Shown: positions 1 to 52,854 of the stretch, one piece after another
Numbering within the stretch: the first letter of the stretch is position 1
How the letters are laid out: the number at the start of each line of letters is the position of its first letter
Virus record (IMG/VR): IMGVR_UViG_3300030333_002333
Span: 1 to 52,854 of that record
Length of the DNA stretch: 52,854 nucleotides
Direction: 5' to 3' (one strand)
Source: a virus
Notes under the pieces: model-generated
Databases searched by the model: none
What the model was told of the DNA's origin: nothing
The model's input: the letters and a program-made list of their open reading frames with translations, nothing else
Program-made: the position numbers and the translations under genes

Positions 1-269
1 TGAGGCAGTAAATGCCGTTACTCAGTTTATGAGTACTAGAACTGGGGACATGGTAGAAGGTGCTGTTAATCTTGGTGTAGCATCAGGTGTATCTGCTTGG
101 CAAGAGGGATTAAGTGTTGTAGCAGACTCAATGTTTGGAGGTGCTGTAGCAGGTGCAGGCTTCAGGGCTATTGGTAATATGATTAGAGTACCCGGTGCAA
201 AACCAGTTCTTCCCGGAACTCCTTTAAAAGAATTAACTAAAGCCCAGATTAATGAAAAAGCATTAAAGG
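1..269. repeat. Contig-terminal direct repeat, left copy
   Basis: Bases 1-269 match 52586-52854 (offset 52,585). Positions 5-267 are identical; mismatches fall at 4 (G versus A) and 268 (G versus A). Both lie in third codon positions and are synonymous (Glu GAG/GAA, Lys AAG/AAA). The repeat lies inside one open reading frame that runs through the join, so it is best read as an assembly overlap of a circular or circularly permuted molecule rather than a functional terminal repeat. True physical ends cannot be seen. Confidence 0.9.
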
Positions 270-3200
270 GTATAGCAGGTTCATTAATGATGGGTTTACC
301 TGCTACTCTAAGAGGTGCTACTACCGAAGAACAAATATATGATTATTTACTAGGTGCTTTCTTTGGACAGCAGGAAATGTATGTTAAGAATAGAAGGGCT
401 ATTGAACACCTAAGGAAGATGAAAACAGAGTACAGAGACCCTGAAACTGATACTCTTGGAACTCCACACCCTGAATTAGTTGAGGGTTGGAAGACATTGG
501 ATAGTGAGACTAAAGGTATTGTAAGAGGTATAGTAGAACAAGATATAAAACAAGGTGGTGTAATATCGCATTTACTTTATAGGGATGACTATAACAAGCT
601 CAAAGCAATGCAGGATGCACAAGGCAAGGCTAAGGAAATATACGAAGGTGAGGTAGTAGAAAGAGTAAGGAGACCAGAAGAAGAATTAACAGAGAGTAGG
701 GATACTACTGGTAATACTGGTGATATGAATCCAGAACTAAGAGAACCTGAAGCCTATGAAGCATTATTTACAAAGACACGACATTATGTTGAAAGATTCC
801 TAGAGAATGAATGGAAGGATGCTCCAGATAAACAATTAGCACTAGAGGATGCTTGGAGAACTGTTAATAGAAAATGGAATGATGTTGTAGAGCGTAATAT
901 TAGACTTCAAGATACAGAAAACCCTGCTCAAGAAATGATTAAATGGGTTAATAAAAAGTATAAAAAGAATATAGTTGAAGGTAATGAAGAATGGAACTAT
1001 TGGACTAAATGGGGACAAGCTAGGAAGTATAATAAGCCAGTACAGGTTGCATCTATTGTACTTGATATTAAGGGAGCCCAAAGAAGACGCAATAGGATGG
1101 ACCCTGAATTAAGGGGACAGACAATACTAGAGCCTGATAATAGATTACATATATTAAATGAAAATCTTGAACCAGATGCTATGAATATGGCTCAAAATAG
1201 TAAGCAGTTAAGAGAACCTGCTAAGATATTAGAAGGTGTCTATGCTAATGAGATACATAAGCATACAGGATTAAGACACGACCCTAGAGACCCTGTTTAT
1301 TTAGTTGTTGACCATGTAGTTAGTAATGTTAAAACAGGTGGTAAGTACTTTAAAGAAGAAAGCTTCTCTGATTTGAGAAGAAATCTAACTCAAGATGCTA
1401 AAGATTTATTTCAACTACAAGCTAAGCAAGGAATGTTTCAAGGTCTTAGTGGTAAAGAACTTAAGACAGTAAAAGAAAAATTTATAGCAAGAGAAACAGA
1501 AGCAAAATATAATAATATAATGCAGAGTACACTAAGGAGTCTTAACGAAAGAGGTTATCTATACTTAGGTGGTAGAGGGGATGCTGAAAGACTGTACTTT
1601 GTTAAGCAACATCCGGGCATTAAAACAAAGATGTTCTTTGAGGGCTCTACTGTACCAAGAAGAGAAAAGAATTTAAGAAATCAAATATTAGACACCCTAC
1701 AAAAAGAAGTTGATAGACAGTTTAGAGAGGGAACTATTAGAGAAAAAGAAGATGTAATGGCTCTTTATGCAAGAGAAAAAAAGCTTTGGCAAGACATTAT
1801 GGCAAGTGGTAGTAGAAATTATGACCAAAGAAGTAGAGGTTACGATAAGCAACAGGCTGGTAAGTTATTCGATAGGACATTTTTAAATAATGTAATGTAT
1901 GATTTAAGTATGAACGGGCTTCCTTTTACTAAGAAAGCAATAAGACAACTTGGTATGCCGGGTATGATTAGAGATGCTAAAGCATTTAATAAGCGTTCAC
2001 AAATATGGTTTACTAATGGAACTCCATCTGACCCAGCATTTATAAAGAGAGTTGCCTCTGAAGAAGCTAGTATCCCAATTCCAGATGAGGGTTATAGATT
2101 TATATTACATGAAGATACAAAAGGTAAAACCTTTTTAAGTAGTCAGGCTAAAGAATATGTCCACACAATGGATGGTGAGATTATTATGTTACCTGAATTA
2201 GTTAAAGCACATAACTTAGAACAAGGATTACCATTAGAAGGTAATGTTAATAAATCTTTTATAGTATCACCGAGTGCTGAACATGGTGCTATGCTTGGTA
2301 AATATCAATTTAAGGGTGCTCCTTCAGAATTAGCCGAAGCAATGAGGGCTAATAATATACATATGATAGTCCCAGAAAGTGCTGCTAAACAATGGGGTTC
2401 AAGACCTATGTATGAAAGATGGGAATGGAGCAATGGTAATATAAAATTATATAAAGCTGATGGTTCACTAGAAAGAAGAGCCTCTAAAAATTGGGATGTT
2501 AATAATTTACCAATAGAAAGTATAAGAACTGTAACTTCAGAAATAACTGGAGATAAGTCTAAGAAAGATGCTAGACTACCAAAACAAATGCAATCTAATT
2601 TAACTCCATTTGGGTATAAACCTATAAAGCACAGAGTTATAGATGAGATATTTGAGAGAGCAAGTAGAAGGTCATTTGAAGGAGACCCTGAGATAAATTC
2701 ATTAGCTGAACAATTACAGGGTATGCCAAATGAAAAGATAGAAAGAAAGATACTTAAGAACATAGAAGATTTAGGTGTGCCACAGTTATTAAAACTAATC
2801 AATGACCCAACTAATGAGTCCTTTGCAGTTAAGGCATACAATAAGATACTTAGAGTTAATGAAAGCATTGTTAATGACTTAATAGCAGAAGGTGAGATTT
2901 CTGGAGAACAAGGTCATGCTATAAAATTAGATGCAATGGAATGGTCCTCTGTCTTTGATAGAATGACATCTTTAAAACCCGGTTCTCTAACTCCACTACT
3001 ACATAAGGTAGGAGATAACTATAGACAATCCGTATTAAGAAATTATATCTTAGCACAAATAGTTAAACCAAAGATGACTAATAGTATTAGTGCAAGAATG
3101 GTTGGTTATGATTCTTACTTACAAAAGAAACTACCTGAGCTTCAGAAGAATGATAATATATTTTATTTAGATGATAGTTATGCTGATAAACAAATGAGAT

Positions 3201-6200
3201 TAGCAGATGGTAGTACCCCAACTCTTGGTGAGATGTGGGAAACATATCAAAGAGGTAATTTATCCAAGGGTGTTAAGAGAAGATATGAACATTTGTTCAC
3301 TGCTATTGCAGTAAGGACTCCTATGGACTCACTCAGTGGGGCTCATAAGCTTAAATTTGCTGGTTTTACGGGCAGAAAAGGCTATGGTGTGGTGTTACAT
3401 CCAAGAACTATGGAAGCACTGGGAGGAGCCGATTTAGACGGTGATAAAGCATCTATATTTTTTGGTGATAAGAAGTGGGGATTTAAGAATAGTTGGAAAA
3501 ATGCATATCATAATCAAAGAAGTGAGTTTTATAGTAGCGATGGTTCCCAAGGTAAGGTCCCAACTGTAAAGATTATTAGTGGTGGTCAGACTGGTGCTGA
3601 TATTGCAGGTAATGAAGTTGCTGTAGCTAGAGGGATGGAGTCAGGTGGTACAGCACCTAAAGATTATGCTACAGACCGTGGTAAAAAACCAGAGTATAAA
3701 GATAAGTATGGCATGGTAGAAATAACTGACCAGCAGACCAAGGGGTATATTGGTAGGGAAAAGAAATGGGGACCTAGAACTGAACAAAACATTATGGACT
3801 CAGATGGTACTGTTATATTTGGTGTTACTAGTTCACCCGGGAGTAAGTTAACTAAAGACCTTGCTATAAAAAATGGTAAACCATATATAGAAAATCCAAC
3901 TCCAAGAGAATTAAATGAGTTTTTAATAGAAGAAGGTATAAAAGTTTTAAATGTAGCAGGTAATAGAGAGAGGAAAAACCCGGGTATAAATAAGAAGGTT
4001 AAAGAGATACTTAATGAAGCACTTGAAGAGAAGGCTCCCGACAGAGAAATAGAGATAGAACATAACAAACCTGAAGATATGCGTAAGCTTCTAGCTGAAG
4101 ATAATCCTGAGACTTTAAGTAGGATTAAAAGTTATTCTTTAAGGTTCTCTCCACTCATGAGATATCAAGCAAGTAAAGCAGCCTATGAGGGTAGGGCTAT
4201 GCTTGGTCCTGCTGTTGTAAATAGAGCGACCCTACTAGGTGCTTATAACCAAATAAGAACATACCTAGAGCATACAGGACAGCCAAAGTTAGTTAAGAAA
4301 ACTAGAGATGGTAAGGTTTTGTGGGAAGTTACTCCTAGAATAAGCAAGGCAGAGTTAAAGAAATTCAGAAAGATTGCTAGAGCATCTGTTGCATTAGCAT
4401 CTGACCCTATGGATGAGGCTGGTTTAAAGAACATAGATACTTTTTATAATAGTGTATTTGATTCTTTGTTTAAAATGAGAAAGGCAAGTTATGACAGAGT
4501 CACTGGTGAGTTTAAAGGATGGAGGGAGAATGACCAATTAAGTACATCAGAAAGAAAGAAGATTGGTGCTGGTACAATGTCTGCTATTAACTCAGCATCC
4601 TTTGGTAGGAATTTAGAGACAGGTAACAAACATAGTTTTTATGATTTTTACAACACAATGGAAAGAGCTTATAAAGAATTACCATATACAGAGGAGATTG
4701 GATTTGGCAATGCATTCCATACTAAGATTGCAGAATTAGTTAGAGGATTAGATTGGAATGATAGCATGGTCCACAGGATTGATTCAAATAGATTAGCTGG
4801 TTGGTATGAAAGAATAGCAGAGACATTTAGCAAGGCTGAGTATAAAGATATACAATCTCTATTAGGAAGAGATAAGCCTACAGGTTCATTAAGTATCACT
4901 ATGAACAGACCACTACAGTTGGTATTGGAAAATAAAATATTTGAAGTCTTTAGTAGGAACAGACATATATGGTCAGATGACCCAGAGTCACCTAGTTTTT
5001 CTAAGTTAGTTAATGAGAACGCTGACTTGTTTTATAATTTCTTTAGGAAACATAATCCTGATATAACTCTTATGAATCAAGTTGAAAAGTTAAAGGGCAT
5101 GACTATTGAAAAGGCAGCGAGAGAGTATGATAAGATAATAACAGAAGATATGAGAAAAGACCATCATGCTTATAATGATGTAGTCAAAAGAGATGCTGAT
5201 ACTGGGGAGTTAATAGCATTTGGAGCACACAGAAAAGCAAGGAAGAGGGGTGCTAAAAAACATTGGACATTAGATGGACATAGGTCTAATAGGATTTCAG
5301 AAAAAGATATGATTCAATTGTCTGGTGGAATCAAGATGATGGATACAAAGACTAGAGCTAAAATGGTAGATGAACTACTTAAGTTGTCTAGTGATGCTAT
5401 TAGTAATGACCTTGGAGACTGGGCAAGTGCAAGACTTATTAATGAAGTATGGGCAAGGGATTCTATAAGTGGTAAAAGATTTCAAGAACTAGCAAAACTA
5501 TCTGATAAGGTTCAAAGATTGAGGCAAAAGCTTGATAAAGAAAGGGATATGGTAGCATCCTTAGAAGATATTGAAATGTCTGATGGTCAGAGAAAACAAA
5601 TAGAAAAATTAAGTGAGTTAATTGCAGGTGAAAGAACCTCTGGAGAGATGGACCAAAGAAGAGTTGATAATTTTATCCGAAGAGAAAAAGATAATATGAC
5701 TCAAGCAGAACAAGACCTATTTGATTCTCTATTAATATCTAGTTGGAAAATTGGTGAGCCAGCAAGAGTAAGGAAGATGAATAATCTTATTGATGTTATA
5801 ATAAAACAAAGACCACCAAAGAAAGGTCCAGAGCGTACTAGGTGGTTCCAACAGGTTAAGAACCTTGAGGAATTTAGAGACCAGAAGGCTAGGGAATTAC
5901 ATAATACAAAATTTAATAAAGTGGGATTCGCATCTAAAGAAGTAAGTGACCATATCATTAAGAGACAGATGGATATTATGGAAGAAGCTTATAATTCTTT
6001 TAGATATGAGGATAGCTTACGGGATACAAGGGTTGCTGAGGCACAATTAAAAGAGCTTGAAAAAGAAAATGCCAAGCAACCTTTGTTTAATGAGCAAGGT
6101 GAAAGATTGCAAGGTATAGCAATAGAGCAAAGGCACTATAGTCGTAAGACTCAAAAGTGGATGGAGGATTATGTTCCTTTTGAAGACCTGCTTAAGTATG

Positions 6201-9200
6201 AAAAAATAAAGGCAGACCCTGAAGCAAGGAAGATATTAAATAGCCTAAAAGACCATTTAAATTATTATGGTCCAAAGACTGCAGAGGATTTACACCTTAT
6301 AGTCAGAGGTATGGTTAATAAAGATATCAATGTTATGACATTACAAGATTGGAAGATTGTTGATAATATATTTAAATCATATAGGAGAGGGACTTGGTTT
6401 CAAAATTTTAAAGATAGCATTAAGAAAGGAAAATTCCCTGACTTACAAGCTAGGAATTATAGAATGTTTCCAGAGGCTATAGATAGAAACATAACAAGGT
6501 ATGAAGCTAAGTGGGCTGATACAGAAACTATATATAGAGATAAGTATGGTAACTGGATTACTGGTAGAGCAAAAGAAATGCAGGGATGGATGGGTGAGAT
6601 ACAGAATGGTATTCACTTAAGTACAGAGATTGGAACTATGCAGACTCAAAGAGAAGAGAGAGCTTGGAATGATTCAGTAGAAAGATATCTCAATACAGAA
6701 CTAGGTGAAGACCTATGGTGGTATTCAGTTGCTAAGTTTGAAGCAGATTATGTACCAAAACAATTAAGAAAAAACCCTGTGTTTGATGAACTATCAGAAT
6801 CATTTGCTCAGACTTATATAAAAAGACATGAGAAATGGCATGAAAAATTAAACTGGGATGAGACTCAAAGTAGATTACTTACATTAACTGATGGTAAAAG
6901 ATTGACTGCTGGAGAGATAAGTAAAAAAATACAGGAACTAATTGCAGTAAAGAATGCAGAGAACCATCAACTCCTAAAAGGAGAAGAAGGTTTCATGGAA
7001 AAAGAGTTCCAACTATGGGGACCAATGAAGTGGAAGAAGGGTGGAAAAACTATAAGAGGACCACTCTATTATAAGATAATCAATAACAAGACAGGGATAG
7101 CAGAGATAACAGACATTCCAGTTGTAAGTAGAAAGAAAGTTATAGAGTACTTTACACAGAAGTTGAGACATGGAGAAGCTTTTCCAGAGAATCAACTTGG
7201 TATAGATGGGATAAGAAAATTAATGTTAAGTATGCAGGTGGGTCAGTTAAGAGCACAAGAAAGAAAGACTGAAAGAACAGGTAGAATTAACCATACTGAT
7301 TCGAGAAATCTATCTGCTAGGTTATTAAAGAAAGAGATTACTCCTACTGGTACACTTGGTGAGGTTAGATATGTTAATGGAAAGAAAGCAATTTATGGAT
7401 ACTATCCTCATGTAAGTAAAATGTTTGAGAGGGATGTTATTGTTGGTGACTTAGCTCAAAAGATTAAAGCAATTTGGCGTAGTAACTTACCTAAAGAAGA
7501 AAAAGAAATGAAGGCTGCTAAATTATATCTAAGAAGTAAGCAGTTATCTGGTGACTTTGCAGAGAGAGACCCTATGAATGATAGTTGGGAAGTTGTTAGT
7601 GATGCTATTATAAGAATGCAACAAGGTAAGGAAATTAAAAAAGAGATGGGATGGTTTGAAGGGCTATCAAGAATTAGTAATCAATTCTCAAGAGAAAGCC
7701 ATGTTGATGGATGGAACATGGGACCAGAAGCCTATCTTGAATACACTAATAGTATTTATAAATCATTCTATCGTTCAATAGGACAGATAATGGCTCGTGA
7801 ATCTATCATGAGTTTTGCAGAGAAACATCCTGATATGCCACAGAATTTAAAAACAAGTTGGATGAATTTCTTTAAGCTATATGCACAGCAATCATTAGGG
7901 TTCCCTGCTGAGATACCTGATGCTATGTATGATAATAAAGATATGAAAATAAAGGGTACATTGTATGGTGCGTTAGCAGATAATAGAGTAGCCAGAAGAC
8001 TAGATAAGATGGCTGATATACTTAAGTTAAAAGATAGGAAGGGTAATCTACCAAAAGAATTAAAAGCATTGAATAAGGTAGATGCACAAACAGTAATTAA
8101 CTTGAGTAACATGGAAGCAAAGTATGCACTTGCTACATTGTTAGCCCATCCTAAATCAAGCGTTGGTAATTATCTAGGTGGTACTCAAATGACTATCATT
8201 AATTCGGGTTGGAATAATTTTAGAAAAGCAAGAAGTCTTGATTATCTTAGGAAGACTATTGACCCAGAGTTTAAAAGCTGGGAAGATGTTAATAGGTGGG
8301 TAAGAGAGCTTGGCATCATTGAAGAGTTTATACTTAGGGAGGTTGGTGCCAACCCACAATTAACTGGTGTTAAATGGAATAGTTTTTTAAAGGATTTCAA
8401 ACAAGCATTAAATAAGGACCCTAATCTACCTGATGTTACCCTTAGGGATATGATGAAGAGACATGGTTTAACTAGGACTATGACAGATATAGCAGGTAAG
8501 TTTATGTCTATACCTGAAAGAACTCTTCGTAGGGATTCATTTATAGCTCATTATATACAAGCAAGAGATAAACTTGGTGGTAGAATACTACCTAAGGACC
8601 ATCCTTACTTAATAGAGATGGGTAAGAGAGGTGTTAAGGCGACCCAGTTCTTATACTCTGTACCATTTAGACCAATGTTTGCAGGAACTGCAATGGGTAA
8701 GGTACTAACTAGGTTTCAGTTATGGGCTTGGAACAGTGTAAGATTTAGAAATCAAGTAATAAGAGAAGCAAGTGAAAGAGGAATAAATGAGCACACTCCT
8801 GAGTTTCAAAGGTTTAAAAGACTTGCTATATCAGATGCATTCTCATTAGCATTAGGTTCTATGTTTATGTATTCATTATTCGGTTCACAGATGCCACAGC
8901 CTTATGCTTGGTTCCAAGATTTATCTGATTGGATGTTTGGTGATGAGAAGGACAGGGACAGGGCTTTCTTTGGTGCTTATCCTTCACAGGTAGCACCATT
9001 ACAGTTAATAACACCACCTAGTGCTAGATTAACAGGACCAATACTTAACGGTCTTATTAATGGAGACTGGGAGAAAATGTCTAACTATTATATCTGGACA
9101 ATGTTCCCATTTGGTAGGTTAGCAAGAGACCTCTTTGGTCCGGGTGGATTAACAGAGAATCCATACTACGGATTAGATAAGATGACAGGTCTACCAGTAG

Positions 9201-9325
9201 TAGCATCAAAAAGATTATCTACTAAGAGAAAGAAAGAAGAAGAGAAAGGTACTGAGTTCTGGACTCCACCGGGATTAAAGGTATCTAAGTATTTTACAAC
9301 AGGTGAAGAGGAGGATGAAGCCTAA
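2..9325 (+). CDS. Giant RNA polymerase-like virion protein (DLDGD), residues 165-3271; 5' part is at 52095-52854
   Basis: Joining this segment to the ATG at 52095 gives one uninterrupted 3,271-aa protein. Around residue 888 a DG followed by a Lys-containing stretch and a PESAAK motif near 957 resembles the first double-psi barrel of two-barrel RNA polymerases. AVRTP near 1268 leads to GGADLDGDKASIFF, with DLDGD at 1308-1312. This is the metal-binding DxDGD signature of QDE-1/RDR, YonO and crAss-phage virion polymerases, including the GGxDLDGD context of cellular RDRs. Residues about 1353-1508 form a SLOG/YpsA-like domain (GGQTGAD at 1357, RTEQNIMDSDGT, KVLNVAGNRE). A bridge-like segment RAMLGPAVVN follows near 1562. 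The remaining roughly 1,700 residues are mostly helical and charged, with hydrophobic stretches near the C-terminus. Neighbours are ejection-type proteins, so delivery with the virion is inferred. Polymerase activity is inferred from motifs only. The stop overlaps the next start (TAATG). Confidence 0.75.
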   Translation, partial: EAVNAVTQFMSTRTGDMVEGAVNLGVASGVSAWQEGLSVVADSMFGGAVAGAGFRAIGNMIRVPGAKPVLPGTPLKELTKAQINEKALKGIAGSLMMGLPATLRGATTEEQIYDYLLGAFFGQQEMYVKNRRAIEHLRKMKTEYRDPETDTLGTPHPELVEGWKTLDSETKGIVRGIVEQDIKQGGVISHLLYRDDYNKLKAMQDAQGKAKEIYEGEVVERVRRPEEELTESRDTTGNTGDMNPELREPEAYEALFTKTRHYVERFLENEWKDAPDKQLALEDAWRTVNRKWNDVVERNIRLQDTENPAQEMIKWVNKKYKKNIVEGNEEWNYWTKWGQARKYNKPVQVASIVLDIKGAQRRRNRMDPELRGQTILEPDNRLHILNENLEPDAMNMAQNSKQLREPAKILEGVYANEIHKHTGLRHDPRDPVYLVVDHVVSNVKTGGKYFKEESFSDLRRNLTQDAKDLFQLQAKQGMFQGLSGKELKTVKEKFIARETEAKYNNIMQSTLRSLNERGYLYLGGRGDAERLYFVKQHPGIKTKMFFEGSTVPRREKNLRNQILDTLQKEVDRQFREGTIREKEDVMALYAREKKLWQDIMASGSRNYDQRSRGYDKQQAGKLFDRTFLNNVMYDLSMNGLPFTKKAIRQLGMPGMIRDAKAFNKRSQIWFTNGTPSDPAFIKRVASEEASIPIPDEGYRFILHEDTKGKTFLSSQAKEYVHTMDGEIIMLPELVKAHNLEQGLPLEGNVNKSFIVSPSAEHGAMLGKYQFKGAPSELAEAMRANNIHMIVPESAAKQWGSRPMYERWEWSNGNIKLYKADGSLERRASKNWDVNNLPIESIRTVTSEITGDKSKKDARLPKQMQSNLTPFGYKPIKHRVIDEIFERASRRSFEGDPEINSLAEQLQGMPNEKIERKILKNIEDLGVPQLLKLINDPTNESFAVKAYNKILRVNESIVNDLIAEGEISGEQGHAIKLDAMEWSSVFDRMTSLKPGSLTPLLHKVGDNYRQSVLRNYILAQIVKPKMTNSISARMVGYDSYLQKKLPELQKNDNIFYLDDSYADKQMRLADGSTPTLGEMWETYQRGNLSKGVKRRYEHLFTAIAVRTPMDSLSGAHKLKFAGFTGRKGYGVVLHPRTMEALGGADLDGDKASIFFGDKKWGFKNSWKNAYHNQRSEFYSSDGSQGKVPTVKIISGGQTGADIAGNEVAVARGMESGGTAPKDYATDRGKKPEYKDKYGMVEITDQQTKGYIGREKKWGPRTEQNIMDSDGTVIFGVTSSPGSKLTKDLAIKNGKPYIENPTPRELNEFLIEEGIKVLNVAGNRERKNPGINKKVKEILNEALEEKAPDREIEIEHNKPEDMRKLLAEDNPETLSRIKSYSLRFSPLMRYQASKAAYEGRAMLGPAVVNRATLLGAYNQIRTYLEHTGQPKLVKKTRDGKVLWEVTPRISKAELKKFRKIARASVALASDPMDEAGLKNIDTFYNSVFDSLFKMRKASYDRVTGEFKGWRENDQLSTSERKKIGAGTMSAINSASFGRNLETGNKHSFYDFYNTMERAYKELPYTEEIGFGNAFHTKIAELVRGLDWNDSMVHRIDSNRLAGWYERIAETFSKAEYKDIQSLLGRDKPTGSLSITMNRPLQLVLENKIFEVFSRNRHIWSDDPESPSFSKLVNENADLFYNFFRKHNPDITLMNQVEKLKGMTIEKAAREYDKIITEDMRKDHHAYNDVVKRDADTGELIAFGAHRKARKRGAKKHWTLDGHRSNRISEKDMIQLSGGIKMMDTKTRAKMVDELLKLSSDAISNDLGDWASARLINEVWARDSISGKRFQELAKLSDKVQRLRQKLDKERDMVASLEDIEMSDGQRKQIEKLSELIAGERTSGEMDQRRVDNFIRREKDNMTQAEQDLFDSLLISSWKIGEPARVRKMNNLIDVIIKQRPPKKGPERTRWFQQVKNLEEFRDQKARELHNTKFNKVGFASKEVSDHIIKRQMDIMEEAYNSFRYEDSLRDTRVAEAQLKELEKENAKQPLFNEQGERLQGIAIEQRHYSRKTQKWMEDYVPFEDLLKYEKIKADPEARKILNSLKDHLNYYGPKTAEDLHLIVRGMVNKDINVMTLQDWKIVDNIFKSYRRGTWFQNFKDSIKKGKFPDLQARNYRMFPEAIDRNITRYEAKWADTETIYRDKYGNWITGRAKEMQGWMGEIQNGIHLSTEIGTMQTQREERAWNDSVERYLNTELGEDLWWYSVAKFEADYVPKQLRKNPVFDELSESFAQTYIKRHEKWHEKLNWDETQSRLLTLTDGKRLTAGEISKKIQELIAVKNAENHQLLKGEEGFMEKEFQLWGPMKWKKGGKTIRGPLYYKIINNKTGIAEITDIPVVSRKKVIEYFTQKLRHGEAFPENQLGIDGIRKLMLSMQVGQLRAQERKTERTGRINHTDSRNLSARLLKKEITPTGTLGEVRYVNGKKAIYGYYPHVSKMFERDVIVGDLAQKIKAIWRSNLPKEEKEMKAAKLYLRSKQLSGDFAERDPMNDSWEVVSDAIIRMQQGKEIKKEMGWFEGLSRISNQFSRESHVDGWNMGPEAYLEYTNSIYKSFYRSIGQIMARESIMSFAEKHPDMPQNLKTSWMNFFKLYAQQSLGFPAEIPDAMYDNKDMKIKGTLYGALADNRVARRLDKMADILKLKDRKGNLPKELKALNKVDAQTVINLSNMEAKYALATLLAHPKSSVGNYLGGTQMTIINSGWNNFRKARSLDYLRKTIDPEFKSWEDVNRWVRELGIIEEFILREVGANPQLTGVKWNSFLKDFKQALNKDPNLPDVTLRDMMKRHGLTRTMTDIAGKFMSIPERTLRRDSFIAHYIQARDKLGGRILPKDHPYLIEMGKRGVKATQFLYSVPFRPMFAGTAMGKVLTRFQLWAWNSVRFRNQVIREASERGINEHTPEFQRFKRLAISDAFSLALGSMFMYSLFGSQMPQPYAWFQDLSDWMFGDEKDRDRAFFGAYPSQVAPLQLITPPSARLTGPILNGLINGDWEKMSNYYIWTMFPFGRLARDLFGPGGLTENPYYGLDKMTGLPVVASKRLSTKRKKEEEKGTEFWTPPGLKVSKYFTTGEEEDEA

Positions 9326-11343
9326 TGTATTTTGGAACACATGGATTACTAGGTGCTATGATAGGAGTACCAGTTGGTGCAGGAATTAACGCAGCAGTTA
9401 ATGCTTTTGGCAGTGGTGAAAGTGAAGAGTATAGTAATGCTGAAATAGGTGCTGCATTGGGTACTGGTATGTTAGCAGGTACTATGGCTAAACCAGCAAT
9501 AGCATGGGCTGGTAGAAACATGGCTAATTTCTCTGAGGGTTATTATAATCTTGAACCTTTTGATGACATGACTAGATTTGAATCAAAGGTTCTTGGTGGT
9601 AACCAAAAAATGGTTAGTATAAAAAGAAACTTAGGCAGTGCTATTCGTGGTAAGCAACAATTAAGAAACAATGTAGACTTAACTCTTCTTGATAATAAAG
9701 AATTAAAAAAGATACAAAACAAAACTCAATTTGAAAAACTACAGGTTGAGTTAAATGCGAATGATGTAAGGAACCCTAGAACGGGTAAGCCTATTGATGC
9801 AGTTACTCAGTATCATAGATATAAAAATAACAACTTTCCTAATAGTCCTAACACTACTGCTGAAGAAGCTTTGTGGCATTTCAAACAAGAGAGAGCAAAG
9901 AAAATAAACTTTAATTTAGATAAGACAACAGCATCTCTTGAAAGACAGATAGCAAGTTGGTCACAAGGTGGAAACAATTATGAAAGAATGTTAAAACATA
10001 TGAATCCACAAACTCCTGATGAAATAAGAGCATTTAATAGAAGGATGATGTTAAACAAAGCGAAAGCTTCAGTATTATATAGTAATGCTATGAGGGAATT
10101 TGAAAAGGCAGGTGAGTATGGTAGAAAATGGAGACATGAGATAGCAAAGAATGAGGTCCATGCTATGTGGGCTAATAAACCTTGGAGTAAAAGAAGATTA
10201 GCTCAGGCTGGGTATGCTTGGGAAGGTGCTTATAGATGGGGAGATTTAAAAAAGTTCTTTGATACTCCGGGTCTTAACCAATGGGAAAGAAGTGTTAATG
10301 ATGTTGGTAAAAAGGTTGCAAGTGCCCTTAAAGTGCCCGGGCTTGCCCCAACATTAATGAATGATAATACTGTAATAAATTTCATGAGGAATACTAATGT
10401 ACATGATAATGTTATCAAGCGACAGCCATCCAGAGTATTCCAAGGAATAGGTAGAGACATAGCTCATCTAGCAGGAAATCATAATTACAAACTATCAGAG
10501 GTTAGGTCTCATATTCGTAACAATCTAAAGTACAATCCTCATAAGTATAACTTTACAACTAGGGACTTAAAAGAATGGTCTGAAAAAACTAATGATGAGG
10601 TATTCAAAAGACAGTACAAAGAATGGAAAGGAATGAAGAAGTCTCAAAAACTCAGTGATAAGGGGCTAAAGCTTTATAATAGATTATCTTATAAATATGG
10701 TAAAGCAGTTGCTGATGACATGCTTAAACAAGCACAAAAACAAGGTGCTTTTACTAAAGCATTTGGTGCTGGTAGAGGTAACTTTACTATACAAGGTATG
10801 GGTAGGGTCACAAAGAGTTATCTTGAAGGTGGTATTAATATGACCACAGAGTTTAGAGCATTTGCAGAACCTAGAAGTGCAGTACCAAAGGTTGCTATGA
10901 GGACAGTAACAAGTGACCTTAGTGACTTATTATATAGTGTTGAATCAGGTGTACAAAGGAATGTTCCATTGATAGCAGAAGAGCATTATCAAACTTATAA
11001 TGGAAAGACAGGTAAATTATTATCAGGTAGACCAGCTATGACAAATAGCAATCCTTTTAAGGGTAGATATGAGGCTGGTCTTGATGACTTAAAACAAAAC
11101 AGATTAATAAGAGGTGATGTTAAGAGAACTTTATTAAAGGATGGGTATAATAAGATGTTGAGTTTAAAGAACTTACGCTTTCTTCAACGAGCAGTTACTG
11201 AAAACCCAACCCGTTTTTTAAAGTACGCAGCTAACAGGTCCTTAGGTATTGTATCCAATCCAGTTGTTGCATCAGGTTTAATAGCATGGAGTGTGTTTGG
11301 TGGCATGAAGGGTGAGCAAGAACTTTCCGATACTTTCCAGTAG
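9325..11343 (+). CDS. Putative internal virion/ejection protein, 672 aa
   Basis: It starts at the ATG overlapping the stop of the giant polymerase-like gene (TAATG), so the two are probably translationally coupled. The N-terminal 70 residues are Gly/Ala-rich and hydrophobic (GLLGAMIGVPVGAGIN, then IGAALGTGMLAGTMA), like the membrane-active starts of ejection proteins. The middle is highly basic and helical (many Lys, Arg, Asn). Near the C-terminus there is a further hydrophobic run (NPVVASGLIAWSVFGGM). No enzyme motif is visible. It is the last gene of the rightward unit. The role as a virion protein entering the cell with the DNA is inferred from position and composition. Confidence 0.6.
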   Translation: MYFGTHGLLGAMIGVPVGAGINAAVNAFGSGESEEYSNAEIGAALGTGMLAGTMAKPAIAWAGRNMANFSEGYYNLEPFDDMTRFESKVLGGNQKMVSIKRNLGSAIRGKQQLRNNVDLTLLDNKELKKIQNKTQFEKLQVELNANDVRNPRTGKPIDAVTQYHRYKNNNFPNSPNTTAEEALWHFKQERAKKINFNLDKTTASLERQIASWSQGGNNYERMLKHMNPQTPDEIRAFNRRMMLNKAKASVLYSNAMREFEKAGEYGRKWRHEIAKNEVHAMWANKPWSKRRLAQAGYAWEGAYRWGDLKKFFDTPGLNQWERSVNDVGKKVASALKVPGLAPTLMNDNTVINFMRNTNVHDNVIKRQPSRVFQGIGRDIAHLAGNHNYKLSEVRSHIRNNLKYNPHKYNFTTRDLKEWSEKTNDEVFKRQYKEWKGMKKSQKLSDKGLKLYNRLSYKYGKAVADDMLKQAQKQGAFTKAFGAGRGNFTIQGMGRVTKSYLEGGINMTTEFRAFAEPRSAVPKVAMRTVTSDLSDLLYSVESGVQRNVPLIAEEHYQTYNGKTGKLLSGRPAMTNSNPFKGRYEAGLDDLKQNRLIRGDVKRTLLKDGYNKMLSLKNLRFLQRAVTENPTRFLKYAANRSLGIVSNPVVASGLIAWSVFGGMKGEQELSDTFQ

Positions 11344-11436
11344 AATTTTTTTCAACTAAAATTGCAAATCCTGATGGGCATACTCTCTAATTAAAATAAA
11401 AAAAACCAGATTTAAATTTTGGTATAATTTTTCAAA

Positions 11437-11483
11437 AGTGGGGTATAAGAGAGCATACACCCCACTAGCAGACTTACGAGTCT
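11437..11483 (-). terminator. Terminator between convergent transcription units
   Basis: An 8-bp perfect stem AGTGGGGT (11437-11444) / ACCCCACT (11459-11466) is followed on the minus strand by TTTTGAAAAATT, a Rho-independent terminator pattern for the leftward unit. A second hairpin AGACT-TACG-AGTCT (11470-11483) lies just before it on the minus strand and overlaps the stop of the last leftward gene. The 11344-11436 stretch is very AT-rich with T runs and holds no gene. Confidence 0.65.
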
Positions 11484-11685
11484 ACTGAGTAAGAACAGGT
11501 CTTACACAGTTCTTGAAATACTGACATCCTTCTTTCAATTCTACAAAGCATTCTTTGTTATAGTAACCTTTATTAACCCTTTGATAGATTTGTCCTGAGT
11601 CAACTCCTCTTATAAAAAGCACACCCATACATTTACCACAGTCCCAATTGGCACAGTGTTTCTGGGCTTCGCTTTTTTTATTCAC
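11482..11685 (-). CDS. Small cysteine-rich protein, 67 aa
   Basis: The GTG start at 11685 overlaps the end of the upstream gene (GTGAATAA). Several Cys/His residues (HCANWDCGKCMG, then C48, CQYFKNCV) suggest one zinc-binding knuckle. This resembles small phage zinc-ribbon or whiB-like cysteine proteins only in composition, and no family is recognised. It is the last gene of the leftward unit, directly before the terminator. Function unknown. Confidence 0.6.
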   Translation of the reverse strand: MNKKSEAQKHCANWDCGKCMGVLFIRGVDSGQIYQRVNKGYYNKECFVELKEGCQYFKNCVRPVLTQ

Positions 11686-12034
11686 AGTTTACACCGGGCT
11701 CACAAAAATCAACACCTCTAGCTTTCATTTCCTCCTGTCTTCTTTCTTCTTCCATCTTTTCTAATTCATTAGATAGACCTCCGAAGAAAACAGAAAGTTC
11801 TTTGTCTTCTACAGTCATTCCTAAAGTATGTAACTCTTCTTGTGTTAAACGAACAACAGCAGTGTTATGTTCTCTAGGATTAGCCGTATTACTTAGTGGC
11901 TCTCTTTGTGTTTTGTGATTGAAGTCGTATTGTGATTTTATTGCATCTTCTATTTTCCCAGATAATGTTACCCTCTGTTCTTTGGATAATTCAATATCAC
12001 TAGAAAATAGTATTGCACTTATTAGCTTTCTCAT
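11678..12034 (-). CDS. Hypothetical protein, 118 aa
   Basis: The ATG at 12034 is chosen because AAGGAG lies 9 nt upstream. An in-frame ATG at 12115 would place a terminator hairpin inside the gene. The protein is acidic and helical, with a Glu/Arg-rich C-terminal coil (LEKMEEERRQEEM) ending in CEPGVNCE. No family recognised. It overlaps the GTG start of the downstream cysteine-rich gene and is probably made from the same message. Confidence 0.6.
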   Translation of the reverse strand: MRKLISAILFSSDIELSKEQRVTLSGKIEDAIKSQYDFNHKTQREPLSNTANPREHNTAVVRLTQEELHTLGMTVEDKELSVFFGGLSNELEKMEEERRQEEMKARGVDFCEPGVNCE

Positions 12035-12062
12035 ACTCGTCTTCTCCTTATTTAAAAAGTGT

Positions 12063-12100
12063 GGGGAGCAACTACTGTTAATCGTAGAATGACGCTCCCC
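12063..12100 (-). terminator. Composite hairpin with T-run upstream of the 118-aa gene
   Basis: GGGGAGC (12063-12069) pairs with GCTCCCC (12094-12100). An inner hairpin CTAC/GTAG (12072-12075/12084-12087) lies inside. On the minus strand the stem is followed by ACACTTTTTAAAT, then the ribosome-binding site of the 118-aa gene. It could terminate or attenuate leftward transcription. The adjacent 12101-12297 stretch is AT-rich and holds no convincing gene. Confidence 0.5.
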
Positions 12101-12297
12101 TGTGTAACCAAACAATACAATCGGTTTTGATTAAGTTTTATTTTTCTAATTAAATGCCAACCTAATTATCATTTGTCAAACCATCCTTTCCTATAATAAC
12201 AAAAGTTCACAGTACATAACACGCACTTCCAAACATCTTGATAGTTTATGTATTCCCCATCAAGCTTTAAAGTTATTAATTGTAATGTTTAGTTAAT

Positions 12298-12603
12298 CTA
12301 TTTTAAACTTTCTTCTGCCTTATTTACCATTTCAATAAGGTCTTTAATAAATGTTCTTCTTTTAGTGTTCTCTTCTAAAGCAGGGTTGAAAGTTAGCATC
12401 TGTTTTTCTTCTTGTGCTACACGATTTTTAATTTCACACATTCTTTTAAAACCAGAACTACCAATTTTGATTTTTCCTTCACCCAACATTCTAACATAAA
12501 ATTTTAACAATTCTAAGTGAGAACCAAATGGACTAGCAGACTCTCTGTTACCATCAGGTAAGTCTAATTTTGTACCATTCCAATACATTGTTTTAACTGC
12601 CAT
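12298..12603 (-). CDS. Hypothetical protein, 101 aa
   Basis: It starts with ATG in a TAATG overlap with the stop of the upstream HNH gene, preceded by a strong GGAGG. The protein is soluble and mixed-charge with a helical C-terminal half (FIKDLIEMVNKAEESLK). No family recognised. It is co-transcribed with two nuclease genes, so a minor role in DNA metabolism is possible but not shown. Confidence 0.6.
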   Translation of the reverse strand: MAVKTMYWNGTKLDLPDGNRESASPFGSHLELLKFYVRMLGEGKIKIGSSGFKRMCEIKNRVAQEEKQMLTFNPALEENTKRRTFIKDLIEMVNKAEESLK

Positions 12604-13037
12604 TAGTATCTTCCTCCTTTGGCTAATTTTCTCATCACATATTCACTTATTTCTTCAGGTAATTCTATTACCAAGTCAATAAGCATTGTGAAGTCTTGTT
12701 CATCCAATGGACCTTTGCGTGTGTTACAAGTCTTACAAATTAATTGCAAATTCTCCACTACGCTATCTCCACTTTTTGATAGTGGAATAATATGGTCACA
12801 TGCTATGTTTCTAAATGTTAGTATCTTACTGCAATATTTGCATTCAGTACCGTATATATCTAAAAACATCTTTTTTAATTCAACAAGTTCAATCTCGAAT
12901 TTTACATCATTTTCAATTGACCTTCTTTTTAAAGAAGACTTTAGGGTGCTTATTTTACGCAACAGTTTCTTATAGGCACGCTGCCAATAAGCACCATGTA
13001 CGGGTTGGAGTACAGTTCTAAAGTCTTCTTTTTTCAT
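12603..13037 (-). CDS. HNH endonuclease, 144 aa
   Basis: The C-terminal half carries a complete HNH signature: CKYC (C66, C69), DH at 81-82, N96, then CKTCNTRKG (C101, C104, N105, K108). The two CxxC pairs would hold a structural zinc and D81-H82/N96 form the metal-dependent nuclease site. The N-terminal 60 residues are basic and helical, probably DNA-binding. The start overlaps the stop of the preceding nuclease gene (ATGA). It may be a packaging-associated HNH nuclease, a replication or recombination nuclease, or a freestanding homing-type enzyme. Its place in the replication operon favours one of the first two. Confidence 0.85.
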   Translation of the reverse strand: MKKEDFRTVLQPVHGAYWQRAYKKLLRKISTLKSSLKRRSIENDVKFEIELVELKKMFLDIYGTECKYCSKILTFRNIACDHIIPLSKSGDSVVENLQLICKTCNTRKGPLDEQDFTMLIDLVIELPEEISEYVMRKLAKGGRY

Positions 13038-13570
13038 CTTTTATAATCTTCCAATTGTTTACAATCTATAGCTAAGTATATTTTATTATTATCTTCGTAT
13101 TTACCAAATTTACCACTACCCAATCTATTCCATACATCTGCCAAACTCAATACCCATTTTTCATCTTCTGTATTACTATAAACAAAAAACCTTACAGGTG
13201 CAATACCATTCCATAAGTTATATTCATGCAAATCATCTATCTTAAACTTAACTTCATCTCTACAGCCCTTGACCTCAAGGAAACTAATAGAATTGGAAGC
13301 GTAAACTAATAAATCAGGCATGCATCTTAAAAAGCTTGGAACTTGAAACCACATAGCACTAGGTATTCTATCATCTTTTGAGTCAAAACCTATGTTTTTA
13401 TATATGATATTCTTTGAATCGAGATATTCTTCGGCTTTTACTTGAGCAATATCTATTCTATTGGTATTACGCAATTGAAAGTCTCCATCTGAATCTATCG
13501 TACCATCAAACTTATCAACTAACATTTGAGCTAGTTTTTCTTGGTCTTTTAGGTCTTTAAGCGTACTCAT
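13034..13570 (-). CDS. PD-(D/E)XK-type nuclease, 178 aa
   Basis: MPDLLVY (P85, D86) followed by FLEVKG (E99, K101) reproduces the PD-(D/E)XK metal-binding core, with a plausible upstream acidic/Gln segment at about 70-80. Length and operon position suit a recombination nuclease or Holliday-junction resolvase-like enzyme. The exact subfamily cannot be settled by eye. It starts in a TAATG overlap with a small membrane protein gene and overlaps the HNH gene downstream. Confidence 0.7.
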   Translation of the reverse strand: MSTLKDLKDQEKLAQMLVDKFDGTIDSDGDFQLRNTNRIDIAQVKAEEYLDSKNIIYKNIGFDSKDDRIPSAMWFQVPSFLRCMPDLLVYASNSISFLEVKGCRDEVKFKIDDLHEYNLWNGIAPVRFFVYSNTEDEKWVLSLADVWNRLGSGKFGKYEDNNKIYLAIDCKQLEDYKR

Positions 13571-13749
13571 TAACCTTCATCCATAAGGTAATTTAACAAT
13601 TCGACATCGGCTTCTTTAGCCTCATTAACACCTTCTTCTATACGATTTAATCTGAGTATGACGCTCCACCATAAGCCGAGCATACATAGCCATAAAAATT
13701 CATAAAAAGGAAAATGTTGTTCTTCTACGAATGTTTCTAACCATTCCAT
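13570..13749 (-). CDS. Small single-span membrane protein, 59 aa
   Basis: AAAGGAGG sits 5 nt before the ATG at 13749. Residues about 15-32 (FYEFLWLCMLGLWWSVIL) form one transmembrane segment, preceded by an acidic N-terminus and followed by a charged C-terminal tail. The stop overlaps the start of the PD-(D/E)XK gene (TAATG). Function unknown. Confidence 0.65.
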   Translation of the reverse strand: MEWLETFVEEQHFPFYEFLWLCMLGLWWSVILRLNRIEEGVNEAKEADVELLNYLMDEG

Positions 13750-13773
13750 AATTTCCTCCTTTAGGAAAATAAA

Positions 13774-13844
13774 GGGGCTTCCACAAAGGAAAGTCTAATG
13801 ACCATGACGACATTAGCTAGTTGTGGAGAAGAGTGGAGAGCCCC
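13774..13844 (-). terminator. Large composite stem-loop with T-rich tail
   Basis: GGGGCT (13774-13779) pairs with AGCCCC (13839-13844). Directly inside, TCCACAA (13780-13786) pairs with TTGTGGA (13821-13827). The interior holds a roughly 34-nt loop with a further imperfect palindrome. On the minus strand the stem is followed by TTTATTTTCC and then the AAAGGAGG of the next gene. It probably terminates or attenuates the message that ends at 13851. Confidence 0.55.
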
Positions 13845-13850
13845 TTAAGT

Positions 13851-14033
13851 TTAGTCTATATTCTCATAGCCCTCTTCTGGAAATTCAGCATTCTCACAAG
13901 TGTTACAAGTAACACCTAGTTCAGAATCATCACTTTCAGAAGTGCCGTATTCTTCCCATACTGTGTCAGTATTGCCACAAAGGCTACACTCTTTTTCAGC
14001 AGGGTCTCCACCAATTGGCATTAAATCAGGCAT
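13851..14033 (-). CDS. Small zinc-ribbon protein, 60 aa
   Basis: Two CxxC pairs (CSLCG and CNTC) separated by about 22 acidic residues form a zinc ribbon. The internal ATG at 14033 is preferred because it overlaps the stop of the upstream gene (ATGCCTGA). A longer version starting at 14078 would overlap by 53 nt. The acidic loop (ESDDSELG) and C-terminus are typical of small phage-encoded zinc-ribbon proteins of unknown target. Confidence 0.65.
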   Translation of the reverse strand: MPDLMPIGGDPAEKECSLCGNTDTVWEEYGTSESDDSELGVTCNTCENAEFPEEGYENID

Positions 14034-14223
14034 TTTTCTTAGGTCTTCCTCTTTTCTTAGGTTTACAAAGGCTTTCAACCATTAACTCAAGCTCATTTAC
14101 TTTATGTTGTAGAGCTTTAATGGCTTTTTTATTAGCCCATGTGAAGTTACCTAAAGTTTGTAACTTTTTCCACAGTCCATTACTGCGTTTTTTCTTTTTG
14201 AAAGGATTGTATAATAGTCTCAT
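14026..14223 (-). CDS. Small basic protein with AT-hook-like tail, 65 aa
   Basis: AGGAG lies 7 nt before the ATG. The N-terminus is Lys/Arg-rich, the middle is a short coiled coil (IKALQHKVNELELMVESL) and the C-terminus KKRGRPKKN matches the AT-hook core GRP flanked by basic residues, which binds the minor groove of AT-rich DNA. A DNA-binding architectural or regulatory role is inferred. Confidence 0.6.
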   Translation of the reverse strand: MRLLYNPFKKKKRSNGLWKKLQTLGNFTWANKKAIKALQHKVNELELMVESLCKPKKRGRPKKNA

Positions 14224-14310
14224 TTTCTTACTCCTAGTTCTATTGAGGTTTCTATTAAATTAAACAAGATGATATTAAAAAGGATATAGTTTCCTTCTTC
14301 TCTGTCGTAA

Positions 14311-14376
14311 CCAATAACCCCAAAGGACAAGGTTCCCCATAATAAATATACCATGAGAGAACCCTGCCCTGATTGG
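14311..14376 (-). other. Stem-loop in the gap between the 65-aa gene and the Gp157-like gene
   Basis: CCAAT (14311-14315) pairs with ATTGG (14372-14376). Inside it GGTTC (14331-14335) pairs with GAACC (14359-14363). The element occupies most of the 14224-14389 gap. No T-run directly follows on either strand, so a leader or processing structure is as likely as a terminator. Confidence 0.35.
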
Positions 14377-14389
14377 ATTTGGACGAATT

Positions 14390-14944
14390 TCATGAGCGTT
14401 TAACTCGTTTCACCTTGTTGATTGTTGCTCCGTCAGGCATATCTTTATTATCCTTTGCTAAGGACATACAAGCTTTGCGTAACTTTGCTTTATCTACTTT
14501 CTGCACTATTTCAGTTTTTATGAAATCATCTGGGAGTGCATTTTGGTCATGTACAATGACCGAACCAAATGTTTCGTACAACTTATACCTTGCAGTATCA
14601 GTTTCTAAAACTCCATTTTCATCTCCAAGTTCTTCTATCAACATTGGTAGTAAAACTTTATTAAGATAATCAGAAGTTCTAGTTAAGGCATTTTTCCTAT
14701 TTCGTAACCTAGCAATTTCGTCTTTATGAGCCTCTATCTCTGCGTCTATCAGATATTCTCTTTCCTTGATATTTTGTGAGAAAAAGTCAATGCCATCAGC
14801 CTTGTCCTTAATCTTTCCTTGTATCAAGGATTGTTCTTCTAATAAAGCAGGAAGATTAGATTCCTCTTCGAGTTCCATCCTAAGCATTAAATCCATATGG
14901 TCTCCAATAAGCTCTTTTGCAGTTTGCTTTTTATCGTTATTCAT
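14390..14944 (-). CDS. Siphovirus Gp157-like protein, 184 aa
   Basis: The order of features matches the phage Gp157 family: an acidic helical N-terminus, a central coiled coil with RLRNRKNALTRTSDYLNKVLLPML, then a beta-rich segment (ARYKLYETFGSVIVHD) and a C-terminal segment LPDDFIK..KVDKAKLRKACM..PDGATINKVKRVKRS. Family members are frequent in phage recombination/replication modules and have been linked to phage resistance, with no settled biochemistry. AAGGAG precedes the start, which overlaps the end of the primase-helicase gene. Confidence 0.8.
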   Translation of the reverse strand: MNNDKKQTAKELIGDHMDLMLRMELEEESNLPALLEEQSLIQGKIKDKADGIDFFSQNIKEREYLIDAEIEAHKDEIARLRNRKNALTRTSDYLNKVLLPMLIEELGDENGVLETDTARYKLYETFGSVIVHDQNALPDDFIKTEIVQKVDKAKLRKACMSLAKDNKDMPDGATINKVKRVKRS

Positions 14945-16736
14945 AGTCTCTCCTTAATCTAAATGATGGTCTCCATCTTAAAGGAACATCCTCAAAGAGT
15001 TCTCCATCTGAGTTTTTAAACAATGATAGTAGTTTTACTGGGTCTTTGGATTGCCCATTAATCCCAATAACTTTACGACTAGCATTTTCAATAGCACCAC
15101 TACCTTTACCAGCATATAAATCAAGAACATCATTTTTAGAATATTCTCTACTTACCTGTGATAATTGTATAATTATTATATCATTATTAACTGCCATGTT
15201 AGATAAGCTATGACTTATATATCTAATACCTTCATATTCACCACGGTGAGAAGGACCAGCATCTATCAAGTCAATGTAATCTACAACTACAACTTGAGGG
15301 TCTAACTCTTTAATCTTATGAGCAATATCCTCAACTGTTGGTTGTATGGTTTGTATAATTATATGGTCTAATAATTCTTTATGGTCATCTGCTATCTGCT
15401 TTGCATTTGCTTCTACTTGTTGTTTATCTACATCAGCAACTATTTGAATGTGTCTTTTATGCATGTACCAATCACTCAATTCTAAACTTAAATATAATGT
15501 ATTTAGTTGTTGGTCTGGGTCTATTCTATCTTGTGAAGCGTTATAACCTAAGACTATATTTTGAGCAACTGTTGTTTTACCAGCACCAGTTGGACCAAAG
15601 ATGGTTACCAACTCACCGGGATATATCGTACAATCTAAATTAGGAAGTCCAAAGATTTTTGATAAATCTATAGTTCTTCCACTGAAATCCGTAGACAGTC
15701 TTTCTTCTAGTTTCTGCTGTAATTGTGTGAAGTCCTGTACATTAATTGTATAGTCCTTTCTCTTGTAATGAATACAATGTGTTTGACATCGTGCTTTCAT
15801 CTCTGGGTCTTGACATCCATATTGATACCCATTATTGTATACTGATTCGACCTTCTCCAGAATAATGTTTTCAGATAATTGATTATCATTCCAATATAAA
15901 AGTGCAGCCTTAGTAGCGTCACTTGGTATACCATTTCTTCTAAAGTGTGATGCAATTCTGAGTATTATATTGTTTCGAGTACCAGATTGAGGTCCTTCTT
16001 TCCACATTTGCTGTACACATGGTACAACTTTTGTAGGTTCCTGAACGGCTTTAAAGGCTCTTACTGTCTCAACATTGGTTTTTATACTAGTTTGTAGGGA
16101 ACCATCTCCCCACATAGCATCTTCCCAATCAATACGGGATGGTGTCTTTGCCAGTTCTTTAACATCTTCAAACTTCATACTAATGAAAGATTCAAAAGGC
16201 ATAAGAGTTTTAAATAAATTTGATTTAGGATTTTTAGTACCCTCTTCTCTATAAATAGATGTTCTCATATAAACAGCAGGGTCTATATCGATACTTTCTA
16301 TTAATTGAGTCATGGTTTGTTTAACCATGTAAGGTAAATCCTCATGTGGCTCAAATCCAAAACAATCAGAACATACCATTATATGATACCCAGTTCCACT
16401 ATAATAGATTTTATAATTACCAAGTTTTAAACCTAATTCCATTAACTCTCTTACTGCAGACTTTGCTTGTTCTAAAGTATACTCATCAGAATTATCTTTC
16501 TTATCAATATCTATAAGTATGCTATCAGTATAGCGTTTACCCATATAATCTTTTAAAGAATGATGAGTTCTAACAAAGTCTACTGCAGTATCATCATATA
16601 AATAATGAGACCGATAGATAGGCATAGTCTGCCCCTTGTCAAAAAATTCATTAAGATTTTTCTCGTATTCCCCAAGGGTCATAAGGAGTCCCCGTTGCCG
16701 AGGACTCCCTATTGCTACTTCAACATATAGTGCCAT
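14937..16736 (-). CDS. Bifunctional archaeo-eukaryotic-type primase / DnaB-like helicase, up to 599 aa
   Basis: The N-terminal half has primase motifs. Counting from the alternative ATG at 16682, ILIDIDKKD (D58, D60) is the metal-binding hhDhD and YSGTGYHIMV (S95, G98, H100) is the nucleotide-binding motif; downstream RTSIYREEG..KSNLFKTL is the third region. A CQDPEMKARCQTHC cysteine cluster links it to a RecA-fold helicase with Walker A GPTGAGKTT and Walker B VVVVDYIDLID, then LSQVSREYSKND. Primase plus helicase in one chain would unwind and prime the replication fork, as T7 gp4 does with a different primase fold. No phage DNA polymerase was found, so host polymerase is presumably recruited. 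The first ATG (16736) lacks a clear ribosome-binding site; the ATG at 16682 follows a hairpin. Confidence 0.85.
   Translation of the reverse strand: MALYVEVAIGSPRQRGLLMTLGEYEKNLNEFFDKGQTMPIYRSHYLYDDTAVDFVRTHHSLKDYMGKRYTDSILIDIDKKDNSDEYTLEQAKSAVRELMELGLKLGNYKIYYSGTGYHIMVCSDCFGFEPHEDLPYMVKQTMTQLIESIDIDPAVYMRTSIYREEGTKNPKSNLFKTLMPFESFISMKFEDVKELAKTPSRIDWEDAMWGDGSLQTSIKTNVETVRAFKAVQEPTKVVPCVQQMWKEGPQSGTRNNIILRIASHFRRNGIPSDATKAALLYWNDNQLSENIILEKVESVYNNGYQYGCQDPEMKARCQTHCIHYKRKDYTINVQDFTQLQQKLEERLSTDFSGRTIDLSKIFGLPNLDCTIYPGELVTIFGPTGAGKTTVAQNIVLGYNASQDRIDPDQQLNTLYLSLELSDWYMHKRHIQIVADVDKQQVEANAKQIADDHKELLDHIIIQTIQPTVEDIAHKIKELDPQVVVVDYIDLIDAGPSHRGEYEGIRYISHSLSNMAVNNDIIIIQLSQVSREYSKNDVLDLYAGKGSGAIENASRKVIGINGQSKDPVKLLSLFKNSDGELFEDVPLRWRPSFRLRRDYE
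16685..16708 (-). promoter_or_regulatory. Hairpin immediately upstream of alternative primase-helicase start
   Basis: GGAGTCC (16685-16691) and GGACTCC (16702-16708) form a 7-bp perfect stem with a 10-nt loop. On the minus strand its last base lies 2 nt before the ATG at 16682. If the first ATG (16736) is used, the hairpin is inside the coding sequence; otherwise it would sequester the only purine-rich stretch (GGGGA) before the start and could control translation. Confidence 0.35.
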
Positions 16737-16755
16737 AGTATTTCCGTGAAGAATT

Positions 16756-16780
16756 AACTATAGTTTATAGTTGTCGACAA
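16756..16780. promoter_or_regulatory. Paired inverted repeats between the SSB-like and primase-helicase genes
   Basis: AACTATA-GTT-TATAGTT (16756-16772) is a perfect 7-bp inverted repeat. It abuts the 10-nt perfect palindrome TTGTCGACAA (16771-16780). They fill the 48-nt gap between the stop of the SSB-like gene and the primase-helicase. An operator or RNA structure is possible; the factor involved is unknown. Confidence 0.35.
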
Positions 16781-16784
16781 AGCA

Positions 16785-17408
16785 CTAAAACGGCAAATCA
16801 TCGCCTGATGCAGATGTCGTGGTTGAAGTAGTAGTGTTGGCAACATCCTCATCGGACGCCTCCTTAATATACTGCTTTTGTTGCATATAGGTAACATAAC
16901 TAGTTAGTTCTGCTTTCCCTTTTGCATCATTAGAGCATATTTTGCCAAGAACTCTTTTATACACCTTTGCTCCTGCCTTTTTAGGGGCTTCTTTGTAAAG
17001 ATATATATAGAAGTCAAATGGTGGCTCTAACATAGGATTGTCAGAACCATTCATATTGTTTATGTGGTTATTAAGAGATGTTTCAATGTTGTCAATGACA
17101 CCACCTTCTTCATCTTCCCAAGTTCCCATGGTGTTAATACCACCTTCATAACCAATAGCATCCTTAAAATAGTTAAATTGTCTAACCATTTTATTGACTT
17201 TCACAGTACCATCGGCTTCTTTATCAAAAGAACCTTTGATACTATGAACTTGGGGATATTGACTCCCTTTTAAGTTGAAATGGACATCAATCCATACATC
17301 AGCCCAATCATATTGGTCTGACCTGTCTTCAACTTTGATTATACCAGCCTCAAAGTAACCAGTAAAATCATTCTTGACAGAAGATGTTTTGGTTTGTAAT
17401 AACGCCAT
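16785..17408 (-). CDS. SSB-like single-stranded DNA-binding protein, 207 aa
   Basis: The last residues, GDDLPF after a Ser/Thr-rich low-complexity linker, copy the acidic DDxPF tip with which bacterial SSB proteins and phage analogues recruit partners. The preceding 180 residues are beta-rich with aromatic residues, compatible with an OB fold, but I see no diagnostic SSB motif there. The ATG at 17408 is preferred over 17426 because GGAG sits 9 nt upstream and the upstream gene stops at 17410. It lies between the RecA-like and primase-helicase genes, where an SSB would be expected. Confidence 0.75.
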   Translation of the reverse strand: MALLQTKTSSVKNDFTGYFEAGIIKVEDRSDQYDWADVWIDVHFNLKGSQYPQVHSIKGSFDKEADGTVKVNKMVRQFNYFKDAIGYEGGINTMGTWEDEEGGVIDNIETSLNNHINNMNGSDNPMLEPPFDFYIYLYKEAPKKAGAKVYKRVLGKICSNDAKGKAELTSYVTYMQQKQYIKEASDEDVANTTTSTTTSASGDDLPF

Positions 17409-17409
17409 G

Positions 17410-18246
17410 TTATTCTTCTCCTTCATCTTTGTATTCAGTTATTGCCTTTGTAATGTCATCGTAGGTAAAAGGCAGTATTTTCCCATTCAATGGTTTTAGT
17501 CTAGAACCAACTGTTCTCTCATCATAAGCTTGAAAAGAAACATTAGGTATAATTTCATCCTTAACAACCGTACTATACCCAATCACATCAGCTCTAGCAC
17601 ATAGTGCGTAACCTAGACCTCTAGGGAGTTCTGGGCTTAATTGCACTTTGCCATCGTTCATTTGAGATTGCTTTGAGTGGGATGTTAAAATCAAGTTAGA
17701 ACCATGTTGTTTCATAAGCATTTGTAAACGCTTAACTAAATCAACATTTTTCCTTCTTGCTTTACCCCAGTCAGCACCCCACTGACCTTCGCCCATAGCA
17801 GTTATACCAAGTTCTTCACATACTGCTTTCTCTATCCATTGATTGACAGTATCTATCGTATCAATGACCAGAGTTTCATATGGTAGTTCTTGCCAGTTAT
17901 CCTTTAACCAGAGGAATACCTCTGCTAATGAATAAACTTCCATGGGTTCTCCCTTCTGTGGACCTACACGATGATAAAAACCTCTTTCCAAGTTTGGAAT
18001 AATTTTCCTATCATCGCCTTCACCTTCGTAGGGGGGATTTAATGATGTAACAGTTACAACATTTGCTCCATCAACAAAGTCTGCTCCTAAATCAGTATCA
18101 AGAATTAAGACACCTTCGGCACCTTTACTTGACCAATTTGCAGCAGCAGTTGTTTTACCCGTTTTAGGCTGACCGATAAAATACCAAGTCAGCCCCCCGG
18201 GTGCATCTTGCCAATTAGTTGAAACTGTACGAGCTTGTATTTTCAT
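17410..18246 (-). CDS. RecA-fold ATPase, Sak4-like (AAA_24), 278 aa
   Basis: Walker A is IGQPKTGKTT (residues 24-33), followed by a short hydrophobic strand VLILDTDLGAD, a Walker B-like ETLVIDTIDT and a later LILTSHSKQSQ sensor strand. The size and motif order match the phage Sak4/AAA_24 family, compact RecA paralogues that act with SSB in single-strand annealing and recombination. GAGG lies 6 nt before the ATG. The gene overlaps the E1-like gene by 32 nt and is followed by the SSB-like gene, consistent with that role. Confidence 0.85.
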   Translation of the reverse strand: MKIQARTVSTNWQDAPGGLTWYFIGQPKTGKTTAAANWSSKGAEGVLILDTDLGADFVDGANVVTVTSLNPPYEGEGDDRKIIPNLERGFYHRVGPQKGEPMEVYSLAEVFLWLKDNWQELPYETLVIDTIDTVNQWIEKAVCEELGITAMGEGQWGADWGKARRKNVDLVKRLQMLMKQHGSNLILTSHSKQSQMNDGKVQLSPELPRGLGYALCARADVIGYSTVVKDEIIPNVSFQAYDERTVGSRLKPLNGKILPFTYDDITKAITEYKDEGEE

Positions 18247-18973
18247 ACGACACCTCTTCAGTTAATATGTTATCTGATTGTTCATCTTCTCCACAATAAA
18301 AGTCTTCTTTCTTTATATCTAAAGGCGAAAGACCTTGCCAAATATACTGAAAAAATGGTCTCTCAGTCAAGTAATTAAACATCTGAGTAACACCTATTCC
18401 AGCAATTAGGTTAGCACAGAATATCGTATGTTTCATTGTACATGGAGCTTGTTCTCCAGAGCCTCCGTTAGGAAACCAGTACTTATCATAAACATCGCTA
18501 TTCCTTGTTATTGTTATGCATGACATAGTTAGAGCGTCCATACGCATATCAATAAAGACTTGCCTATTTTCTCTTGTCAACCAGTTATCATAAACACATT
18601 TTCTTGAAGTCATGTCGTCTGTACAAACTATCGTTTTATCAGAAAGGACTTGCCCAGTGCCTGTGAATTTCTCCACAAGCATCTGGGTTTCCACATCTTC
18701 TCCACCGTAATTTTCAACTATCCTGTTTGCGAATCCAGCTTTAGTGTTGGACTCTGTAGGGTCGTACCATTTCTCTGGATACAGGGTTGTTCCAAAGTTG
18801 TGTTGTTCCATCGAATCGTTATCGTAACCTCTGATAAAATCAAATCCCATGATAGCCAATAGTTGAACTACTGCACTACCAATTCCACCAAGACCAACGA
18901 CTGTTACATCGTCAAGCCTTTCTTGTGGAATTAAGTCTTGATTCCTCAGATGTTTCTGGGAGAGCAATGACAT
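18215..18973 (-). CDS. ThiF/E1-like Ubl-activating protein, 252 aa
   Basis: The N-terminal arm QKHLRNQDLIPQERL is typical of ThiF-family E1 proteins. GLGGIGS (27-33) is the nucleotide-binding loop and DNDSMEQHNF (D51, D53, E56, N59) the acidic ATP/Mg segment. TIVCTDDMTSRK follows and CTMKH offers a candidate thiol (C178). E1 proteins adenylate the C-terminal Gly of a ubiquitin-like protein and form a thioester. No zinc-binding Cys pairs are apparent. GGAG lies 6 nt before the ATG, supporting this start despite the 62-nt overlap with the JAB gene. It is the last member of the Ubl cassette and directly precedes the RecA-like gene. Confidence 0.88.
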   Translation of the reverse strand: MSLLSQKHLRNQDLIPQERLDDVTVVGLGGIGSAVVQLLAIMGFDFIRGYDNDSMEQHNFGTTLYPEKWYDPTESNTKAGFANRIVENYGGEDVETQMLVEKFTGTGQVLSDKTIVCTDDMTSRKCVYDNWLTRENRQVFIDMRMDALTMSCITITRNSDVYDKYWFPNGGSGEQAPCTMKHTIFCANLIAGIGVTQMFNYLTERPFFQYIWQGLSPLDIKKEDFYCGEDEQSDNILTEEVSYENTSSYSFN

Positions 18974-19844
18974 CTCTAGCTCCTTCTATTTTATCAAATT
19001 CAGTTTCTCCTTTATTCCAAGCCATTATAAAAGATACTGGGTCTAAACCAAGTGCCTCTAATTGCTCAGCAAAAGCAGTATACTGTAATTTGTTATTGTG
19101 ATAGGCTTCGGCTAATAACATCAAGAATGCATCTTCAGGTTCACCTTGCTGACTAGCAAGTTCTTGAATCTCCTCAATAAGTTTCTCATCTGGGTCAGTC
19201 TCGTTGATAGCCTTCCCATAGCCGTTGAAACCTTGAGTGTCTCCATGTCCCCAAAATGTACCTTGATTGTATACATTTCCTCTGCCGTAAAATCCAACTG
19301 CAGTCGTCTCTTTCTTTTCTTTCTTAATCTTATCTGCAATGTATTTCCATTTACTCTCTTCTTCATCAGGTGGCATTTTCATTTTAACATCACCTTTAGA
19401 AGCTTCATAGATATGAACTTTATCATAATGGTCTTTATAACCACATGCAAATGCCCATCTCTCTTTAGCACTGGCAACAACAGTAGAACAATAAAAGTTC
19501 TCCTGTGGTGCATTATCTTCTATGCAGGATTTATCTGTACCACTGAAGAAAGCACCCATACTATGATGGGAATGAATTATTCCCATCATACACTTTTCAG
19601 TTTCTGGATACTCTTTCCATGTTTTGGTAAGAATCTTAGCTGTATCACCTGCTTCAATAGTAGTGGCTGTGCCATGTCCTAAATCAACAGGATGAAAGTG
19701 AACTAATTCAAATCCTACGGGGAATTTCTCGCCTTTTTTAAGAATTGGCTTGTACCATGCTGGTCCACTCCATTCTTCAGACGGGAATCTGTTTAGAAAA
19801 TAAGTCACCTTGTTCCACACTCTTAGTGGTACTTGTAAGTACAT
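18912..19844 (-). CDS. JAB/MPN (JAMM) metalloprotease, 310 aa
   Basis: Counting from the ATG at 19844, SEEWSG supplies the upstream Glu (E23/E24). HSHHSMGAFFSGTD gives H91, H93, S101 and D104, an exact HxH-x7-S-x2-D zinc-peptidase motif. Such enzymes trim Ubl precursors or remove Ubl from targets. The C-terminal 150 residues are acidic and helical with a Gly/Asn-rich linker (GRGNVYNQG), longer than a bare JAB domain. The second ATG (19844) is chosen because GGAG is 7 nt upstream; the first (19850) is only 1 nt away from it. It overlaps both the E2-like and E1-like genes. Confidence 0.88.
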   Translation of the reverse strand: MYLQVPLRVWNKVTYFLNRFPSEEWSGPAWYKPILKKGEKFPVGFELVHFHPVDLGHGTATTIEAGDTAKILTKTWKEYPETEKCMMGIIHSHHSMGAFFSGTDKSCIEDNAPQENFYCSTVVASAKERWAFACGYKDHYDKVHIYEASKGDVKMKMPPDEEESKWKYIADKIKKEKKETTAVGFYGRGNVYNQGTFWGHGDTQGFNGYGKAINETDPDEKLIEEIQELASQQGEPEDAFLMLLAEAYHNNKLQYTAFAEQLEALGLDPVSFIMAWNKGETEFDKIEGARDVIALPETSEESRLNSTRKA

Positions 19845-21915
19845 TTTCATACTCCTCGTATTTTTGCTTATAATGGTCTTTCCAACTATTATAAGCCAGT
19901 TTGATTATTTCCACATCAATCATGTATCTCAACTCTTTGACCTCGTCAATAGATTTTGGAAATTCTGGGAAAACTTTATAGAACCATCCAATGAAACTAT
20001 CAAGAACAAGTTCTTGCATATCAGAATCATAGTCATGCAAATTACCATGCATTGCATCCATAAAGATTTCCCTATCGTCTTCGTCAGCTAATTCACTCTT
20101 TGAAAGCATTTCGATTACGAATGACCTGTAAGGTCCAATCAGTGAACAATTTCTCAGACAATAGCTAAATAACTGTTGCCATATTTCACTATTCGTTAGC
20201 TTTTCTTGAGGATAATAGCCATCCCAGTTATGATTACGCAAAACTAATGTATCGGGAATTAAAATCATTCCCACAAAGTCTTGTGTATGCGACATTGGTG
20301 CGTATCTACCTGTTTTGCTCATGCTTTCACATGCTCTTTTCATCTTCATATTCCAATAGTCTACCCAAGCAAAGTTTGGGTGGTCATCATGAGTATAGTA
20401 ACTCATACTACCATCAGTAAAGGTACCGTCATCATTCCAATAACACCTACCTGCTAGTAGCATTGACTCTTCTTCTAGTTTATCATAATCATGATTGGTA
20501 GCAATGGTAAAATCTCTTGTAATGAGTTCCCATTCACCAGTTGAATCTGATAGTCTTGAAGAAACTTCCCATCTAGCGTGACTGTCCATAATAGTATCAA
20601 GCTCAGGGTTCTTTCCAAGAACCATTAGCATTGTAGTATAATTACCACACACTCTTTGGCTTGACCTATTCCATTCATGCTGTCCAAAATTGGAAAGAAC
20701 ATTAAGTAAGCCATAACCCATGGGTCTTCTACTAACATATGTTTTTAAATAATTTTGTTTAAAATCATCTAAAACATTACCCCAGTTCTGTCTATACCAT
20801 GTTGATACACCTTGCATGAAAGCGTGCATATCACCAAGCGTCCAGTCATACCCAGATTTAGAAGTTATCCATTGACAGACTGCACTTGATACTCTTCTGT
20901 CTGTTAAATGGCTTATTGAATCTGTCCAAGTAACATACTTAGAATATTGTTCTGCCCATTCATCACCAGAAATATCGCCATGTGGATATCTAGCAAAAGG
21001 TGCTAAAACAATCTCAGCCTGTTTATGGATATCATCTACCATATGTTCAAATGCCCACGGTTCTTTTTCCATGAGTTCTGAATTATCTTCATAGATATAC
21101 CAATTCAATACTCGTTCCCAGATAATAGCATTTCTACCAGTATCTTCACAAAATTGAATTATCCAGTCTTCGCCAAATACCTGTCTCAGACTCCTATCTA
21201 ATGCTATTGCTTTTTCAGGAGCACCCTTTCTTACTAGATTGAGAGCACCATAAGGATATACAAATCCACGCAATGTTTCATTAGTATTCTCATCTTGTAT
21301 CTTAGTATCCCACATATATGCATCTACACTAAAGAATGTACTACGACCATTATAGTCATTAAGAAATCCTCTAATAGTTTCCAGTTGCTGATATGGTGAG
21401 TTATACTGGGAATCGACAATATTTTCATGCCATCTTCCATAACAAGCATTACCACCATTATCTACATGTGGATGATAAAAAGTAAAGAATGGATTTTCAC
21501 ATAGTTCATATGCGTCTTCTGGTGGTGCATCTCTGAGATATGATACAGGTTCTGCTTTTTGCAAATACCTTAATACCTCAGGAGCCCAATCAAAATGTCC
21601 ATACCTTAAAGGAAATGCTACATAGCAAGGTGCTGTATACCAAAATTTTCGTATCCGTAATCGTATGTCCCGTACTATCCATAATACATAATCTCTCTGA
21701 CTATCATAAATAAATTCATATTCATTTAGAAAATCATACCAATTCATATTATTAGCGATATCTCCATCTGGGATTTTATTCAAAAACAATCGTTCCATTA
21801 GTTGTACTGCTGATATTTCGTTAGTTATTTCCTTGCCATCTACTACATTACTTGTATATTTAATTACACTTTTTTTATTTAATCGCTCGTGCGTTGCTGT
21901 TTCACTCGAAAACAT
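19777..21915 (-). CDS. E2-like (UBC-fold) protein with large C-terminal extension, 712 aa
   Basis: Residues 146-160 read FYHPHVDNGGNACYG. H148-P149-H150 with Gly155 and Cys158 matches the E2 HPN...G..C core with the exact H-to-Cys spacing of 10 seen in ubiquitin-conjugating enzymes; HPH in place of HPN occurs in prokaryotic E2-like families. The preceding 60 residues (FPLRYGHFDWAPEV, then DAPPEDAYELCENPF) suit the E2 beta-sheet. Residues about 170-712 are Trp/Tyr-rich and mostly helical, and I recognise no family. It could be a target-recognition or E3-like part. Position between Ubl and JAB/E1 genes supports the assignment. Sequence-only evidence; an E2 fold still needs structural confirmation. 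Confidence 0.68.
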   Translation of the reverse strand: MFSSETATHERLNKKSVIKYTSNVVDGKEITNEISAVQLMERLFLNKIPDGDIANNMNWYDFLNEYEFIYDSQRDYVLWIVRDIRLRIRKFWYTAPCYVAFPLRYGHFDWAPEVLRYLQKAEPVSYLRDAPPEDAYELCENPFFTFYHPHVDNGGNACYGRWHENIVDSQYNSPYQQLETIRGFLNDYNGRSTFFSVDAYMWDTKIQDENTNETLRGFVYPYGALNLVRKGAPEKAIALDRSLRQVFGEDWIIQFCEDTGRNAIIWERVLNWYIYEDNSELMEKEPWAFEHMVDDIHKQAEIVLAPFARYPHGDISGDEWAEQYSKYVTWTDSISHLTDRRVSSAVCQWITSKSGYDWTLGDMHAFMQGVSTWYRQNWGNVLDDFKQNYLKTYVSRRPMGYGLLNVLSNFGQHEWNRSSQRVCGNYTTMLMVLGKNPELDTIMDSHARWEVSSRLSDSTGEWELITRDFTIATNHDYDKLEEESMLLAGRCYWNDDGTFTDGSMSYYTHDDHPNFAWVDYWNMKMKRACESMSKTGRYAPMSHTQDFVGMILIPDTLVLRNHNWDGYYPQEKLTNSEIWQQLFSYCLRNCSLIGPYRSFVIEMLSKSELADEDDREIFMDAMHGNLHDYDSDMQELVLDSFIGWFYKVFPEFPKSIDEVKELRYMIDVEIIKLAYNSWKDHYKQKYEEYENVLTSTTKSVEQGDLFSKQIPV

Positions 21916-21947
21916 ATTGTTTCCTCCTTTTAAGTTGTGAACCGTGA

Positions 21948-21971
21948 GGGCTGGTTATTGTTTCCCAGCCC
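21948..21971 (-). promoter_or_regulatory. Hairpin between Ubl and E2-like genes
   Basis: GGGCTGG (21948-21954) pairs perfectly with CCAGCCC (21965-21971) across a 10-nt loop. It sits in the 87-nt gap between the Ubl stop and the E2-like start, upstream of AAAAGGAGG. No T-run follows, so it more likely sets message stability or the Ubl:E2 ratio than terminates fully. Confidence 0.4.
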
Positions 21972-22002
21972 CCCGTGTTCGATTATGCTGAAAAGTTAAA
22001 AA

Positions 22003-22272
22003 TTAACCTTTCAGAGTACTGACGATGAAGACTCTTGCTCCACCGTTCCCAGACTCTTGCTTAGCCTTCTGAAAAGACACAGTCTGTCCATCTCTTAAAC
22101 GAGTGGAAGACTTTGCAGGTTTACCACCTACATAGATTGCAACATCACTATCAGCGATACCGAATCCTTCCTTTTCAGCAATCTCAGCGGGAGTGGACGC
22201 TACCACAGTCTTAGGAACACCACCTGAATGGTATGCCATATAGCGTACAGTTGGTTTGTCACTATTTGCCAT
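22003..22272 (-). CDS. Ubiquitin-like (beta-grasp) protein, 89 aa
   Basis: The size and pattern fit a prokaryotic ubiquitin-like modifier: strand VRYMAYHSG, a helix STPAEIAEKEG, a short strand SDVAIYVGGK, RLRDGQTVSF, and a final strand ending RVFIVSTLKG with a terminal Gly. PRTRC-system protein C, a known prokaryotic Ubl, also ends in a short TKG-type tail. The terminal Gly would be the residue adenylated by the E1. GGAGG lies 10 nt upstream of the ATG. It is the first gene of the Ubl/E2/JAB/E1 cassette. Fold assignment rests on pattern and context. Confidence 0.68.
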   Translation of the reverse strand: MANSDKPTVRYMAYHSGGVPKTVVASTPAEIAEKEGFGIADSDVAIYVGGKPAKSSTRLRDGQTVSFQKAKQESGNGGARVFIVSTLKG

Positions 22273-22277
22273 AGTAA

Positions 22278-22598
22278 TTAGACCTCCGTTTGCTGTAGAA
22301 GATATTCCTCATGTTGTCGATGAGGTTTTACCTTCTGGGTTGTGACTGGTTTCCCAGTTTTCCTAATGGAAAATTTCGCAATAGGTTTCTTTCCAAGTAT
22401 ATTCATCTCTTTCCTGTAATTACCCTGAGCTTTTCTCAAGATATACAATGCGTCATCGTAACTCGGATATATACCTAATAGCGTCTTTTGCCATTCGATA
22501 GGAATCTCTACCTTCTCACCTTTAATGGTGACTTTTCTTGTTGTAAACCATTCTATTTGAATTAATGAATAGTTTACCTCTTGTTTTTTCTCTGCCAT
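22278..22598 (-). CDS. Hypothetical protein, 106 aa
   Basis: Its ATG is preceded by GAGGG and overlaps the upstream membrane-protein gene by 25 nt. It ends 5 nt before the Ubl gene. The protein is basic with beta-strand-like N-terminal segments (LIQIEWFTTRKVTIKG) and a disordered C-terminus (KPHRQHEEYLLQQ). No family recognised. Tight linkage with the Ubl gene raises the possibility that it is a substrate or accessory factor; that is a guess. Confidence 0.55.
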   Translation of the reverse strand: MAEKKQEVNYSLIQIEWFTTRKVTIKGEKVEIPIEWQKTLLGIYPSYDDALYILRKAQGNYRKEMNILGKKPIAKFSIRKTGKPVTTQKVKPHRQHEEYLLQQTEV

Positions 22599-22807
22599 GG
22601 TGCCCTCGTAGTATGTTTCATATAATCCTTTTTCTTATCCTTCTTTTTCCAAAGATATCTAAGACTACTATTCTGGCGACATGCCTCATTTCTCCACCAA
22701 CGCATTTTATTACGCATGTGGTTTAAACGCATACCAAGATAGGTTGACAAGAGTGTAAGTGTAACAATAACTATAGTTACACCAATAGGAATCAAGAAGA
22801 TTTCCAT
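22574..22807 (-). CDS. Small membrane protein, 77 aa
   Basis: Residues 3-22 (IFLIPIGVTIVIVTLTLLST) are a clear N-terminal transmembrane segment, followed by a strongly basic cytoplasmic-type tail (KKKDKKKDY). AAGGAG lies 8 nt before the ATG. Function unknown. It may be an early host-takeover or membrane-anchoring protein. Confidence 0.65.
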   Translation of the reverse strand: MEIFLIPIGVTIVIVTLTLLSTYLGMRLNHMRNKMRWWRNEACRQNSSLRYLWKKKDKKKDYMKHTTRAPWQRKNKR

Positions 22808-23011
22808 TTACTTTACTCCTTCGACTCTACAATCGACTTGTGATTCAATGTAATTATCAATTTCTATTTCAACATTTTCCCAATACTTATCTATTTCTGC
22901 TTTTGCTTTGTCTATATCACTATGAATCATTTCAATTGCTTTGTCTTGTGAAAGACCTATGAACATAAGTTCAGCGACCATTTTATTTATAGCCTCTTCA
23001 ACTTTACCCAT
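22808..23011 (-). CDS. Hypothetical helical acidic protein, 67 aa
   Basis: The ATG at 23011 is chosen because GGAGG lies 4 nt upstream. A longer frame opening at 23041 has no ribosome-binding site. The protein is predicted to be entirely helical with heptad-like repeats (INKMVAELMFIGLSQDKAIEMI) and acidic. No family recognised. Confidence 0.55.
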   Translation of the reverse strand: MGKVEEAINKMVAELMFIGLSQDKAIEMIHSDIDKAKAEIDKYWENVEIEIDNYIESQVDCRVEGVK

Positions 23012-23021
23012 GTTTCCTCCA

Positions 23022-23294
23022 CTATTTATGGCGTGAATCAAAAATGATTCTGCCGTTAGGGATTGTAACTGCTACTTTTCCATTATTATATGATGTAACA
23101 TCACTAACAATATCTGGGAACTTCTCCTGAAGCCCCTTAACAGTTAACTCGGTTGGTTTCCTTTTAGAAAACCTTGGTTTTTCTTTTAACATGTCACGAT
23201 TATACCTCCTTTGTAGTTGTTTCGTGTTCTTTACTAAATCTTTATAAAAATATGGCATAGAGGGAGCAGGCTCGCTTACGGAGTTGAATCGCAT
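23022..23294 (-). CDS. Hypothetical basic protein, 90 aa
   Basis: The frame is open back to a GTG at 23363, but no start has a strong ribosome-binding site; the ATG at 23294 follows AGTAGG at 12 nt and is a tentative choice. The C-terminus is beta-like (KVAVTIPNGRIIFDS) and the middle is Lys/Arg-rich (RFSKRKPTELTVKG). No family recognised. It is the first gene downstream of structured RNA region A on the minus strand. Confidence 0.45.
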   Translation of the reverse strand: MRFNSVSEPAPSMPYFYKDLVKNTKQLQRRYNRDMLKEKPRFSKRKPTELTVKGLQEKFPDIVSDVTSYNNGKVAVTIPNGRIIFDSRHK

Positions 23295-23404
23295 ATGCTT
23301 AACTGACCTACTCCCTCTCCCGTGATTCCCATATATAGAGGTCTGACCTTTTGCGTGCCTCACAGGTACCAGTAGACACTACTATAAACGAGTTTGGAAA
23401 TTAA

Positions 23405-24146
23405 AAAGGGGGCATAAACAGTTGTCTATACGGGATGTTCATACATAAGACTCAGAAGTCGGAAAAAATCATCTTACATAATCAGGCATCCTAAGGTTTA
23501 TACCCCCTTTGGCTCAAATCGTGCTGGACACCGATGGTCAAATATATGGAGTATAAACCCCACCAGTGCCCAGCTTTGAGAAATGCGATTTTGCCAGTAG
23601 TATACACGGTATAGCGAACCGTCCAATATAATGTATACTAAAACAAAGACGATGTATGGAAATGAATCAAACCATACGGGGATGTCTCAGTTCTTAATCG
23701 CACAACTCAGGATTAGCGTATGCAAAAGGAAACCTATGTGCGTAACAAAAGGGCGAAAGAGACCCAAAAACCACACATAGGGAATAAAACACACGCTAAT
23801 TACAGGATAAATTTAATTTTTATTGTCTTGCTGGGCATTCATGCCCCAATGACTAAAAAAAAATTACTTAAACAGACCTTGCATAGAACCATAATTACGA
23901 TACGATTCTACACAAAGCCTGCCACTCTCCACACGAGAGTGTTACAAATATACTATTATCTACTATCCAGTTAAACATAATTGCCAACTTGCGTATTTAA
24001 TAAAACTACAGTGTTCGGCTCTCTATCCAGAGAGTTAAGGCTTGTACTTCGCCTACCTCACCAAGTTTGATTATTCCTTCAGACGAGGTCTACATCGGAA
24101 TGCCCAGTTTTCTCTGGGACACCATAGCCAAGATTCCCTAATCTTG
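23405..24146 (-). ncRNA. Structured RNA region A, about 740 nt, probably minus strand
   Basis: There is no credible gene between 23364 and 24172. The stretch is a chain of perfect helices: 23405-23419/23496-23510 (15 positions, one C-A that becomes G-U on the minus strand), 23433-37/23487-91, 23523-27/23570-74, 23598-605/23633-40 around 23606-10/23618-22, 23654-59/23672-77, 23712-19/23793-800 around 23733-40/23774-81, 23923-29/23935-41, 24019-24/24029-34, 24055-59/24085-89, 24103-07/24114-18 and 24129-35/24140-46. Several C-A or A-C positions flanking helices become wobble pairs only on the minus strand, which is also the strand of the flanking genes. The density recalls large phage RNAs such as GOLLD and ROOL, but membership is not established. 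Confidence 0.55.
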
Positions 24147-24172
24147 TATATTTGCCTTAGCCAAGGGAACGA

Positions 24173-24358
24173 CTAAATTTTATATTTATTATAAAAAACA
24201 TCAAATTTCCGTCTCCTGTCCTTGTAATAGATAGCCCATAATTGCTTAACTTTCATTTTATTAAAATGACTCTTGGGCTTCCCAAACTTGCGAGAAGCCC
24301 AATTAACCAATTCTGGTTTAGTCCATGGAGGTACAGGGTCATATAACCAGCTATTCAT
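24173..24358 (-). CDS. Hypothetical small basic protein, 61 aa
   Basis: The ATG at 24358 overlaps the stop of the upstream gene (TAATG); an ATG two codons earlier is less well placed. The protein begins NSWLYDPVPPWTKPELVNWASRKFG and is rich in Trp, Lys and Tyr, resembling a short SAP/HeH-like helix-extended-loop-helix DNA-binding motif (KPELVNWASRKFGKP..KMKVKQLWAIY). That resemblance is weak. It is the last gene before structured RNA region A. Confidence 0.55.
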   Translation of the reverse strand: MNSWLYDPVPPWTKPELVNWASRKFGKPKSHFNKMKVKQLWAIYYKDRRRKFDVFYNKYKI

Positions 24359-24795
24359 TACCATTTCTCATGTTCAGGTAAATCATTCCAGTCTACATCA
24401 TCTTTATCAACAATATCCTGTAACACCTCAACGGCTGTACTAACTACCATCATTCCCAGAATAGGGTCCATCTGGAAATCAATCTGGTCTTGAAGAGTTT
24501 TAAGAGCGTCCTTTGTGCAACTACAAGTAGTAGAACATGTATGGTCACTCTCCCTTAATTTTTCCAGTTCCCTTTCGACTAACTCTTCATTCTTGTCAAG
24601 CCATTCCTGTGCACGCTTGACCTGTGCCTCGGCTAACTCATAGTTTAAATTGGGAACCTCGTCAGGATGAAAAGGAAGAATATCCTCCTCTTCATCTTCT
24701 TCAAAGTCCCCAAAACACAAATGAGCCATCGCTACAATCATTGCTGTAACACCAACAACGACCATACCAATGTTTATAACACTATCCCAGTTCAC
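24358..24795 (-). CDS. Membrane-anchored acidic protein, 145 aa
   Basis: The GTG start overlaps the stop of the preceding 42-aa gene (GTGA). Residues 5-27 (SVINIGMVVVGVTAMIVAMAHLC) form a transmembrane segment, followed by a run of acidic residues (FEEDEEEDIL), a helical coil and a CSTTCSC cluster near position 93. No family recognised. Confidence 0.6.
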   Translation of the reverse strand: MNWDSVINIGMVVVGVTAMIVAMAHLCFGDFEEDEEEDILPFHPDEVPNLNYELAEAQVKRAQEWLDKNEELVERELEKLRESDHTCSTTCSCTKDALKTLQDQIDFQMDPILGMMVVSTAVEVLQDIVDKDDVDWNDLPEHEKW

Positions 24796-24920
24796 GATAG
24801 CACCTTCTTACGAAGTTGCTTTTTCAGATTTCGCTTAATCTGGGAGGCTGTTCTCCCCATCTTTTTCAAGATTGAGGCTTTCTTGCGTTTAGCCATTTTA
24901 CGCATCTTTGCTTGTCTCAT
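24792..24920 (-). CDS. Very basic small protein, 42 aa
   Basis: GGAG lies 7 nt before the ATG at 24920, and the stop overlaps the next gene (GTGA). About half of the 42 residues are Lys or Arg (MRQAKMRKMAKRKKASILKK at the start), so it probably binds nucleic acid. It is too short for family assignment. Confidence 0.5.
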   Translation of the reverse strand: MRQAKMRKMAKRKKASILKKMGRTASQIKRNLKKQLRKKVLS

Positions 24921-25074
24921 CCATTTTCTCCTTTTTTTTAGATTTCAAAGACAAATGCCTCGTACGAGACATCTTAAAAGGCAAACCCTTACGGTTCTTC
25001 TTGCCTTTAACGGTTGTAATCTCGACAACCTGACGAGTTTTATTATTACGACTAATTTCAATAATCTCTTTCAA
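24898..25074 (-). CDS. Basic small protein with TTG start, 58 aa
   Basis: The open frame starts with TTG 6 nt after GGAG. It encodes a Lys/Arg-rich protein (KEIIEISRNNKTRQVVEITT at the start) and ends inside the following 42-aa gene. The non-ATG start and lack of homologues known to me keep confidence modest. Confidence 0.42.
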   Translation of the reverse strand: MKEIIEISRNNKTRQVVEITTVKGKKNRKGLPFKMSRTRHLSLKSKKKEKMDETSKDA

Positions 25075-25117
25075 TTTAAACTCCTACAATAATACACTAT
25101 ATTAACAAAATATATTA

Positions 25118-25170
25118 CCAAAAGAGTACAAGCCAACAACAAAAAAGTTGCTCGCCTATACTCTTTTTGG
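25118..25170 (-). other. Nested stem-loop between terminator-like element and small basic genes
   Basis: CCAAAAGAGTA (25118-25128) pairs with TACTCTTTTTGG (25159-25170) with a one-base bulge. Inside, CAAC (25137-25140) and GTTG (25147-25150) close an A6 loop. On the minus strand it directly follows the three-way element at 25180-25252 and precedes the TTG gene. Confidence 0.4.
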
Positions 25171-25174
25171 CAAC

Positions 25175-25252
25175 AAAAAATGCCCCGATACTCGTCAACC
25201 TTTACGGTTGACAGTGGTTATTCCAAACAGCGTTTGCTGAATCACGGGGCAT
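25175..25252 (-). terminator. Three-way-junction terminator-like element
   Basis: ATGCCCCG (25180-25187) pairs perfectly with CGGGGCAT (25245-25252). Inside are two independent hairpins, GTCAACC-TTTAC-GGTTGAC (25194-25212) and CAAAC-AGC-GTTTG (25224-25236). On the minus strand the 8-bp GC-rich stem is followed at once by T6 (25175-25180). It lies downstream of the 155-aa gene. It is not a tRNA: there is no T-loop consensus. Confidence 0.55.
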
Positions 25253-25285
25253 CGCCTCACAGAACTATGCTATCAGAGTTTAGTG

Positions 25286-25753
25286 CTAAGCCTTTGCAGA
25301 CATAGGCATAGAGGTAAACTTACCTCTAATGGTACCTGTGTCTTCAAAATGCACGGCACTATCTTTGATGAGCCGATAGTTTTGTCCAGTAACCTTGTAT
25401 GGGGCAACCCCAGACTCAGGTGTAACCATCGCAAGATGGTTCTGTATTCTCTCGGCAGAGAGACTTACAGGAAGACGCTGGAGCTCTCCAGTGTCTTTAC
25501 ACTTATAGTCTATGGTAACCCATAAAGAGGTGGTATACTGTTTGACGCCATCTATGATGGTCTGTACCCAGACTTCGGCTTTAGCCGCAGCGTCATAAAC
25601 AAGTTTTCCATCCTCTTGGTTATGTATGGACATTTCTATCGGTTCAAAATCTGATAGATTCTCTGCAACAGATTTATCCTCATAGAGACTGGACTTGTCC
25701 ACCTCATGGGATGTATCTGCTTTAGTGGCTGATAGAGTTTTCTTATCAGGCAT
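25286..25753 (-). CDS. Hypothetical early protein, 155 aa
   Basis: This is the first gene of the leftward unit, preceded by AGGAG about 13 nt upstream of the ATG. The N-terminus is polar and probably disordered; from residue 45 the sequence is beta-rich (KLVYDAAAKAEVWVQTIIDG; SLWVTIDYKCKDTGELQRLP) and ends with TIRGKFTSMPMSAKA. No family recognised. As the first leftward gene it is a candidate very early product. Confidence 0.65.
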   Translation of the reverse strand: MPDKKTLSATKADTSHEVDKSSLYEDKSVAENLSDFEPIEMSIHNQEDGKLVYDAAAKAEVWVQTIIDGVKQYTTSLWVTIDYKCKDTGELQRLPVSLSAERIQNHLAMVTPESGVAPYKVTGQNYRLIKDSAVHFEDTGTIRGKFTSMPMSAKA

Positions 25754-25794
25754 TGAAGAGAATTTCTCCTATTTTGTTAAATAGAGATTAGCGA

Positions 25795-26347
25795 GTATAT
25801 CCAGTAACTTGATATACAAAAGCCTATATGCCGTAAGACGAGTCTTACCATAAGCATATAGTATGCAATATAATATCTATTTAAGAAATAGAAATATTGC
25901 ACTAGGGTGCAAGTGGGGGCAATACGCAGATAAGTACCTCGTCTAATGAGCCCCTGAAACCGAGGCGGAAGCCTCGGCATGGAGGTTTCATCAGGATATG
26001 AAACTTAGCCGTATGTCTACGAAAGATTAGTAATACATGTGGGCATACGGATATGTAGGAACTATCTGTATTACCTCTACTACCAAGATAAGGCTAGGAA
26101 CTCCCTGCTAACTGTGGATAGGGCTAGGCTATCCCAGCGATAGTTTTGGCTTGGTATGACGCTAGTAGCCACGCTACCTCAACTATGTGTGAGCACACAC
26201 CAAAGGTGAATAGTATCGAGTGTGGGAGCACTAGGGGAGTCAGCCCAAGTACCAAACAAAACTATCCTAGCAGGGAGCGGTAGTAGAGAGTGATACGACC
26301 TACATATGTACTAAGTTTCAACCAGAGGGAACCCCATGGGGGTGAAA
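25795..26347 (+). ncRNA. Structured RNA region B with long-range helices and pseudoknot, probably plus strand
   Basis: The 25754-26448 interval holds no credible gene. Local hairpins: 25795-801/25811-17, 25824-31/25854-61 around 25833-39/25842-48, 25865-71/25894-900 around 25877-82/25886-91, and CCGAGGC-GGAA-GCCTCGG (25960-25977) with a GNRA-type loop. Three nested perfect 10-bp helices follow: 26075-84/26279-88, 26101-10/26268-77 and 26139-48/26257-66, then 26151-56/26250-55. A further hairpin sits at 26112-26137. Helix 26009-021/26038-050 is 13 bp with three G-U pairs on the plus strand only, and its loop (26030-37) pairs perfectly with 26067-74, forming a pseudoknot. The region lies between the divergent units and points toward the rightward genes. 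Confidence 0.6.
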
Positions 26348-26400
26348 TTAGACGGGGTACCTGCGAGTGTATATCAAGAACTCCCATTCTACGGGTAATT

Positions 26401-26440
26401 TTGACAAATGACCTTTTTTCAACGACTTTGTCTTTATAAT
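26401..26440 (+). promoter_or_regulatory. Weak promoter candidate for the rightward unit
   Basis: TATAAT occupies 26435-26440, 8 nt before the ATG of the 83-aa gene. TTGACA at 26401-26406 is a perfect -35 word but is 28 nt away, too far for a standard sigma-70 promoter. No good hexamer sits 17 nt from TATAAT. The pair may be fortuitous, or transcription may use another polymerase. Confidence 0.25.
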
Positions 26441-26448
26441 TTCTGACC

Positions 26449-26700
26449 ATGAAAATCGTAACAATATCGTTATTTTGTATATTTTTTAGTGGATTTTTAG
26501 GGAATGGTACCCCTGTAAACCCCATTTTCCATGCTGGTGAGGTTACAGATACAATATTTGAGGAAATAGAGGACCAAGATAGTGTTGTTCATTGGTTTTT
26601 GGACCTACAAGAGGGTGATAAGTACTGTTGGTACCATATGGAGTATGAAAATCTTAAAATTATGCCGAAAAAACTTGACACAACTGCTTACAAGCCTTAG
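26449..26700 (+). CDS. Putative exported protein, 83 aa
   Basis: Residues 1-22 (MKIVTISLFCIFFSGFLGNG) resemble a signal peptide: a Lys, a hydrophobic core and a Gly/Thr region. The rest is acidic with one Cys (YCWYHMEYEN). There is no ribosome-binding site and a TATAAT ends 8 nt before the ATG, so the message could be leaderless. No family recognised. Confidence 0.5.
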   Translation: MKIVTISLFCIFFSGFLGNGTPVNPIFHAGEVTDTIFEEIEDQDSVVHWFLDLQEGDKYCWYHMEYENLKIMPKKLDTTAYKP

Positions 26701-26762
26701 CTTCGTGCCTAGTAGTTAGCTAAGATATAAGGATTTCAATATTAAGTAAAGCTTTTATTTTT

Positions 26763-26776
26763 CTTAGGTACCTAAG
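26763..26776. promoter_or_regulatory. 14-nt perfect palindrome upstream of the 107-aa gene
   Basis: CTTAGGTACCTAAG is a perfect palindrome 30 nt before the ATG at 26807, next to the T-rich stretch TTTTATTTTTC. A further inverted repeat CTTAGC/GCTAAG (26696-26701/26718-26723) flanks the stop of the preceding gene. An operator or processing site is possible. Confidence 0.35.
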
Positions 26777-26806
26777 TAAGAAACCGAGACTGTAAGGAGG
26801 TCCCAA

Positions 26807-27130
26807 ATGACTAAAACTAAGGGCAAAAAGCCTACCAATAAAGACAGGGATAAGACCCTAGCCATGCATGACGCATATATCCGTGAAGTTGCTACTAAAT
26901 TCAACGGATTGTATAACCAAGTCCAGGATTTTTTCGCTGTATTCTCTATGTTTGTAGAGCTTATGGGAAAAGATAAGGAACTTGCTGAGTTTATAGAGAA
27001 AAGAGTAAAAGAGGCTAAGGATGCAGAAAAACCAAAAGTTAACATCTTGGATGAAAAGGGTGAAGTCGCACGAACTGTACCCGGTAACACACCGACTGTT
27101 ACTCCAGATAATAAAACTGTTGATAAATAG
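26807..27130 (+). CDS. Hypothetical helical protein, 107 aa
   Basis: A strong AAGGAGG lies 5 nt before the ATG. The first 20 residues are Lys-rich. Residues about 20-75 form a long helix with a hydrophobic face (VQDFFAVFSMFVELMGKDKE), then a Pro/Thr-rich tail. Position directly upstream of the endolysin makes a lysis accessory role possible, but no transmembrane segment is certain. Confidence 0.6.
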   Translation: MTKTKGKKPTNKDRDKTLAMHDAYIREVATKFNGLYNQVQDFFAVFSMFVELMGKDKELAEFIEKRVKEAKDAEKPKVNILDEKGEVARTVPGNTPTVTPDNKTVDK

Positions 27131-27202
27131 TGTGTATCTATTGTATCTTCAGGCAAAGCTCTTCGCATTAAGAGCATTTCACACAATTCAAAAGGAGGTC
27201 AT

Positions 27203-27685
27203 ATGTATAGTGAAGACTTTAACGAGATAATCGAACAGGTTATAGAATCGGAAGGTGGCTATGTTGACGACCCTACAGATAGGGGAGGAGAAACTAAGTA
27301 CGGAATAAGCAAGAAGGCTTATCCAAAAGAAGATATCAAGGCTTTAACCATTGATAGGGCTAAAGAGTTGTATTATCTACATTATTGGAAACCATCTAAG
27401 GCTTATCTCCTACCAGAGTACCTACGCCATGTATACTTTGATATGGTTGTCAATTTTGGCATTAGAGGTGCTGGTAGAGTGCTTCAAAAGGCTATTAATG
27501 GCAAATACAAAGCAGGATTGGTCATTGATGGAAAAGTGGGTCCAAAGACGCTCAGCAACATTAAAAAGCTGGAAGTCAATAGACTCAGAGCATACAGAGT
27601 ATTAAAATTCGCAGAGATAGTTGTGAATAAGCCTGAACAGGAGAAATTCTGGTATGGCTGGTACAGGAGGGCTCTACATGTTTAA
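27203..27685 (+). CDS. Endolysin, GH108 N-acetylmuramidase, 160 aa
   Basis: ESEGGYVDDPTDRGGETKYGIS at the N-terminus is the GH108 signature, with the catalytic Glu in EGGY (E17). The rest matches the family layout: LYYLHYWKP, YFDMVVNFG and a C-terminal peptidoglycan-binding-like half (GKVGPKTLSNI) ending in a Trp/Tyr-rich segment FWYGWYRRA. Length fits the single-domain phage enzymes of this family. No signal peptide, so a holin or equivalent is needed. AAAGGAGG precedes the ATG. Confidence 0.92.
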   Translation: MYSEDFNEIIEQVIESEGGYVDDPTDRGGETKYGISKKAYPKEDIKALTIDRAKELYYLHYWKPSKAYLLPEYLRHVYFDMVVNFGIRGAGRVLQKAINGKYKAGLVIDGKVGPKTLSNIKKLEVNRLRAYRVLKFAEIVVNKPEQEKFWYGWYRRALHV

Positions 27686-27938
27686 CCCACCTAAAAAAGC
27701 AGATTGGACTCCTGTAAAGGGAACCAATGATAGAGTATTAGAACTAATATCACATCGTTTAGATGTAGGTCAGCGTAAATACAGGCAAGACATGCAACTA
27801 ACTGATGGTCGAGATATGATTAAAGAATCCTTGGAGGAGATATTAGATGCTTGTGTATATGTTGCTACTGAACTTATTAAGTTAAAGGACAGGGTCGACA
27901 AGTACGAAGCTAACGGAGCACTAGGAAAGGATTATTAA
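27678..27938 (+). CDS. MazG-like all-alpha NTP pyrophosphatase family protein, 86 aa
   Basis: The ATG at 27678, 8 nt after AGGAGGG, is preferred over an upstream in-frame ATG at 27654. RVLELISHRLDVGQRKYRQD followed by GRDMIKESLEEILDACVYVATELI contains the helix with the acidic E..EE..D pattern that binds Mg in MazG/dUTPase-like all-alpha NTP pyrophosphatases. Such phage proteins are thought to cleanse or alter nucleotide pools. It overlaps the endolysin end by 8 nt. Confidence 0.65.
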   Translation: MFNPPKKADWTPVKGTNDRVLELISHRLDVGQRKYRQDMQLTDGRDMIKESLEEILDACVYVATELIKLKDRVDKYEANGALGKDY

Positions 27939-28055
27939 ATGACTGAAATAATGTTATTCTTAATTCTCGCACTTGTTTTCTATAATAGTAAATTATGGGA
28001 ACAGGGTCAGTGGGAAAAAACAAACAATTGGTTTTATACCAAAAAGACTAAGTAA
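27939..28055 (+). CDS. Small single-span membrane protein, 38 aa
   Basis: It starts directly after the stop of the MazG-like gene (TAAATG) and ends in a TAATG overlap with the next gene. Residues 3-16 (IMLFLILALVFYN) are hydrophobic, followed by a polar basic tail. Proximity to the endolysin suggests a holin- or spanin-like accessory, though it is very short. Confidence 0.5.
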   Translation: MTEIMLFLILALVFYNSKLWEQGQWEKTNNWFYTKKTK

Positions 28056-28258
28056 TGCCTACCCCATTCCATTGTCATGGCTGTGATAAGCCTACAATGA
28101 ATAGGGATGGCTTATGTGACGACTGTGTTCGAGATAAGCATAAACCACAAGACGGGAAGAAAGTCTTATCCCGTGTATACTCTAAAGGAAGCAGAGGAAA
28201 AGGGAATACAATGCAAACATTGGAAAGACGCTCAAGAGGGAGAATACTGCGTTTCTGA
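28055..28258 (+). CDS. Small zinc-ribbon protein overlapping terminase small subunit, 67 aa
   Basis: CHGCDKPTMNRDGLCDDC provides two CxxC pairs 11 residues apart, a compact zinc ribbon, in the first 30 residues. The C-terminal half is basic and overlaps the following reading frame by 152 nt. The TAATG start coupling supports translation. A truncated or dual-coding arrangement is possible. Confidence 0.5.
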   Translation: MPTPFHCHGCDKPTMNRDGLCDDCVRDKHKPQDGKKVLSRVYSKGSRGKGNTMQTLERRSRGRILRF

Positions 28259-28916
28259 TGATAACTATGTATCATTAGTATTAAAGAGAAAAAAGTATGA
28301 ATCTGATAGAAGTCAAGCCACATTGTATATCCGAACCCCTTATGGCTACATTATGCACAATCCGAAATACAAGACTCAGAAATTTTATGCTGAGGGCAGG
28401 TCTACCCCTTGGACCCTCTCTGGGAAACCAGCCCTTGAAGTACAGTCTCGTTCCGAAAGATGGAAAAACCTTGCCCTCGCATATGTTTCAACAAACTTTG
28501 ATGCAGACCTTGCTATTGATATGGTCATGGGTCAAACAACTCCCCAGCAAAGAAGACGCTGGAAACGAAGAATAAGAACAGAGGAGTTTAAGAAAGTGGT
28601 AAGAGAAGAATTAGATGTATTATTAAAAGACTCTGGTAAGGACCGTGAATATGTCATGGACTTGTTGGAGGAAGCTATACAGATGGCACGAGACAAAAAA
28701 GATGTTACAAATATGATGAGAGTTGTTGAAAAGCTTATGTCATTACATGGTATGGATGATAAGGATACAGTAAAGACAACTCGACAGATAGAGGGTGTAT
28801 CAACTAAAAAACTAATAGCCGATGTTCTGGAGGAGGAACAAAAGTTAAAACTCACAGAAACAACGGAAGGCAATGGAGAACTACGAGGAAAAGTATCAGA
28901 AACTTCAGGTTCTTAA
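28107..28916 (+). CDS. Putative terminase small subunit, 269 aa
   Basis: It lies directly upstream of the terminase large subunit with a 44-nt overlap. The N-terminal 100 residues look like a compact beta-rich domain (GRKSYPVYTLKEAEEKGI; CKHWKDAQEGEYCV). The C-terminal part is helical and basic-acidic (RRRWKRRIRTEEFKKVVREE; coil to residue 250). Small subunits recognise phage DNA and hand it to the large subunit. The assignment rests mainly on position and size, since I see no certain helix-turn-helix. The true start may lie further downstream. Confidence 0.6.
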   Translation: MAYVTTVFEISINHKTGRKSYPVYTLKEAEEKGIQCKHWKDAQEGEYCVSDDNYVSLVLKRKKYESDRSQATLYIRTPYGYIMHNPKYKTQKFYAEGRSTPWTLSGKPALEVQSRSERWKNLALAYVSTNFDADLAIDMVMGQTTPQQRRRWKRRIRTEEFKKVVREELDVLLKDSGKDREYVMDLLEEAIQMARDKKDVTNMMRVVEKLMSLHGMDDKDTVKTTRQIEGVSTKKLIADVLEEEQKLKLTETTEGNGELRGKVSETSGS

Positions 28917-30372
28917 AAAGTTTAGGGAAAATATTGGTCTTTTTGGGAAAGTGTGTTTTCCTACTGCTCTCAATAGGGATATACCACCATTCCATACTGA
29001 GCTTTATTCCCATCTTCGCAACGAGGAAAAACGGAGGCTACTTATCGCAGCTCCCCGTGGCACTGCTAAGTCTACTACTGTGTCTCTCATTTACCCCTTA
29101 TGGAAGGTCGCATTTAAACCCGAAGATGAAGACTTATTCATTGTCATTATATCAGAAAGCCAAAGCCAGTCTGTCAACTTTCTATCGAGGATAAAATACC
29201 ATCTTTCACACTCAAAGACATTCTCAGAAAACTTCGGAGACATGGGTCCCTCTACTGCTCGTAGGTGGACTAATAATGATATTATTCTTGCAAATGGTTC
29301 TCGTATCATTGCTGTGGGGACTGGTCAACGGGTTAGAGGATTCATTGAGGGTGATACAAGACCTAACCTTATTATTATTGACGACTTTGAATCTGAGTTA
29401 AATGCATTCACTCCAGAAGCTAGGGCTAAAAATCGTAAGTGGATAACTGAGGCTGTGATACCATCATTGTCAGATGATGGTAGAATAGCCATGATTGGGA
29501 CTGTAATCTCAGAAGATTGCTTCTTATGTTGGGCTAAGGAATCACCTGCTTGGGATGTATTATGGTATTCTATATGGGATGATGATGAGAATAGTTTATG
29601 GGAAGCAAGGTTTCCTAAAGAAAGAATACTCCAAATTAAAGATGAGTTTGCTAGTGTAGGTAATCTTAATGGATTTTATCAGGAGTATATGAATATAGCA
29701 CAATCTCCTGATGATGCTCCTTTTAAACCAGATTATATCCAAATACATCACTATGATTTTGAAATTAGGGATGGACAGTCTCTACTTGTTAAAAAATTGC
29801 CCGATGATAAAGAAGAGTTAAAACCAGTAGCAGTATACTCTGGAGTGGACCCAGCATCCTCATTATCTATGAAAGCTGACTTTTTTGTTATTGCAACGCT
29901 AGGTATAGATAATGATGGGAATGTTTATGTTATTAATATAGTAAGAACTAAGATAGACCCTAGTGACCAGCCAGATGCTATTATAAGACAATTTAAAAAA
30001 TACAAACCAAAGAGGATGAAGATTGAAACAGTTGCATATCAGGAAGCATTGAGAAGTGCTGTTAGGAAACAAATGCAAGAAGAAGGATTATATATCCCCG
30101 GACTAGAGAAAGGCGTTAAACCCAGAAATAGAAAATCAGAGCGATTACTTTCACTTGTACCACTTCTTGCTAAAAAACAGTTCTATTTCAGACCTCAAGA
30201 TATAGAAGCACAGTCTGAGTTCTTATCTTACCCCCGTGGTAAACATGATGATGTCATGGATGCAGTATGGACCGCATTAGAAGGTTCAAGACCTAGTAGA
30301 AGAAAGCATTTTACACCTGTCGATGAGTCAGGTAATTTTGGCAGAAAAGTACTTGACTGGATGACAATGTAA
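28873..30372 (+). CDS. terL: Terminase large subunit, 499 aa
   Basis: Walker A APRGTAKST (60-68), Walker B LIIIDDFES (D170, D171, E173) and a coupling-type GT strand (AMIGTVIS) form the packaging ATPase. The C-terminal RNase H-like nuclease shows GVDPASS (D326) and GKHDDVMDAVW (D459, D460). The two-domain order and length match the Terminase_6-type large subunits. The enzyme docks on the portal, pumps DNA into the prohead and cuts it. The gene sits between the small subunit and the portal, the standard order. Confidence 0.95.
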   Translation: MENYEEKYQKLQVLKKFRENIGLFGKVCFPTALNRDIPPFHTELYSHLRNEEKRRLLIAAPRGTAKSTTVSLIYPLWKVAFKPEDEDLFIVIISESQSQSVNFLSRIKYHLSHSKTFSENFGDMGPSTARRWTNNDIILANGSRIIAVGTGQRVRGFIEGDTRPNLIIIDDFESELNAFTPEARAKNRKWITEAVIPSLSDDGRIAMIGTVISEDCFLCWAKESPAWDVLWYSIWDDDENSLWEARFPKERILQIKDEFASVGNLNGFYQEYMNIAQSPDDAPFKPDYIQIHHYDFEIRDGQSLLVKKLPDDKEELKPVAVYSGVDPASSLSMKADFFVIATLGIDNDGNVYVINIVRTKIDPSDQPDAIIRQFKKYKPKRMKIETVAYQEALRSAVRKQMQEEGLYIPGLEKGVKPRNRKSERLLSLVPLLAKKQFYFRPQDIEAQSEFLSYPRGKHDDVMDAVWTALEGSRPSRRKHFTPVDESGNFGRKVLDWMTM

Positions 30373-30397
30373 TAACTAATTTCAAAATGGATAACTT

Positions 30398-32551
30398 ATG
30401 GCTGAGAAAAGTACATCTAAGAAAAGTTTAGTAGAGGAAACCCAAGACCTCTTTACCGATTATTCCAATAATAGAGAAAAATGGGCTATTCAAGCCCAAG
30501 AAGATAGGGAATTTCGACTAGGACAGCAATGGACAAAAGAACAGGCTCGTACATTAAAAGAGCGTGGTCAAGCTCCAATTGTAGTAAATAGACTTCATCC
30601 AGCAGTAGAAATGGCAAAAGCATTACTAACTGCTAACAGACCCCAGTTTAGAGTATCACCCAGAGAAGATAGCGATAATCAAGTAGCTCAATTAATTAAT
30701 GGATTACTTGCTTATATGTGGGATATATCAGATGGTGTATCAACTCTTCGTGGAGTAGTAGATGATTACTATGTTTGTGGTATGGGCGTAATGATGGTTT
30801 ATCAAGACCCATTAAGGGATAATGGTAAGGGTGAAGTTGTTATTAGAGATGTGGACCCATTAGATGTTTATATAGACCCTAATTCTAGGGATAGATTCGC
30901 AGATGACGCTGAGAACATCATTATATCAAGGATGTTTACAAAGAAACAGGCTGAGAAACTCTATCCTATGTATGATTCGAAAATTAAAAATGCTACATCC
31001 GATAGGAGTTCTGATAGACCTTCTACTGGAAGAGAGCATGATGGAAAGGCAATATTCCCTGAAGATATTGAAACAATGACTGATTCTGCACTTGGTAAGT
31101 CAGATGAGTATGTAAGAGGTTATGAAAGATACTATAAGGAAATGGTATCCAGATATAGAATACATGAGTCTTTTACAGGTAGAGAAGCAGTAATGGATGA
31201 TGAGGAATTTCAAGCCTATATCCAGCAACCAGCTTGGTATATAGAGGGAAGACCTGTTATAAGACAGGATTTAGCTCAGCAAACTATTCAACAATTAATG
31301 CAAGCTCATGCACAAATGATAGAACAGGCTCAACAGGGTGGTGGCTCAACTGAAGGATTACCACCAGAACCTGAGATAGAACAGGTTACTGTAGAGCAAA
31401 TGATAAAAGATGAATTAATAAGGGTTGTAGAAATAAATGCTTGTAGAGTATGTCAAGTAGTAGTTATGGGTGACCAACTTCTTTATAAGAGGGTTTTACC
31501 TACCGATAAATATCCAGTAGTACCATTTATGAATATTCACACTAGGACACCTTATCCTATGTCTGATATTAGAATGTGTAAGGATATGCAAGAGTATATA
31601 AATAAGACTCGTTCTTTAATTATAGCTCATGCTACCACAAGCACAAATGTAAAGATTTTAGTTCCAGCAGGTTCAGTTGATATGAGAGAGTTTGAGTCTA
31701 AATGGTCTCAACCGGGAGTTGCAATCGAAGTAGATTTCGACCAAGGAGCACCTCAGCCAGTTCAGCCCCTTCCACTACCAAATGAACTATATCAGAATGA
31801 ACAGACTGCGAAATCAGATATTGACCACCAACTTGGTCTTTATGAGTTAATGATGGGGAATTCTCAAGCCGCCCCTCATACTTATAAAGCCACAGTATCT
31901 ATTGATGACTTTGGTCAGAGAAAGATAAAATCAAAGTTGATGGACATAGAAGCTGGTCTGAGTCGGGTGTGTGCTGTTGCAATCCCACTTATGCAACAAT
32001 TGTACCAAGAAGAAAAAGTTATCCGTCTGGTGCAACCCAACAATACGACCAGCGAATATTTAATTAACAAGAATTATTATGACGATTTTACTGATTCCAT
32101 ACAAAAGTTTAATGACATTGGAATAGGTAGTTATGATGCAGTAATTGTTACTGGGTCTACATTACCTACAAATCGTTATGCTCAACTCGAACTCTATATG
32201 GATGCTTATCGTAATGGATTGATAGACAAAGAAGAAGTTCTTAAGAAGACTGAAATCTTCGATGTCGAGGGCGTTCTTATGAGAACTGACACAATTGAAC
32301 AATTACAGTCTCAATTACAAGGTGCTCAAGAACAAATCAAGAAGTTACAAGGTGATATGCAATCTAGGGATAGAGAGAATGTTAATCTTAAACAAAGAGT
32401 TGAGGTTGAAAAATTTAAGGCAGACCTCGATAAGGTTTCTAACCGTGCACAAGCAGCAGGAACCATATATGAAAAACGCCTTGATGACGCTACTAGTGAA
32501 ATAGCATCTGAAATCAAAAGAGCGAAGAAAGATGCTGGCAATAAAAAATAG
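30398..32551 (+). CDS. P22-like portal protein, 717 aa
   Basis: DREFRLGQQWTKEQARTLKERGQAPIVVNRLHPAVEMA near the N-terminus (positions about 36-75) followed by RPQFRVSPRE, then DVDPLDVYIDPNSRD, is the hallmark of the P22-type portal family. A clip/crown region with coiled coil ends the protein (about residues 620-717), and its C-terminal helix is longer than in many portals. Portals form the dodecameric DNA channel. The position after the terminase fits. Confidence 0.92.
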   Translation: MAEKSTSKKSLVEETQDLFTDYSNNREKWAIQAQEDREFRLGQQWTKEQARTLKERGQAPIVVNRLHPAVEMAKALLTANRPQFRVSPREDSDNQVAQLINGLLAYMWDISDGVSTLRGVVDDYYVCGMGVMMVYQDPLRDNGKGEVVIRDVDPLDVYIDPNSRDRFADDAENIIISRMFTKKQAEKLYPMYDSKIKNATSDRSSDRPSTGREHDGKAIFPEDIETMTDSALGKSDEYVRGYERYYKEMVSRYRIHESFTGREAVMDDEEFQAYIQQPAWYIEGRPVIRQDLAQQTIQQLMQAHAQMIEQAQQGGGSTEGLPPEPEIEQVTVEQMIKDELIRVVEINACRVCQVVVMGDQLLYKRVLPTDKYPVVPFMNIHTRTPYPMSDIRMCKDMQEYINKTRSLIIAHATTSTNVKILVPAGSVDMREFESKWSQPGVAIEVDFDQGAPQPVQPLPLPNELYQNEQTAKSDIDHQLGLYELMMGNSQAAPHTYKATVSIDDFGQRKIKSKLMDIEAGLSRVCAVAIPLMQQLYQEEKVIRLVQPNNTTSEYLINKNYYDDFTDSIQKFNDIGIGSYDAVIVTGSTLPTNRYAQLELYMDAYRNGLIDKEEVLKKTEIFDVEGVLMRTDTIEQLQSQLQGAQEQIKKLQGDMQSRDRENVNLKQRVEVEKFKADLDKVSNRAQAAGTIYEKRLDDATSEIASEIKRAKKDAGNKK

Positions 32552-32593
32552 GATACCCCAGCACTAGATGGGCTCCGTATTGAGGAAATTGAT

Positions 32594-33520
32594 ATGTCTC
32601 AAGAAAATCAACAAGGTCAAGTAACGGACTTAGAAGATTCTCTGTTTACAGAGGAAGTAATTGACGAAGTGTTTAACCCCGTTGGTGGGAACGAACCAGA
32701 ACCTACGCCTAGTGCACCTGCACCAGTAGCAGAGGGTTCAGCCGTTCCTCAGGGAGAGGTTAGACTTGCTGACCCAACTAACAACGATGAAGTACGGTAT
32801 CAGTATTGGCAATCTGAAGCAGATAAAGCCAAAAACGAAAATGAGCAATTAAAGCAAACTGTGGCAATTCTACAGGATACTATTAAGGGCTCACCTACTG
32901 AAGTTCAGTCTCAACCAGAAATTGAGGACACTGAACCCGAACCTTTTCGTGACTCACCAGAGAAACCAACAAGACCCGTAAACTTTAACAGAGCTGAAGC
33001 CTATGACGACCCTAATTCTGCTTCTGCACAATATTTGGACCAAATGGACCAGTATCGTGATAGTATGGATGAATGGAATCGTGATAGAGTTGAATATGAA
33101 GCTGACTTACTAAGACAGGAAAGAGAATCCCTACAGGAAGCTCAACGAAGACAACAGGAAGCATATGAAGCTGAACAGCGTAATGCAGAACAGGTTAATC
33201 AGATTTCTCAACAATTAAAAAGCGAATACGGTGCCAATGATGCCGAAATAGCTGATTTTGTTGAAAAAATGAGTTCCCCTGAATCATTAAATGTTAATAA
33301 CTTATGGCGATTGTATCAAATGGACAAAGGACAGGTACCTGCTCAACAACCAGCACAGCCCTCTCCCCAATTCAATCAAGTTCAGAGAGCACAGTCAGTG
33401 CCTCAGCCTATGGGTGTTCAATCAAGTGCTAATATGGCACAGAACACCAAGAGTGCAGAGGATATAATCATGGATGATTTAATTACTGACTATAAAAGTA
33501 AAAATCCTTGGAATAGCTAA
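32594..33520 (+). CDS. Putative scaffolding protein, 308 aa
   Basis: It lies between portal and capsid genes. The composition is acidic and low-complexity (EPEPTPSAPAPVAEG), with long Gln/Glu-rich coiled coils from about 165 to 210 (LLRQERESLQEAQRRQQEAY). The short C-terminus DYKSKNPWNS resembles the terminal capsid-binding tails of scaffolds. No protease domain is visible. Function is inferred from position and composition. Confidence 0.75.
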   Translation: MSQENQQGQVTDLEDSLFTEEVIDEVFNPVGGNEPEPTPSAPAPVAEGSAVPQGEVRLADPTNNDEVRYQYWQSEADKAKNENEQLKQTVAILQDTIKGSPTEVQSQPEIEDTEPEPFRDSPEKPTRPVNFNRAEAYDDPNSASAQYLDQMDQYRDSMDEWNRDRVEYEADLLRQERESLQEAQRRQQEAYEAEQRNAEQVNQISQQLKSEYGANDAEIADFVEKMSSPESLNVNNLWRLYQMDKGQVPAQQPAQPSPQFNQVQRAQSVPQPMGVQSSANMAQNTKSAEDIIMDDLITDYKSKNPWNS

Positions 33521-33555
33521 GGGTAACTTGAACAAACAGACTTAAGGAGTCTAAA

Positions 33556-34971
33556 ATGGCTAATCAATATAGCATAAACGCTGGAGGCTCAATGCAATCT
33601 TCTTCTATCGATGATAGTAGACGGATGTATAACTTTGGCGAAAGAGTTGCTGAATTGGCTCCAGCTCAGTCTCCATTCTTTGTCTATCTCTCAAAAGTTG
33701 CTAAGAAATCCACGGACGACCCTGTATTCAAATTTTTGGAACAGCGTCATCAGTGGCAGAGAAGGAACTTTGAAGTAAAAACAACTAACGAAGTAGCGGC
33801 TGCTTATTCAAGTGGTTCGTTTGCTTATGGCTCAGGCGATAAGGTTGTCGTTGATTGTCTTTATGACAAGTATGGAAGAGCTGTGTCAACAGCAGTTCAA
33901 CCACTGTTCTTATTAGAAGACCAGTTGGTACAGATTGGATGTAAATATGCTTCTAACGGTAGTAGTTATGCTGCTGCAGAACATATTGCGACATTCAAGA
34001 TTGCAGCCGCACCGGATTTATCCACAGACGCTGCTGCAGCAGGACTCCAGCTTACTTTTGTTTCACTTTCTCTTCCGGGCACAGGTGCAGTTACACCTGC
34101 AGATGACTCGAAGATTAAGGTTGAAGCTGACCAAAAAGGTCAGGTAATCGGAAGTGCCTTCGCAGAAGGTGGAACCGACCCTGAAGGCTGGAAAGACGAA
34201 ATGTACGACCGTGAGGGTTATGTGCAGATTTTTAAAACAGCAATTCCTATGTTCTCAGGTACTGCAATGGCTACACGCTATCGTGGTAAGGCAGATGAGT
34301 ACAAGAGAGTTTGGCAGGAAAAGTTGATGGAACACAAGATGGATATCGAGCATGCAATGCTTTTTGGTATCGGTTCTGATGATTCCACAGCAACTGGTCC
34401 TGTAAGACGCTCTTGGGGTATCTTACCTTACACTGAGAGACATGGAAAGGTTAAATCTTTCACATACTCTGGTTCAGACTACGATGCTTTCTTAACAGCA
34501 ATGGAAGATGTTTTCGCCCCAGAATCTGGGAATAGTGGAAACAAACTTGTACTTGCTTCAAGGAAAGTTATCACTTGGCTGAACAAACTCGGTGCTGATT
34601 CATTCTTGGGTAACACAGTTGCACTAGGTCATACAGCAACTACCTCTGGTGGTTCTAATGGCTATGCACTTGATATTCAGAATGTCAAAGGTGCGTTTGG
34701 TCACAATGTATCTACTGTTAATACTATTTATGGTAATCTTCACTTTGTTGCAGAGCCTCTATTTAGAGGAATGTACGAGGATTACGCAGTTATGGTTGAT
34801 ATGAAGAATGTCAACTATCGCCCTCTCGCAGGAAATGGTATCAATCGTGATACTCACATTATTACCAATGTTCAGAATAACAATGTTGATGGAAGAAAAG
34901 ACATCATCTTGACCGAAGCCGGTCTTGAGATTCAACTTCCAGAAACTCACTGTATTCTGAAGTGGTCATAA
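33556..34971 (+). CDS. Major capsid protein, 471 aa
   Basis: AAGGAG lies 7 nt before the ATG. The protein follows the scaffold gene and has the size, Gly/Ala/Asp/Val-rich composition and order of helices and strands of HK97-fold capsids. The N-terminal stretch YNFGERVAELAPAQSPFFVYLSKVAKK resembles capsids of marine podoviruses. MSHH-like His motifs or protease sites are not seen. A strong hairpin follows the stop, as often found after highly expressed capsid genes. Confidence 0.85.
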   Translation: MANQYSINAGGSMQSSSIDDSRRMYNFGERVAELAPAQSPFFVYLSKVAKKSTDDPVFKFLEQRHQWQRRNFEVKTTNEVAAAYSSGSFAYGSGDKVVVDCLYDKYGRAVSTAVQPLFLLEDQLVQIGCKYASNGSSYAAAEHIATFKIAAAPDLSTDAAAAGLQLTFVSLSLPGTGAVTPADDSKIKVEADQKGQVIGSAFAEGGTDPEGWKDEMYDREGYVQIFKTAIPMFSGTAMATRYRGKADEYKRVWQEKLMEHKMDIEHAMLFGIGSDDSTATGPVRRSWGILPYTERHGKVKSFTYSGSDYDAFLTAMEDVFAPESGNSGNKLVLASRKVITWLNKLGADSFLGNTVALGHTATTSGGSNGYALDIQNVKGAFGHNVSTVNTIYGNLHFVAEPLFRGMYEDYAVMVDMKNVNYRPLAGNGINRDTHIITNVQNNNVDGRKDIILTEAGLEIQLPETHCILKWS

Positions 34972-34984
34972 TAACTGACTTAAT

Positions 34985-35010
34985 CTAGGGGGCTTTCATT
35001 AGCCCCCTAG
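34985..35010 (+). terminator. Perfect 10-bp hairpin after the capsid gene
   Basis: CTAGGGGGCT and AGCCCCCTAG pair perfectly around a 6-nt loop TTCATT, 14 nt after the capsid stop. No T-run follows, so it may act as a processing or 3'-end-protection structure more than a full terminator. It lies 15 nt before the next start. Confidence 0.6.
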
Positions 35011-35025
35011 GGACAGGAGATTACA

Positions 35026-35133
35026 ATGGCAAAAGACGAAAAAAAGAACGCCAAGAAAGTAAAAGTTCCAAAGGAGAAAGTTAAAAAAGCTCCAAAGGTA
35101 ACTCGTGGTGTTTATGATAAGAGGGGGAAATAG
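35026..35133 (+). CDS. Lysine-rich micro-protein, 35 aa
   Basis: GGAG lies before the ATG (ACAGGAGATTACA). About 40 percent of residues are Lys or Arg (MAKDEKKNAKKVKVPKEKVK begins it). The stop overlaps the GTG start of the next gene (TAGTG). Position behind the capsid gene suggests a head-associated or DNA-neutralising protein, without direct evidence. Confidence 0.5.
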   Translation: MAKDEKKNAKKVKVPKEKVKKAPKVTRGVYDKRGK

Positions 35134-35264
35134 TGTCTAAGGGTATGGTTACTTCTAATACTGTTGGTGGTCCTTGGCAATCAGGCAAGGAAGAAACTAA
35201 TAACAATAGTAGAAGAGTCGTAACGAAGACACCTAACTCAAAAAGTAAGAAGAGAGGCAAATAA
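35133..35264 (+). CDS. Basic micro-protein, 43 aa
   Basis: The GTG start follows GAGGGGG by 5 nt and overlaps the previous stop; the stop overlaps the next ATG (TAATG). The N-terminal half is neutral (TSNTVGGPWQSGKEE) and the C-terminal half basic (RRVVTKTPNSKSKKRGK). Function unknown. Confidence 0.48.
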   Translation: MSKGMVTSNTVGGPWQSGKEETNNNSRRVVTKTPNSKSKKRGK

Positions 35265-36061
35265 TGTCAAGATTAGCAGCAATGATTAATCCTTGGAGTG
35301 CCGAAAATAAAGCTAGAAGAGCAGAACAGAAGCGAAGAGCAGAAGAGTTTGGTTGGTGGGGTGCTAAAGGTCCTGTTGAACAAGCTGAGATGGCTCAGGC
35401 TAACTATGAGAGAATGGCTCCTGAAGTTGGACCTCCTACTGCAGATGCTGAGAGATATAAAAATGTTGCTCAGACTACAGCAGAGGGAGTTCTAAGAGAA
35501 GGCTCTCAGGGTGGTACGATGGACCTAGGTGGATTAGCTAAAGGTTTCGACCCTTCTAATGCAGAGAGTGTAAGACAGATGCAAAGAATGTTAAACCAAG
35601 CTGGTTTTACAGGTGCAGATGGAAAACCTCTTGCTGAGGATGGAAGGTTTGGACCTCAATCACTAGCAGCACTTAGAAAAATGCAGGGTGGTCACAGAGA
35701 TGACAGAGCGACTCTTGGTGATTTAACTGCAGGTACTTCTGGACCAATTAGCAATGATTTGAATATCAATACTCGTGGTCAAGAAGAACTTTACAGCCGT
35801 GAAGGTCGTGGTCAGTCTACAGCTCCAGAAGCAGTAGGAACTGGTAACCCCATGGCTGGACCAGCATATCTGAAGCCACCTGAATTTTCACCAAATACAC
35901 AACAGCGTGAAGATGCAGTTGGTAGTGTCAGAAGTGGTGCAAAAGGTATAGATGACTATATCGAGAGTAAGGCTCCTTGGTTAGGAGATTCTAGTGCTTA
36001 TAGAGGTGCAAAAGAAGGAGTTAAGAAATTTTTTAATTGGGCAGGCGATGCCGATTATTAA
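35264..36061 (+). CDS. Protein with peptidoglycan-binding domain, 265 aa
   Basis: Residues about 94-145 (ESVRQMQRMLNQAGFTGADG, then EDGRFGPQSLAALRKMQ) match a PG_binding_1 repeat. The surrounding sequence is polar and low-complexity, with N- and C-terminal segments rich in Gly, Ala and Glu (WSAENKARRAEQKRR). A virion protein that engages the cell wall, or a tail-associated wall-binding protein, is the likely role. The location between capsid and connector genes supports a structural protein. Confidence 0.65.
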   Translation: MSRLAAMINPWSAENKARRAEQKRRAEEFGWWGAKGPVEQAEMAQANYERMAPEVGPPTADAERYKNVAQTTAEGVLREGSQGGTMDLGGLAKGFDPSNAESVRQMQRMLNQAGFTGADGKPLAEDGRFGPQSLAALRKMQGGHRDDRATLGDLTAGTSGPISNDLNINTRGQEELYSREGRGQSTAPEAVGTGNPMAGPAYLKPPEFSPNTQQREDAVGSVRSGAKGIDDYIESKAPWLGDSSAYRGAKEGVKKFFNWAGDADY

Positions 36062-36078
36062 ATTGGGATGTTAGTAGG

Positions 36079-36969
36079 ATGGCTATAAATCCAAATCAAG
36101 TACTATCTAGGATGGGTACATATGGTGGTCCTACTAATATTTTTGACCAACTTAAAAGAACAGATGAGGATGGGAATACCGTTAATATATTATCTGAAAA
36201 AATAAGAGATAGATGGTATACACCTGACCAAATTGATGAAGAAGGTAATGTTACTAAAGCAGGTCATTGGGGTAAATATGAAGGTGCAGATTTCTTAAAA
36301 GGTCAGGACTGGGCTACTGCATTGGGTAATCCTTTTAAGAAAAGTGCGAATAGGATTCAATCATATCTTAAAGAAAAGCGGTATGATAGAAAAGTAGGCA
36401 ATATAGATAATCCTGTTATACAGGAAGCTGTAAATGTCGCTCAGGAATCTGATACTGGTGATTATACTAATCCTACTCCTGCAAAGGTAACTCAACCTGA
36501 TTGGGCTGAGAAGGATGTAGAATTTATGAGGACATTTCATGATGCTTATGGAATGGCAGATGACAAGGGTGGTTTTCAAGGAATGCTAGAGAGTAAAGGT
36601 GGAAATCTAAAGAATTTAGGTGCTCTAATGAGTACAATGAAAAACATGGGCTATAATGTAGGTGATGTTTCATCAGATATAGCAAAACATGGATGGGGAG
36701 CATATGGTGATAAAAGTCATGGTGCTTATCAAGATATTATAAGTAAATTAGGTCCTAGACCAGAAGCTTCTCAACCAGAAGCTGGTGGACTAAAAGGTTG
36801 GTGGAATAGAGTAACTGATACATCAGATATGCCAAAAAATCCAGATGGTAGCCCAAAGGTAATGATGGGTTACCCACCTTTGGCTTCAACATCTCCAATA
36901 ACTTCACTTAGTTTCTTACCAGAAGTGAAGAAGGGAGCAAAAAGTTTATGGGATTGGGCAACTAAGTAA
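36079..36969 (+). CDS. Hypothetical structural protein, 296 aa
   Basis: The ATG at 36079 is favoured; a frame open from 36037 overlaps the previous gene by 25 nt. The protein is Gly/Asn/Asp-rich and polar (DKGGFQGMLESKGGNLKNLG). Its C-terminus resembles that of the preceding 265-aa protein (KKGAKSLWDWATK versus KEGVKKFFNWAGD), which suggests a shared short C-terminal motif. Stop and next start overlap (TAATG). No family recognised. Confidence 0.55.
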   Translation: MAINPNQVLSRMGTYGGPTNIFDQLKRTDEDGNTVNILSEKIRDRWYTPDQIDEEGNVTKAGHWGKYEGADFLKGQDWATALGNPFKKSANRIQSYLKEKRYDRKVGNIDNPVIQEAVNVAQESDTGDYTNPTPAKVTQPDWAEKDVEFMRTFHDAYGMADDKGGFQGMLESKGGNLKNLGALMSTMKNMGYNVGDVSSDIAKHGWGAYGDKSHGAYQDIISKLGPRPEASQPEAGGLKGWWNRVTDTSDMPKNPDGSPKVMMGYPPLASTSPITSLSFLPEVKKGAKSLWDWATK

Positions 36970-38063
36970 TGAGCTTTACAGCAAAAATAGGCAGAATAAC
37001 TGGTAATCCAACAGCAGATGATGCAACTACTATAGCAGAATCACTAGTTAATGCACAGCATGAGATTATAGCAAGGATAGCTCAATTAAATCCTGAAATG
37101 CTTGAATCAATGTCAAGTGTAGAAGAGGTTGCTAATAACACATATCAAAGTGCAGTAGATATAAATACAATAATTTTAAATGTAACAAGGCATGATAGTA
37201 CAAATAATCTTACTAGGTCTTGTTCACCTACAGAAAGAAAGTTTGAGCATCAAGTAACAGATACAGGGAGTATCTATTATGCACCTAAAACATCTCCTGT
37301 ATACTTGATAAAGGAAGGTAAAGTAACAATTTATCCAGAGCCTACTGGTACAGAGAAAGCAAATATCACTAAAGTAGAACCGGGTGCAGTAAATGATGGT
37401 GCAGAAACAGTTGCTAATATGCCATCTAGTATTATTCCTTTGTTACTTCATATTGCAGCAAGGGATGTTTTGATACAAAGACTTGGTAAGTTATCAACTA
37501 CATTACCAACAGATTTAGATGATACTACAGTATTTGATGCATTGGCAGATTTTGATGACTCATTAGGTATAACAACTGCATTACCAAGTATACATGCAGA
37601 TTATCAAGATGCAGTAGATAAAGCACAAGCATTAATAGATGATGTATCAGGTATAGGAGGAGATGTTAATACAGATGGTAGTGGAACAGATATCTATTCA
37701 GCACAGAAATGGTTAATAGATGAGGACCCTGAAATGTTAAGTGGTACTATTGCTACTGCAAGTCAAGAACTACAGAGGGCATCAGCAGTTCTTTCAGGTT
37801 ATCAAGCAGAATTAAGTAAATATCAAGCAGAAGTTTCAAAAGAAAGTGCAGAGGCAGGACAAGCACTTCAAGAATATCAAGCTAATCTAGGAAAAAAGAT
37901 TCAACTTTTTACCACATTAATTGGTAAGTTAAACACTGATTATCAATGGTTACAGAACCAATTAGGAATAGTCCAATCAAAGATAAATGAACTATGGGCT
38001 TTAATTGGAATACCAAGACAGGACTCTGTAGCTAAAGAACTTGGTGGAGGAGTGGCTAAGTGA
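36969..38063 (+). CDS. Putative connector/tail protein with coiled coil, 364 aa
   Basis: It starts in a TAATG overlap. The first 190 residues are mixed (AHEIIARIAQLNPEM-like helices, then VKVTIYPEPTG). From about 245 to 345 a regular coiled coil carries repeated YQAEL/YQAEV/YQANL units. Similar head-tail junction proteins precede adaptor genes in marine podoviruses. The next gene starts at GTG within its stop (GTGA). Confidence 0.6.
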   Translation: MSFTAKIGRITGNPTADDATTIAESLVNAQHEIIARIAQLNPEMLESMSSVEEVANNTYQSAVDINTIILNVTRHDSTNNLTRSCSPTERKFEHQVTDTGSIYYAPKTSPVYLIKEGKVTIYPEPTGTEKANITKVEPGAVNDGAETVANMPSSIIPLLLHIAARDVLIQRLGKLSTTLPTDLDDTTVFDALADFDDSLGITTALPSIHADYQDAVDKAQALIDDVSGIGGDVNTDGSGTDIYSAQKWLIDEDPEMLSGTIATASQELQRASAVLSGYQAELSKYQAEVSKESAEAGQALQEYQANLGKKIQLFTTLIGKLNTDYQWLQNQLGIVQSKINELWALIGIPRQDSVAKELGGGVAK

Positions 38064-38338
38064 AACTAAAAGAAATAGTAGAATTAGTACAACAACATCA
38101 TCCTAACTTAGGTGCACAGGAAGTTGTTAAGATGGTTAATAGAGCACAGGATGAATACTGCTCAAGAACTAGATTATTAGAAGATGCTGTTCAGTTTACT
38201 CTTGTAAAAGACCAAAGAGGTTATAGTTTAAGTGTATCAGGAAATGATGACCAGATTATGGAAATAAAGAATGTAGACCTTGATGGTAAGTCAATAAAAA
38301 GATTTTTAGGTAGACCACATAAAAGGGATTTAACATAA
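38060..38338 (+). CDS. Head-tail adaptor-like protein, N-terminal part, 92 aa
   Basis: It begins with GTG (GTGA overlap) after GGAGG. LKEIVELVQQHHPNLGAQEVVKMVNRAQDEY followed by FTLVKDQRGYSL resembles the start of podovirus head-tail adaptors: a helical part with conserved Asn and a Gly-Tyr-Ser-Leu strand. The frame ends after LDGKSIKRFLGRPHKRDLT and the next gene begins in a TAATG overlap, so one adaptor may have been split into two chains. Confidence 0.55.
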   Translation: MKLKEIVELVQQHHPNLGAQEVVKMVNRAQDEYCSRTRLLEDAVQFTLVKDQRGYSLSVSGNDDQIMEIKNVDLDGKSIKRFLGRPHKRDLT

Positions 38339-38736
38339 TGTCAACAACTATAAAACAATGGGTATGGTGGACTGAGCGTGGTGCTATCTGGATTGGTTAT
38401 TACGATGAAACTAAAACAGATGAAGAGCAATTTACTTCCCCAGATGATACTGTTGCTGGAAAAAATATTACTGTTTTCTATTATAAGAAATCAGACCATT
38501 TTGACCTACCATCTGCGAGTGATGCTTGGGAAGCTCAAACTCCTGAGATACCAGAGCAATTCCACGATGCATTAGTTAATAAAGCAATAGCCATTGGGTA
38601 TGAAAAAAGCCCAGAAGGTATACAAATGGCACAATATTTTAATGGAAAATTTGAAGACGATATTAAGAATGGGAGGAAATATGCTTATAGAGCAAGAACG
38701 GGAACATTTAAACTAATAGGACAAACTGATTTCTAA
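38338..38736 (+). CDS. Head-tail adaptor-like protein, C-terminal part, 132 aa
   Basis: IKQWVWWTERGAIWIGYYDE followed by ITVFYYKKSD and PEQFHDALVNKAIAIGYEKS has the order (strand, strand, helix) of the second half of phage adaptor/stopper proteins. It starts at the overlapping TAATG of the preceding chain. Whether the two act as one protein or interact is unknown. Confidence 0.5.
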   Translation: MSTTIKQWVWWTERGAIWIGYYDETKTDEEQFTSPDDTVAGKNITVFYYKKSDHFDLPSASDAWEAQTPEIPEQFHDALVNKAIAIGYEKSPEGIQMAQYFNGKFEDDIKNGRKYAYRARTGTFKLIGQTDF

Positions 38737-38942
38737 TGATTAATTACTTTGACTTTAATAGTAGCTTTGACTTGTTGAATTTGGCTTTTGATAAGGTTAG
38801 GGATGATGCTTTTTTTAATCAAGGTCTATTTAATACAATAGCAGGTGTAGCCTCTACAACATTTACTTCTGTTGGAACTCCGGTTAGTACAACCTATAGT
38901 TCTGTTTCCTCACCAATATCAACTACATGGAGTGATGCATAA
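38736..38942 (+). CDS. Small structural protein, 68 aa
   Basis: It starts and ends in TAATG overlaps. N-terminal residues are aromatic (NYFDFNSSFDLLNLAFDK); the C-terminal half is a Thr/Ser/Val-rich repeat-like stretch (VGTPVSTTYSSVSSPISTTW), typical of fibre or appendage tails. No family recognised. Confidence 0.5.
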   Translation: MINYFDFNSSFDLLNLAFDKVRDDAFFNQGLFNTIAGVASTTFTSVGTPVSTTYSSVSSPISTTWSDA

Positions 38943-39295
38943 TGGCTGGAAGTTTAAGTCATCCAAATAAAATAAAGGATGTATATAAGAATTTAATTTT
39001 CTACAAAGATTCTGATGGTAAATATTATAGAGATAATGGAACTTCAGATGTAGAGCTAGTAATAGGTGGTGGACACACTGGGATAAATAATGATTTATCT
39101 TGGTTAAAGTTTACTACAACAAGCACAGTTTCTAGTGGAAACTTATTTGAAGTTATAAATAATAGTGCCTCTATGTTTTCACTGAATAGTGATGGCACAA
39201 TTAGAGTAAAGGGGCAATCATCAGCACCCGGTTCTGTAAGTGCAGGTCAGATATATTATAACTCAAGTGATAACGCATTATATTTAGGAACTTAA
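38942..39295 (+). CDS. Tail-fibre-like protein, 117 aa
   Basis: It opens with MAGSLSHPNK and a KDSDGKYYRDNGTSD segment, then Ser/Asn/Thr-rich strands, ending SAGQIYYNSSDNALYLGT. Endings of the type xIYYNSxDNxLYL recur in phage tail-fibre proteins. It is the first of four fibre-type genes. Assignment by composition and context. Confidence 0.6.
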   Translation: MAGSLSHPNKIKDVYKNLIFYKDSDGKYYRDNGTSDVELVIGGGHTGINNDLSWLKFTTTSTVSSGNLFEVINNSASMFSLNSDGTIRVKGQSSAPGSVSAGQIYYNSSDNALYLGT

Positions 39296-39297
39296 TT

Positions 39298-39507
39298 ATG
39301 GGAATTGTAAGTTTAAGTGAGCAGGCTATAGCCAAAAATAAGGCAAAAGAACAAAACGAAGATAGTCAGCTTACTATAAAGGAGGTAGGGTACCTACTAC
39401 AATTAGTAGAGTCCTCGAAACACGATGGACAAGCATTAGAACTTGCATTGATTTGCAAAATGAAATTGCAGGGAAAGCTTGACATATTAACAAAACATAG
39501 GGAGTAA
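39298..39507 (+). CDS. Small helical protein upstream of fibre gene, 69 aa
   Basis: Predicted almost wholly helical (EVGYLLQLVESSKHDGQALE and LALICKMKLQGKLDIL). It lies directly upstream of the 400-aa MATWKRIL fibre gene. A comparable small helical gene precedes the collagen-like MATWKRIL gene, suggesting a paired fibre module, possibly a chaperone or an attachment helper. Confidence 0.6.
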   Translation: MGIVSLSEQAIAKNKAKEQNEDSQLTIKEVGYLLQLVESSKHDGQALELALICKMKLQGKLDILTKHRE

Positions 39508-39510
39508 ACT

Positions 39511-40713
39511 ATGGCAACATGGAAACGAATCCTTACTGCTGCTGATATTGGCTCAACTGTCAATGGGCAGATTGGTACGGATACCGATATAGATTGTGCT
39601 GCCGATGAACATATCGACCAGATAACACTCACCGATGGTGTTATTACGGCTATCTCAAAGCAAACTATGAGTCTAGCAGACCTTGGTTTTACAGGGGATT
39701 CTAATGCAAACTATATTACTAACAATAACGAGCTTACTAATGGAGCTGGTTATACTACAAATGCAGGTGATATAACAGGAGTAACAGCAGGTAAAGGTTT
39801 ATCAGGAGGTGGTTCAAGTGGTGGCGTTTCATTAGCATTTGATGGTTCTGAGCTTGATGACATGACAGCAGATGTTAATGGATTACAAGATGAGTTGTTA
39901 CTTTTAGATAATGGAAACTCTGGACAGAGAAAACTAGTATCTGAAATATCACTAAGTCAGTTTGATAATGATGCAGGCTGGACAGCTAACTCAGGTGACA
40001 TAACTGGTGTTACTGCAGGAACTGGTTTATCTGGTGGTGGTAGCTCAGGTTCAGTCACATTGAATGTTGATACCGGTGCAGTATCAGATGGTGCTACAAC
40101 AATACCAACTGGTGACCATGTCTATGACTGGGTTACAGCTCAAGGTTATGGTACAGGTGATGGAGATATTACTGCAGTAACAATTACAACAGATTCTGGT
40201 GCAGGTAGTAAAGCATCTGATGATAGTGGAAGTGCTGACTTCTCAATAGTAGGTAGTTCAGGATGTGATGTAACTAACCTTGGAAATACTATAACGGTTT
40301 CAGCCGATAGTACGGTTGTAAAGACATCAGGTGCTCAAACTATTGCTGGTAATAAGACATTCTCAGGCGATACTACAGTAGCTAATCTAACAGTAACAGG
40401 AACTACGACTACTGTTAACACTGAAACTGTCACAATCAATGATAACATTATGGTATTGAATAACAACGCTACAGGTACCCCATCAGAAGATGCTGGTATC
40501 GAGATAGAAAGAGGTGATTCAACAAATGTTACATTAATGTGGGATGAAAGTGAAGATTACTGGGTAAATAAAGGTCCTTCAGTAACTGCAAGGATAATGG
40601 AAATGGTAGTACATGGTAGTAGTGCACCGGGTTCAAGTGATAATGCTAATGGAGCAGGTTCTTTTTGGGTAAATTCAGGAAGTAACTACGACCTTTACAT
40701 AAGAACAGCTTAA
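39511..40713 (+). CDS. Tail fibre, MATWKRIL family, 400 aa
   Basis: The N-terminus [17 protein letters not shown] matches fibre starts in cyanophages and other marine phages and is shared with the next fibre. The body has two copies of a repeat with the order AGDITGVTAGKGLSGGGSSG / SGDITGVTAGTGLSGGGSSG, and a Thr-rich TVTGTTTTVNTETVTINDNI segment. The C-terminus (FWVNSGSNYDLYIRTA) probably forms a tip. Trimeric, beta-rich fibre inferred. Confidence 0.8.
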   Translation: MATWKRILTAADIGSTVNGQIGTDTDIDCAADEHIDQITLTDGVITAISKQTMSLADLGFTGDSNANYITNNNELTNGAGYTTNAGDITGVTAGKGLSGGGSSGGVSLAFDGSELDDMTADVNGLQDELLLLDNGNSGQRKLVSEISLSQFDNDAGWTANSGDITGVTAGTGLSGGGSSGSVTLNVDTGAVSDGATTIPTGDHVYDWVTAQGYGTGDGDITAVTITTDSGAGSKASDDSGSADFSIVGSSGCDVTNLGNTITVSADSTVVKTSGAQTIAGNKTFSGDTTVANLTVTGTTTTVNTETVTINDNIMVLNNNATGTPSEDAGIEIERGDSTNVTLMWDESEDYWVNKGPSVTARIMEMVVHGSSAPGSSDNANGAGSFWVNSGSNYDLYIRTA

Positions 40714-40724
40714 TCCTAGGATTA
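40711..40724. repeat. 14-nt perfect palindrome at the end of the fibre gene
   Basis: TAATCCTAGGATTA is a perfect palindrome that includes the stop codon of the 400-aa fibre gene and lies just before the AAAAGGAGG of the next gene. Confidence 0.4.
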
Positions 40725-40736
40725 AAAGGAGGATTT

Positions 40737-40913
40737 ATGAGTAATCGTAAAAAGCGATTGGAGACAACAGAATGGATGTTTTTAATAAAAGCTTTAGAAA
40801 TGCTAACTATATCTGGTAAGGATGTAAGGAAATTTGTTGAAATACTAGATAAAGTTGAACATCAGACTGAGTTATCCATGGCTAGGGACAATAAACTTGC
40901 AGAAGAGAAGTAA
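40737..40913 (+). CDS. Small helical protein upstream of collagen-like fibre, 58 aa
   Basis: AAAAGGAGG precedes the ATG by 4-5 nt. The sequence is basic then helical ([20 protein letters not shown]) and ends in a TAATG overlap with the collagen-like gene. It corresponds in position and helical content to the 69-aa gene upstream of the other MATWKRIL fibre. Confidence 0.6.
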
Positions 40914-41779
40914 TGGCTACTTGGAAAAGAATACTTACAACAGATGACACTTCTAGTGGACCACCCGGACCACCCGGACCTACTGGCTCACAAGGACCAA
41001 CAGGTCCTACAGGAGCAACTGGAGGAACCGGTCCAACAGGACCAGCAGGTGAAGATGGAGATGATGGTGGACCGGGACCAACAGGACCAACAGGAAGCAC
41101 TGGGGCACAAGGACCAGCAGGACCAACTGGGTCAACAGGTTCACCGGGACCACCGGGTCCACCGGGACCAGCTGGACCCACAGGACCAAGTGGTAGTAAT
41201 GGCTCTAATGGTTCTGATGGTAGTGATGGTGATGATGGTGCTACATGGCATTTCTCAACTAGTGTAGGTGCACCTCCAAGTGGAACTGGTAAGAACGGAG
41301 ACTTTGCATACCACTCAAGTACTGAAAAGATTTACTATAAAGAGAGTGGCAGTTGGTCTGAGAAATCAGATTTAACTGGTGCACCCGGTCCTCCGGGACC
41401 TACTGGTTCAACCGGAGGTACTGGACCTACTGGTGGAACAGGACCCACTGGACCTGATGGTCCTCCCGGTCCTCCCGGACCAACGGGTTCTCAAGGTCCT
41501 ACGGGACCTGCTGGTGCTGATGGTGATGACGGGTCTGATGGAAGTAATGGACCTCCGGGACCTCCCGGACCTCCGGGTCCGACAGGTAGTAGTGGACCAT
41601 CTGGACCTTCTGGACCTGCAGGACCAGCCGGACCTGCTGGACCAACCGGACCATCTGGTACAGGTTTATCAAATTCTACAAATGACATCATAGGAAGTGG
41701 TGAATTTAAAATTCATGTAGATACTGATGCTCCTACTGCTAGTGATGGTTCTGATGGCGATATCTGGTTTCAATATTAA
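40913..41779 (+). CDS. Collagen-like tail fibre, 288 aa
   Basis: After the [15 protein letters not shown] anchor shared with the previous fibre, two Gly-X-Y blocks of roughly 30 triplets each (residues about 17-110 and 155-255) flank a short globular insert ([14 protein letters not shown]...WSEKSDL). Triplets include many GPP, GPT, GSD and GDD. Collagen-like triple helices act as rigid shafts in phage fibres. Prolines in the Y position (GPP) are frequent. The C-terminal cap ends DGDIWFQY, next to the LamG-like gene with a TAATG overlap. Confidence 0.9.
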
Positions 41780-42726
41780 TGGCTGATATATACGGAAGTA
41801 CACGAATAAAAAAGGCTGGTGCTTGGTCTAAGTTCATGAATAGTGGTTCTAATGTATATATTAGGAATGACGGTGAAGATGAATGGGGAACTGGCTCTGG
41901 TGAGCAAGGACATGCTCTTGTTTATGTAAAAACTGGTAATAACTGGATAAGAGTTTATCCTAATAAAATAGCAGGTCCTGACCATGCAAACCTATTGTGG
42001 AGCTATGACTTTATGCAAAACAATAAGATTGATGGCAATTTTCAAACATATGAAGGTAGTTTTAAGTATGGTAGTCCTGTTGATATAATAAAGTCAGAAG
42101 GACCTTCAAATAGTGGCTCTGGTGCAAAGGCTGGTCCAACTTGGACTAGAGACCCAGATAAGTGGATATATGGATGGTATGATTTTGATGGCACTAATGA
42201 TTATATATCTATTACCAATAATTCTGGAAATAAATTTACATATGACCCAAATAGTGGATTATCAGTTTCTGCATGGGTTATGTCAGATAGTAACCATAAT
42301 GGAATAATAGTATCAGGTGATGACCCTGCTGGAAGAGCTAGGGTATTTCAGTTAAAGAAAAAAAGTACTGGTAAATGGTTAGCGATTTGTTTTAAAAATA
42401 ATACTGCGAATACAATACCAGCAACATATGATGGAAGTAACAGTGTCTGGACTCATCTTTGTTTTACTGCTGTTAAAGTTGGTACTACCTCTACTGTTAA
42501 GCTATACATAAATGGTTCATTAGTAGATACTGAAACCTATTCAGGAACAATGACTGGTTCTGGTGGAAAATCACCCGGTACCGTTCTTGGTATGCAAGAG
42601 ACTGGTGATAACGATAACCCTTTTAATGGCAAAATAGCAACAGTAAGATGTTGGGATACTGACCTCTCTGCTTCTGAAGTACAAGAAGACTATAGCCACT
42701 TTGCTACGCACCGTTTTGGACACTAA
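41779..42726 (+). CDS. LamG/concanavalin-like fibre or receptor-binding protein, 315 aa
   Basis: Residues about 110-310 contain FDGTNDYISI, SVSAWVMSD, WTHLCFTAV, VKLYINGSLV and FNGKIATVRCW, the ordered landmarks of a LamG-like jelly roll (LamG_3). These domains bind glycans or surface proteins. The N-terminal part [14 protein letters not shown] is a typical fibre-gene start. It probably forms the tip or an adhesion module together with the collagen-like shaft. Confidence 0.78.
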   Translation: MADIYGSTRIKKAGAWSKFMNSGSNVYIRNDGEDEWGTGSGEQGHALVYVKTGNNWIRVYPNKIAGPDHANLLWSYDFMQNNKIDGNFQTYEGSFKYGSPVDIIKSEGPSNSGSGAKAGPTWTRDPDKWIYGWYDFDGTNDYISITNNSGNKFTYDPNSGLSVSAWVMSDSNHNGIIVSGDDPAGRARVFQLKKKSTGKWLAICFKNNTANTIPATYDGSNSVWTHLCFTAVKVGTTSTVKLYINGSLVDTETYSGTMTGSGGKSPGTVLGMQETGDNDNPFNGKIATVRCWDTDLSASEVQEDYSHFATHRFGH

Positions 42727-42973
42727 ATTAAATAGGAAGTGGCTTGTTATAACAAAAGCCCAATACGATGCTATGGACATAGACTATTCTTTAATAAAAG
42801 AAGAAGATGCTAATCATATTAGATGGAGTAATGATGAAACAAAGTGCATATTAGCATACCATGGTAGTAAGCCTGACTTTTTATCAAGCATTACTGGAGT
42901 TATGGACCATGAAGAGATTTTAAGTTTATTATCTACATCAGAATGGATATCACCAAATGATGACGAGATTTAA
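42701..42973 (+). CDS. Hypothetical protein, 90 aa (start uncertain)
   Basis: The frame opens at a TTG at 42701 inside the LamG gene; a TTG at 42716 is an alternative. The solid part begins near RKWLVITKAQYDAM. It is acidic and soluble (LIKEEDANHIRWSNDETKC). Small proteins like this accompany fibre genes in several marine phages. Function unknown. Confidence 0.5.
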   Translation: MLRTVLDTKLNRKWLVITKAQYDAMDIDYSLIKEEDANHIRWSNDETKCILAYHGSKPDFLSSITGVMDHEEILSLLSTSEWISPNDDEI

Positions 42974-42982
42974 GGAGGATAT

Positions 42983-43561
42983 ATGTTACACTACGCAAAG
43001 CCAACTAGGAAATCAGTACTAGAGAATTGGTGGTTTATAAATGAATTTCTATCTGATGAAGAGATAGAAAGAATCGAACTCAATGTAAAGGGTTTAGACT
43101 ATAAAGATGCTACTATAGTAGCTAATAGTAATGTAAATGAAGAGTATAGAAAAAGTAGTATAAAATGGATTGACTTTAACTATGAATGGATATACGACAA
43201 ATTATGGCACTGGGTTAATATAGCCAATGATGATATCTGGGGATTTGATATTGAAGGGTTTAAGGATGAATGCCAATACACTCATTATAAAGCACCAGAT
43301 GGTCATTATGACTGGCATACTGATATAGGTGGTGATGGTATAAATCATAGAAAGATTAGTGCGATAGTACAGTTAAGTGATAATAATGAATTTAAAGGTG
43401 GTAACCTTGAATTTCTAAATGGCAAAGACCCTATACAAATAGAGATGTGGAAGGGTCGATGTGTTCTATTTCCTTCTTTCTATTTACATAGAATTACTCC
43501 TATATTAGAGGGGGAGAGAAAGTCCTTAGTTCAATGGATTTCTGGAGCTCCATTCAAGTGA
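42983..43561 (+). CDS. 2OG-Fe(II) oxygenase, prolyl-hydroxylase type, 192 aa
   Basis: HYDWHTD (H112, D114), LHRITPI (H169) and GERKSLVQW (R179) supply the HxD...H iron triad and the 2-oxoglutarate-binding Arg of the P4H/PKHD class. Length and strand order fit single-domain phage members. Such enzymes hydroxylate prolines, other residues or nucleobases. It lies 1.2 kb downstream of a collagen-like fibre gene, and collagen prolines are the classic P4H substrate. AAGGAGG precedes the start by about 5 nt. Confidence 0.85.
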   Translation: MLHYAKPTRKSVLENWWFINEFLSDEEIERIELNVKGLDYKDATIVANSNVNEEYRKSSIKWIDFNYEWIYDKLWHWVNIANDDIWGFDIEGFKDECQYTHYKAPDGHYDWHTDIGGDGINHRKISAIVQLSDNNEFKGGNLEFLNGKDPIQIEMWKGRCVLFPSFYLHRITPILEGERKSLVQWISGAPFK

Positions 43562-43567
43562 GGTATC

Positions 43568-43870
43568 ATGAGTGAAGCAAGTAAACCTAAGACAGCAAGG
43601 TCATATCGTGGGACAGTCGTGGATGATAATGCCGTTATTAGTATTAACATTAAGTGGCTTGGTCAAATGCTTATACTTGTCGCTGGACTTGTTTATTCGT
43701 ACTATCAGGTTATCCATAGGATTGGAGAGCTTGAGCGTAGAGTCAATGATGCTGATAAATCAATTACAGAGCTTGTAGAGAAACATATAGCAGAGGAAAA
43801 TGAAAAATTTGCTGAGATGGAGGCAGACCTAAAATGGTATCAAAAGGCATTAGGAAAGAAGAAAAAGTAG
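43568..43870 (+). CDS. Membrane protein with coiled coil, 100 aa
   Basis: Residues about 29-48 (WLGQMLILVAGLVYSYYQVI) form one transmembrane segment, followed by a coiled coil (IGELERRVNDADKSITELVE) and a Lys-rich C-terminus. Together with the next two genes it makes a run of three small membrane proteins, reminiscent of holin or spanin cassettes, though the endolysin lies 16 kb away. Confidence 0.6.
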   Translation: MSEASKPKTARSYRGTVVDDNAVISINIKWLGQMLILVAGLVYSYYQVIHRIGELERRVNDADKSITELVEKHIAEENEKFAEMEADLKWYQKALGKKKK

Positions 43871-43879
43871 AGGTAATAA

Positions 43880-44197
43880 ATGGATTTTTTGGCTATATAT
43901 GGCGAAGCAGGAATGATTGGAGTTGTTGGAGCAATGTTTGTATATTTAGTAGTATCTTTAAGTAACAAATCAGCGAAGCAACAAGAAACTCTTGAACAAC
44001 TGAAGATAGAAAACGCTGGTCAAAGTGAAACTTTAGAGAATATGGAGGGGATGATAATTAAATTAATCAACAGATGGAACAAGTCAGATGACAAACTAGA
44101 TAGAAAGTTTGATGGCATGACCAAAGAGATTAATGACTTAGATAATCAAGTATCTGAAATAAAGGGTAGCTTAAGCAGGATAAATGGTAAACACTAA
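43880..44197 (+). CDS. Membrane protein with coiled coil, 105 aa
   Basis: Residues about 10-28 (AGMIGVVGAMFVYLVVSLSN) are a transmembrane segment. The remainder is a long coiled coil (ETLEQLKIENAGQSETLENM; IKLINRWNKSDDKLDRKF). The topology resembles type-III-like holins or tail-associated membrane proteins. Stop overlaps next start (TAATG). Confidence 0.6.
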   Translation: MDFLAIYGEAGMIGVVGAMFVYLVVSLSNKSAKQQETLEQLKIENAGQSETLENMEGMIIKLINRWNKSDDKLDRKFDGMTKEINDLDNQVSEIKGSLSRINGKH

Positions 44198-44343
44198 TGG
44201 ATAGTTTAAAAGTTTCAACTTCAAGTTTTGCAAGTATGGGAGCCTTGATGTGGGATGCAATCCCGTGGGCTCTGATGGTAATAATAGGTGTACTGCAGAT
44301 AGTATATCTTACACATAAAATAAAGAAAATAAAGGAGTCTTAA
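44197..44343 (+). CDS. Small membrane protein, holin-like, 48 aa
   Basis: Residues about 14-38 (MGALMWDAIPWALMVIIGVL...) contain a strong hydrophobic segment followed by a basic tail (HKIKKIKES). Compact, single-span and small as in some holins. The stop lies directly next to the next ATG. Confidence 0.5.
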   Translation: MDSLKVSTSSFASMGALMWDAIPWALMVIIGVLQIVYLTHKIKKIKES

Positions 44344-44577
44344 ATGGCTATAGACATAAAGTCAATGCTTATAAAGTTAGCTGAAGAACAAGCAGAAAAA
44401 ATGCAAGATGAGGCTGTAAAGCACTTAGCTTCAGATGAAATGTCTGAAAAGATTGCAACTGCTATAAACAAAAGAATTGACATACCTTTCGTATCAGAGG
44501 ATAAAGAACAGTTATTCTTTGAAAAAGTAGTAGATGTTGTTACGGATATATTAGAAGGTGTATTTAAAGGTAAATAA
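44344..44577 (+). CDS. Hypothetical small helical protein, 77 aa
   Basis: Mostly helical and amphipathic (IKSMLIKLAEEQAEKMQDEA; LFFEKVVDVVTDILEGVF). No transmembrane span. It follows the holin-like gene in the same cluster. Function unknown. Confidence 0.5.
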   Translation: MAIDIKSMLIKLAEEQAEKMQDEAVKHLASDEMSEKIATAINKRIDIPFVSEDKEQLFFEKVVDVVTDILEGVFKGK

Positions 44578-44645
44578 TTTTAGTGGGGCGAGCAGTAGTT
44601 TGACTTTCTCCTCCTTGGTCTTAATATCGTGAGCTCCACTAAAAT
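44578..44645 (+). promoter_or_regulatory. Long stem-loop overlapping the next start codon
   Basis: TTTTAGTGGGGC pairs with GCTCCACTAAAA (44633-44644) with one G-U pair on the plus strand, giving a 12-bp stem with a loop of about 43 nt. The loop and 3' arm include the GTG at 44629, so translation of the 113-aa reading could be controlled by the fold. The loop carries CTCCTCCTT, complementary to a Shine-Dalgarno motif. Confidence 0.45.
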
Positions 44646-44970
44646 ATACAAGAATAGTTGGGGAATCCCTGTTAGGGATAATAAAGCTAGGAAGATGAAC
44701 ATGAAGAAAAGGATTGATGGCTTTAATATTCAAGGTACTAAAAGGACTGATAAATGCCCAGAAGAATGCTATTACTGTGGCTCTAAAGATATAATAGGTA
44801 TAGAAATAATTGGAACTATACAAGAGCCATTAATTTGGGAGTGTACTCATTGCAATGAACATATGTTAAGGTTCACTAGAGCAAAGACCGAAAGACTCCT
44901 AAATGCAGCACCACAAATAGAAATTACTGAAGAGGATTGGGAAAAAGCATGGCAAGAAGGACCAAATTAA
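44629..44970 (+). CDS. Zinc-ribbon protein, 113 aa (start uncertain)
   Basis: CPEECYYCGSKD and CTHC supply the zinc-binding cysteines. Acidic/Trp-rich C-terminus (EITEEDWEKAWQEG). The GTG at 44629 has no ribosome-binding site and sits in a stem-loop. The ATG at 44701, 6 nt after AGGAAG, is an alternative that leaves the ribbon intact (89 aa). Function unknown. Confidence 0.55.
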   Translation: MSSTKIYKNSWGIPVRDNKARKMNMKKRIDGFNIQGTKRTDKCPEECYYCGSKDIIGIEIIGTIQEPLIWECTHCNEHMLRFTRAKTERLLNAAPQIEITEEDWEKAWQEGPN

Positions 44971-45728
44971 AGCGTGTTATTGTTACGCCAGATAAACATT
45001 TTCCACTGCATGATGTTGCAGCTATCAATGTTGTCTGTAAAGCAATTGAAAAGGTTAAACCAGATATTTATGTGGACCTCGGAGATACAGGAGAATGGGA
45101 GTCAGTAAGTCACTGGCAATGGAAGAAGAAGAAAAGACCACCATTAGAATATCAACTTCCTTATGTTGTTAAGGAGATAGAAGAAGTAAATAAGGGGATG
45201 GATTTAATAGATGCGTCACTTGATAAAGCAGGTTGTAAAGAACGCCATATCACTGAAGGAAACCATGATGATTGGCTTAATAGATTTGTGGATGAGAATC
45301 CCTATCTTGAGGGCTATTTATTTAAGGATGCAGTTCGCCTTAAACAGCGTGGTTATACATACCATCCTGCTGGACAGCTTTTTAAAATCGGTCATCTTTA
45401 TTTTTACCACGGTCACCACTTTGCTGGTATTAATCACACTAGAAATCATCTTCTTCGCCTCGGCTGTAATGTCATGTATGGGCACCACCATGACATACAA
45501 CAAAGTACAGTCACTCATATGGATGGACCCAAGTCTGCATGGAGTATTGGATGCCTCAAAGATATGGGAGCTAGTGCAAATGTATGGCTCAATAACAGAC
45601 AACACAATTGGCAACACGCTTTTGCAATCGTGAACTTCTATGATAAAGGTGAATTTAATGTGGAACTTTGTGCGATTATCAATGGTAAAACAGTTGTTGA
45701 TGGGGAGTTAATAGACGGCAATGCCTAA
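44949..45728 (+). CDS. Calcineurin-like metallophosphoesterase, 259 aa
   Basis: TPDKHFPLHD, DLGDTGEW, GNHDDW, YHGHH and YGHHHD reproduce the ordered metal-binding motifs of the calcineurin-like phosphoesterase superfamily (D/H, GD, GNHD, H, GHH). Such enzymes hydrolyse phosphodiester or phosphomonoester bonds in nucleotides, DNA or cyclic nucleotides. The substrate is not apparent. The ATG at 44949 is taken; a TTG at 44937 is possible. Phage versions have been found in replication, repair and anti-signalling roles. Confidence 0.85.
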   Translation: MARRTKLKRVIVTPDKHFPLHDVAAINVVCKAIEKVKPDIYVDLGDTGEWESVSHWQWKKKKRPPLEYQLPYVVKEIEEVNKGMDLIDASLDKAGCKERHITEGNHDDWLNRFVDENPYLEGYLFKDAVRLKQRGYTYHPAGQLFKIGHLYFYHGHHFAGINHTRNHLLRLGCNVMYGHHHDIQQSTVTHMDGPKSAWSIGCLKDMGASANVWLNNRQHNWQHAFAIVNFYDKGEFNVELCAIINGKTVVDGELIDGNA

Positions 45729-45975
45729 ACAAGTAGCAGAAATAAAACATTTCAATGTAGGTATAGTGGCAACACCAGACTCTAAGGATATACCATCTGA
45801 GGCTGCAGATTATTCTTTAAATGTAGAAACAATTGCAAGTGATGGTAAAGTTCTAGGTAGGAAGGGTGACTTATATCTATCAGCAGTAGGTGGCTTTGGT
45901 GCTAGTGCTAAGGGAGTAAGCGATGTATCACTTGGTACCCATATAGTTCCTAGTGGTGGAGGTATAGTGGATTAA
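45721..45975 (+). CDS. Tail protein N-terminal-type fragment, 84 aa
   Basis: HFNVGIVATPDSKDIPSEAADYSLNVE followed by KVLGRKGDLY matches the N-terminal signature of podovirus tail nozzle/stabilisation proteins (a short G, DIP, N and RxG pattern). It ends in TAATG, where the 1,308-aa protein begins. The two may be a split version of a single ancestral protein. Function inferred. Confidence 0.55.
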   Translation: MPKQVAEIKHFNVGIVATPDSKDIPSEAADYSLNVETIASDGKVLGRKGDLYLSAVGGFGASAKGVSDVSLGTHIVPSGGGIVD

Positions 45976-48900
45976 TGGCTCAGATTTATCAGGAAAACAT
46001 AACTGTAGGTGGTACTTATACTGGTACTATAAAGACTGATTACTTGGTAAAAGTATTCCCAACGGGGGTAACTAATACTACAAAGTTTCAAGTTATAACT
46101 ACTAATTGGGATAGGAATATAAACTTACAATTCCAAGGAACTAGTACAGCAGTTAAGGTTAGGTCTGATAATGGAGATGGTACTTACTCTGACCATGCAA
46201 CAGGTATACCAATATGGGTTGGTGACTATCTATATGAAACAACTGGTCAAACAGATATATCAAGTGCAGGTAATGGATACATTGGAAAGGTTGCTAGTAT
46301 AACTACTGGTACTGAAGGTGTTAGTGTTAAGGCTTTTGCACTAGATGCTACTACTTACCTAGATAATATAAGTGGAAGTACTAAAGTAGATTCTGTTGTT
46401 AAGTATCTATGTCGTCCCTATAATGATAATGTATTTCAATTATGTAATGACCATCAAGGCTCTGGTAATACATATACACACACAAGATTGAATGGACTTA
46501 ATTTTTATTGGAATACTAACTTTAATAGTCTACCTGCTCCAGCTAGTTCAGAATCTTATTTGAAGTTTATGTTCACAGGATACCCACAAAAAGTATTCCA
46601 TTCTGATAAGACAATAACTTTAGAAAAGGAAGGAAAAACTCATATACTTGGATGGGATAAGTCTGTAGAGCAATTCTCATTTCTTGAGGATGTATACGAT
46701 GAAAATCCAAATATGGGTACAGTACCTACAGAACAAACATATTTAGCTACTCCAGCAGTTGATAAGGAACCAACCTTTGTAACAAGAGGTGATGATACAT
46801 ATATTGGACTAGGACCAAATAGACCACCTATGTATGTAGGGTATCCAAATATTAGACAGTTTGGTAAAAATAGAGGAACAGAATTAACAGTAACTGATGG
46901 AGCAATGAAGTTAGATACATCAGTATTACCTCAATTAGAACAGTTTGTATTGCCCACTGCTAGTGCAGCAGATGCTGGCTCATCTGATGTTGACCTAACT
47001 GCAGGTGCTCAGCTAGTAGTAGGATATGTTAAAGGAAGTTCTTACTTGTTAAAAGCAAGGAGAGATAAAGGAATAGAATCTAGTTTCTATGTGGGTGGTA
47101 AGATACTTGCTATTTATTTAGACCACCTAGTAAGTAATGAAGTTTGGGTTCTATATGATGCTACATCTTATTATGGAGTTAAATGTGTAGCTATTAATGC
47201 TAGTGGAACTGCTATGGACTTGCATGAGAATAGAGTTTACTCACTACAAGGTGCTGATGATAACCAGAAATGGCTGAGTCCTTTTGTAAAAGATGAGGTT
47301 GTACCAAGTGATATAATCCTATTAGATAATATACTTTATGTATCTGCAACTGACGCTGATTATGATAATAAGGACAAAAATGTAAGAGATAAATGCTTTG
47401 GTGAGGGTGCTAATAGAATGGCTTTTGTTTGGAGGAGTGCATCAGTTGCATCTGCAATTAGTCCAATCCCTCCTAATGGATATACAACATTAGCCATGAC
47501 TAATATGACCCCTACTATGACAACATCAAGCCTGAGTGATAACGAGGAAGTCACTCCTTATTGGTATACATGGTTAGAAGAAGAATGGTGGGATGAAGAC
47601 CCTGATGGACAAGGTGGTAATGGTGGATTAGCTATAATGAACGCAGGATTCGAAGGTAATGGTGGTACTTTAAAACTAAAGCAACTACCAGCAAAACGAG
47701 GACTGTGTATATGGGCTAATAAAGCAGGTGATGAAGCAATAGGTCTATTAATAAATTATGTTGTAAACTCATTTGATGATTGGTCTGACCCAGTTATGGA
47801 TTATGATTCAAGTTCTGATGGTGACCAATACTTAGGTAGTTCTTCTATATGGAAAAGAGTCGGACCATTAGTGTATCAAGAGGGTAAGCACACAGCTTTA
47901 GGTTCTCATATTATTGTTTGGAGAGATAGTGCTAACCACACTGCAGGTAATACAACATCATCAACTACTGGTGTTAAAAGAATTATGATAAACAACAGTG
48001 AGAGAGATAAGACAACTGAAAGAAAGATTATGCAACAGCCAGTAAACTCTGGTTCTAATGCCGATGATGAAGCAAGTATAACCTTTATTGGAGATGGTTC
48101 CAATTGGGAAGAGGTTAATGCTATAAATGCAGTTGCTCCATTGAATACAAATAGCACTATGCCACAAGGATTAAGTGTCACATATGATAAGAATATTATG
48201 TTCTTTGATATAGGTGCAATAGGTGATGCTTGGTTAGCATCAACCAATAAAGATGGTAGAGCATTCCTAAATCAAAGTCTTGATGATGTTAAGATATTTA
48301 CACCTGCTGAAAGTAAACCGGGTCCCATTATTCCAGCATCACAAAGTTGGAACTATGCTTCAAGTTCTTTTGAATGGTTAGCAGTTACTTTTCCAGATTC
48401 ATTTGCCTTAAGATATACTGACCCTGATGGTTTAGAATCTGCATCATGGATAGAATGGGCTCTACTTTCTACTGTCAAGATAACAGTAGGAGATACTGGT
48501 GTTAGTGACCTTGACCAAAACAATGTACATCCGGGAGCAGATTTAAATACTAGTAATGACCCACCAGATTATGATGAGGATAGCGATTACTATAAGAATT
48601 TTTATAGAATATCTCTAATGCTTGATGGATATCAGGAAACTGTTTTAGGTGAAACTATATATACAAACTCAGGTAATAATCCAAATAAGAATGGACATAA
48701 GATTACTATAGAAGTATTAGCAGATAAACTAGGACCAAGGATGTCTCATATTAATGTATACAGAGGTAAGGCTTGGGACGCTTCTGCTACAGAGCCAGAT
48801 TTAGATTATCAATTAGTAGAAAGAGTTTCATTAGATGGTGCAAATTGGAGAAGCTCTAGTAATGGTTATCTAAAGTATGAGATAATAGATAACCAAGGTA

Positions 48901-49901
48901 AGAGTTTTGGAACTTATGAGGCTAATACTGGGTTGTCTCCTGTTATGACTAACAATTACCTATCTTATGGAGAGTCAGAGCAATGTGCTGGATACTTGTT
49001 CGTTTGTGACGCAAATAATCCAGAGATTGCTAATGTTGGTAATTATATATTTAGAAGTAAGGCAGGTAAGTTTAGTATTTTTAATTGGGCTAATGAATAT
49101 GTAGCCTTACCAGAGAAACCTACTGCGTTAAAGTCTTATAACAATGTGTTATTTGCTTTTAGTTCTTCAAAGGTTTATACAATCAATCCAAACAATTTAT
49201 CTATCATAGATAGTACAGATGGTATGGGTTGTTTACATGCTGATAGTGTTATTGCTACTGACTTTGGCATGTTTTTTGCAGATAAGCATGGTGTTTATCA
49301 GCATGATGGTAGAAAGGCTAAGGTTATTAGTGGACCTATCTGGACTACAGATAATAGTAGCTTAAATAATTATACATGGGATAGTATAAGCACATCTCTT
49401 GAAACTACTCCACCGAAACTAGCGTTTGACGGTCAAAGAAAGGCTTTGATTGTAGTATTTGAAGTGAGTAGTAACAGTTATGCTTGGGTTTACAGTGTGG
49501 GAACTGGTAGATGGGACCTATGGAGTTTCTCTAATAGGATAAAATCATTGACTCAGGGTAAGTATGGAGATATATTAGCATCAGACGGAAAACTAGCACA
49601 AATAGGAACAAGTTCTACTAGAAAGCCTTGGGAGTTTGTTTCTAAGAAAATAACTGCTGGACTTGATACTTATGATAAGTCCTTTACAGAGGTGCATGTA
49701 GAGGGAAGTAATGGTTTAGCAACAACTTATAAAACTTCTGGCGTAGGAACTTATCAGTCATTAACTTCTAACCGTCTTGCTTCAGCCTATAAAAAGGCTA
49801 AGTGGCTTCAATTGAGGGTCGTAGATGATGCAGGTACTAGGGAGTTAGAATCTATAGGTGTTCATTTGCGACCATTAAAAGCAAGGAGTACAAAGATTTG
49901 A
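45975..49901 (+). CDS. Large tail protein, nozzle/hub-like, 1308 aa
   Basis: Starts in a TAATG overlap with the preceding fragment. Beta-rich throughout, with Gly/Asp/Thr-Ser-rich strands. In the C-terminal third, SYNNVLFAFSSSKVYTINPN and ATDFGMFFADKHGVYQHDGR look like propeller or nozzle strands of podovirus tail-tube proteins, and the central part contains beta-sandwich-like stretches. Size exceeds T7 gp12 and P22 gp10. Tail nozzle or hub function is inferred from composition and place. Confidence 0.65.
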   Translation: MAQIYQENITVGGTYTGTIKTDYLVKVFPTGVTNTTKFQVITTNWDRNINLQFQGTSTAVKVRSDNGDGTYSDHATGIPIWVGDYLYETTGQTDISSAGNGYIGKVASITTGTEGVSVKAFALDATTYLDNISGSTKVDSVVKYLCRPYNDNVFQLCNDHQGSGNTYTHTRLNGLNFYWNTNFNSLPAPASSESYLKFMFTGYPQKVFHSDKTITLEKEGKTHILGWDKSVEQFSFLEDVYDENPNMGTVPTEQTYLATPAVDKEPTFVTRGDDTYIGLGPNRPPMYVGYPNIRQFGKNRGTELTVTDGAMKLDTSVLPQLEQFVLPTASAADAGSSDVDLTAGAQLVVGYVKGSSYLLKARRDKGIESSFYVGGKILAIYLDHLVSNEVWVLYDATSYYGVKCVAINASGTAMDLHENRVYSLQGADDNQKWLSPFVKDEVVPSDIILLDNILYVSATDADYDNKDKNVRDKCFGEGANRMAFVWRSASVASAISPIPPNGYTTLAMTNMTPTMTTSSLSDNEEVTPYWYTWLEEEWWDEDPDGQGGNGGLAIMNAGFEGNGGTLKLKQLPAKRGLCIWANKAGDEAIGLLINYVVNSFDDWSDPVMDYDSSSDGDQYLGSSSIWKRVGPLVYQEGKHTALGSHIIVWRDSANHTAGNTTSSTTGVKRIMINNSERDKTTERKIMQQPVNSGSNADDEASITFIGDGSNWEEVNAINAVAPLNTNSTMPQGLSVTYDKNIMFFDIGAIGDAWLASTNKDGRAFLNQSLDDVKIFTPAESKPGPIIPASQSWNYASSSFEWLAVTFPDSFALRYTDPDGLESASWIEWALLSTVKITVGDTGVSDLDQNNVHPGADLNTSNDPPDYDEDSDYYKNFYRISLMLDGYQETVLGETIYTNSGNNPNKNGHKITIEVLADKLGPRMSHINVYRGKAWDASATEPDLDYQLVERVSLDGANWRSSSNGYLKYEIIDNQGKSFGTYEANTGLSPVMTNNYLSYGESEQCAGYLFVCDANNPEIANVGNYIFRSKAGKFSIFNWANEYVALPEKPTALKSYNNVLFAFSSSKVYTINPNNLSIIDSTDGMGCLHADSVIATDFGMFFADKHGVYQHDGRKAKVISGPIWTTDNSSLNNYTWDSISTSLETTPPKLAFDGQRKALIVVFEVSSNSYAWVYSVGTGRWDLWSFSNRIKSLTQGKYGDILASDGKLAQIGTSSTRKPWEFVSKKITAGLDTYDKSFTEVHVEGSNGLATTYKTSGVGTYQSLTSNRLASAYKKAKWLQLRVVDDAGTRELESIGVHLRPLKARSTKI

Positions 49902-50131
49902 GTAGATTAGAAGACCCTCTTTTAGTACAAGAACTAAGAGAATTATCTAATAGAATTGATGTCCTTGAGCAATCATTAAAAGGGACAAGAGAATCTGCCT
50001 CTGCTAAGAATGCTGATAAGCAAAAGAATAGTTATAGGGTTGTAAAAGAAGATGGCAATCATTATGTCGAGTTTAAATCAAAGGATGGTTGGGTTCGCTC
50101 AGGTGGCTCAACATTTACACTGAGGAAATAA
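49898..50131 (+). CDS. Coiled-coil tail accessory protein, 77 aa
   Basis: The TTG start overlaps the previous stop. Residues 5-35 (PLLVQELRELSNRIDVLEQS) form a coiled coil, followed by a beta-hairpin-like C-terminus (YVEFKSKDGWVRSG). Small tail-associated proteins of this kind sit next to nozzle genes. Function unknown. Confidence 0.6.
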   Translation: MSRLEDPLLVQELRELSNRIDVLEQSLKGTRESASAKNADKQKNSYRVVKEDGNHYVEFKSKDGWVRSGGSTFTLRK

Positions 50132-50134
50132 GGT

Positions 50135-50722
50135 ATGCTTAAAAAACTCTGGAGAGGACTCACAGGTCAATTAGACCAAGGTGCAATTGAAAGACAATTA
50201 AATGCTGGTATGAGCCAGTATACGAATCCAATGACGCTTAATGCTCAAACCTTAGCAGGTAAGGGTAATGAGTTAATGGATTTCTCTGGTGCTACTAATG
50301 TTGCATCAAGAGAATTACTACAAGACGCTGCTGCTGATGCTACTGCTACAGGTGGTCTACAGGCAGCTCAAATGGCTGCTCAACAAGGTATGGGTGGCTC
50401 AGGATTATTACAACAAGCACAAGCCAATAACGCTTTTACTAATATGATGAAGGCTAATAGATTTGGACTGCAAGACACAATGAAAAATTTTAGACTAGGT
50501 GGTGATTATTTAAATCAATCATCAAATATATTTCAGAACCTAGGAAGTATGCAAGGAGATATTAACGAAACATTAGCTATGACTAATATGCATAATCAGA
50601 ATGCTCAGAATAAATTCATCCAAGGGGCAGCAGGTACATTGATTGGTGCCTTACCCGGAGGTGGTGGTGGAGTTGAAGGTGTATTATCTAGTCTATTAGC
50701 TGCTAAAACAGGTACACCATAG
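50135..50722 (+). CDS. Internal virion/ejection protein, gp14-like, 195 aa
   Basis: GGLQAAQMAAQQGMGGSGLL with an Ala/Gln/Met/Gly-rich core and the C-terminal hydrophobic GAAGTLIGALPGGGGG resembles small podovirus internal virion (ejection) proteins such as T7 gp14-like members. Such proteins form the channel that carries DNA and partner proteins across the cell envelope. It is the first of the ejection-type genes and is followed by the 450-aa and 3,271-aa ones. Confidence 0.72.
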   Translation: MLKKLWRGLTGQLDQGAIERQLNAGMSQYTNPMTLNAQTLAGKGNELMDFSGATNVASRELLQDAAADATATGGLQAAQMAAQQGMGGSGLLQQAQANNAFTNMMKANRFGLQDTMKNFRLGGDYLNQSSNIFQNLGSMQGDINETLAMTNMHNQNAQNKFIQGAAGTLIGALPGGGGGVEGVLSSLLAAKTGTP

Positions 50723-50732
50723 GGGGCTAATT

Positions 50733-52085
50733 ATGGCAATTAATCCAGCAAGTGTTGTAGGTGGGGGTGGAAGCCCTCTCTGGGAACAGATAAATACTGC
50801 ACAACAAAACTTCAGAAAAATGAAGCAGATGCAGAGAACTCAGAACATGTTACTGAGGCTTGATAAAACAGGGAATATGGGAAAAACATCAGATGATTAT
50901 GCTTATGATGATGATGGTAAAATACAATTAGGCAATAAACCATTAAGCGTTAAAGACCATTATAGAAAATTAACTCAAACTCCTAAAGACCTAGAGGCTG
51001 CTTTTGGTAGCCATGCTTCTCCTGATATGGTTCAAGATTTTATTAAAGGCAAAACTCAAGAAAGAGATAACGAAATAATTCAGTCTATTCGTCAAAGAGC
51101 AGAGCTTATGGGAGTAGACCTAACAAAGAAAGGTAATATATATAAAGTAGTACCAAAGAAAGGTGAAGCAGGTTCAGAAGAATTTAGACAGTGGTATGAT
51201 GTTGCTGATACAAAAACTAAACAACAATTAAGAGATGCAGGTTATCACCCAGAGCTAGAAGAAAAAAGGTGGATGTCATATGGAATGGAAAAAAGACTAG
51301 CACAGGGTAAGCCAATTGTTCCCGGAGGATGGGCAGGGCTTGGATTATATGGTCCTGCAGTAGGTGGGGGTATAGCTATGGCATACCAAGGAGGTAAGAA
51401 GGCACAAGACTGGCTTCAGAATGTAGAAAGCCAAGGTGCAAAACAAGCAATGAGAGACAGGGTTAGAAGCACCGTTCAGCCCAAGCTAGATAAGATACAA
51501 GGTAAAAATATTAAGATAGTTAATAAGTCTATTAAGAAGATGGAAGCTTCCCTTAAACAAGAACAGAATAACCTTAAGAAACTAAAGAAGCAGAAAGGGA
51601 CAACAACAATAACTTCTGACATAATTAAGAAGACTGAAAAACAAATAAAAAAACAACAAAAGGCTATCAATAGAAGAAAGGCTGAAGTTAGTAAGATGAG
51701 GGCAAATGCTACTTATAAACCAGAAGGTAAGGACCTAAAAGGTTTAAAGTGGATGGACCCAAAGAAAAAGAAAAGTCTTTTAAGTCAAGCAAGGGCTCAA
51801 ACAGAAGCCGAATTTAAAGGAAAAACATCAAGTAAGGCATGGAGACTTGGTAAAACAACCGCTAGATGGGGTGCACAAGCTCCTATGATTGGTAATTTAT
51901 TTGGTGATGTTGCAAGAGCTTTAGATGCTGGTGAAAATGTAGAGAGTGTAGTAGAAAGTGCAGGTTCTCTAGGAGGTCCAGCACTTTTACAGGCTTTAGC
52001 TAATAAATTTCCAAATAAAAGAGTCCAAGTAGCTGCCAATGTCGCATTAGGAGCTTATTCCTTATTAGACTATTTAACTGACTAG
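50733..52085 (+). CDS. Putative internal virion protein with long coiled coil, 450 aa
   Basis: Residues about 240-330 form an extended Lys-rich coiled coil (KSIKKMEASLKQEQNNLKKL ...). A hydrophobic Gly-rich patch (GWAGLGLYGPAVGGGIAMAY) lies near 205-225, and the C-terminus is Ala/Val-rich (SLGGPALLQALANKFP). It lies between the gp14-like and giant polymerase-like genes, as ejection proteins do. No lytic transglycosylase motif is visible. Confidence 0.65.
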   Translation: MAINPASVVGGGGSPLWEQINTAQQNFRKMKQMQRTQNMLLRLDKTGNMGKTSDDYAYDDDGKIQLGNKPLSVKDHYRKLTQTPKDLEAAFGSHASPDMVQDFIKGKTQERDNEIIQSIRQRAELMGVDLTKKGNIYKVVPKKGEAGSEEFRQWYDVADTKTKQQLRDAGYHPELEEKRWMSYGMEKRLAQGKPIVPGGWAGLGLYGPAVGGGIAMAYQGGKKAQDWLQNVESQGAKQAMRDRVRSTVQPKLDKIQGKNIKIVNKSIKKMEASLKQEQNNLKKLKKQKGTTTITSDIIKKTEKQIKKQQKAINRRKAEVSKMRANATYKPEGKDLKGLKWMDPKKKKSLLSQARAQTEAEFKGKTSSKAWRLGKTTARWGAQAPMIGNLFGDVARALDAGENVESVVESAGSLGGPALLQALANKFPNKRVQVAANVALGAYSLLDYLTD

Positions 52086-52094
52086 AGGATATTA

Positions 52095-52854
52095 ATGTCA
52101 GTCAGATTCGGATTTGAACCGACATTAGATGAGCAAACAACAAATGCTCTGATACAGCAGTACTCTCAAAACCCTAATCAATTTGATTATGAGCAGTCTG
52201 AGTTATTAAGAGAACATGCTCAGCACTATAAAATAGATTCCCCCGATATAAAAGCTGCCGAAACAAGCTTCGGTAGTATGTTATCTCAAGCAGGTAAGGG
52301 TTGGGTAGCAGGATTTACTACTCTAAATATAGACCATGGTGATGCTCAGGCTCAGCCTGATACATCTTGGGAAAGAATAGCCAGAAGTCTTGGTCACCTT
52401 GCTGGATTCGTAGGTTATATACCCGGTGCTAGAGTACTAACTAAAGTAGGAAGAGCCGCACATTTAGGTAATACATTACTAAAGCTAAGAGGTCACTCTA
52501 TTCCATTAATGGCAGGACATGCTGTAACTAAAGGTATAAAGAACACAGCAACTAAACTAGCCAAGGATAAGATAAATAAAAAAGGTGAAGCAGTAAATGC
52601 CGTTACTCAGTTTATGAGTACTAGAACTGGGGACATGGTAGAAGGTGCTGTTAATCTTGGTGTAGCATCAGGTGTATCTGCTTGGCAAGAGGGATTAAGT
52701 GTTGTAGCAGACTCAATGTTTGGAGGTGCTGTAGCAGGTGCAGGCTTCAGGGCTATTGGTAATATGATTAGAGTACCCGGTGCAAAACCAGTTCTTCCCG
52801 GAACTCCTTTAAAAGAATTAACTAAAGCCCAGATTAATGAAAAAGCATTAAAAG
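52095..52854 (+). CDS. Giant RNA polymerase-like virion protein, first 253 residues (continues at base 2)
   Basis: The ATG at 52095 follows GAGG 8 nt upstream. The frame stays open to the contig end and, through the 269-nt overlap, continues to 9325, giving 3,271 aa in total (residues 1-253 here; residues 165-253 are duplicated at the start of the window). This part contains hydrophobic, Gly/Ala-rich helices (HLAGFVGYIPGARVL, then VNLGVASGVSAWQEGLSV) like the membrane-active N-termini of ejected proteins. The catalytic-type motifs lie downstream. Confidence 0.85.
   Translation, partial: MSVRFGFEPTLDEQTTNALIQQYSQNPNQFDYEQSELLREHAQHYKIDSPDIKAAETSFGSMLSQAGKGWVAGFTTLNIDHGDAQAQPDTSWERIARSLGHLAGFVGYIPGARVLTKVGRAAHLGNTLLKLRGHSIPLMAGHAVTKGIKNTATKLAKDKINKKGEAVNAVTQFMSTRTGDMVEGAVNLGVASGVSAWQEGLSVVADSMFGGAVAGAGFRAIGNMIRVPGAKPVLPGTPLKELTKAQINEKALK
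52586..52854. repeat. Contig-terminal direct repeat, right copy
   Basis: Matches bases 1-269 with two synonymous differences at 52589 and 52853. See the left copy; it marks the assembly overlap that closes the genome. Confidence 0.9.

Follow-up and report, generated by a model that had tools for sequence, protein, structure and literature searches.

A giant phage protein with a predicted two-barrel RNA polymerase at its center

Does a phage genome of about 53 kb encode an RNA polymerase that enters the host with the DNA? The question is raised by the window (the whole stretch of 52,854 nt that we analyzed, IMG/VR record IMGVR_UViG_3300030333_002333). Its giant gene had been read in a first-pass annotation, from a few short motifs and the neighboring genes, as an ejected RNA polymerase of the two-barrel type. 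We therefore examined the gene itself, the family it belongs to, the predicted fold of its central part, and its genomic setting.

A giant gene split by the ends of the window

The last 269 nt of the window repeat the first (52586–52854 = 1–269, with 2 mismatches); the genome is closed, and the giant gene spans its ends. The ORF that starts at 52095, which contributes 164 aa, and an ORF of 3,107 aa are joined through this end repeat into a protein of 3,271 aa (Table 1). We took the junction gene as real because the homolog in L002, the closest relative with an uninterrupted gene (3,037 aa), runs through without a break.

Scans of IMG/VR placed relatives of the giant protein on at least 179 viral contigs. 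These searches detected none in 50,697 phage records and none in 84,980 cellular genomes, and owing to the lack of a cellular relative no host could be inferred. The family, which has genomes of about 50–55 kb, appears to be without any name so far. One layout is common to the 84 distinct full-length proteins: an N-terminal part, a central polymerase, and about 1,300 residues that form the C-terminal part. The polymerase core was present once in each of the family records tested (14/14), as were a phrog_38 terminase and a phrog_156 P22-like portal (both 14/14). When the window protein was used to search for portals, only distantly related phages came up (KPP25, PBC5, and cave phages).

Table 1. 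Features of the giant gene and its surroundings (window coordinates)
Feature	Position	Strand	Basis
Giant gene, first part	52095..52854	+	ATG at 52095; codons 1–164 to 52586, then end repeat
Giant gene, remainder (residues 165–3271)	2..9325	+	ORF open from the window's first bases; 3,107 aa; uninterrupted homologs in L002, L003, L008, L011
Polymerase core, residues about 685–1810	1562..4933	+	Conserved over its whole length within the family; modeled on L002
Predicted first barrel (DPBB-B, beta-like), signature YVHTMDG...NKSFIV...LGKYQFK...PESAAKQWGSR	2156..2404	+	D, G, K, F, G, K, K, G invariant in 72 cores; strands in model
Predicted second barrel (DPBB-A, beta-prime-like), core R-x-P-MDS-SGA...HPRTMEALGGADLDGDKASIFF	3314..3481	+	50–52 residues long in 72/72 cores
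Catalytic DLDGD, predicted metal-binding aspartates	3431..3445	+	Motif; invariance in 72 cores
cpYpsA (SLOG) domain inserted after DPBB-A	3572..4021	+	PF12694, E = 4.7e-25
RAMLGPAVVN, start of long-helix region after the insert, bridge-helix candidate	4193..4222	+	G-R and R nearly invariant; L002-model helices 686–701, 703–727
ASDPMDEAGL, third invariant core motif (D-P-x-D)	4397..4426	+	Aligned cores
C-terminal part, about 1,300 residues (approximate boundaries)	5250..9290	+	Matched by about 90–100% of 84 distinct full-length proteins
672-aa protein, Gly/Ala-rich ends, immediately downstream	9325..11343	+	Overlaps the giant gene's stop
Terminase large subunit (phrog_38), P22-like portal (phrog_156 / PF16510), scaffold-like protein, major head protein (phrog_1328)	28873..34971	+	Start of the same-strand late block
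195-aa Ala/Gln/Gly-rich protein, upstream of the giant gene	50135..50722	+	Ejection-protein-like by composition; homologs in the same place in L006, L011
450-aa protein, immediately upstream of the giant gene	50733..52085	+	Gene context

Invariant residues and predicted fold of the core

The motifs on which the first-pass annotation relied are all present, at coordinates correct to within one residue in full-length numbering: TMDGE at 886, PESAAK at 955 (in a lysine-bearing stretch), AVRTP at 1267, DLDGD at 1308–1312, and RAMLGPAVVN at 1562. Alone, the motif is only suggestive, since DxDGD arises in 4.5% of shuffles of the giant protein, and an R-x-P followed 30–50 residues on by DxDGD arises in 0.3%. 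The spacing from R-x-P to DxDxD is 36 residues here, compared with 36 in gp66, 35 in gp64 and gp96, and 40 in YonO. We aligned 72 cores, which were diverse (30%–75% identity to L002), with loops and linkers that vary freely. Three sets of residues were invariant in all of them: the aspartates of DLDGD, the R-x-P that precedes them, and the first barrel's DG/K/K/K positions. Within DPBB-B, the L002 core has three invariant lysines (K222, K238, and K267), which are candidate counterparts of the known catalytic lysines. Given the invariance in 72 relatives and the predicted fold, we judge the motif to be far beyond chance.

The core that we modeled is that of L002 (about 56% identical to the window core) and not that of the window protein. 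With the 72-sequence alignment, AlphaFold returned a confident model with a pLDDT of 89.5 and a pTM of 0.87. A first model, of the window core with eight sequences, had a pLDDT of 46.6 and was discarded; the use of 72 sequences cured the problem. In a Foldseek search with the L002 model, QDE-1 ranked at the top (E of 8e-7 and 3e-6, probability 1.0), followed by RNA polymerase large subunits. Every one of the best 50 rows from VIA-align was a two-barrel RNA polymerase or RDR. The highest Z was that of P74-26 gp62 (13.2 over 428 residues), which like gp64 is a non-virion enzyme, and the longest overlap was with gp66 (669 residues at Z 11.0). QDE-1 (12.9 over 528 residues) and plant RDR2 (12.5), eukaryotic RNA-silencing enzymes, aligned over 450–550 residues; a Pfam-A scan of the giant protein with E up to 1 gave no RdRP match. 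P23-45 gp96 was absent among the structural matches listed and is not thereby excluded. Domain movement would account for the low global TM-scores to QDE-1 (0.31).

Comparisons at the level of sequence profiles were fainter. Alignments by hhalign to the YonO family (60 sequences; E about 0.06) and to gp66 (E 0.08) were below significance, the latter with the catalytic motifs in register. Profile searches against PDB chain sequences gave nothing significant, nor did hhalign against single sequences. The two-barrel fold proposed in the first-pass annotation stood: neither of the outcomes named in advance as counting against it (a lack of barrels, or an unrelated fold over DLDGD) was found, and the top solved matches of the L002 model were all two-barrel. 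On the modeled fold, the predicted metal site, and the barrel with the basic residues, we assign the core to the two-barrel (double-psi) RNA polymerase superfamily, whose plan cellular RNA polymerases share.

A probable virion cargo and its alternatives

We compared the giant protein with the precedents for phage two-barrel and virion polymerases (PMC10770324, PMC5467207, PMC10172136, PMC12633501). The protein described here shares several traits with gp66 of the crAss-like phage phi14:2 (PDB 6VR4): both have a two-barrel polymerase on a single chain within a large protein, virion- and ejection-type genes lie around them, and the phages are of the short-tailed type. The R-x-P...DFDID of gp66 has a spacing identical to that of the motif found here as DLDGD. 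The two differ in protein length (2,180 vs. 3,271 aa), in genome size (100 kb for phi14:2), and in their terminase, portal, and head families (phrog_6681, 6547, and 11589 in phi14:2 vs. phrog_38, 156, and 1328), and Crassvirales head genes do not lie alongside the giant gene. A BLAST search of phi14:2 proteins against the window's late proteins found no meaningful similarity. The metallophosphoesterase family phrog_221 is common to both phages; apart from it, a crassvirus affiliation was dropped.

In the Thermus phage P23-45, the two-barrel polymerase of gp96 is part of a 5,002-aa giant virion protein (PMC10770324). That polymerase has no clamp and lies N-terminally on a tape measure, in a phage with a long tail, whereas the polymerase here is central and is found with a P22-like portal. 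In N4 gp50 (about 3,500 aa), a polymerase of about 1,100 aa lies between an N-terminal region and about 1,400 aa at the C-terminal end (PMC5512222, PMC12633501). The layout here is the same, although the N4 enzyme is T7-type and unrelated to the two-barrel fold.

The late-block position of the giant gene beside ejection-type genes, the size and three-part layout of its product, and these precedents together suggest packaging and ejection. The earlier claim that the genome has no other RNA polymerase gene was tested for two classes of enzyme and holds for both: PF00940, the T7-type domain, was not detected (the phage T7 positive control was), and neither was beta-prime PF00623 (detected in 14/14 control genomes). 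We infer, and consider it highly likely, that the gene encodes a virion-cargo giant protein with a central single-chain two-barrel DNA-dependent RNA polymerase, which would be packaged, ejected, and catalytically active in transcribing the first phage genes. The two double-psi barrels would face each other, the first giving the invariant lysines and the second the DLDGD aspartates, which would coordinate the catalytic Mg ions. Most likely packaged in the capsid, the giant protein would be threaded into the host together with the DNA or ahead of it, with assistance from the ejection-type proteins whose genes flank its own. It would then refold and transcribe the first phage genes, just as gp66 does for crAss-like phages and gp96 for P23-45. 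No promoter motif emerged; the repeat TTSAAMGGATTGTATAA, considered as a candidate, was dropped because it had only two exact copies, one inside a short ORF and the other overlapping an ORF call.

The polymerase might instead be active but unpackaged, produced midway through or late in infection, as YonO and P23-45 gp64 are, with the giant flanks serving regulation or localization. YonO of SPbeta (839 aa), which transcribes late genes, and gp64 are indeed non-virion two-barrel enzymes (PMC5467207, PMC10770324). YonO, a single chain like the core here, has the motif R-x-P...DNDGDKA, and its KSF...G-L...SQFK falls in register in the weak profile alignment. However, these enzymes are stand-alone proteins of 600–840 residues (YonO is about 100 kDa and is not fused to virion-type parts), whereas the core here is embedded in a protein of roughly 3,000 residues, as in its 84 full-length relatives, among which the 1,300-residue C-terminal part is conserved. 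The gene's place within the late block, with ejection-type neighbors, also argues against an unpackaged enzyme, as does the failure to detect, in the two classes tested, another polymerase for the early genes, though the host enzyme could serve. We regard an unpackaged polymerase as improbable.

Less probable still is that the barrels are real but put to another use, either making primers or RNA for replication or copying RNA templates as QDE-1 and the RDRs do. Such a use would fit the RNAi polymerases QDE-1 and RDR2 being among the closest solved folds and the finding of no DNA polymerase gene among the profiled proteins of the phage. On the other hand, the phage relatives of known function (YonO, gp66, gp96, and gp64) are DNA-dependent transcriptases, and the primase-helicase encoded by the phage already covers priming. 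Finally, while the giant protein may have a structural role, it is scarcely credible that the polymerase domain has degenerated, lost catalysis, and been retained as a building element of a tape-measure or ejection protein when the aspartates, the R-x-P, and the DPBB-B lysines stay invariant among cores whose loops and linkers are free to vary.

Domains in the polymerase loops and implications for the family

Directly after the catalytic barrel lies a cpYpsA (circularly permuted YpsA) insert that the first-pass annotation had missed; it scored 88.5 bits against Pfam PF12694 (curated cut-off 26.2) and is missing from L002 and most relatives. Inserts in relatives include DUF4326, a probable second SLOG domain, and a GNAT-like domain. 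These nucleotide- or NAD-related inserts sit in the polymerase loops and never in the barrels. ASCH-like, zincin-like, and MazG-like readings of some relatives' inserts were made by eye, were unconfirmed by Pfam, and were set aside. The cpYpsA insert is probably an accessory domain handling a nucleotide or NAD derivative, delivered with the same protein.

Returning to the packaged and ejected polymerase, we tentatively raise a broader possibility, which we find somewhat doubtful. An unnamed and widespread phage lineage may have made the N4 design from the two-barrel fold, with an injected polymerase that also carries counter-defense domains (SLOG, DUF4326, and others) in loops by the active site. 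One molecule might thus start transcription and disarm nucleotide- or NAD-based defense, or might sense such a nucleotide to gate transcription.

In the literature we found ejected single-chain two-barrel polymerases in only two phage groups, the crAss-like and the P23-45-like phages. The window family would be a third such group, apparently unrelated by sequence and with no cultured-phage relative detected, in which the N4-style giant-protein solution would be realized with a different enzyme. Its core would provide a compact, testable enzyme that bears on the relation of single-chain two-barrel polymerases to cellular ones. The accessory domains inserted in its loops suggest that early transcription may be coupled to nucleotide- or NAD-based defense, a proposal that is directly testable.

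The giant late gene and its surroundings

The 52,854-base IMG/VR virus record carries at its ends a 269-base repeat with two mismatches, which gives a closed genome of about 52.6 kb. Joining the two open reading frames that continue one another across this junction yields a single protein of 3,271 residues. The first-pass annotation had proposed a QDE-1/YonO-type RNA polymerase from short motifs, and all were recovered in the joined protein (TMDGE at 886, PESAAK at 955, AVRTP at 1267, DLDGD at 1308–1312, and RAMLGPAVVN at 1562). In shuffles of the protein itself, DxDGD alone arose in 4.5% and the combination of R-x-P with DxDGD in 0.3%; the motifs alone are therefore insufficient to decide polymerase identity.

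The gene lies within a same-strand late block that opens with a terminase (phrog_38), a P22-like portal, and a head protein. It is preceded by proteins of 195 and 450 aa and followed by a 672-aa protein with Gly/Ala-rich ends, an order also found in two related viral contigs (L006 and L011) and, judged by size and strand, largely kept in more distant relatives. All 14 family records tested had a terminase, a P22-like portal, and one copy of the polymerase core.

We noted several further genes, summarized in the table. The phrog_221 gene has a counterpart in crAss-phage phi14:2 (gp75), similarly placed ahead of the tail and polymerase genes. Judged by sequence, the three overlapping genes in the early region resemble a ubiquitin-like conjugation/removal cassette; their 712-aa product had no Pfam or PHROG match.

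Positions of the giant gene and of other genes noted in the window
Feature	Position	Strand	Remarks
Giant gene	starts at 52095, continues open from 2 to 9325		two joined reading frames
Primase–DnaB helicase fusion	14390–16736	−	adjoins Mu Gam-like end-protection protein
Three overlapping genes	18215–21915	−	ThiF/E1-like (PF00899), JAB peptidase-like (PF14464), 712-aa protein
Collagen-like Gly-x-y repeat protein	40913–41779	+	late block
2OG-Fe(II) oxygenase	42983–43561	+	phrog_61; late block, two genes downstream of collagen-like repeat gene
Metallophosphoesterase	44937–45728	+	phrog_221; shortly before tail and ejection genes

Relatives and predicted fold of the core

A search with the protein stretch around DLDGD returned two relatives (contigs L002 and L003), and alignments built from relatives widened the family to 126 and then at least 179 tblastn-confirmed contigs. 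Across 72 representative cores (30%–75% identity with L002 across about 940 residues), the three DLDGD aspartates and the upstream R and P were invariant, as were D, G, K, F, G, K, K, and G in the first-barrel region. The second, beta-prime-like barrel that bears DLDGD (DPBB-A) spans 50–52 residues in all members, and the first, beta-like barrel (DPBB-B) 82–100. The 84 distinct full-length relatives share three matching regions, N-terminal (about residues 1–340), central (the core), and C-terminal (about 1,300 residues), and vary mainly in the linkers. Among 50,697 phage records, the tblastn queries used detected no polymerase relatives and matched just nine records, all through the SLOG insert described below; barrel-A patterns detected no relative in 84,980 cellular genomes. 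The two best matches in a library of predicted viral structures were nameless proteins (27% identity, TM 0.62–0.72), indicating that relatives have been deposited yet are unannotated in the tables examined. Further nameless viral proteins (BFVD A0A516M3R5, A0A516L9L2, A0A516LUR1, and others) match the L002 core fold at 10%–12% identity and are possibly other undescribed phage two-barrel polymerases.

We modeled the insert-free L002 core with AlphaFold from the 72-sequence alignment (pLDDT 89.5, pTM 0.87). Against solved structures, Foldseek placed QDE-1 first (E 8e-7 and 3e-6), followed by chains of RNA polymerase I and of the bacterial beta-prime subunit. The two-barrel claim was borne out on this core, with two-barrel RNA polymerases or RDRs in all 50 best VIA-align rows. 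VIA-align Z was 13.2 for P74-26 gp62 (428 residues, 4.8 Å), 12.9 for QDE-1 (528 residues), 12.5 for RDR2, and 11.0 for crAss-phage gp66 (669 residues, 4.7 Å), gaps of one or two units that give no basis for ranking the four. DLDGD is flanked in the model by a short helix on one side and a second-barrel strand on the other. The spacing from R-x-P to DxDxD is 36 residues in the window protein, as in gp66, compared with 35 in P23-45 gp64 and gp96 and 40 in YonO; profile-profile comparisons with 60 YonO and 71 gp66-type sequences brought the catalytic stretches into register, without significance. On the basis of predicted fold plus active site, we assign the protein to the two-barrel RNA polymerase superfamily.

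Proposed packaging and ejection

The proposal that the phage has no other RNA polymerase gene stands for both classes searched: the genome yielded neither a T7-type polymerase (phage T7 detected as positive control) nor a beta-prime family match (14/14 control genomes detected). Ejected two-barrel polymerases have precedents in crAss-like phages and P23-45 (PMC10770324), and a cargo model exists for crassviruses (PMC10172136). The N4 polymerase is also ejected, with a three-part layout (PMC5512222, PMC12633501); the window protein shares this layout, although the N4 enzyme itself is T7-type. From the gene surroundings, the lack of a detected T7-type or beta-prime polymerase, and these precedents, we infer that the giant protein would be packaged in the virion, ejected, and then transcribe early genes, its activity, template, packaging, and timing all being presumptive. 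The main interpretation of the first-pass annotation holds, with fold, conserved active site, layout, and context shown by computation and ejection kept conditional.

Domains inserted in polymerase loops

A cpYpsA (SLOG) domain directly follows DPBB-A in the window protein (PF12694, 88.5 bits vs. a cut-off of 26.2). Pfam also detected this domain in L003, and motifs place it at the same site in L007 and L027; L002, L008–L011, and most other relatives have no such insert. The choice of domain differs among members, at this site or in other loops, and the barrels are never interrupted. Members carry DUF4326 (L059, E 6e-7; marginal in L236 and L003), a GNAT-like domain (the L031 group), or a weakly supported second SLOG-like domain (L219, L240). 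Judged by eye, inserts in L033 and L085 look ASCH-like, and those in L184 and L248 zincin-like (HExxH). The Maribacter phages Colly and Molly encode the closest free-standing counterparts found for the window's insert, SLOG proteins 48%–49% identical to it, which suggests mobility of this domain.

SLOG and DUF4326 have been assigned to viral NAD/ADP-ribose conflict systems, and virion-embedded multi-domain effectors have been described (PMC9503650, PMC7824862, PMC5512222); our literature search found no description of such domains within a polymerase. Speculatively, the inserts may be counter-defence cargo or a means of ligand-controlled transcription. The family adds a new, widespread variant to the two-barrel polymerases of virion type. 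Its proteins are designed like that of N4 and, unexpectedly, tend to acquire nucleotide-related domains.

Follow-up and report, generated by a model that had tools for sequence, protein, structure and literature searches.

A candidate ubiquitin-like conjugation cassette in phage replication operons, with a clamp-binding-type motif on its E2-like protein

The window, by which we mean the whole 52,854-nucleotide stretch of viral DNA analysed (IMG/VR record IMGVR_UViG_3300030333_002333), very probably carries a complete phage-encoded cassette for conjugating a ubiquitin-like protein (Ubl). The best explanation of the cassette, and on sequence evidence a moderately likely one, is that it would attach the Ubl reversibly to proteins at the host replication fork. 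An earlier note had proposed a full set of Ubl, E2-like, JAB and E1-like genes within a phage replication operon; this is upheld, the set being conserved as a unit among relatives, and the case for a link to replication is better than first thought, given the synteny with Sak4, SSB and primase in marine loci, the location within the replication module of crAss-like phages and the clamp-type tail of the E2-like protein.

Gene layout and distribution

The four genes run in the order Ubl, E2-like, JAB and E1, all on the minus strand, between positions 18215 and 22272 of the window, and adjoin replication genes:

22003-22272, minus strand: Ubl precursor, 89 aa, beta-grasp of the ThiS/TGS type (ORF list, ThiS/TGS matches of homologues, AF2 and Foldseek)
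19777-21915, minus strand: E2-like conjugating protein, 712 aa, with an N-terminal catalytic region (about residues 1-190) and then a long alpha-helical C-terminal region
18912-19850, minus strand: JAB/JAMM isopeptidase, 312 aa (Prok-JAB PF14464, over the cut-off)
18215-18973, minus strand: E1-like Ubl-activating enzyme, 252 aa (ThiF PF00899)
17410-18246, minus strand: Sak4-like RecA-family ATPase (PHROG 124, 2.3e-26; AAA_24, 2.7e-18)
16785-17426, minus strand: SSB-like protein with the acidic tip DDLPF at its end, in a conserved position
14937-16736, minus strand: primase-helicase (DnaB_C, 2.1e-17; PriCT_1, 7e-7)

The ORF coordinates confirm the four reading frames, as well as the JAB/E1/Sak4 overlaps that had been described; adjacent genes overlap by 74 nt (E2/JAB), 62 nt (JAB/E1) and 32 nt (E1/Sak4). 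Family-model searches gave no match for the SSB-like protein.

A gene-neighbourhood survey, for which the earlier note had asked, found the order of the cassette kept. It is intact in 40/40 marine viral loci with enough sequence, where it adjoins Sak4, SSB and primase, and in 11 annotated phages, namely the cultured crAss001 (gp79-76), nine other crAss-like genomes and Flavobacterium phage Fpv3. Most of 77 further crAss-like contigs have it as well, and among 90 crAss-like loci, 73 have a JAB, 73 an E2-like neighbour and 71 a Ubl with SG at its end. Among bacterial genomes, no relative of the marine E1 was found in GTDB contigs, and the crAss-type E1 was found in only two MAG contigs, which are probably phage. 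The integrase family PF00589 was not found in the 11 related records, which is only suggestive as regards the label "lytic" given to the phage. A match to the "ubiquitin-like proteins" of Tenacibaculum phage PTm1 was set aside as unrelated, because HPH..C, JAMM and E1 motifs are absent from that protein and its neighbours.

The location also bears on the idea that virion proteins are what the cassette modifies or matures, as with the Ubl/JAB pair of lambda tail assembly. Pairs of phage Ubl and JAB are indeed known from tail assembly modules, in the form of TAPI and TAPK of phages lambda and T1 (PMC1779556), but these lack the E1 and E2 that are both present here, and our cassette lies among replication genes, with the structural genes on the other strand. 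We therefore regard a virion role as very unlikely.

The conjugation components

The motifs on which the assignment of the four proteins draws are the following:

22003-22047, minus strand: variable C-terminal tail of the Ubl (NGGARVFIVSTLKG plus stop), 3' of the invariant S74-G75 (G75 codon, 22048-22050)
21442-21474, minus strand: E2 active-site motif H148-P-H150-V-(7)-C158-Y-G160, with an H148-to-C158 spacing of 10, as in eukaryotic E2s
19533-19574, minus strand: JAMM motif H93-S-H95-x7-S103-x2-D106, plus the conserved E26 in EWSGP
18875-18895, minus strand: E1 nucleotide-binding motif GLGGIGS, conserved
18419-18445, minus strand: E1 catalytic-cysteine motif P177-C178-TMKHTIF (C178-F185 at 100% in 61 sequences)

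The E2, JAMM and E1 motifs claimed from the window sequence proved genuine: their persistence in very diverged relatives puts them far above chance. The active end of the Ubl had been placed at LKG, which is the literal C-terminus; we reject it, as it is unconserved even among close relatives. The end shared by the family is S74-G75, invariant in 36/36 homologues; after it comes a tail that is variable or fused, of 0-15 residues in most marine phages and, in crAss phages, of 2 to about 200. Since an invariant Ser-Gly pair precedes a variable tail, the signature is that of a pro-Ubl, and we predict with considerable confidence that JAB removes the tail.

The window Ubl alone has no significant Pfam match. 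Among its 36 homologues, however, six match ThiS (best 6.5e-4) and 10 match TGS, and the profile of the family finds ThiS among PDB sequences (2cu3, E=1.6e-4); a PDB "cap repeat" match of the same profile was discounted as an artefact of repeats. The AF2 model, with a pLDDT of only 68, has the beta-grasp order of elements, and Foldseek matches it to SUMO, Ub, ThiS and TGS folds, which answers in the affirmative the question raised earlier of whether the 89-residue protein has this fold. Both marks of a Ubl, a beta-grasp fold and an exposed or exposable C-terminal Gly, are thus found.

The E1 matches ThiF over the Pfam cut-off (PF00899, E=1.7e-9), its profile has the E1s of SUMO (1.8e-9) and NEDD8 as best PDB matches, and it has both the GxGGxGS nucleotide-binding motif and a catalytic Cys. 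Eukaryotic E1s have PxCT(L/I) at their catalytic cysteine, which P177-C178-TMKHTIF resembles; the invariant Cys178 was overlooked in the earlier note. The JAB, also over its Pfam cut-off (PF14464, E=7e-6), has the HxH-x7-S-x2-D pattern and E26 of a JAMM metallopeptidase, with H93, H95, S103 and D106 each conserved in at least 97% of 59 sequences and E26 in 93%.

In the E2-like protein, H148, H150, C158 and G160 are invariant in 45/45 relatives at 11-32% identity, and the profile of the family aligns on the HPN..C site of eukaryotic E2s with a score of 26.9, above all of 150 decoys (maximum 21.5), the eukaryotic sequences in that comparison being approximate. The crAss E2s, located only via synteny and gp78 of crAss001, score 12.4 when aligned alone with known E2s, which is not significant (E=0.37), and their link to the marine E2s is modest (8e-4). 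Pfam E2 families matched none of the 45 members, an E2-core profile found no match among PDB sequences, and tblastn with the window E2 found none among annotated phages. As to the UBC fold expected in this protein, residues 1-190 are modelled with confidence (pLDDT about 70-96) and the active-site profile aligns, but Foldseek with the full model recovered no UBC fold and no significant or trustworthy match in the PDB or BFVD (viral) sets, so that the putative assignment rests on the active-site alignment. As a speculation, an E3-like role may fall to the long helical C-terminal part.

The same components could be read as a sulfur carrier, in which a ThiS/MoaD-like Ubl, given a thiocarboxylate by E1 and trimmed by JAB, supplies sulfur for nucleotide, tRNA or DNA modification. 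The Ubl sequence is indeed closest to ThiS/TGS, the E1 is weakly similar to ThiF/MoeB, and JAB has been suggested to trim ThiS-like precursors in bacterial sulfur operons (Iyer 2006, PMC1779556). However, the cassette always includes a dedicated E2-like protein in which His and Cys are invariant, the E1 is closest to those of SUMO and NEDD8 and lacks CxxC zinc pairs, and the two marks of a ThiS/MoaD carrier, a C-terminal GG and a sulfur donor enzyme, were not found: the Ubl ends in SG, and the neighbours scanned include no rhodanese or sulfurtransferase gene and no E1 with a CxxC zinc site. A sulfur carrier is accordingly improbable, and conjugation remains our preferred reading.

The clamp-binding-type motif

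A further pointer to the fork, beyond the neighbouring genes, is a short motif at the end of the E2-like protein, with a weaker counterpart in JAB:

19798-19812, minus strand: QGDLF (E2 residues 702-706), beta-clamp-binding-type motif in the disordered E2 tail (pLDDT <50 at 699-712)
19251-19265, minus strand: degenerate QGTFW in the JAB linker, weak in the window

Ligands of the beta clamp have the consensus Q-phi-x-[LM]-[FL] or Q-phi-x-[LM]-x-[FL] (PMC11139829). QxxLF or QxxLxF stands at the E2 C-terminus in 34/39 non-redundant relatives, compared to 0.8 expected by shuffling. The motif lies in a disordered segment, as a clamp ligand should, with an aliphatic residue at position 2 in only part of the relatives; tails of the QGDLF type lack this preferred residue. 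Others, such as one ending in STQVPLSFD, resemble the C-terminal motif of E. coli Pol III alpha (SEQVELEFD). Matches also occur at or near the JAB QGTFW site in several relatives (NQGTLF, GQSNLF and NQTRLFED; in crAss phages QGELPF and QLTLFDD), and 14/57 crAss JAB linkers have one, compared to 2.8 expected. L032, L051 and L077, the marine members that have diverged furthest, lack the E2 motif, as do most crAss cassettes. A similar Q..LxF is found in 8/14 Sak4 sequences, where it probably lies in a folded part, and for this reason the motif alone is no proof of clamp binding.

An artefact of overlapping genes was suspected first. The E2 motif lies exactly inside the 74-nt E2/JAB overlap, where JAB residues K14, Y17, F18 and L19, read in the other frame, generate much of Q..LF, so that it might be a by-product of the start of JAB and no binding site at all; once the E2 frame is required to be open, the motif would be expected in roughly one third of the loci (12.9/38). 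In a test with synonymous codons, however, the motif occurred in 33/38 loci, above the expectation both of 1.2 and of 12.9 with stops excluded; the test treats lineages as independent and is only approximate, for which reason its P values (1e-18, 1e-62) are not to be taken literally. Moreover, the E2 frame stays open even though most of the synonymous alternatives would introduce a stop (P(no stop) often <0.1), and the clamp motifs in JAB linkers lie outside the overlap. The overlap is thus not a full explanation, and an origin purely as a by-product is unlikely; judged by codon choice, the motif is under selection beyond that of the overlapping JAB frame. Taken as a binding site, it suggests that the E2 is probably tethered to the beta sliding clamp of the host.

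Proposed mechanism and relation to known systems

Conservation suggests that the Ubl would be made as a precursor and cut by JAB after S74-G75. To judge by the motifs, E1 would then adenylate Gly75 and load the Ubl on its Cys178, from which it would pass to Cys158 of the E2. The C-terminal QGDLF would tether the E2 to the host clamp, and the JAB of some relatives has a clamp motif of its own, so that conjugation and deconjugation alike would be aimed at clamp-bound proteins. Candidate substrates are the clamp itself, host Pol III, or the phage SSB, Sak4 or primase. Tagging may finally help the phage to recruit the Pol III machinery of the host or to remodel it, a step proposed because no DNA_pol_A, DNA_pol_B, DNA_pol3_alpha or DnaN family was found in the 11 related records; against it, crAss001 encodes its own PolA.

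In eukaryotes, Ubl enzymes act at a sliding clamp in the ubiquitylation and SUMOylation of PCNA, which is the logic proposed here. The comparison is an analogy only, as the targeting of the phage enzyme is deduced from a short sequence motif that the E2 itself carries. A wider proposal, which we put forward tentatively and hold to be slightly less probable than its opposite, is of a viral Ubl system directed at the replisome and common to marine phages and Crassvirales, in which a clamp-docked E2 (and JAB in some relatives) reversibly tags fork proteins, and by which phages that have no identifiable polymerase commandeer host Pol III, convergently with the modification of PCNA.

Alternatively, the phage may attach the Ubl to host immune or other proteins to inactivate them, the replication operon only setting early expression. 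Takeover genes are common in early phage operons, and Bil and BUB, which are related bacterial cassettes, act in immunity. So do those of CBASS (PMC10097602, PMC11153139). Genes for counter-defence tend to be distributed patchily and exchanged among related phages, but all 40 marine loci with enough sequence have this cassette. Replication is also what the clamp motif and the constant Sak4-SSB-primase order in diverged phages suggest. Counter-defence is thus rather unlikely, and action at the fork remains the reading that we favour.

Curated models place the cassette in none of the bacterial systems to which it had been likened. One is the PRTRC cassette, which we take to be the same as the type 6d operons. 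In these, Ubl, E2, JAB and E1 are neighbouring genes (Iyer, Burroughs and Aravind 2006, PMC1779556). Like them, the phages have a standalone small Ubl with a conserved C-terminal Gly and adjacent E2-like, JAB and E1-like genes, and their proteins are weakly similar to PRTRC_A and PRTRC_ThiF. However, type 6d operons are bacterial, and the classical active-site His is missing from the E2s that they encode, while the phage HPH is invariant; the phage cassette differs further in its pro-Ubl with a predicted cut after SG, its clamp-type motif and its place in a phage replication operon. Scores with NCBIfam PRTRC models (12-38 bits) fall far below the cut-offs (102-145), for instance 14.1 vs 101.8 bits for PRTRC_A and 12.3 vs 144.75 bits for PRTRC_ThiF.

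The Bil antiphage system has four corresponding components as separate genes (BilA Ubl, BilB E2, BilC JAB, BilD E1), but is a host-encoded defence. No Bil model matches the window proteins at E<=1, and the E1 of crAss001 has a weak BilD match (2.5e-5). CBASS shares the E1, E2 and JAB chemistry through Cap2 (E2-E1) and Cap3 (JAB), but Cap2 is an E1-E2 fusion that conjugates a CD-NTase (PMC10097602, PMC11153139). In the phages, E1 and E2 are separate genes with only weak matches to E1-E2 models (2.5e-4), a dedicated Ubl is present, and no cyclase was seen among the neighbouring genes examined.

Our search of papers available without subscription turned up none that deals with a phage Ubl cassette, so an earlier description is possible; within the same scope, the combination of a Ubl tagging kit with a putatively clamp-tethered tagging enzyme was not found described. 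Bacterial Ubl conjugation has so far been discussed mainly as bacterial defence. If our proposal is right, phages themselves use protein conjugation, in at least three phage groups that include the abundant gut crAss phages, and the cassette is relevant to the recruitment of host DNA polymerase III by phages in which no polymerase can be identified. For the cultured model phage crAss001 it predicts a pro-Ubl cut after SG and a clamp-docked E2. In gut crAss phages the genes of the cassette are annotated as "thiamine biosynthesis" and "hypothetical".

Conserved operon and catalytic residues

The window, a 52.9 kb record from the IMG/VR virus collection, carries the complete Ubl/E2/JAB/E1 set that the earlier note had placed in a phage replication operon: all four genes lie within 18215-22272 and run into those for Sak4, an SSB-like protein and a primase-helicase.

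Cassette genes and their downstream neighbours in the window
22003-22272, minus strand: Ubl gene, first in transcription order
19777-21915, minus strand: E2-like gene, second
18912-19850, minus strand: JAB gene, third; exceeds the Pfam cut-off
18215-18973, minus strand: E1-like gene, fourth; exceeds the Pfam cut-off
17410-18246, minus strand: Sak4 gene, directly after E1 with no gap
16785-17426, minus strand: SSB-like gene; product ends in the acidic SSB tip DDLPF
14937-16736, minus strand: primase-helicase gene, after the SSB-like gene

Overlaps join E2 to JAB (74 nt) and, as had been noticed earlier, JAB to E1 (62 nt) and E1 to the RecA-like Sak4 gene (32 nt). Searched alone, neither the Ubl nor the E2 of the window matches a Pfam family significantly, and the SSB-like protein has no match in Pfam or PHROG. 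A downstream protein of Flavobacterium phage Fpv3 (L121:8870-9958) likewise ends in DLPF.

Scanning viral contigs with the window E1 identified 139 relatives (80 retained), and a profile scan 219. The neighbourhood survey proposed in the earlier note found the window's operon again in the marine loci, with all four genes in 40/40 loci having enough upstream sequence, counting two in which Ubl was recognised solely as an ORF ending in SG. Identity to the window drops to about 38-45% for E1 in distant relatives and to 11-17% for E2 in most distant members. E2 residues H148, H150, C158 and G160 are unchanged in 45/45 proteins, the JAMM residues of JAB are at least 97% conserved, and E1 C178-TMKHTIF and the ATP loop are maintained across 44 to 61 sequences. 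The context of C178 (PCTMK), a cysteine absent from the earlier note, resembles the catalytic site of eukaryotic E1s, PxCT(L/I), and a PDB search with the E1 profile ranks SUMO and NEDD8 E1s first (1.8e-9). The cassette very probably performs Ubl conjugation, in which E1 and E2 would form thioesters; a sulfur carrier system is a main rival to this reading.

Predicted Ubl precursor and E2-like protein

All 36 Ubls share an invariant Ser-Gly (S74-G75 in the window), and the stretch after it varies in sequence and length even among close relatives (NGGARVFIVSTLKG in the window; HRTFKVQVR, NI, C, K or none elsewhere), so LKG, previously read as the end of the Ubl, is not its working terminus. In crAss-like phages the sequence after the same site, K-[IV]-[KR]-SG, ranges in length from 2 residues to a domain of ~200. 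An invariant SG, a disposable tail and an adjoining JAMM gene form the pattern of a pro-Ubl that JAB would trim. The extension in cr126_1 (L083:5287-6213) holds a ribosomal L7/L12 C-terminal domain (PF00542, 5e-12), and other crAss extensions (L082:5238-5915 and relatives) share a helical module, AMSRAEAYNAIKxxGLQ...FGKNFTxCKTxDL, directly after SG, which may be a domain that is released and binds DNA or protein.

In the E2 catalytic region (HPHV-x6-C158) the H-to-C spacing of 10 equals that of eukaryotic E2s, as had been claimed. The marine E2-core profile aligned with five eukaryotic E2s at the HPN..C site with a score of 26.9, compared with at most 21.5 for 150 column-shuffled decoys. AlphaFold models residues 1-190 confidently (block pLDDT 70-96) and the helical part beyond poorly. 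A Foldseek search of PDB and BFVD with this model returned no UBC protein, and the UBC fold is therefore likely rather than demonstrated. Of the crAss neighbours, 64/73 contain HSHV..C.G; these proteins alone give no significant profile alignment with eukaryotic E2s, and what links them to the marine E2s is operon position, the HxH..CxG motif that both share, and profile similarity of modest strength (8e-4).

A clamp-type motif on the E2 tail

Though the C-terminal halves of the E2s are highly divergent, their tails read QGDLF, QSELF, QTELF, QAELF, QVPLSF, QVHLSF, QVPLFF and the like. Q..LF or Q..LxF occurs within the last 35 residues of 34/39 non-redundant E2s, compared with 0.8 in shuffles, and in no JAB, E1 or Ubl tail. 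These motifs match the bacterial beta-clamp ligand consensus; STQVPLSFD* and similar tails look like SEQVELEFD, the clamp motif at the C-terminus of E. coli Pol III alpha (PMC11139829). In the window the motif sits in a segment with pLDDT <50, which suits a short linear motif.

The same 74 nt (19777-19850, minus strand) also encode the JAB start, a serious objection that makes an artefact of the overlap a main rival; the E2 tail motif and JAB helix 1 are conserved in different frames, and whether E2 reads QxxLF or QxxLxF is coupled to F18/L18 in JAB. We therefore resampled synonymous JAB codons by the usage of each locus, which predicts the motif in 1.2/38 cases, or 12.9/38 with E2-frame stops forbidden, compared with 33/38 observed; the nominal P values are overstated because lineages are not independent, but the direction is clear, and the tail is under selection. 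Outside the overlap, some marine and crAss JAB linkers carry motifs of the clamp type, namely NQGTLF, GQSNLF, NQTRLFED, QGELPF or QLTLFDD (14/57 in crAss, 2.8 expected). Since Sak4 has Q..LxF in 8/14 sequences, probably within its fold, a match alone does not prove binding. That E2 would dock on the clamp and be tethered there is fairly likely.

Looking for DNA polymerases of types A and B, Pol III alpha and the beta clamp in the window and ten related records (33-55 kb) turned up none, though such genes could be missed in a record that is a fragment. As these phages encode primase-helicase, SSB and Sak4, they would most simply rely on the Pol III and clamp of the host, a need that the E2 motif fits. 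The cultured crAss-like phage crAss001 encodes its own PolA, so host-polymerase dependence cannot be the sole reason for the cassette. Counter-defence, with conjugation chemistry unchanged, is another main rival.

Spread, known systems and other genes

E1 matches 45 INPHARED records, mostly crAss-like phages. The crAss001 genes, adjoining primase and uracil-DNA glycosylase, are:

gp79: Ubl with C-terminal extension
gp78: E2
gp77: JAB, annotated 'metalloprotease'
gp76: E1, annotated 'thiamine biosynthesis protein'

The same order is found in nine other crAss-like genomes and Fpv3. A conserved gene lies between crAss E1 and uracil-DNA glycosylase (L082:9648-10460 and relatives; crAss001 gp75 and equivalents). 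The marine E1 profile found nothing in bacterial genome contigs and the crAss-type profile matched two MAG contigs; the cassette looks phage-specific. The 'ubiquitin-like proteins' gene of Tenacibaculum phage PTm1 (L209:28842-30320) appears misannotated, its product being hydrophobic and without Ubl, E1, E2 or JAB motifs.

The cassette appears to work like type 6d operons, which we take to be PRTRC, and like Bil and CBASS Cap2/Cap3, but we do not class it with them, since its proteins do not qualify under any curated model of PRTRC, Bil or CBASS. Bil and CBASS Cap2/Cap3 are among the nearest described kinds, besides bacterial Ubl/E2/JAB/E1 operons of type 6d (Iyer 2006, PMC1779556). Apparently new, as far as we found, are that phages encode the full cassette with a predicted cut site in its pro-Ubl, that it occupies a constant position within the replication modules of several groups of phages, and that its E2 bears a clamp-type motif.

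Elsewhere in the window, a 3098-aa ORF (29-9325, plus strand) has a cpYpsA/SLOG domain at residues 1181-1330 (PF12694, 4.7e-25) and, by eye, GGADLDGDKASIFFG, like the DxDGD catalytic motif of two-barrel RNA polymerases; it is possibly a virion RNA polymerase. A 2OG-Fe(II) oxygenase (42983-43561, plus strand; PF13640, 7e-15) sits among structural genes, and a collagen-like protein with GPPGPTG repeats (40913-41779, plus strand) is probably a fibre.
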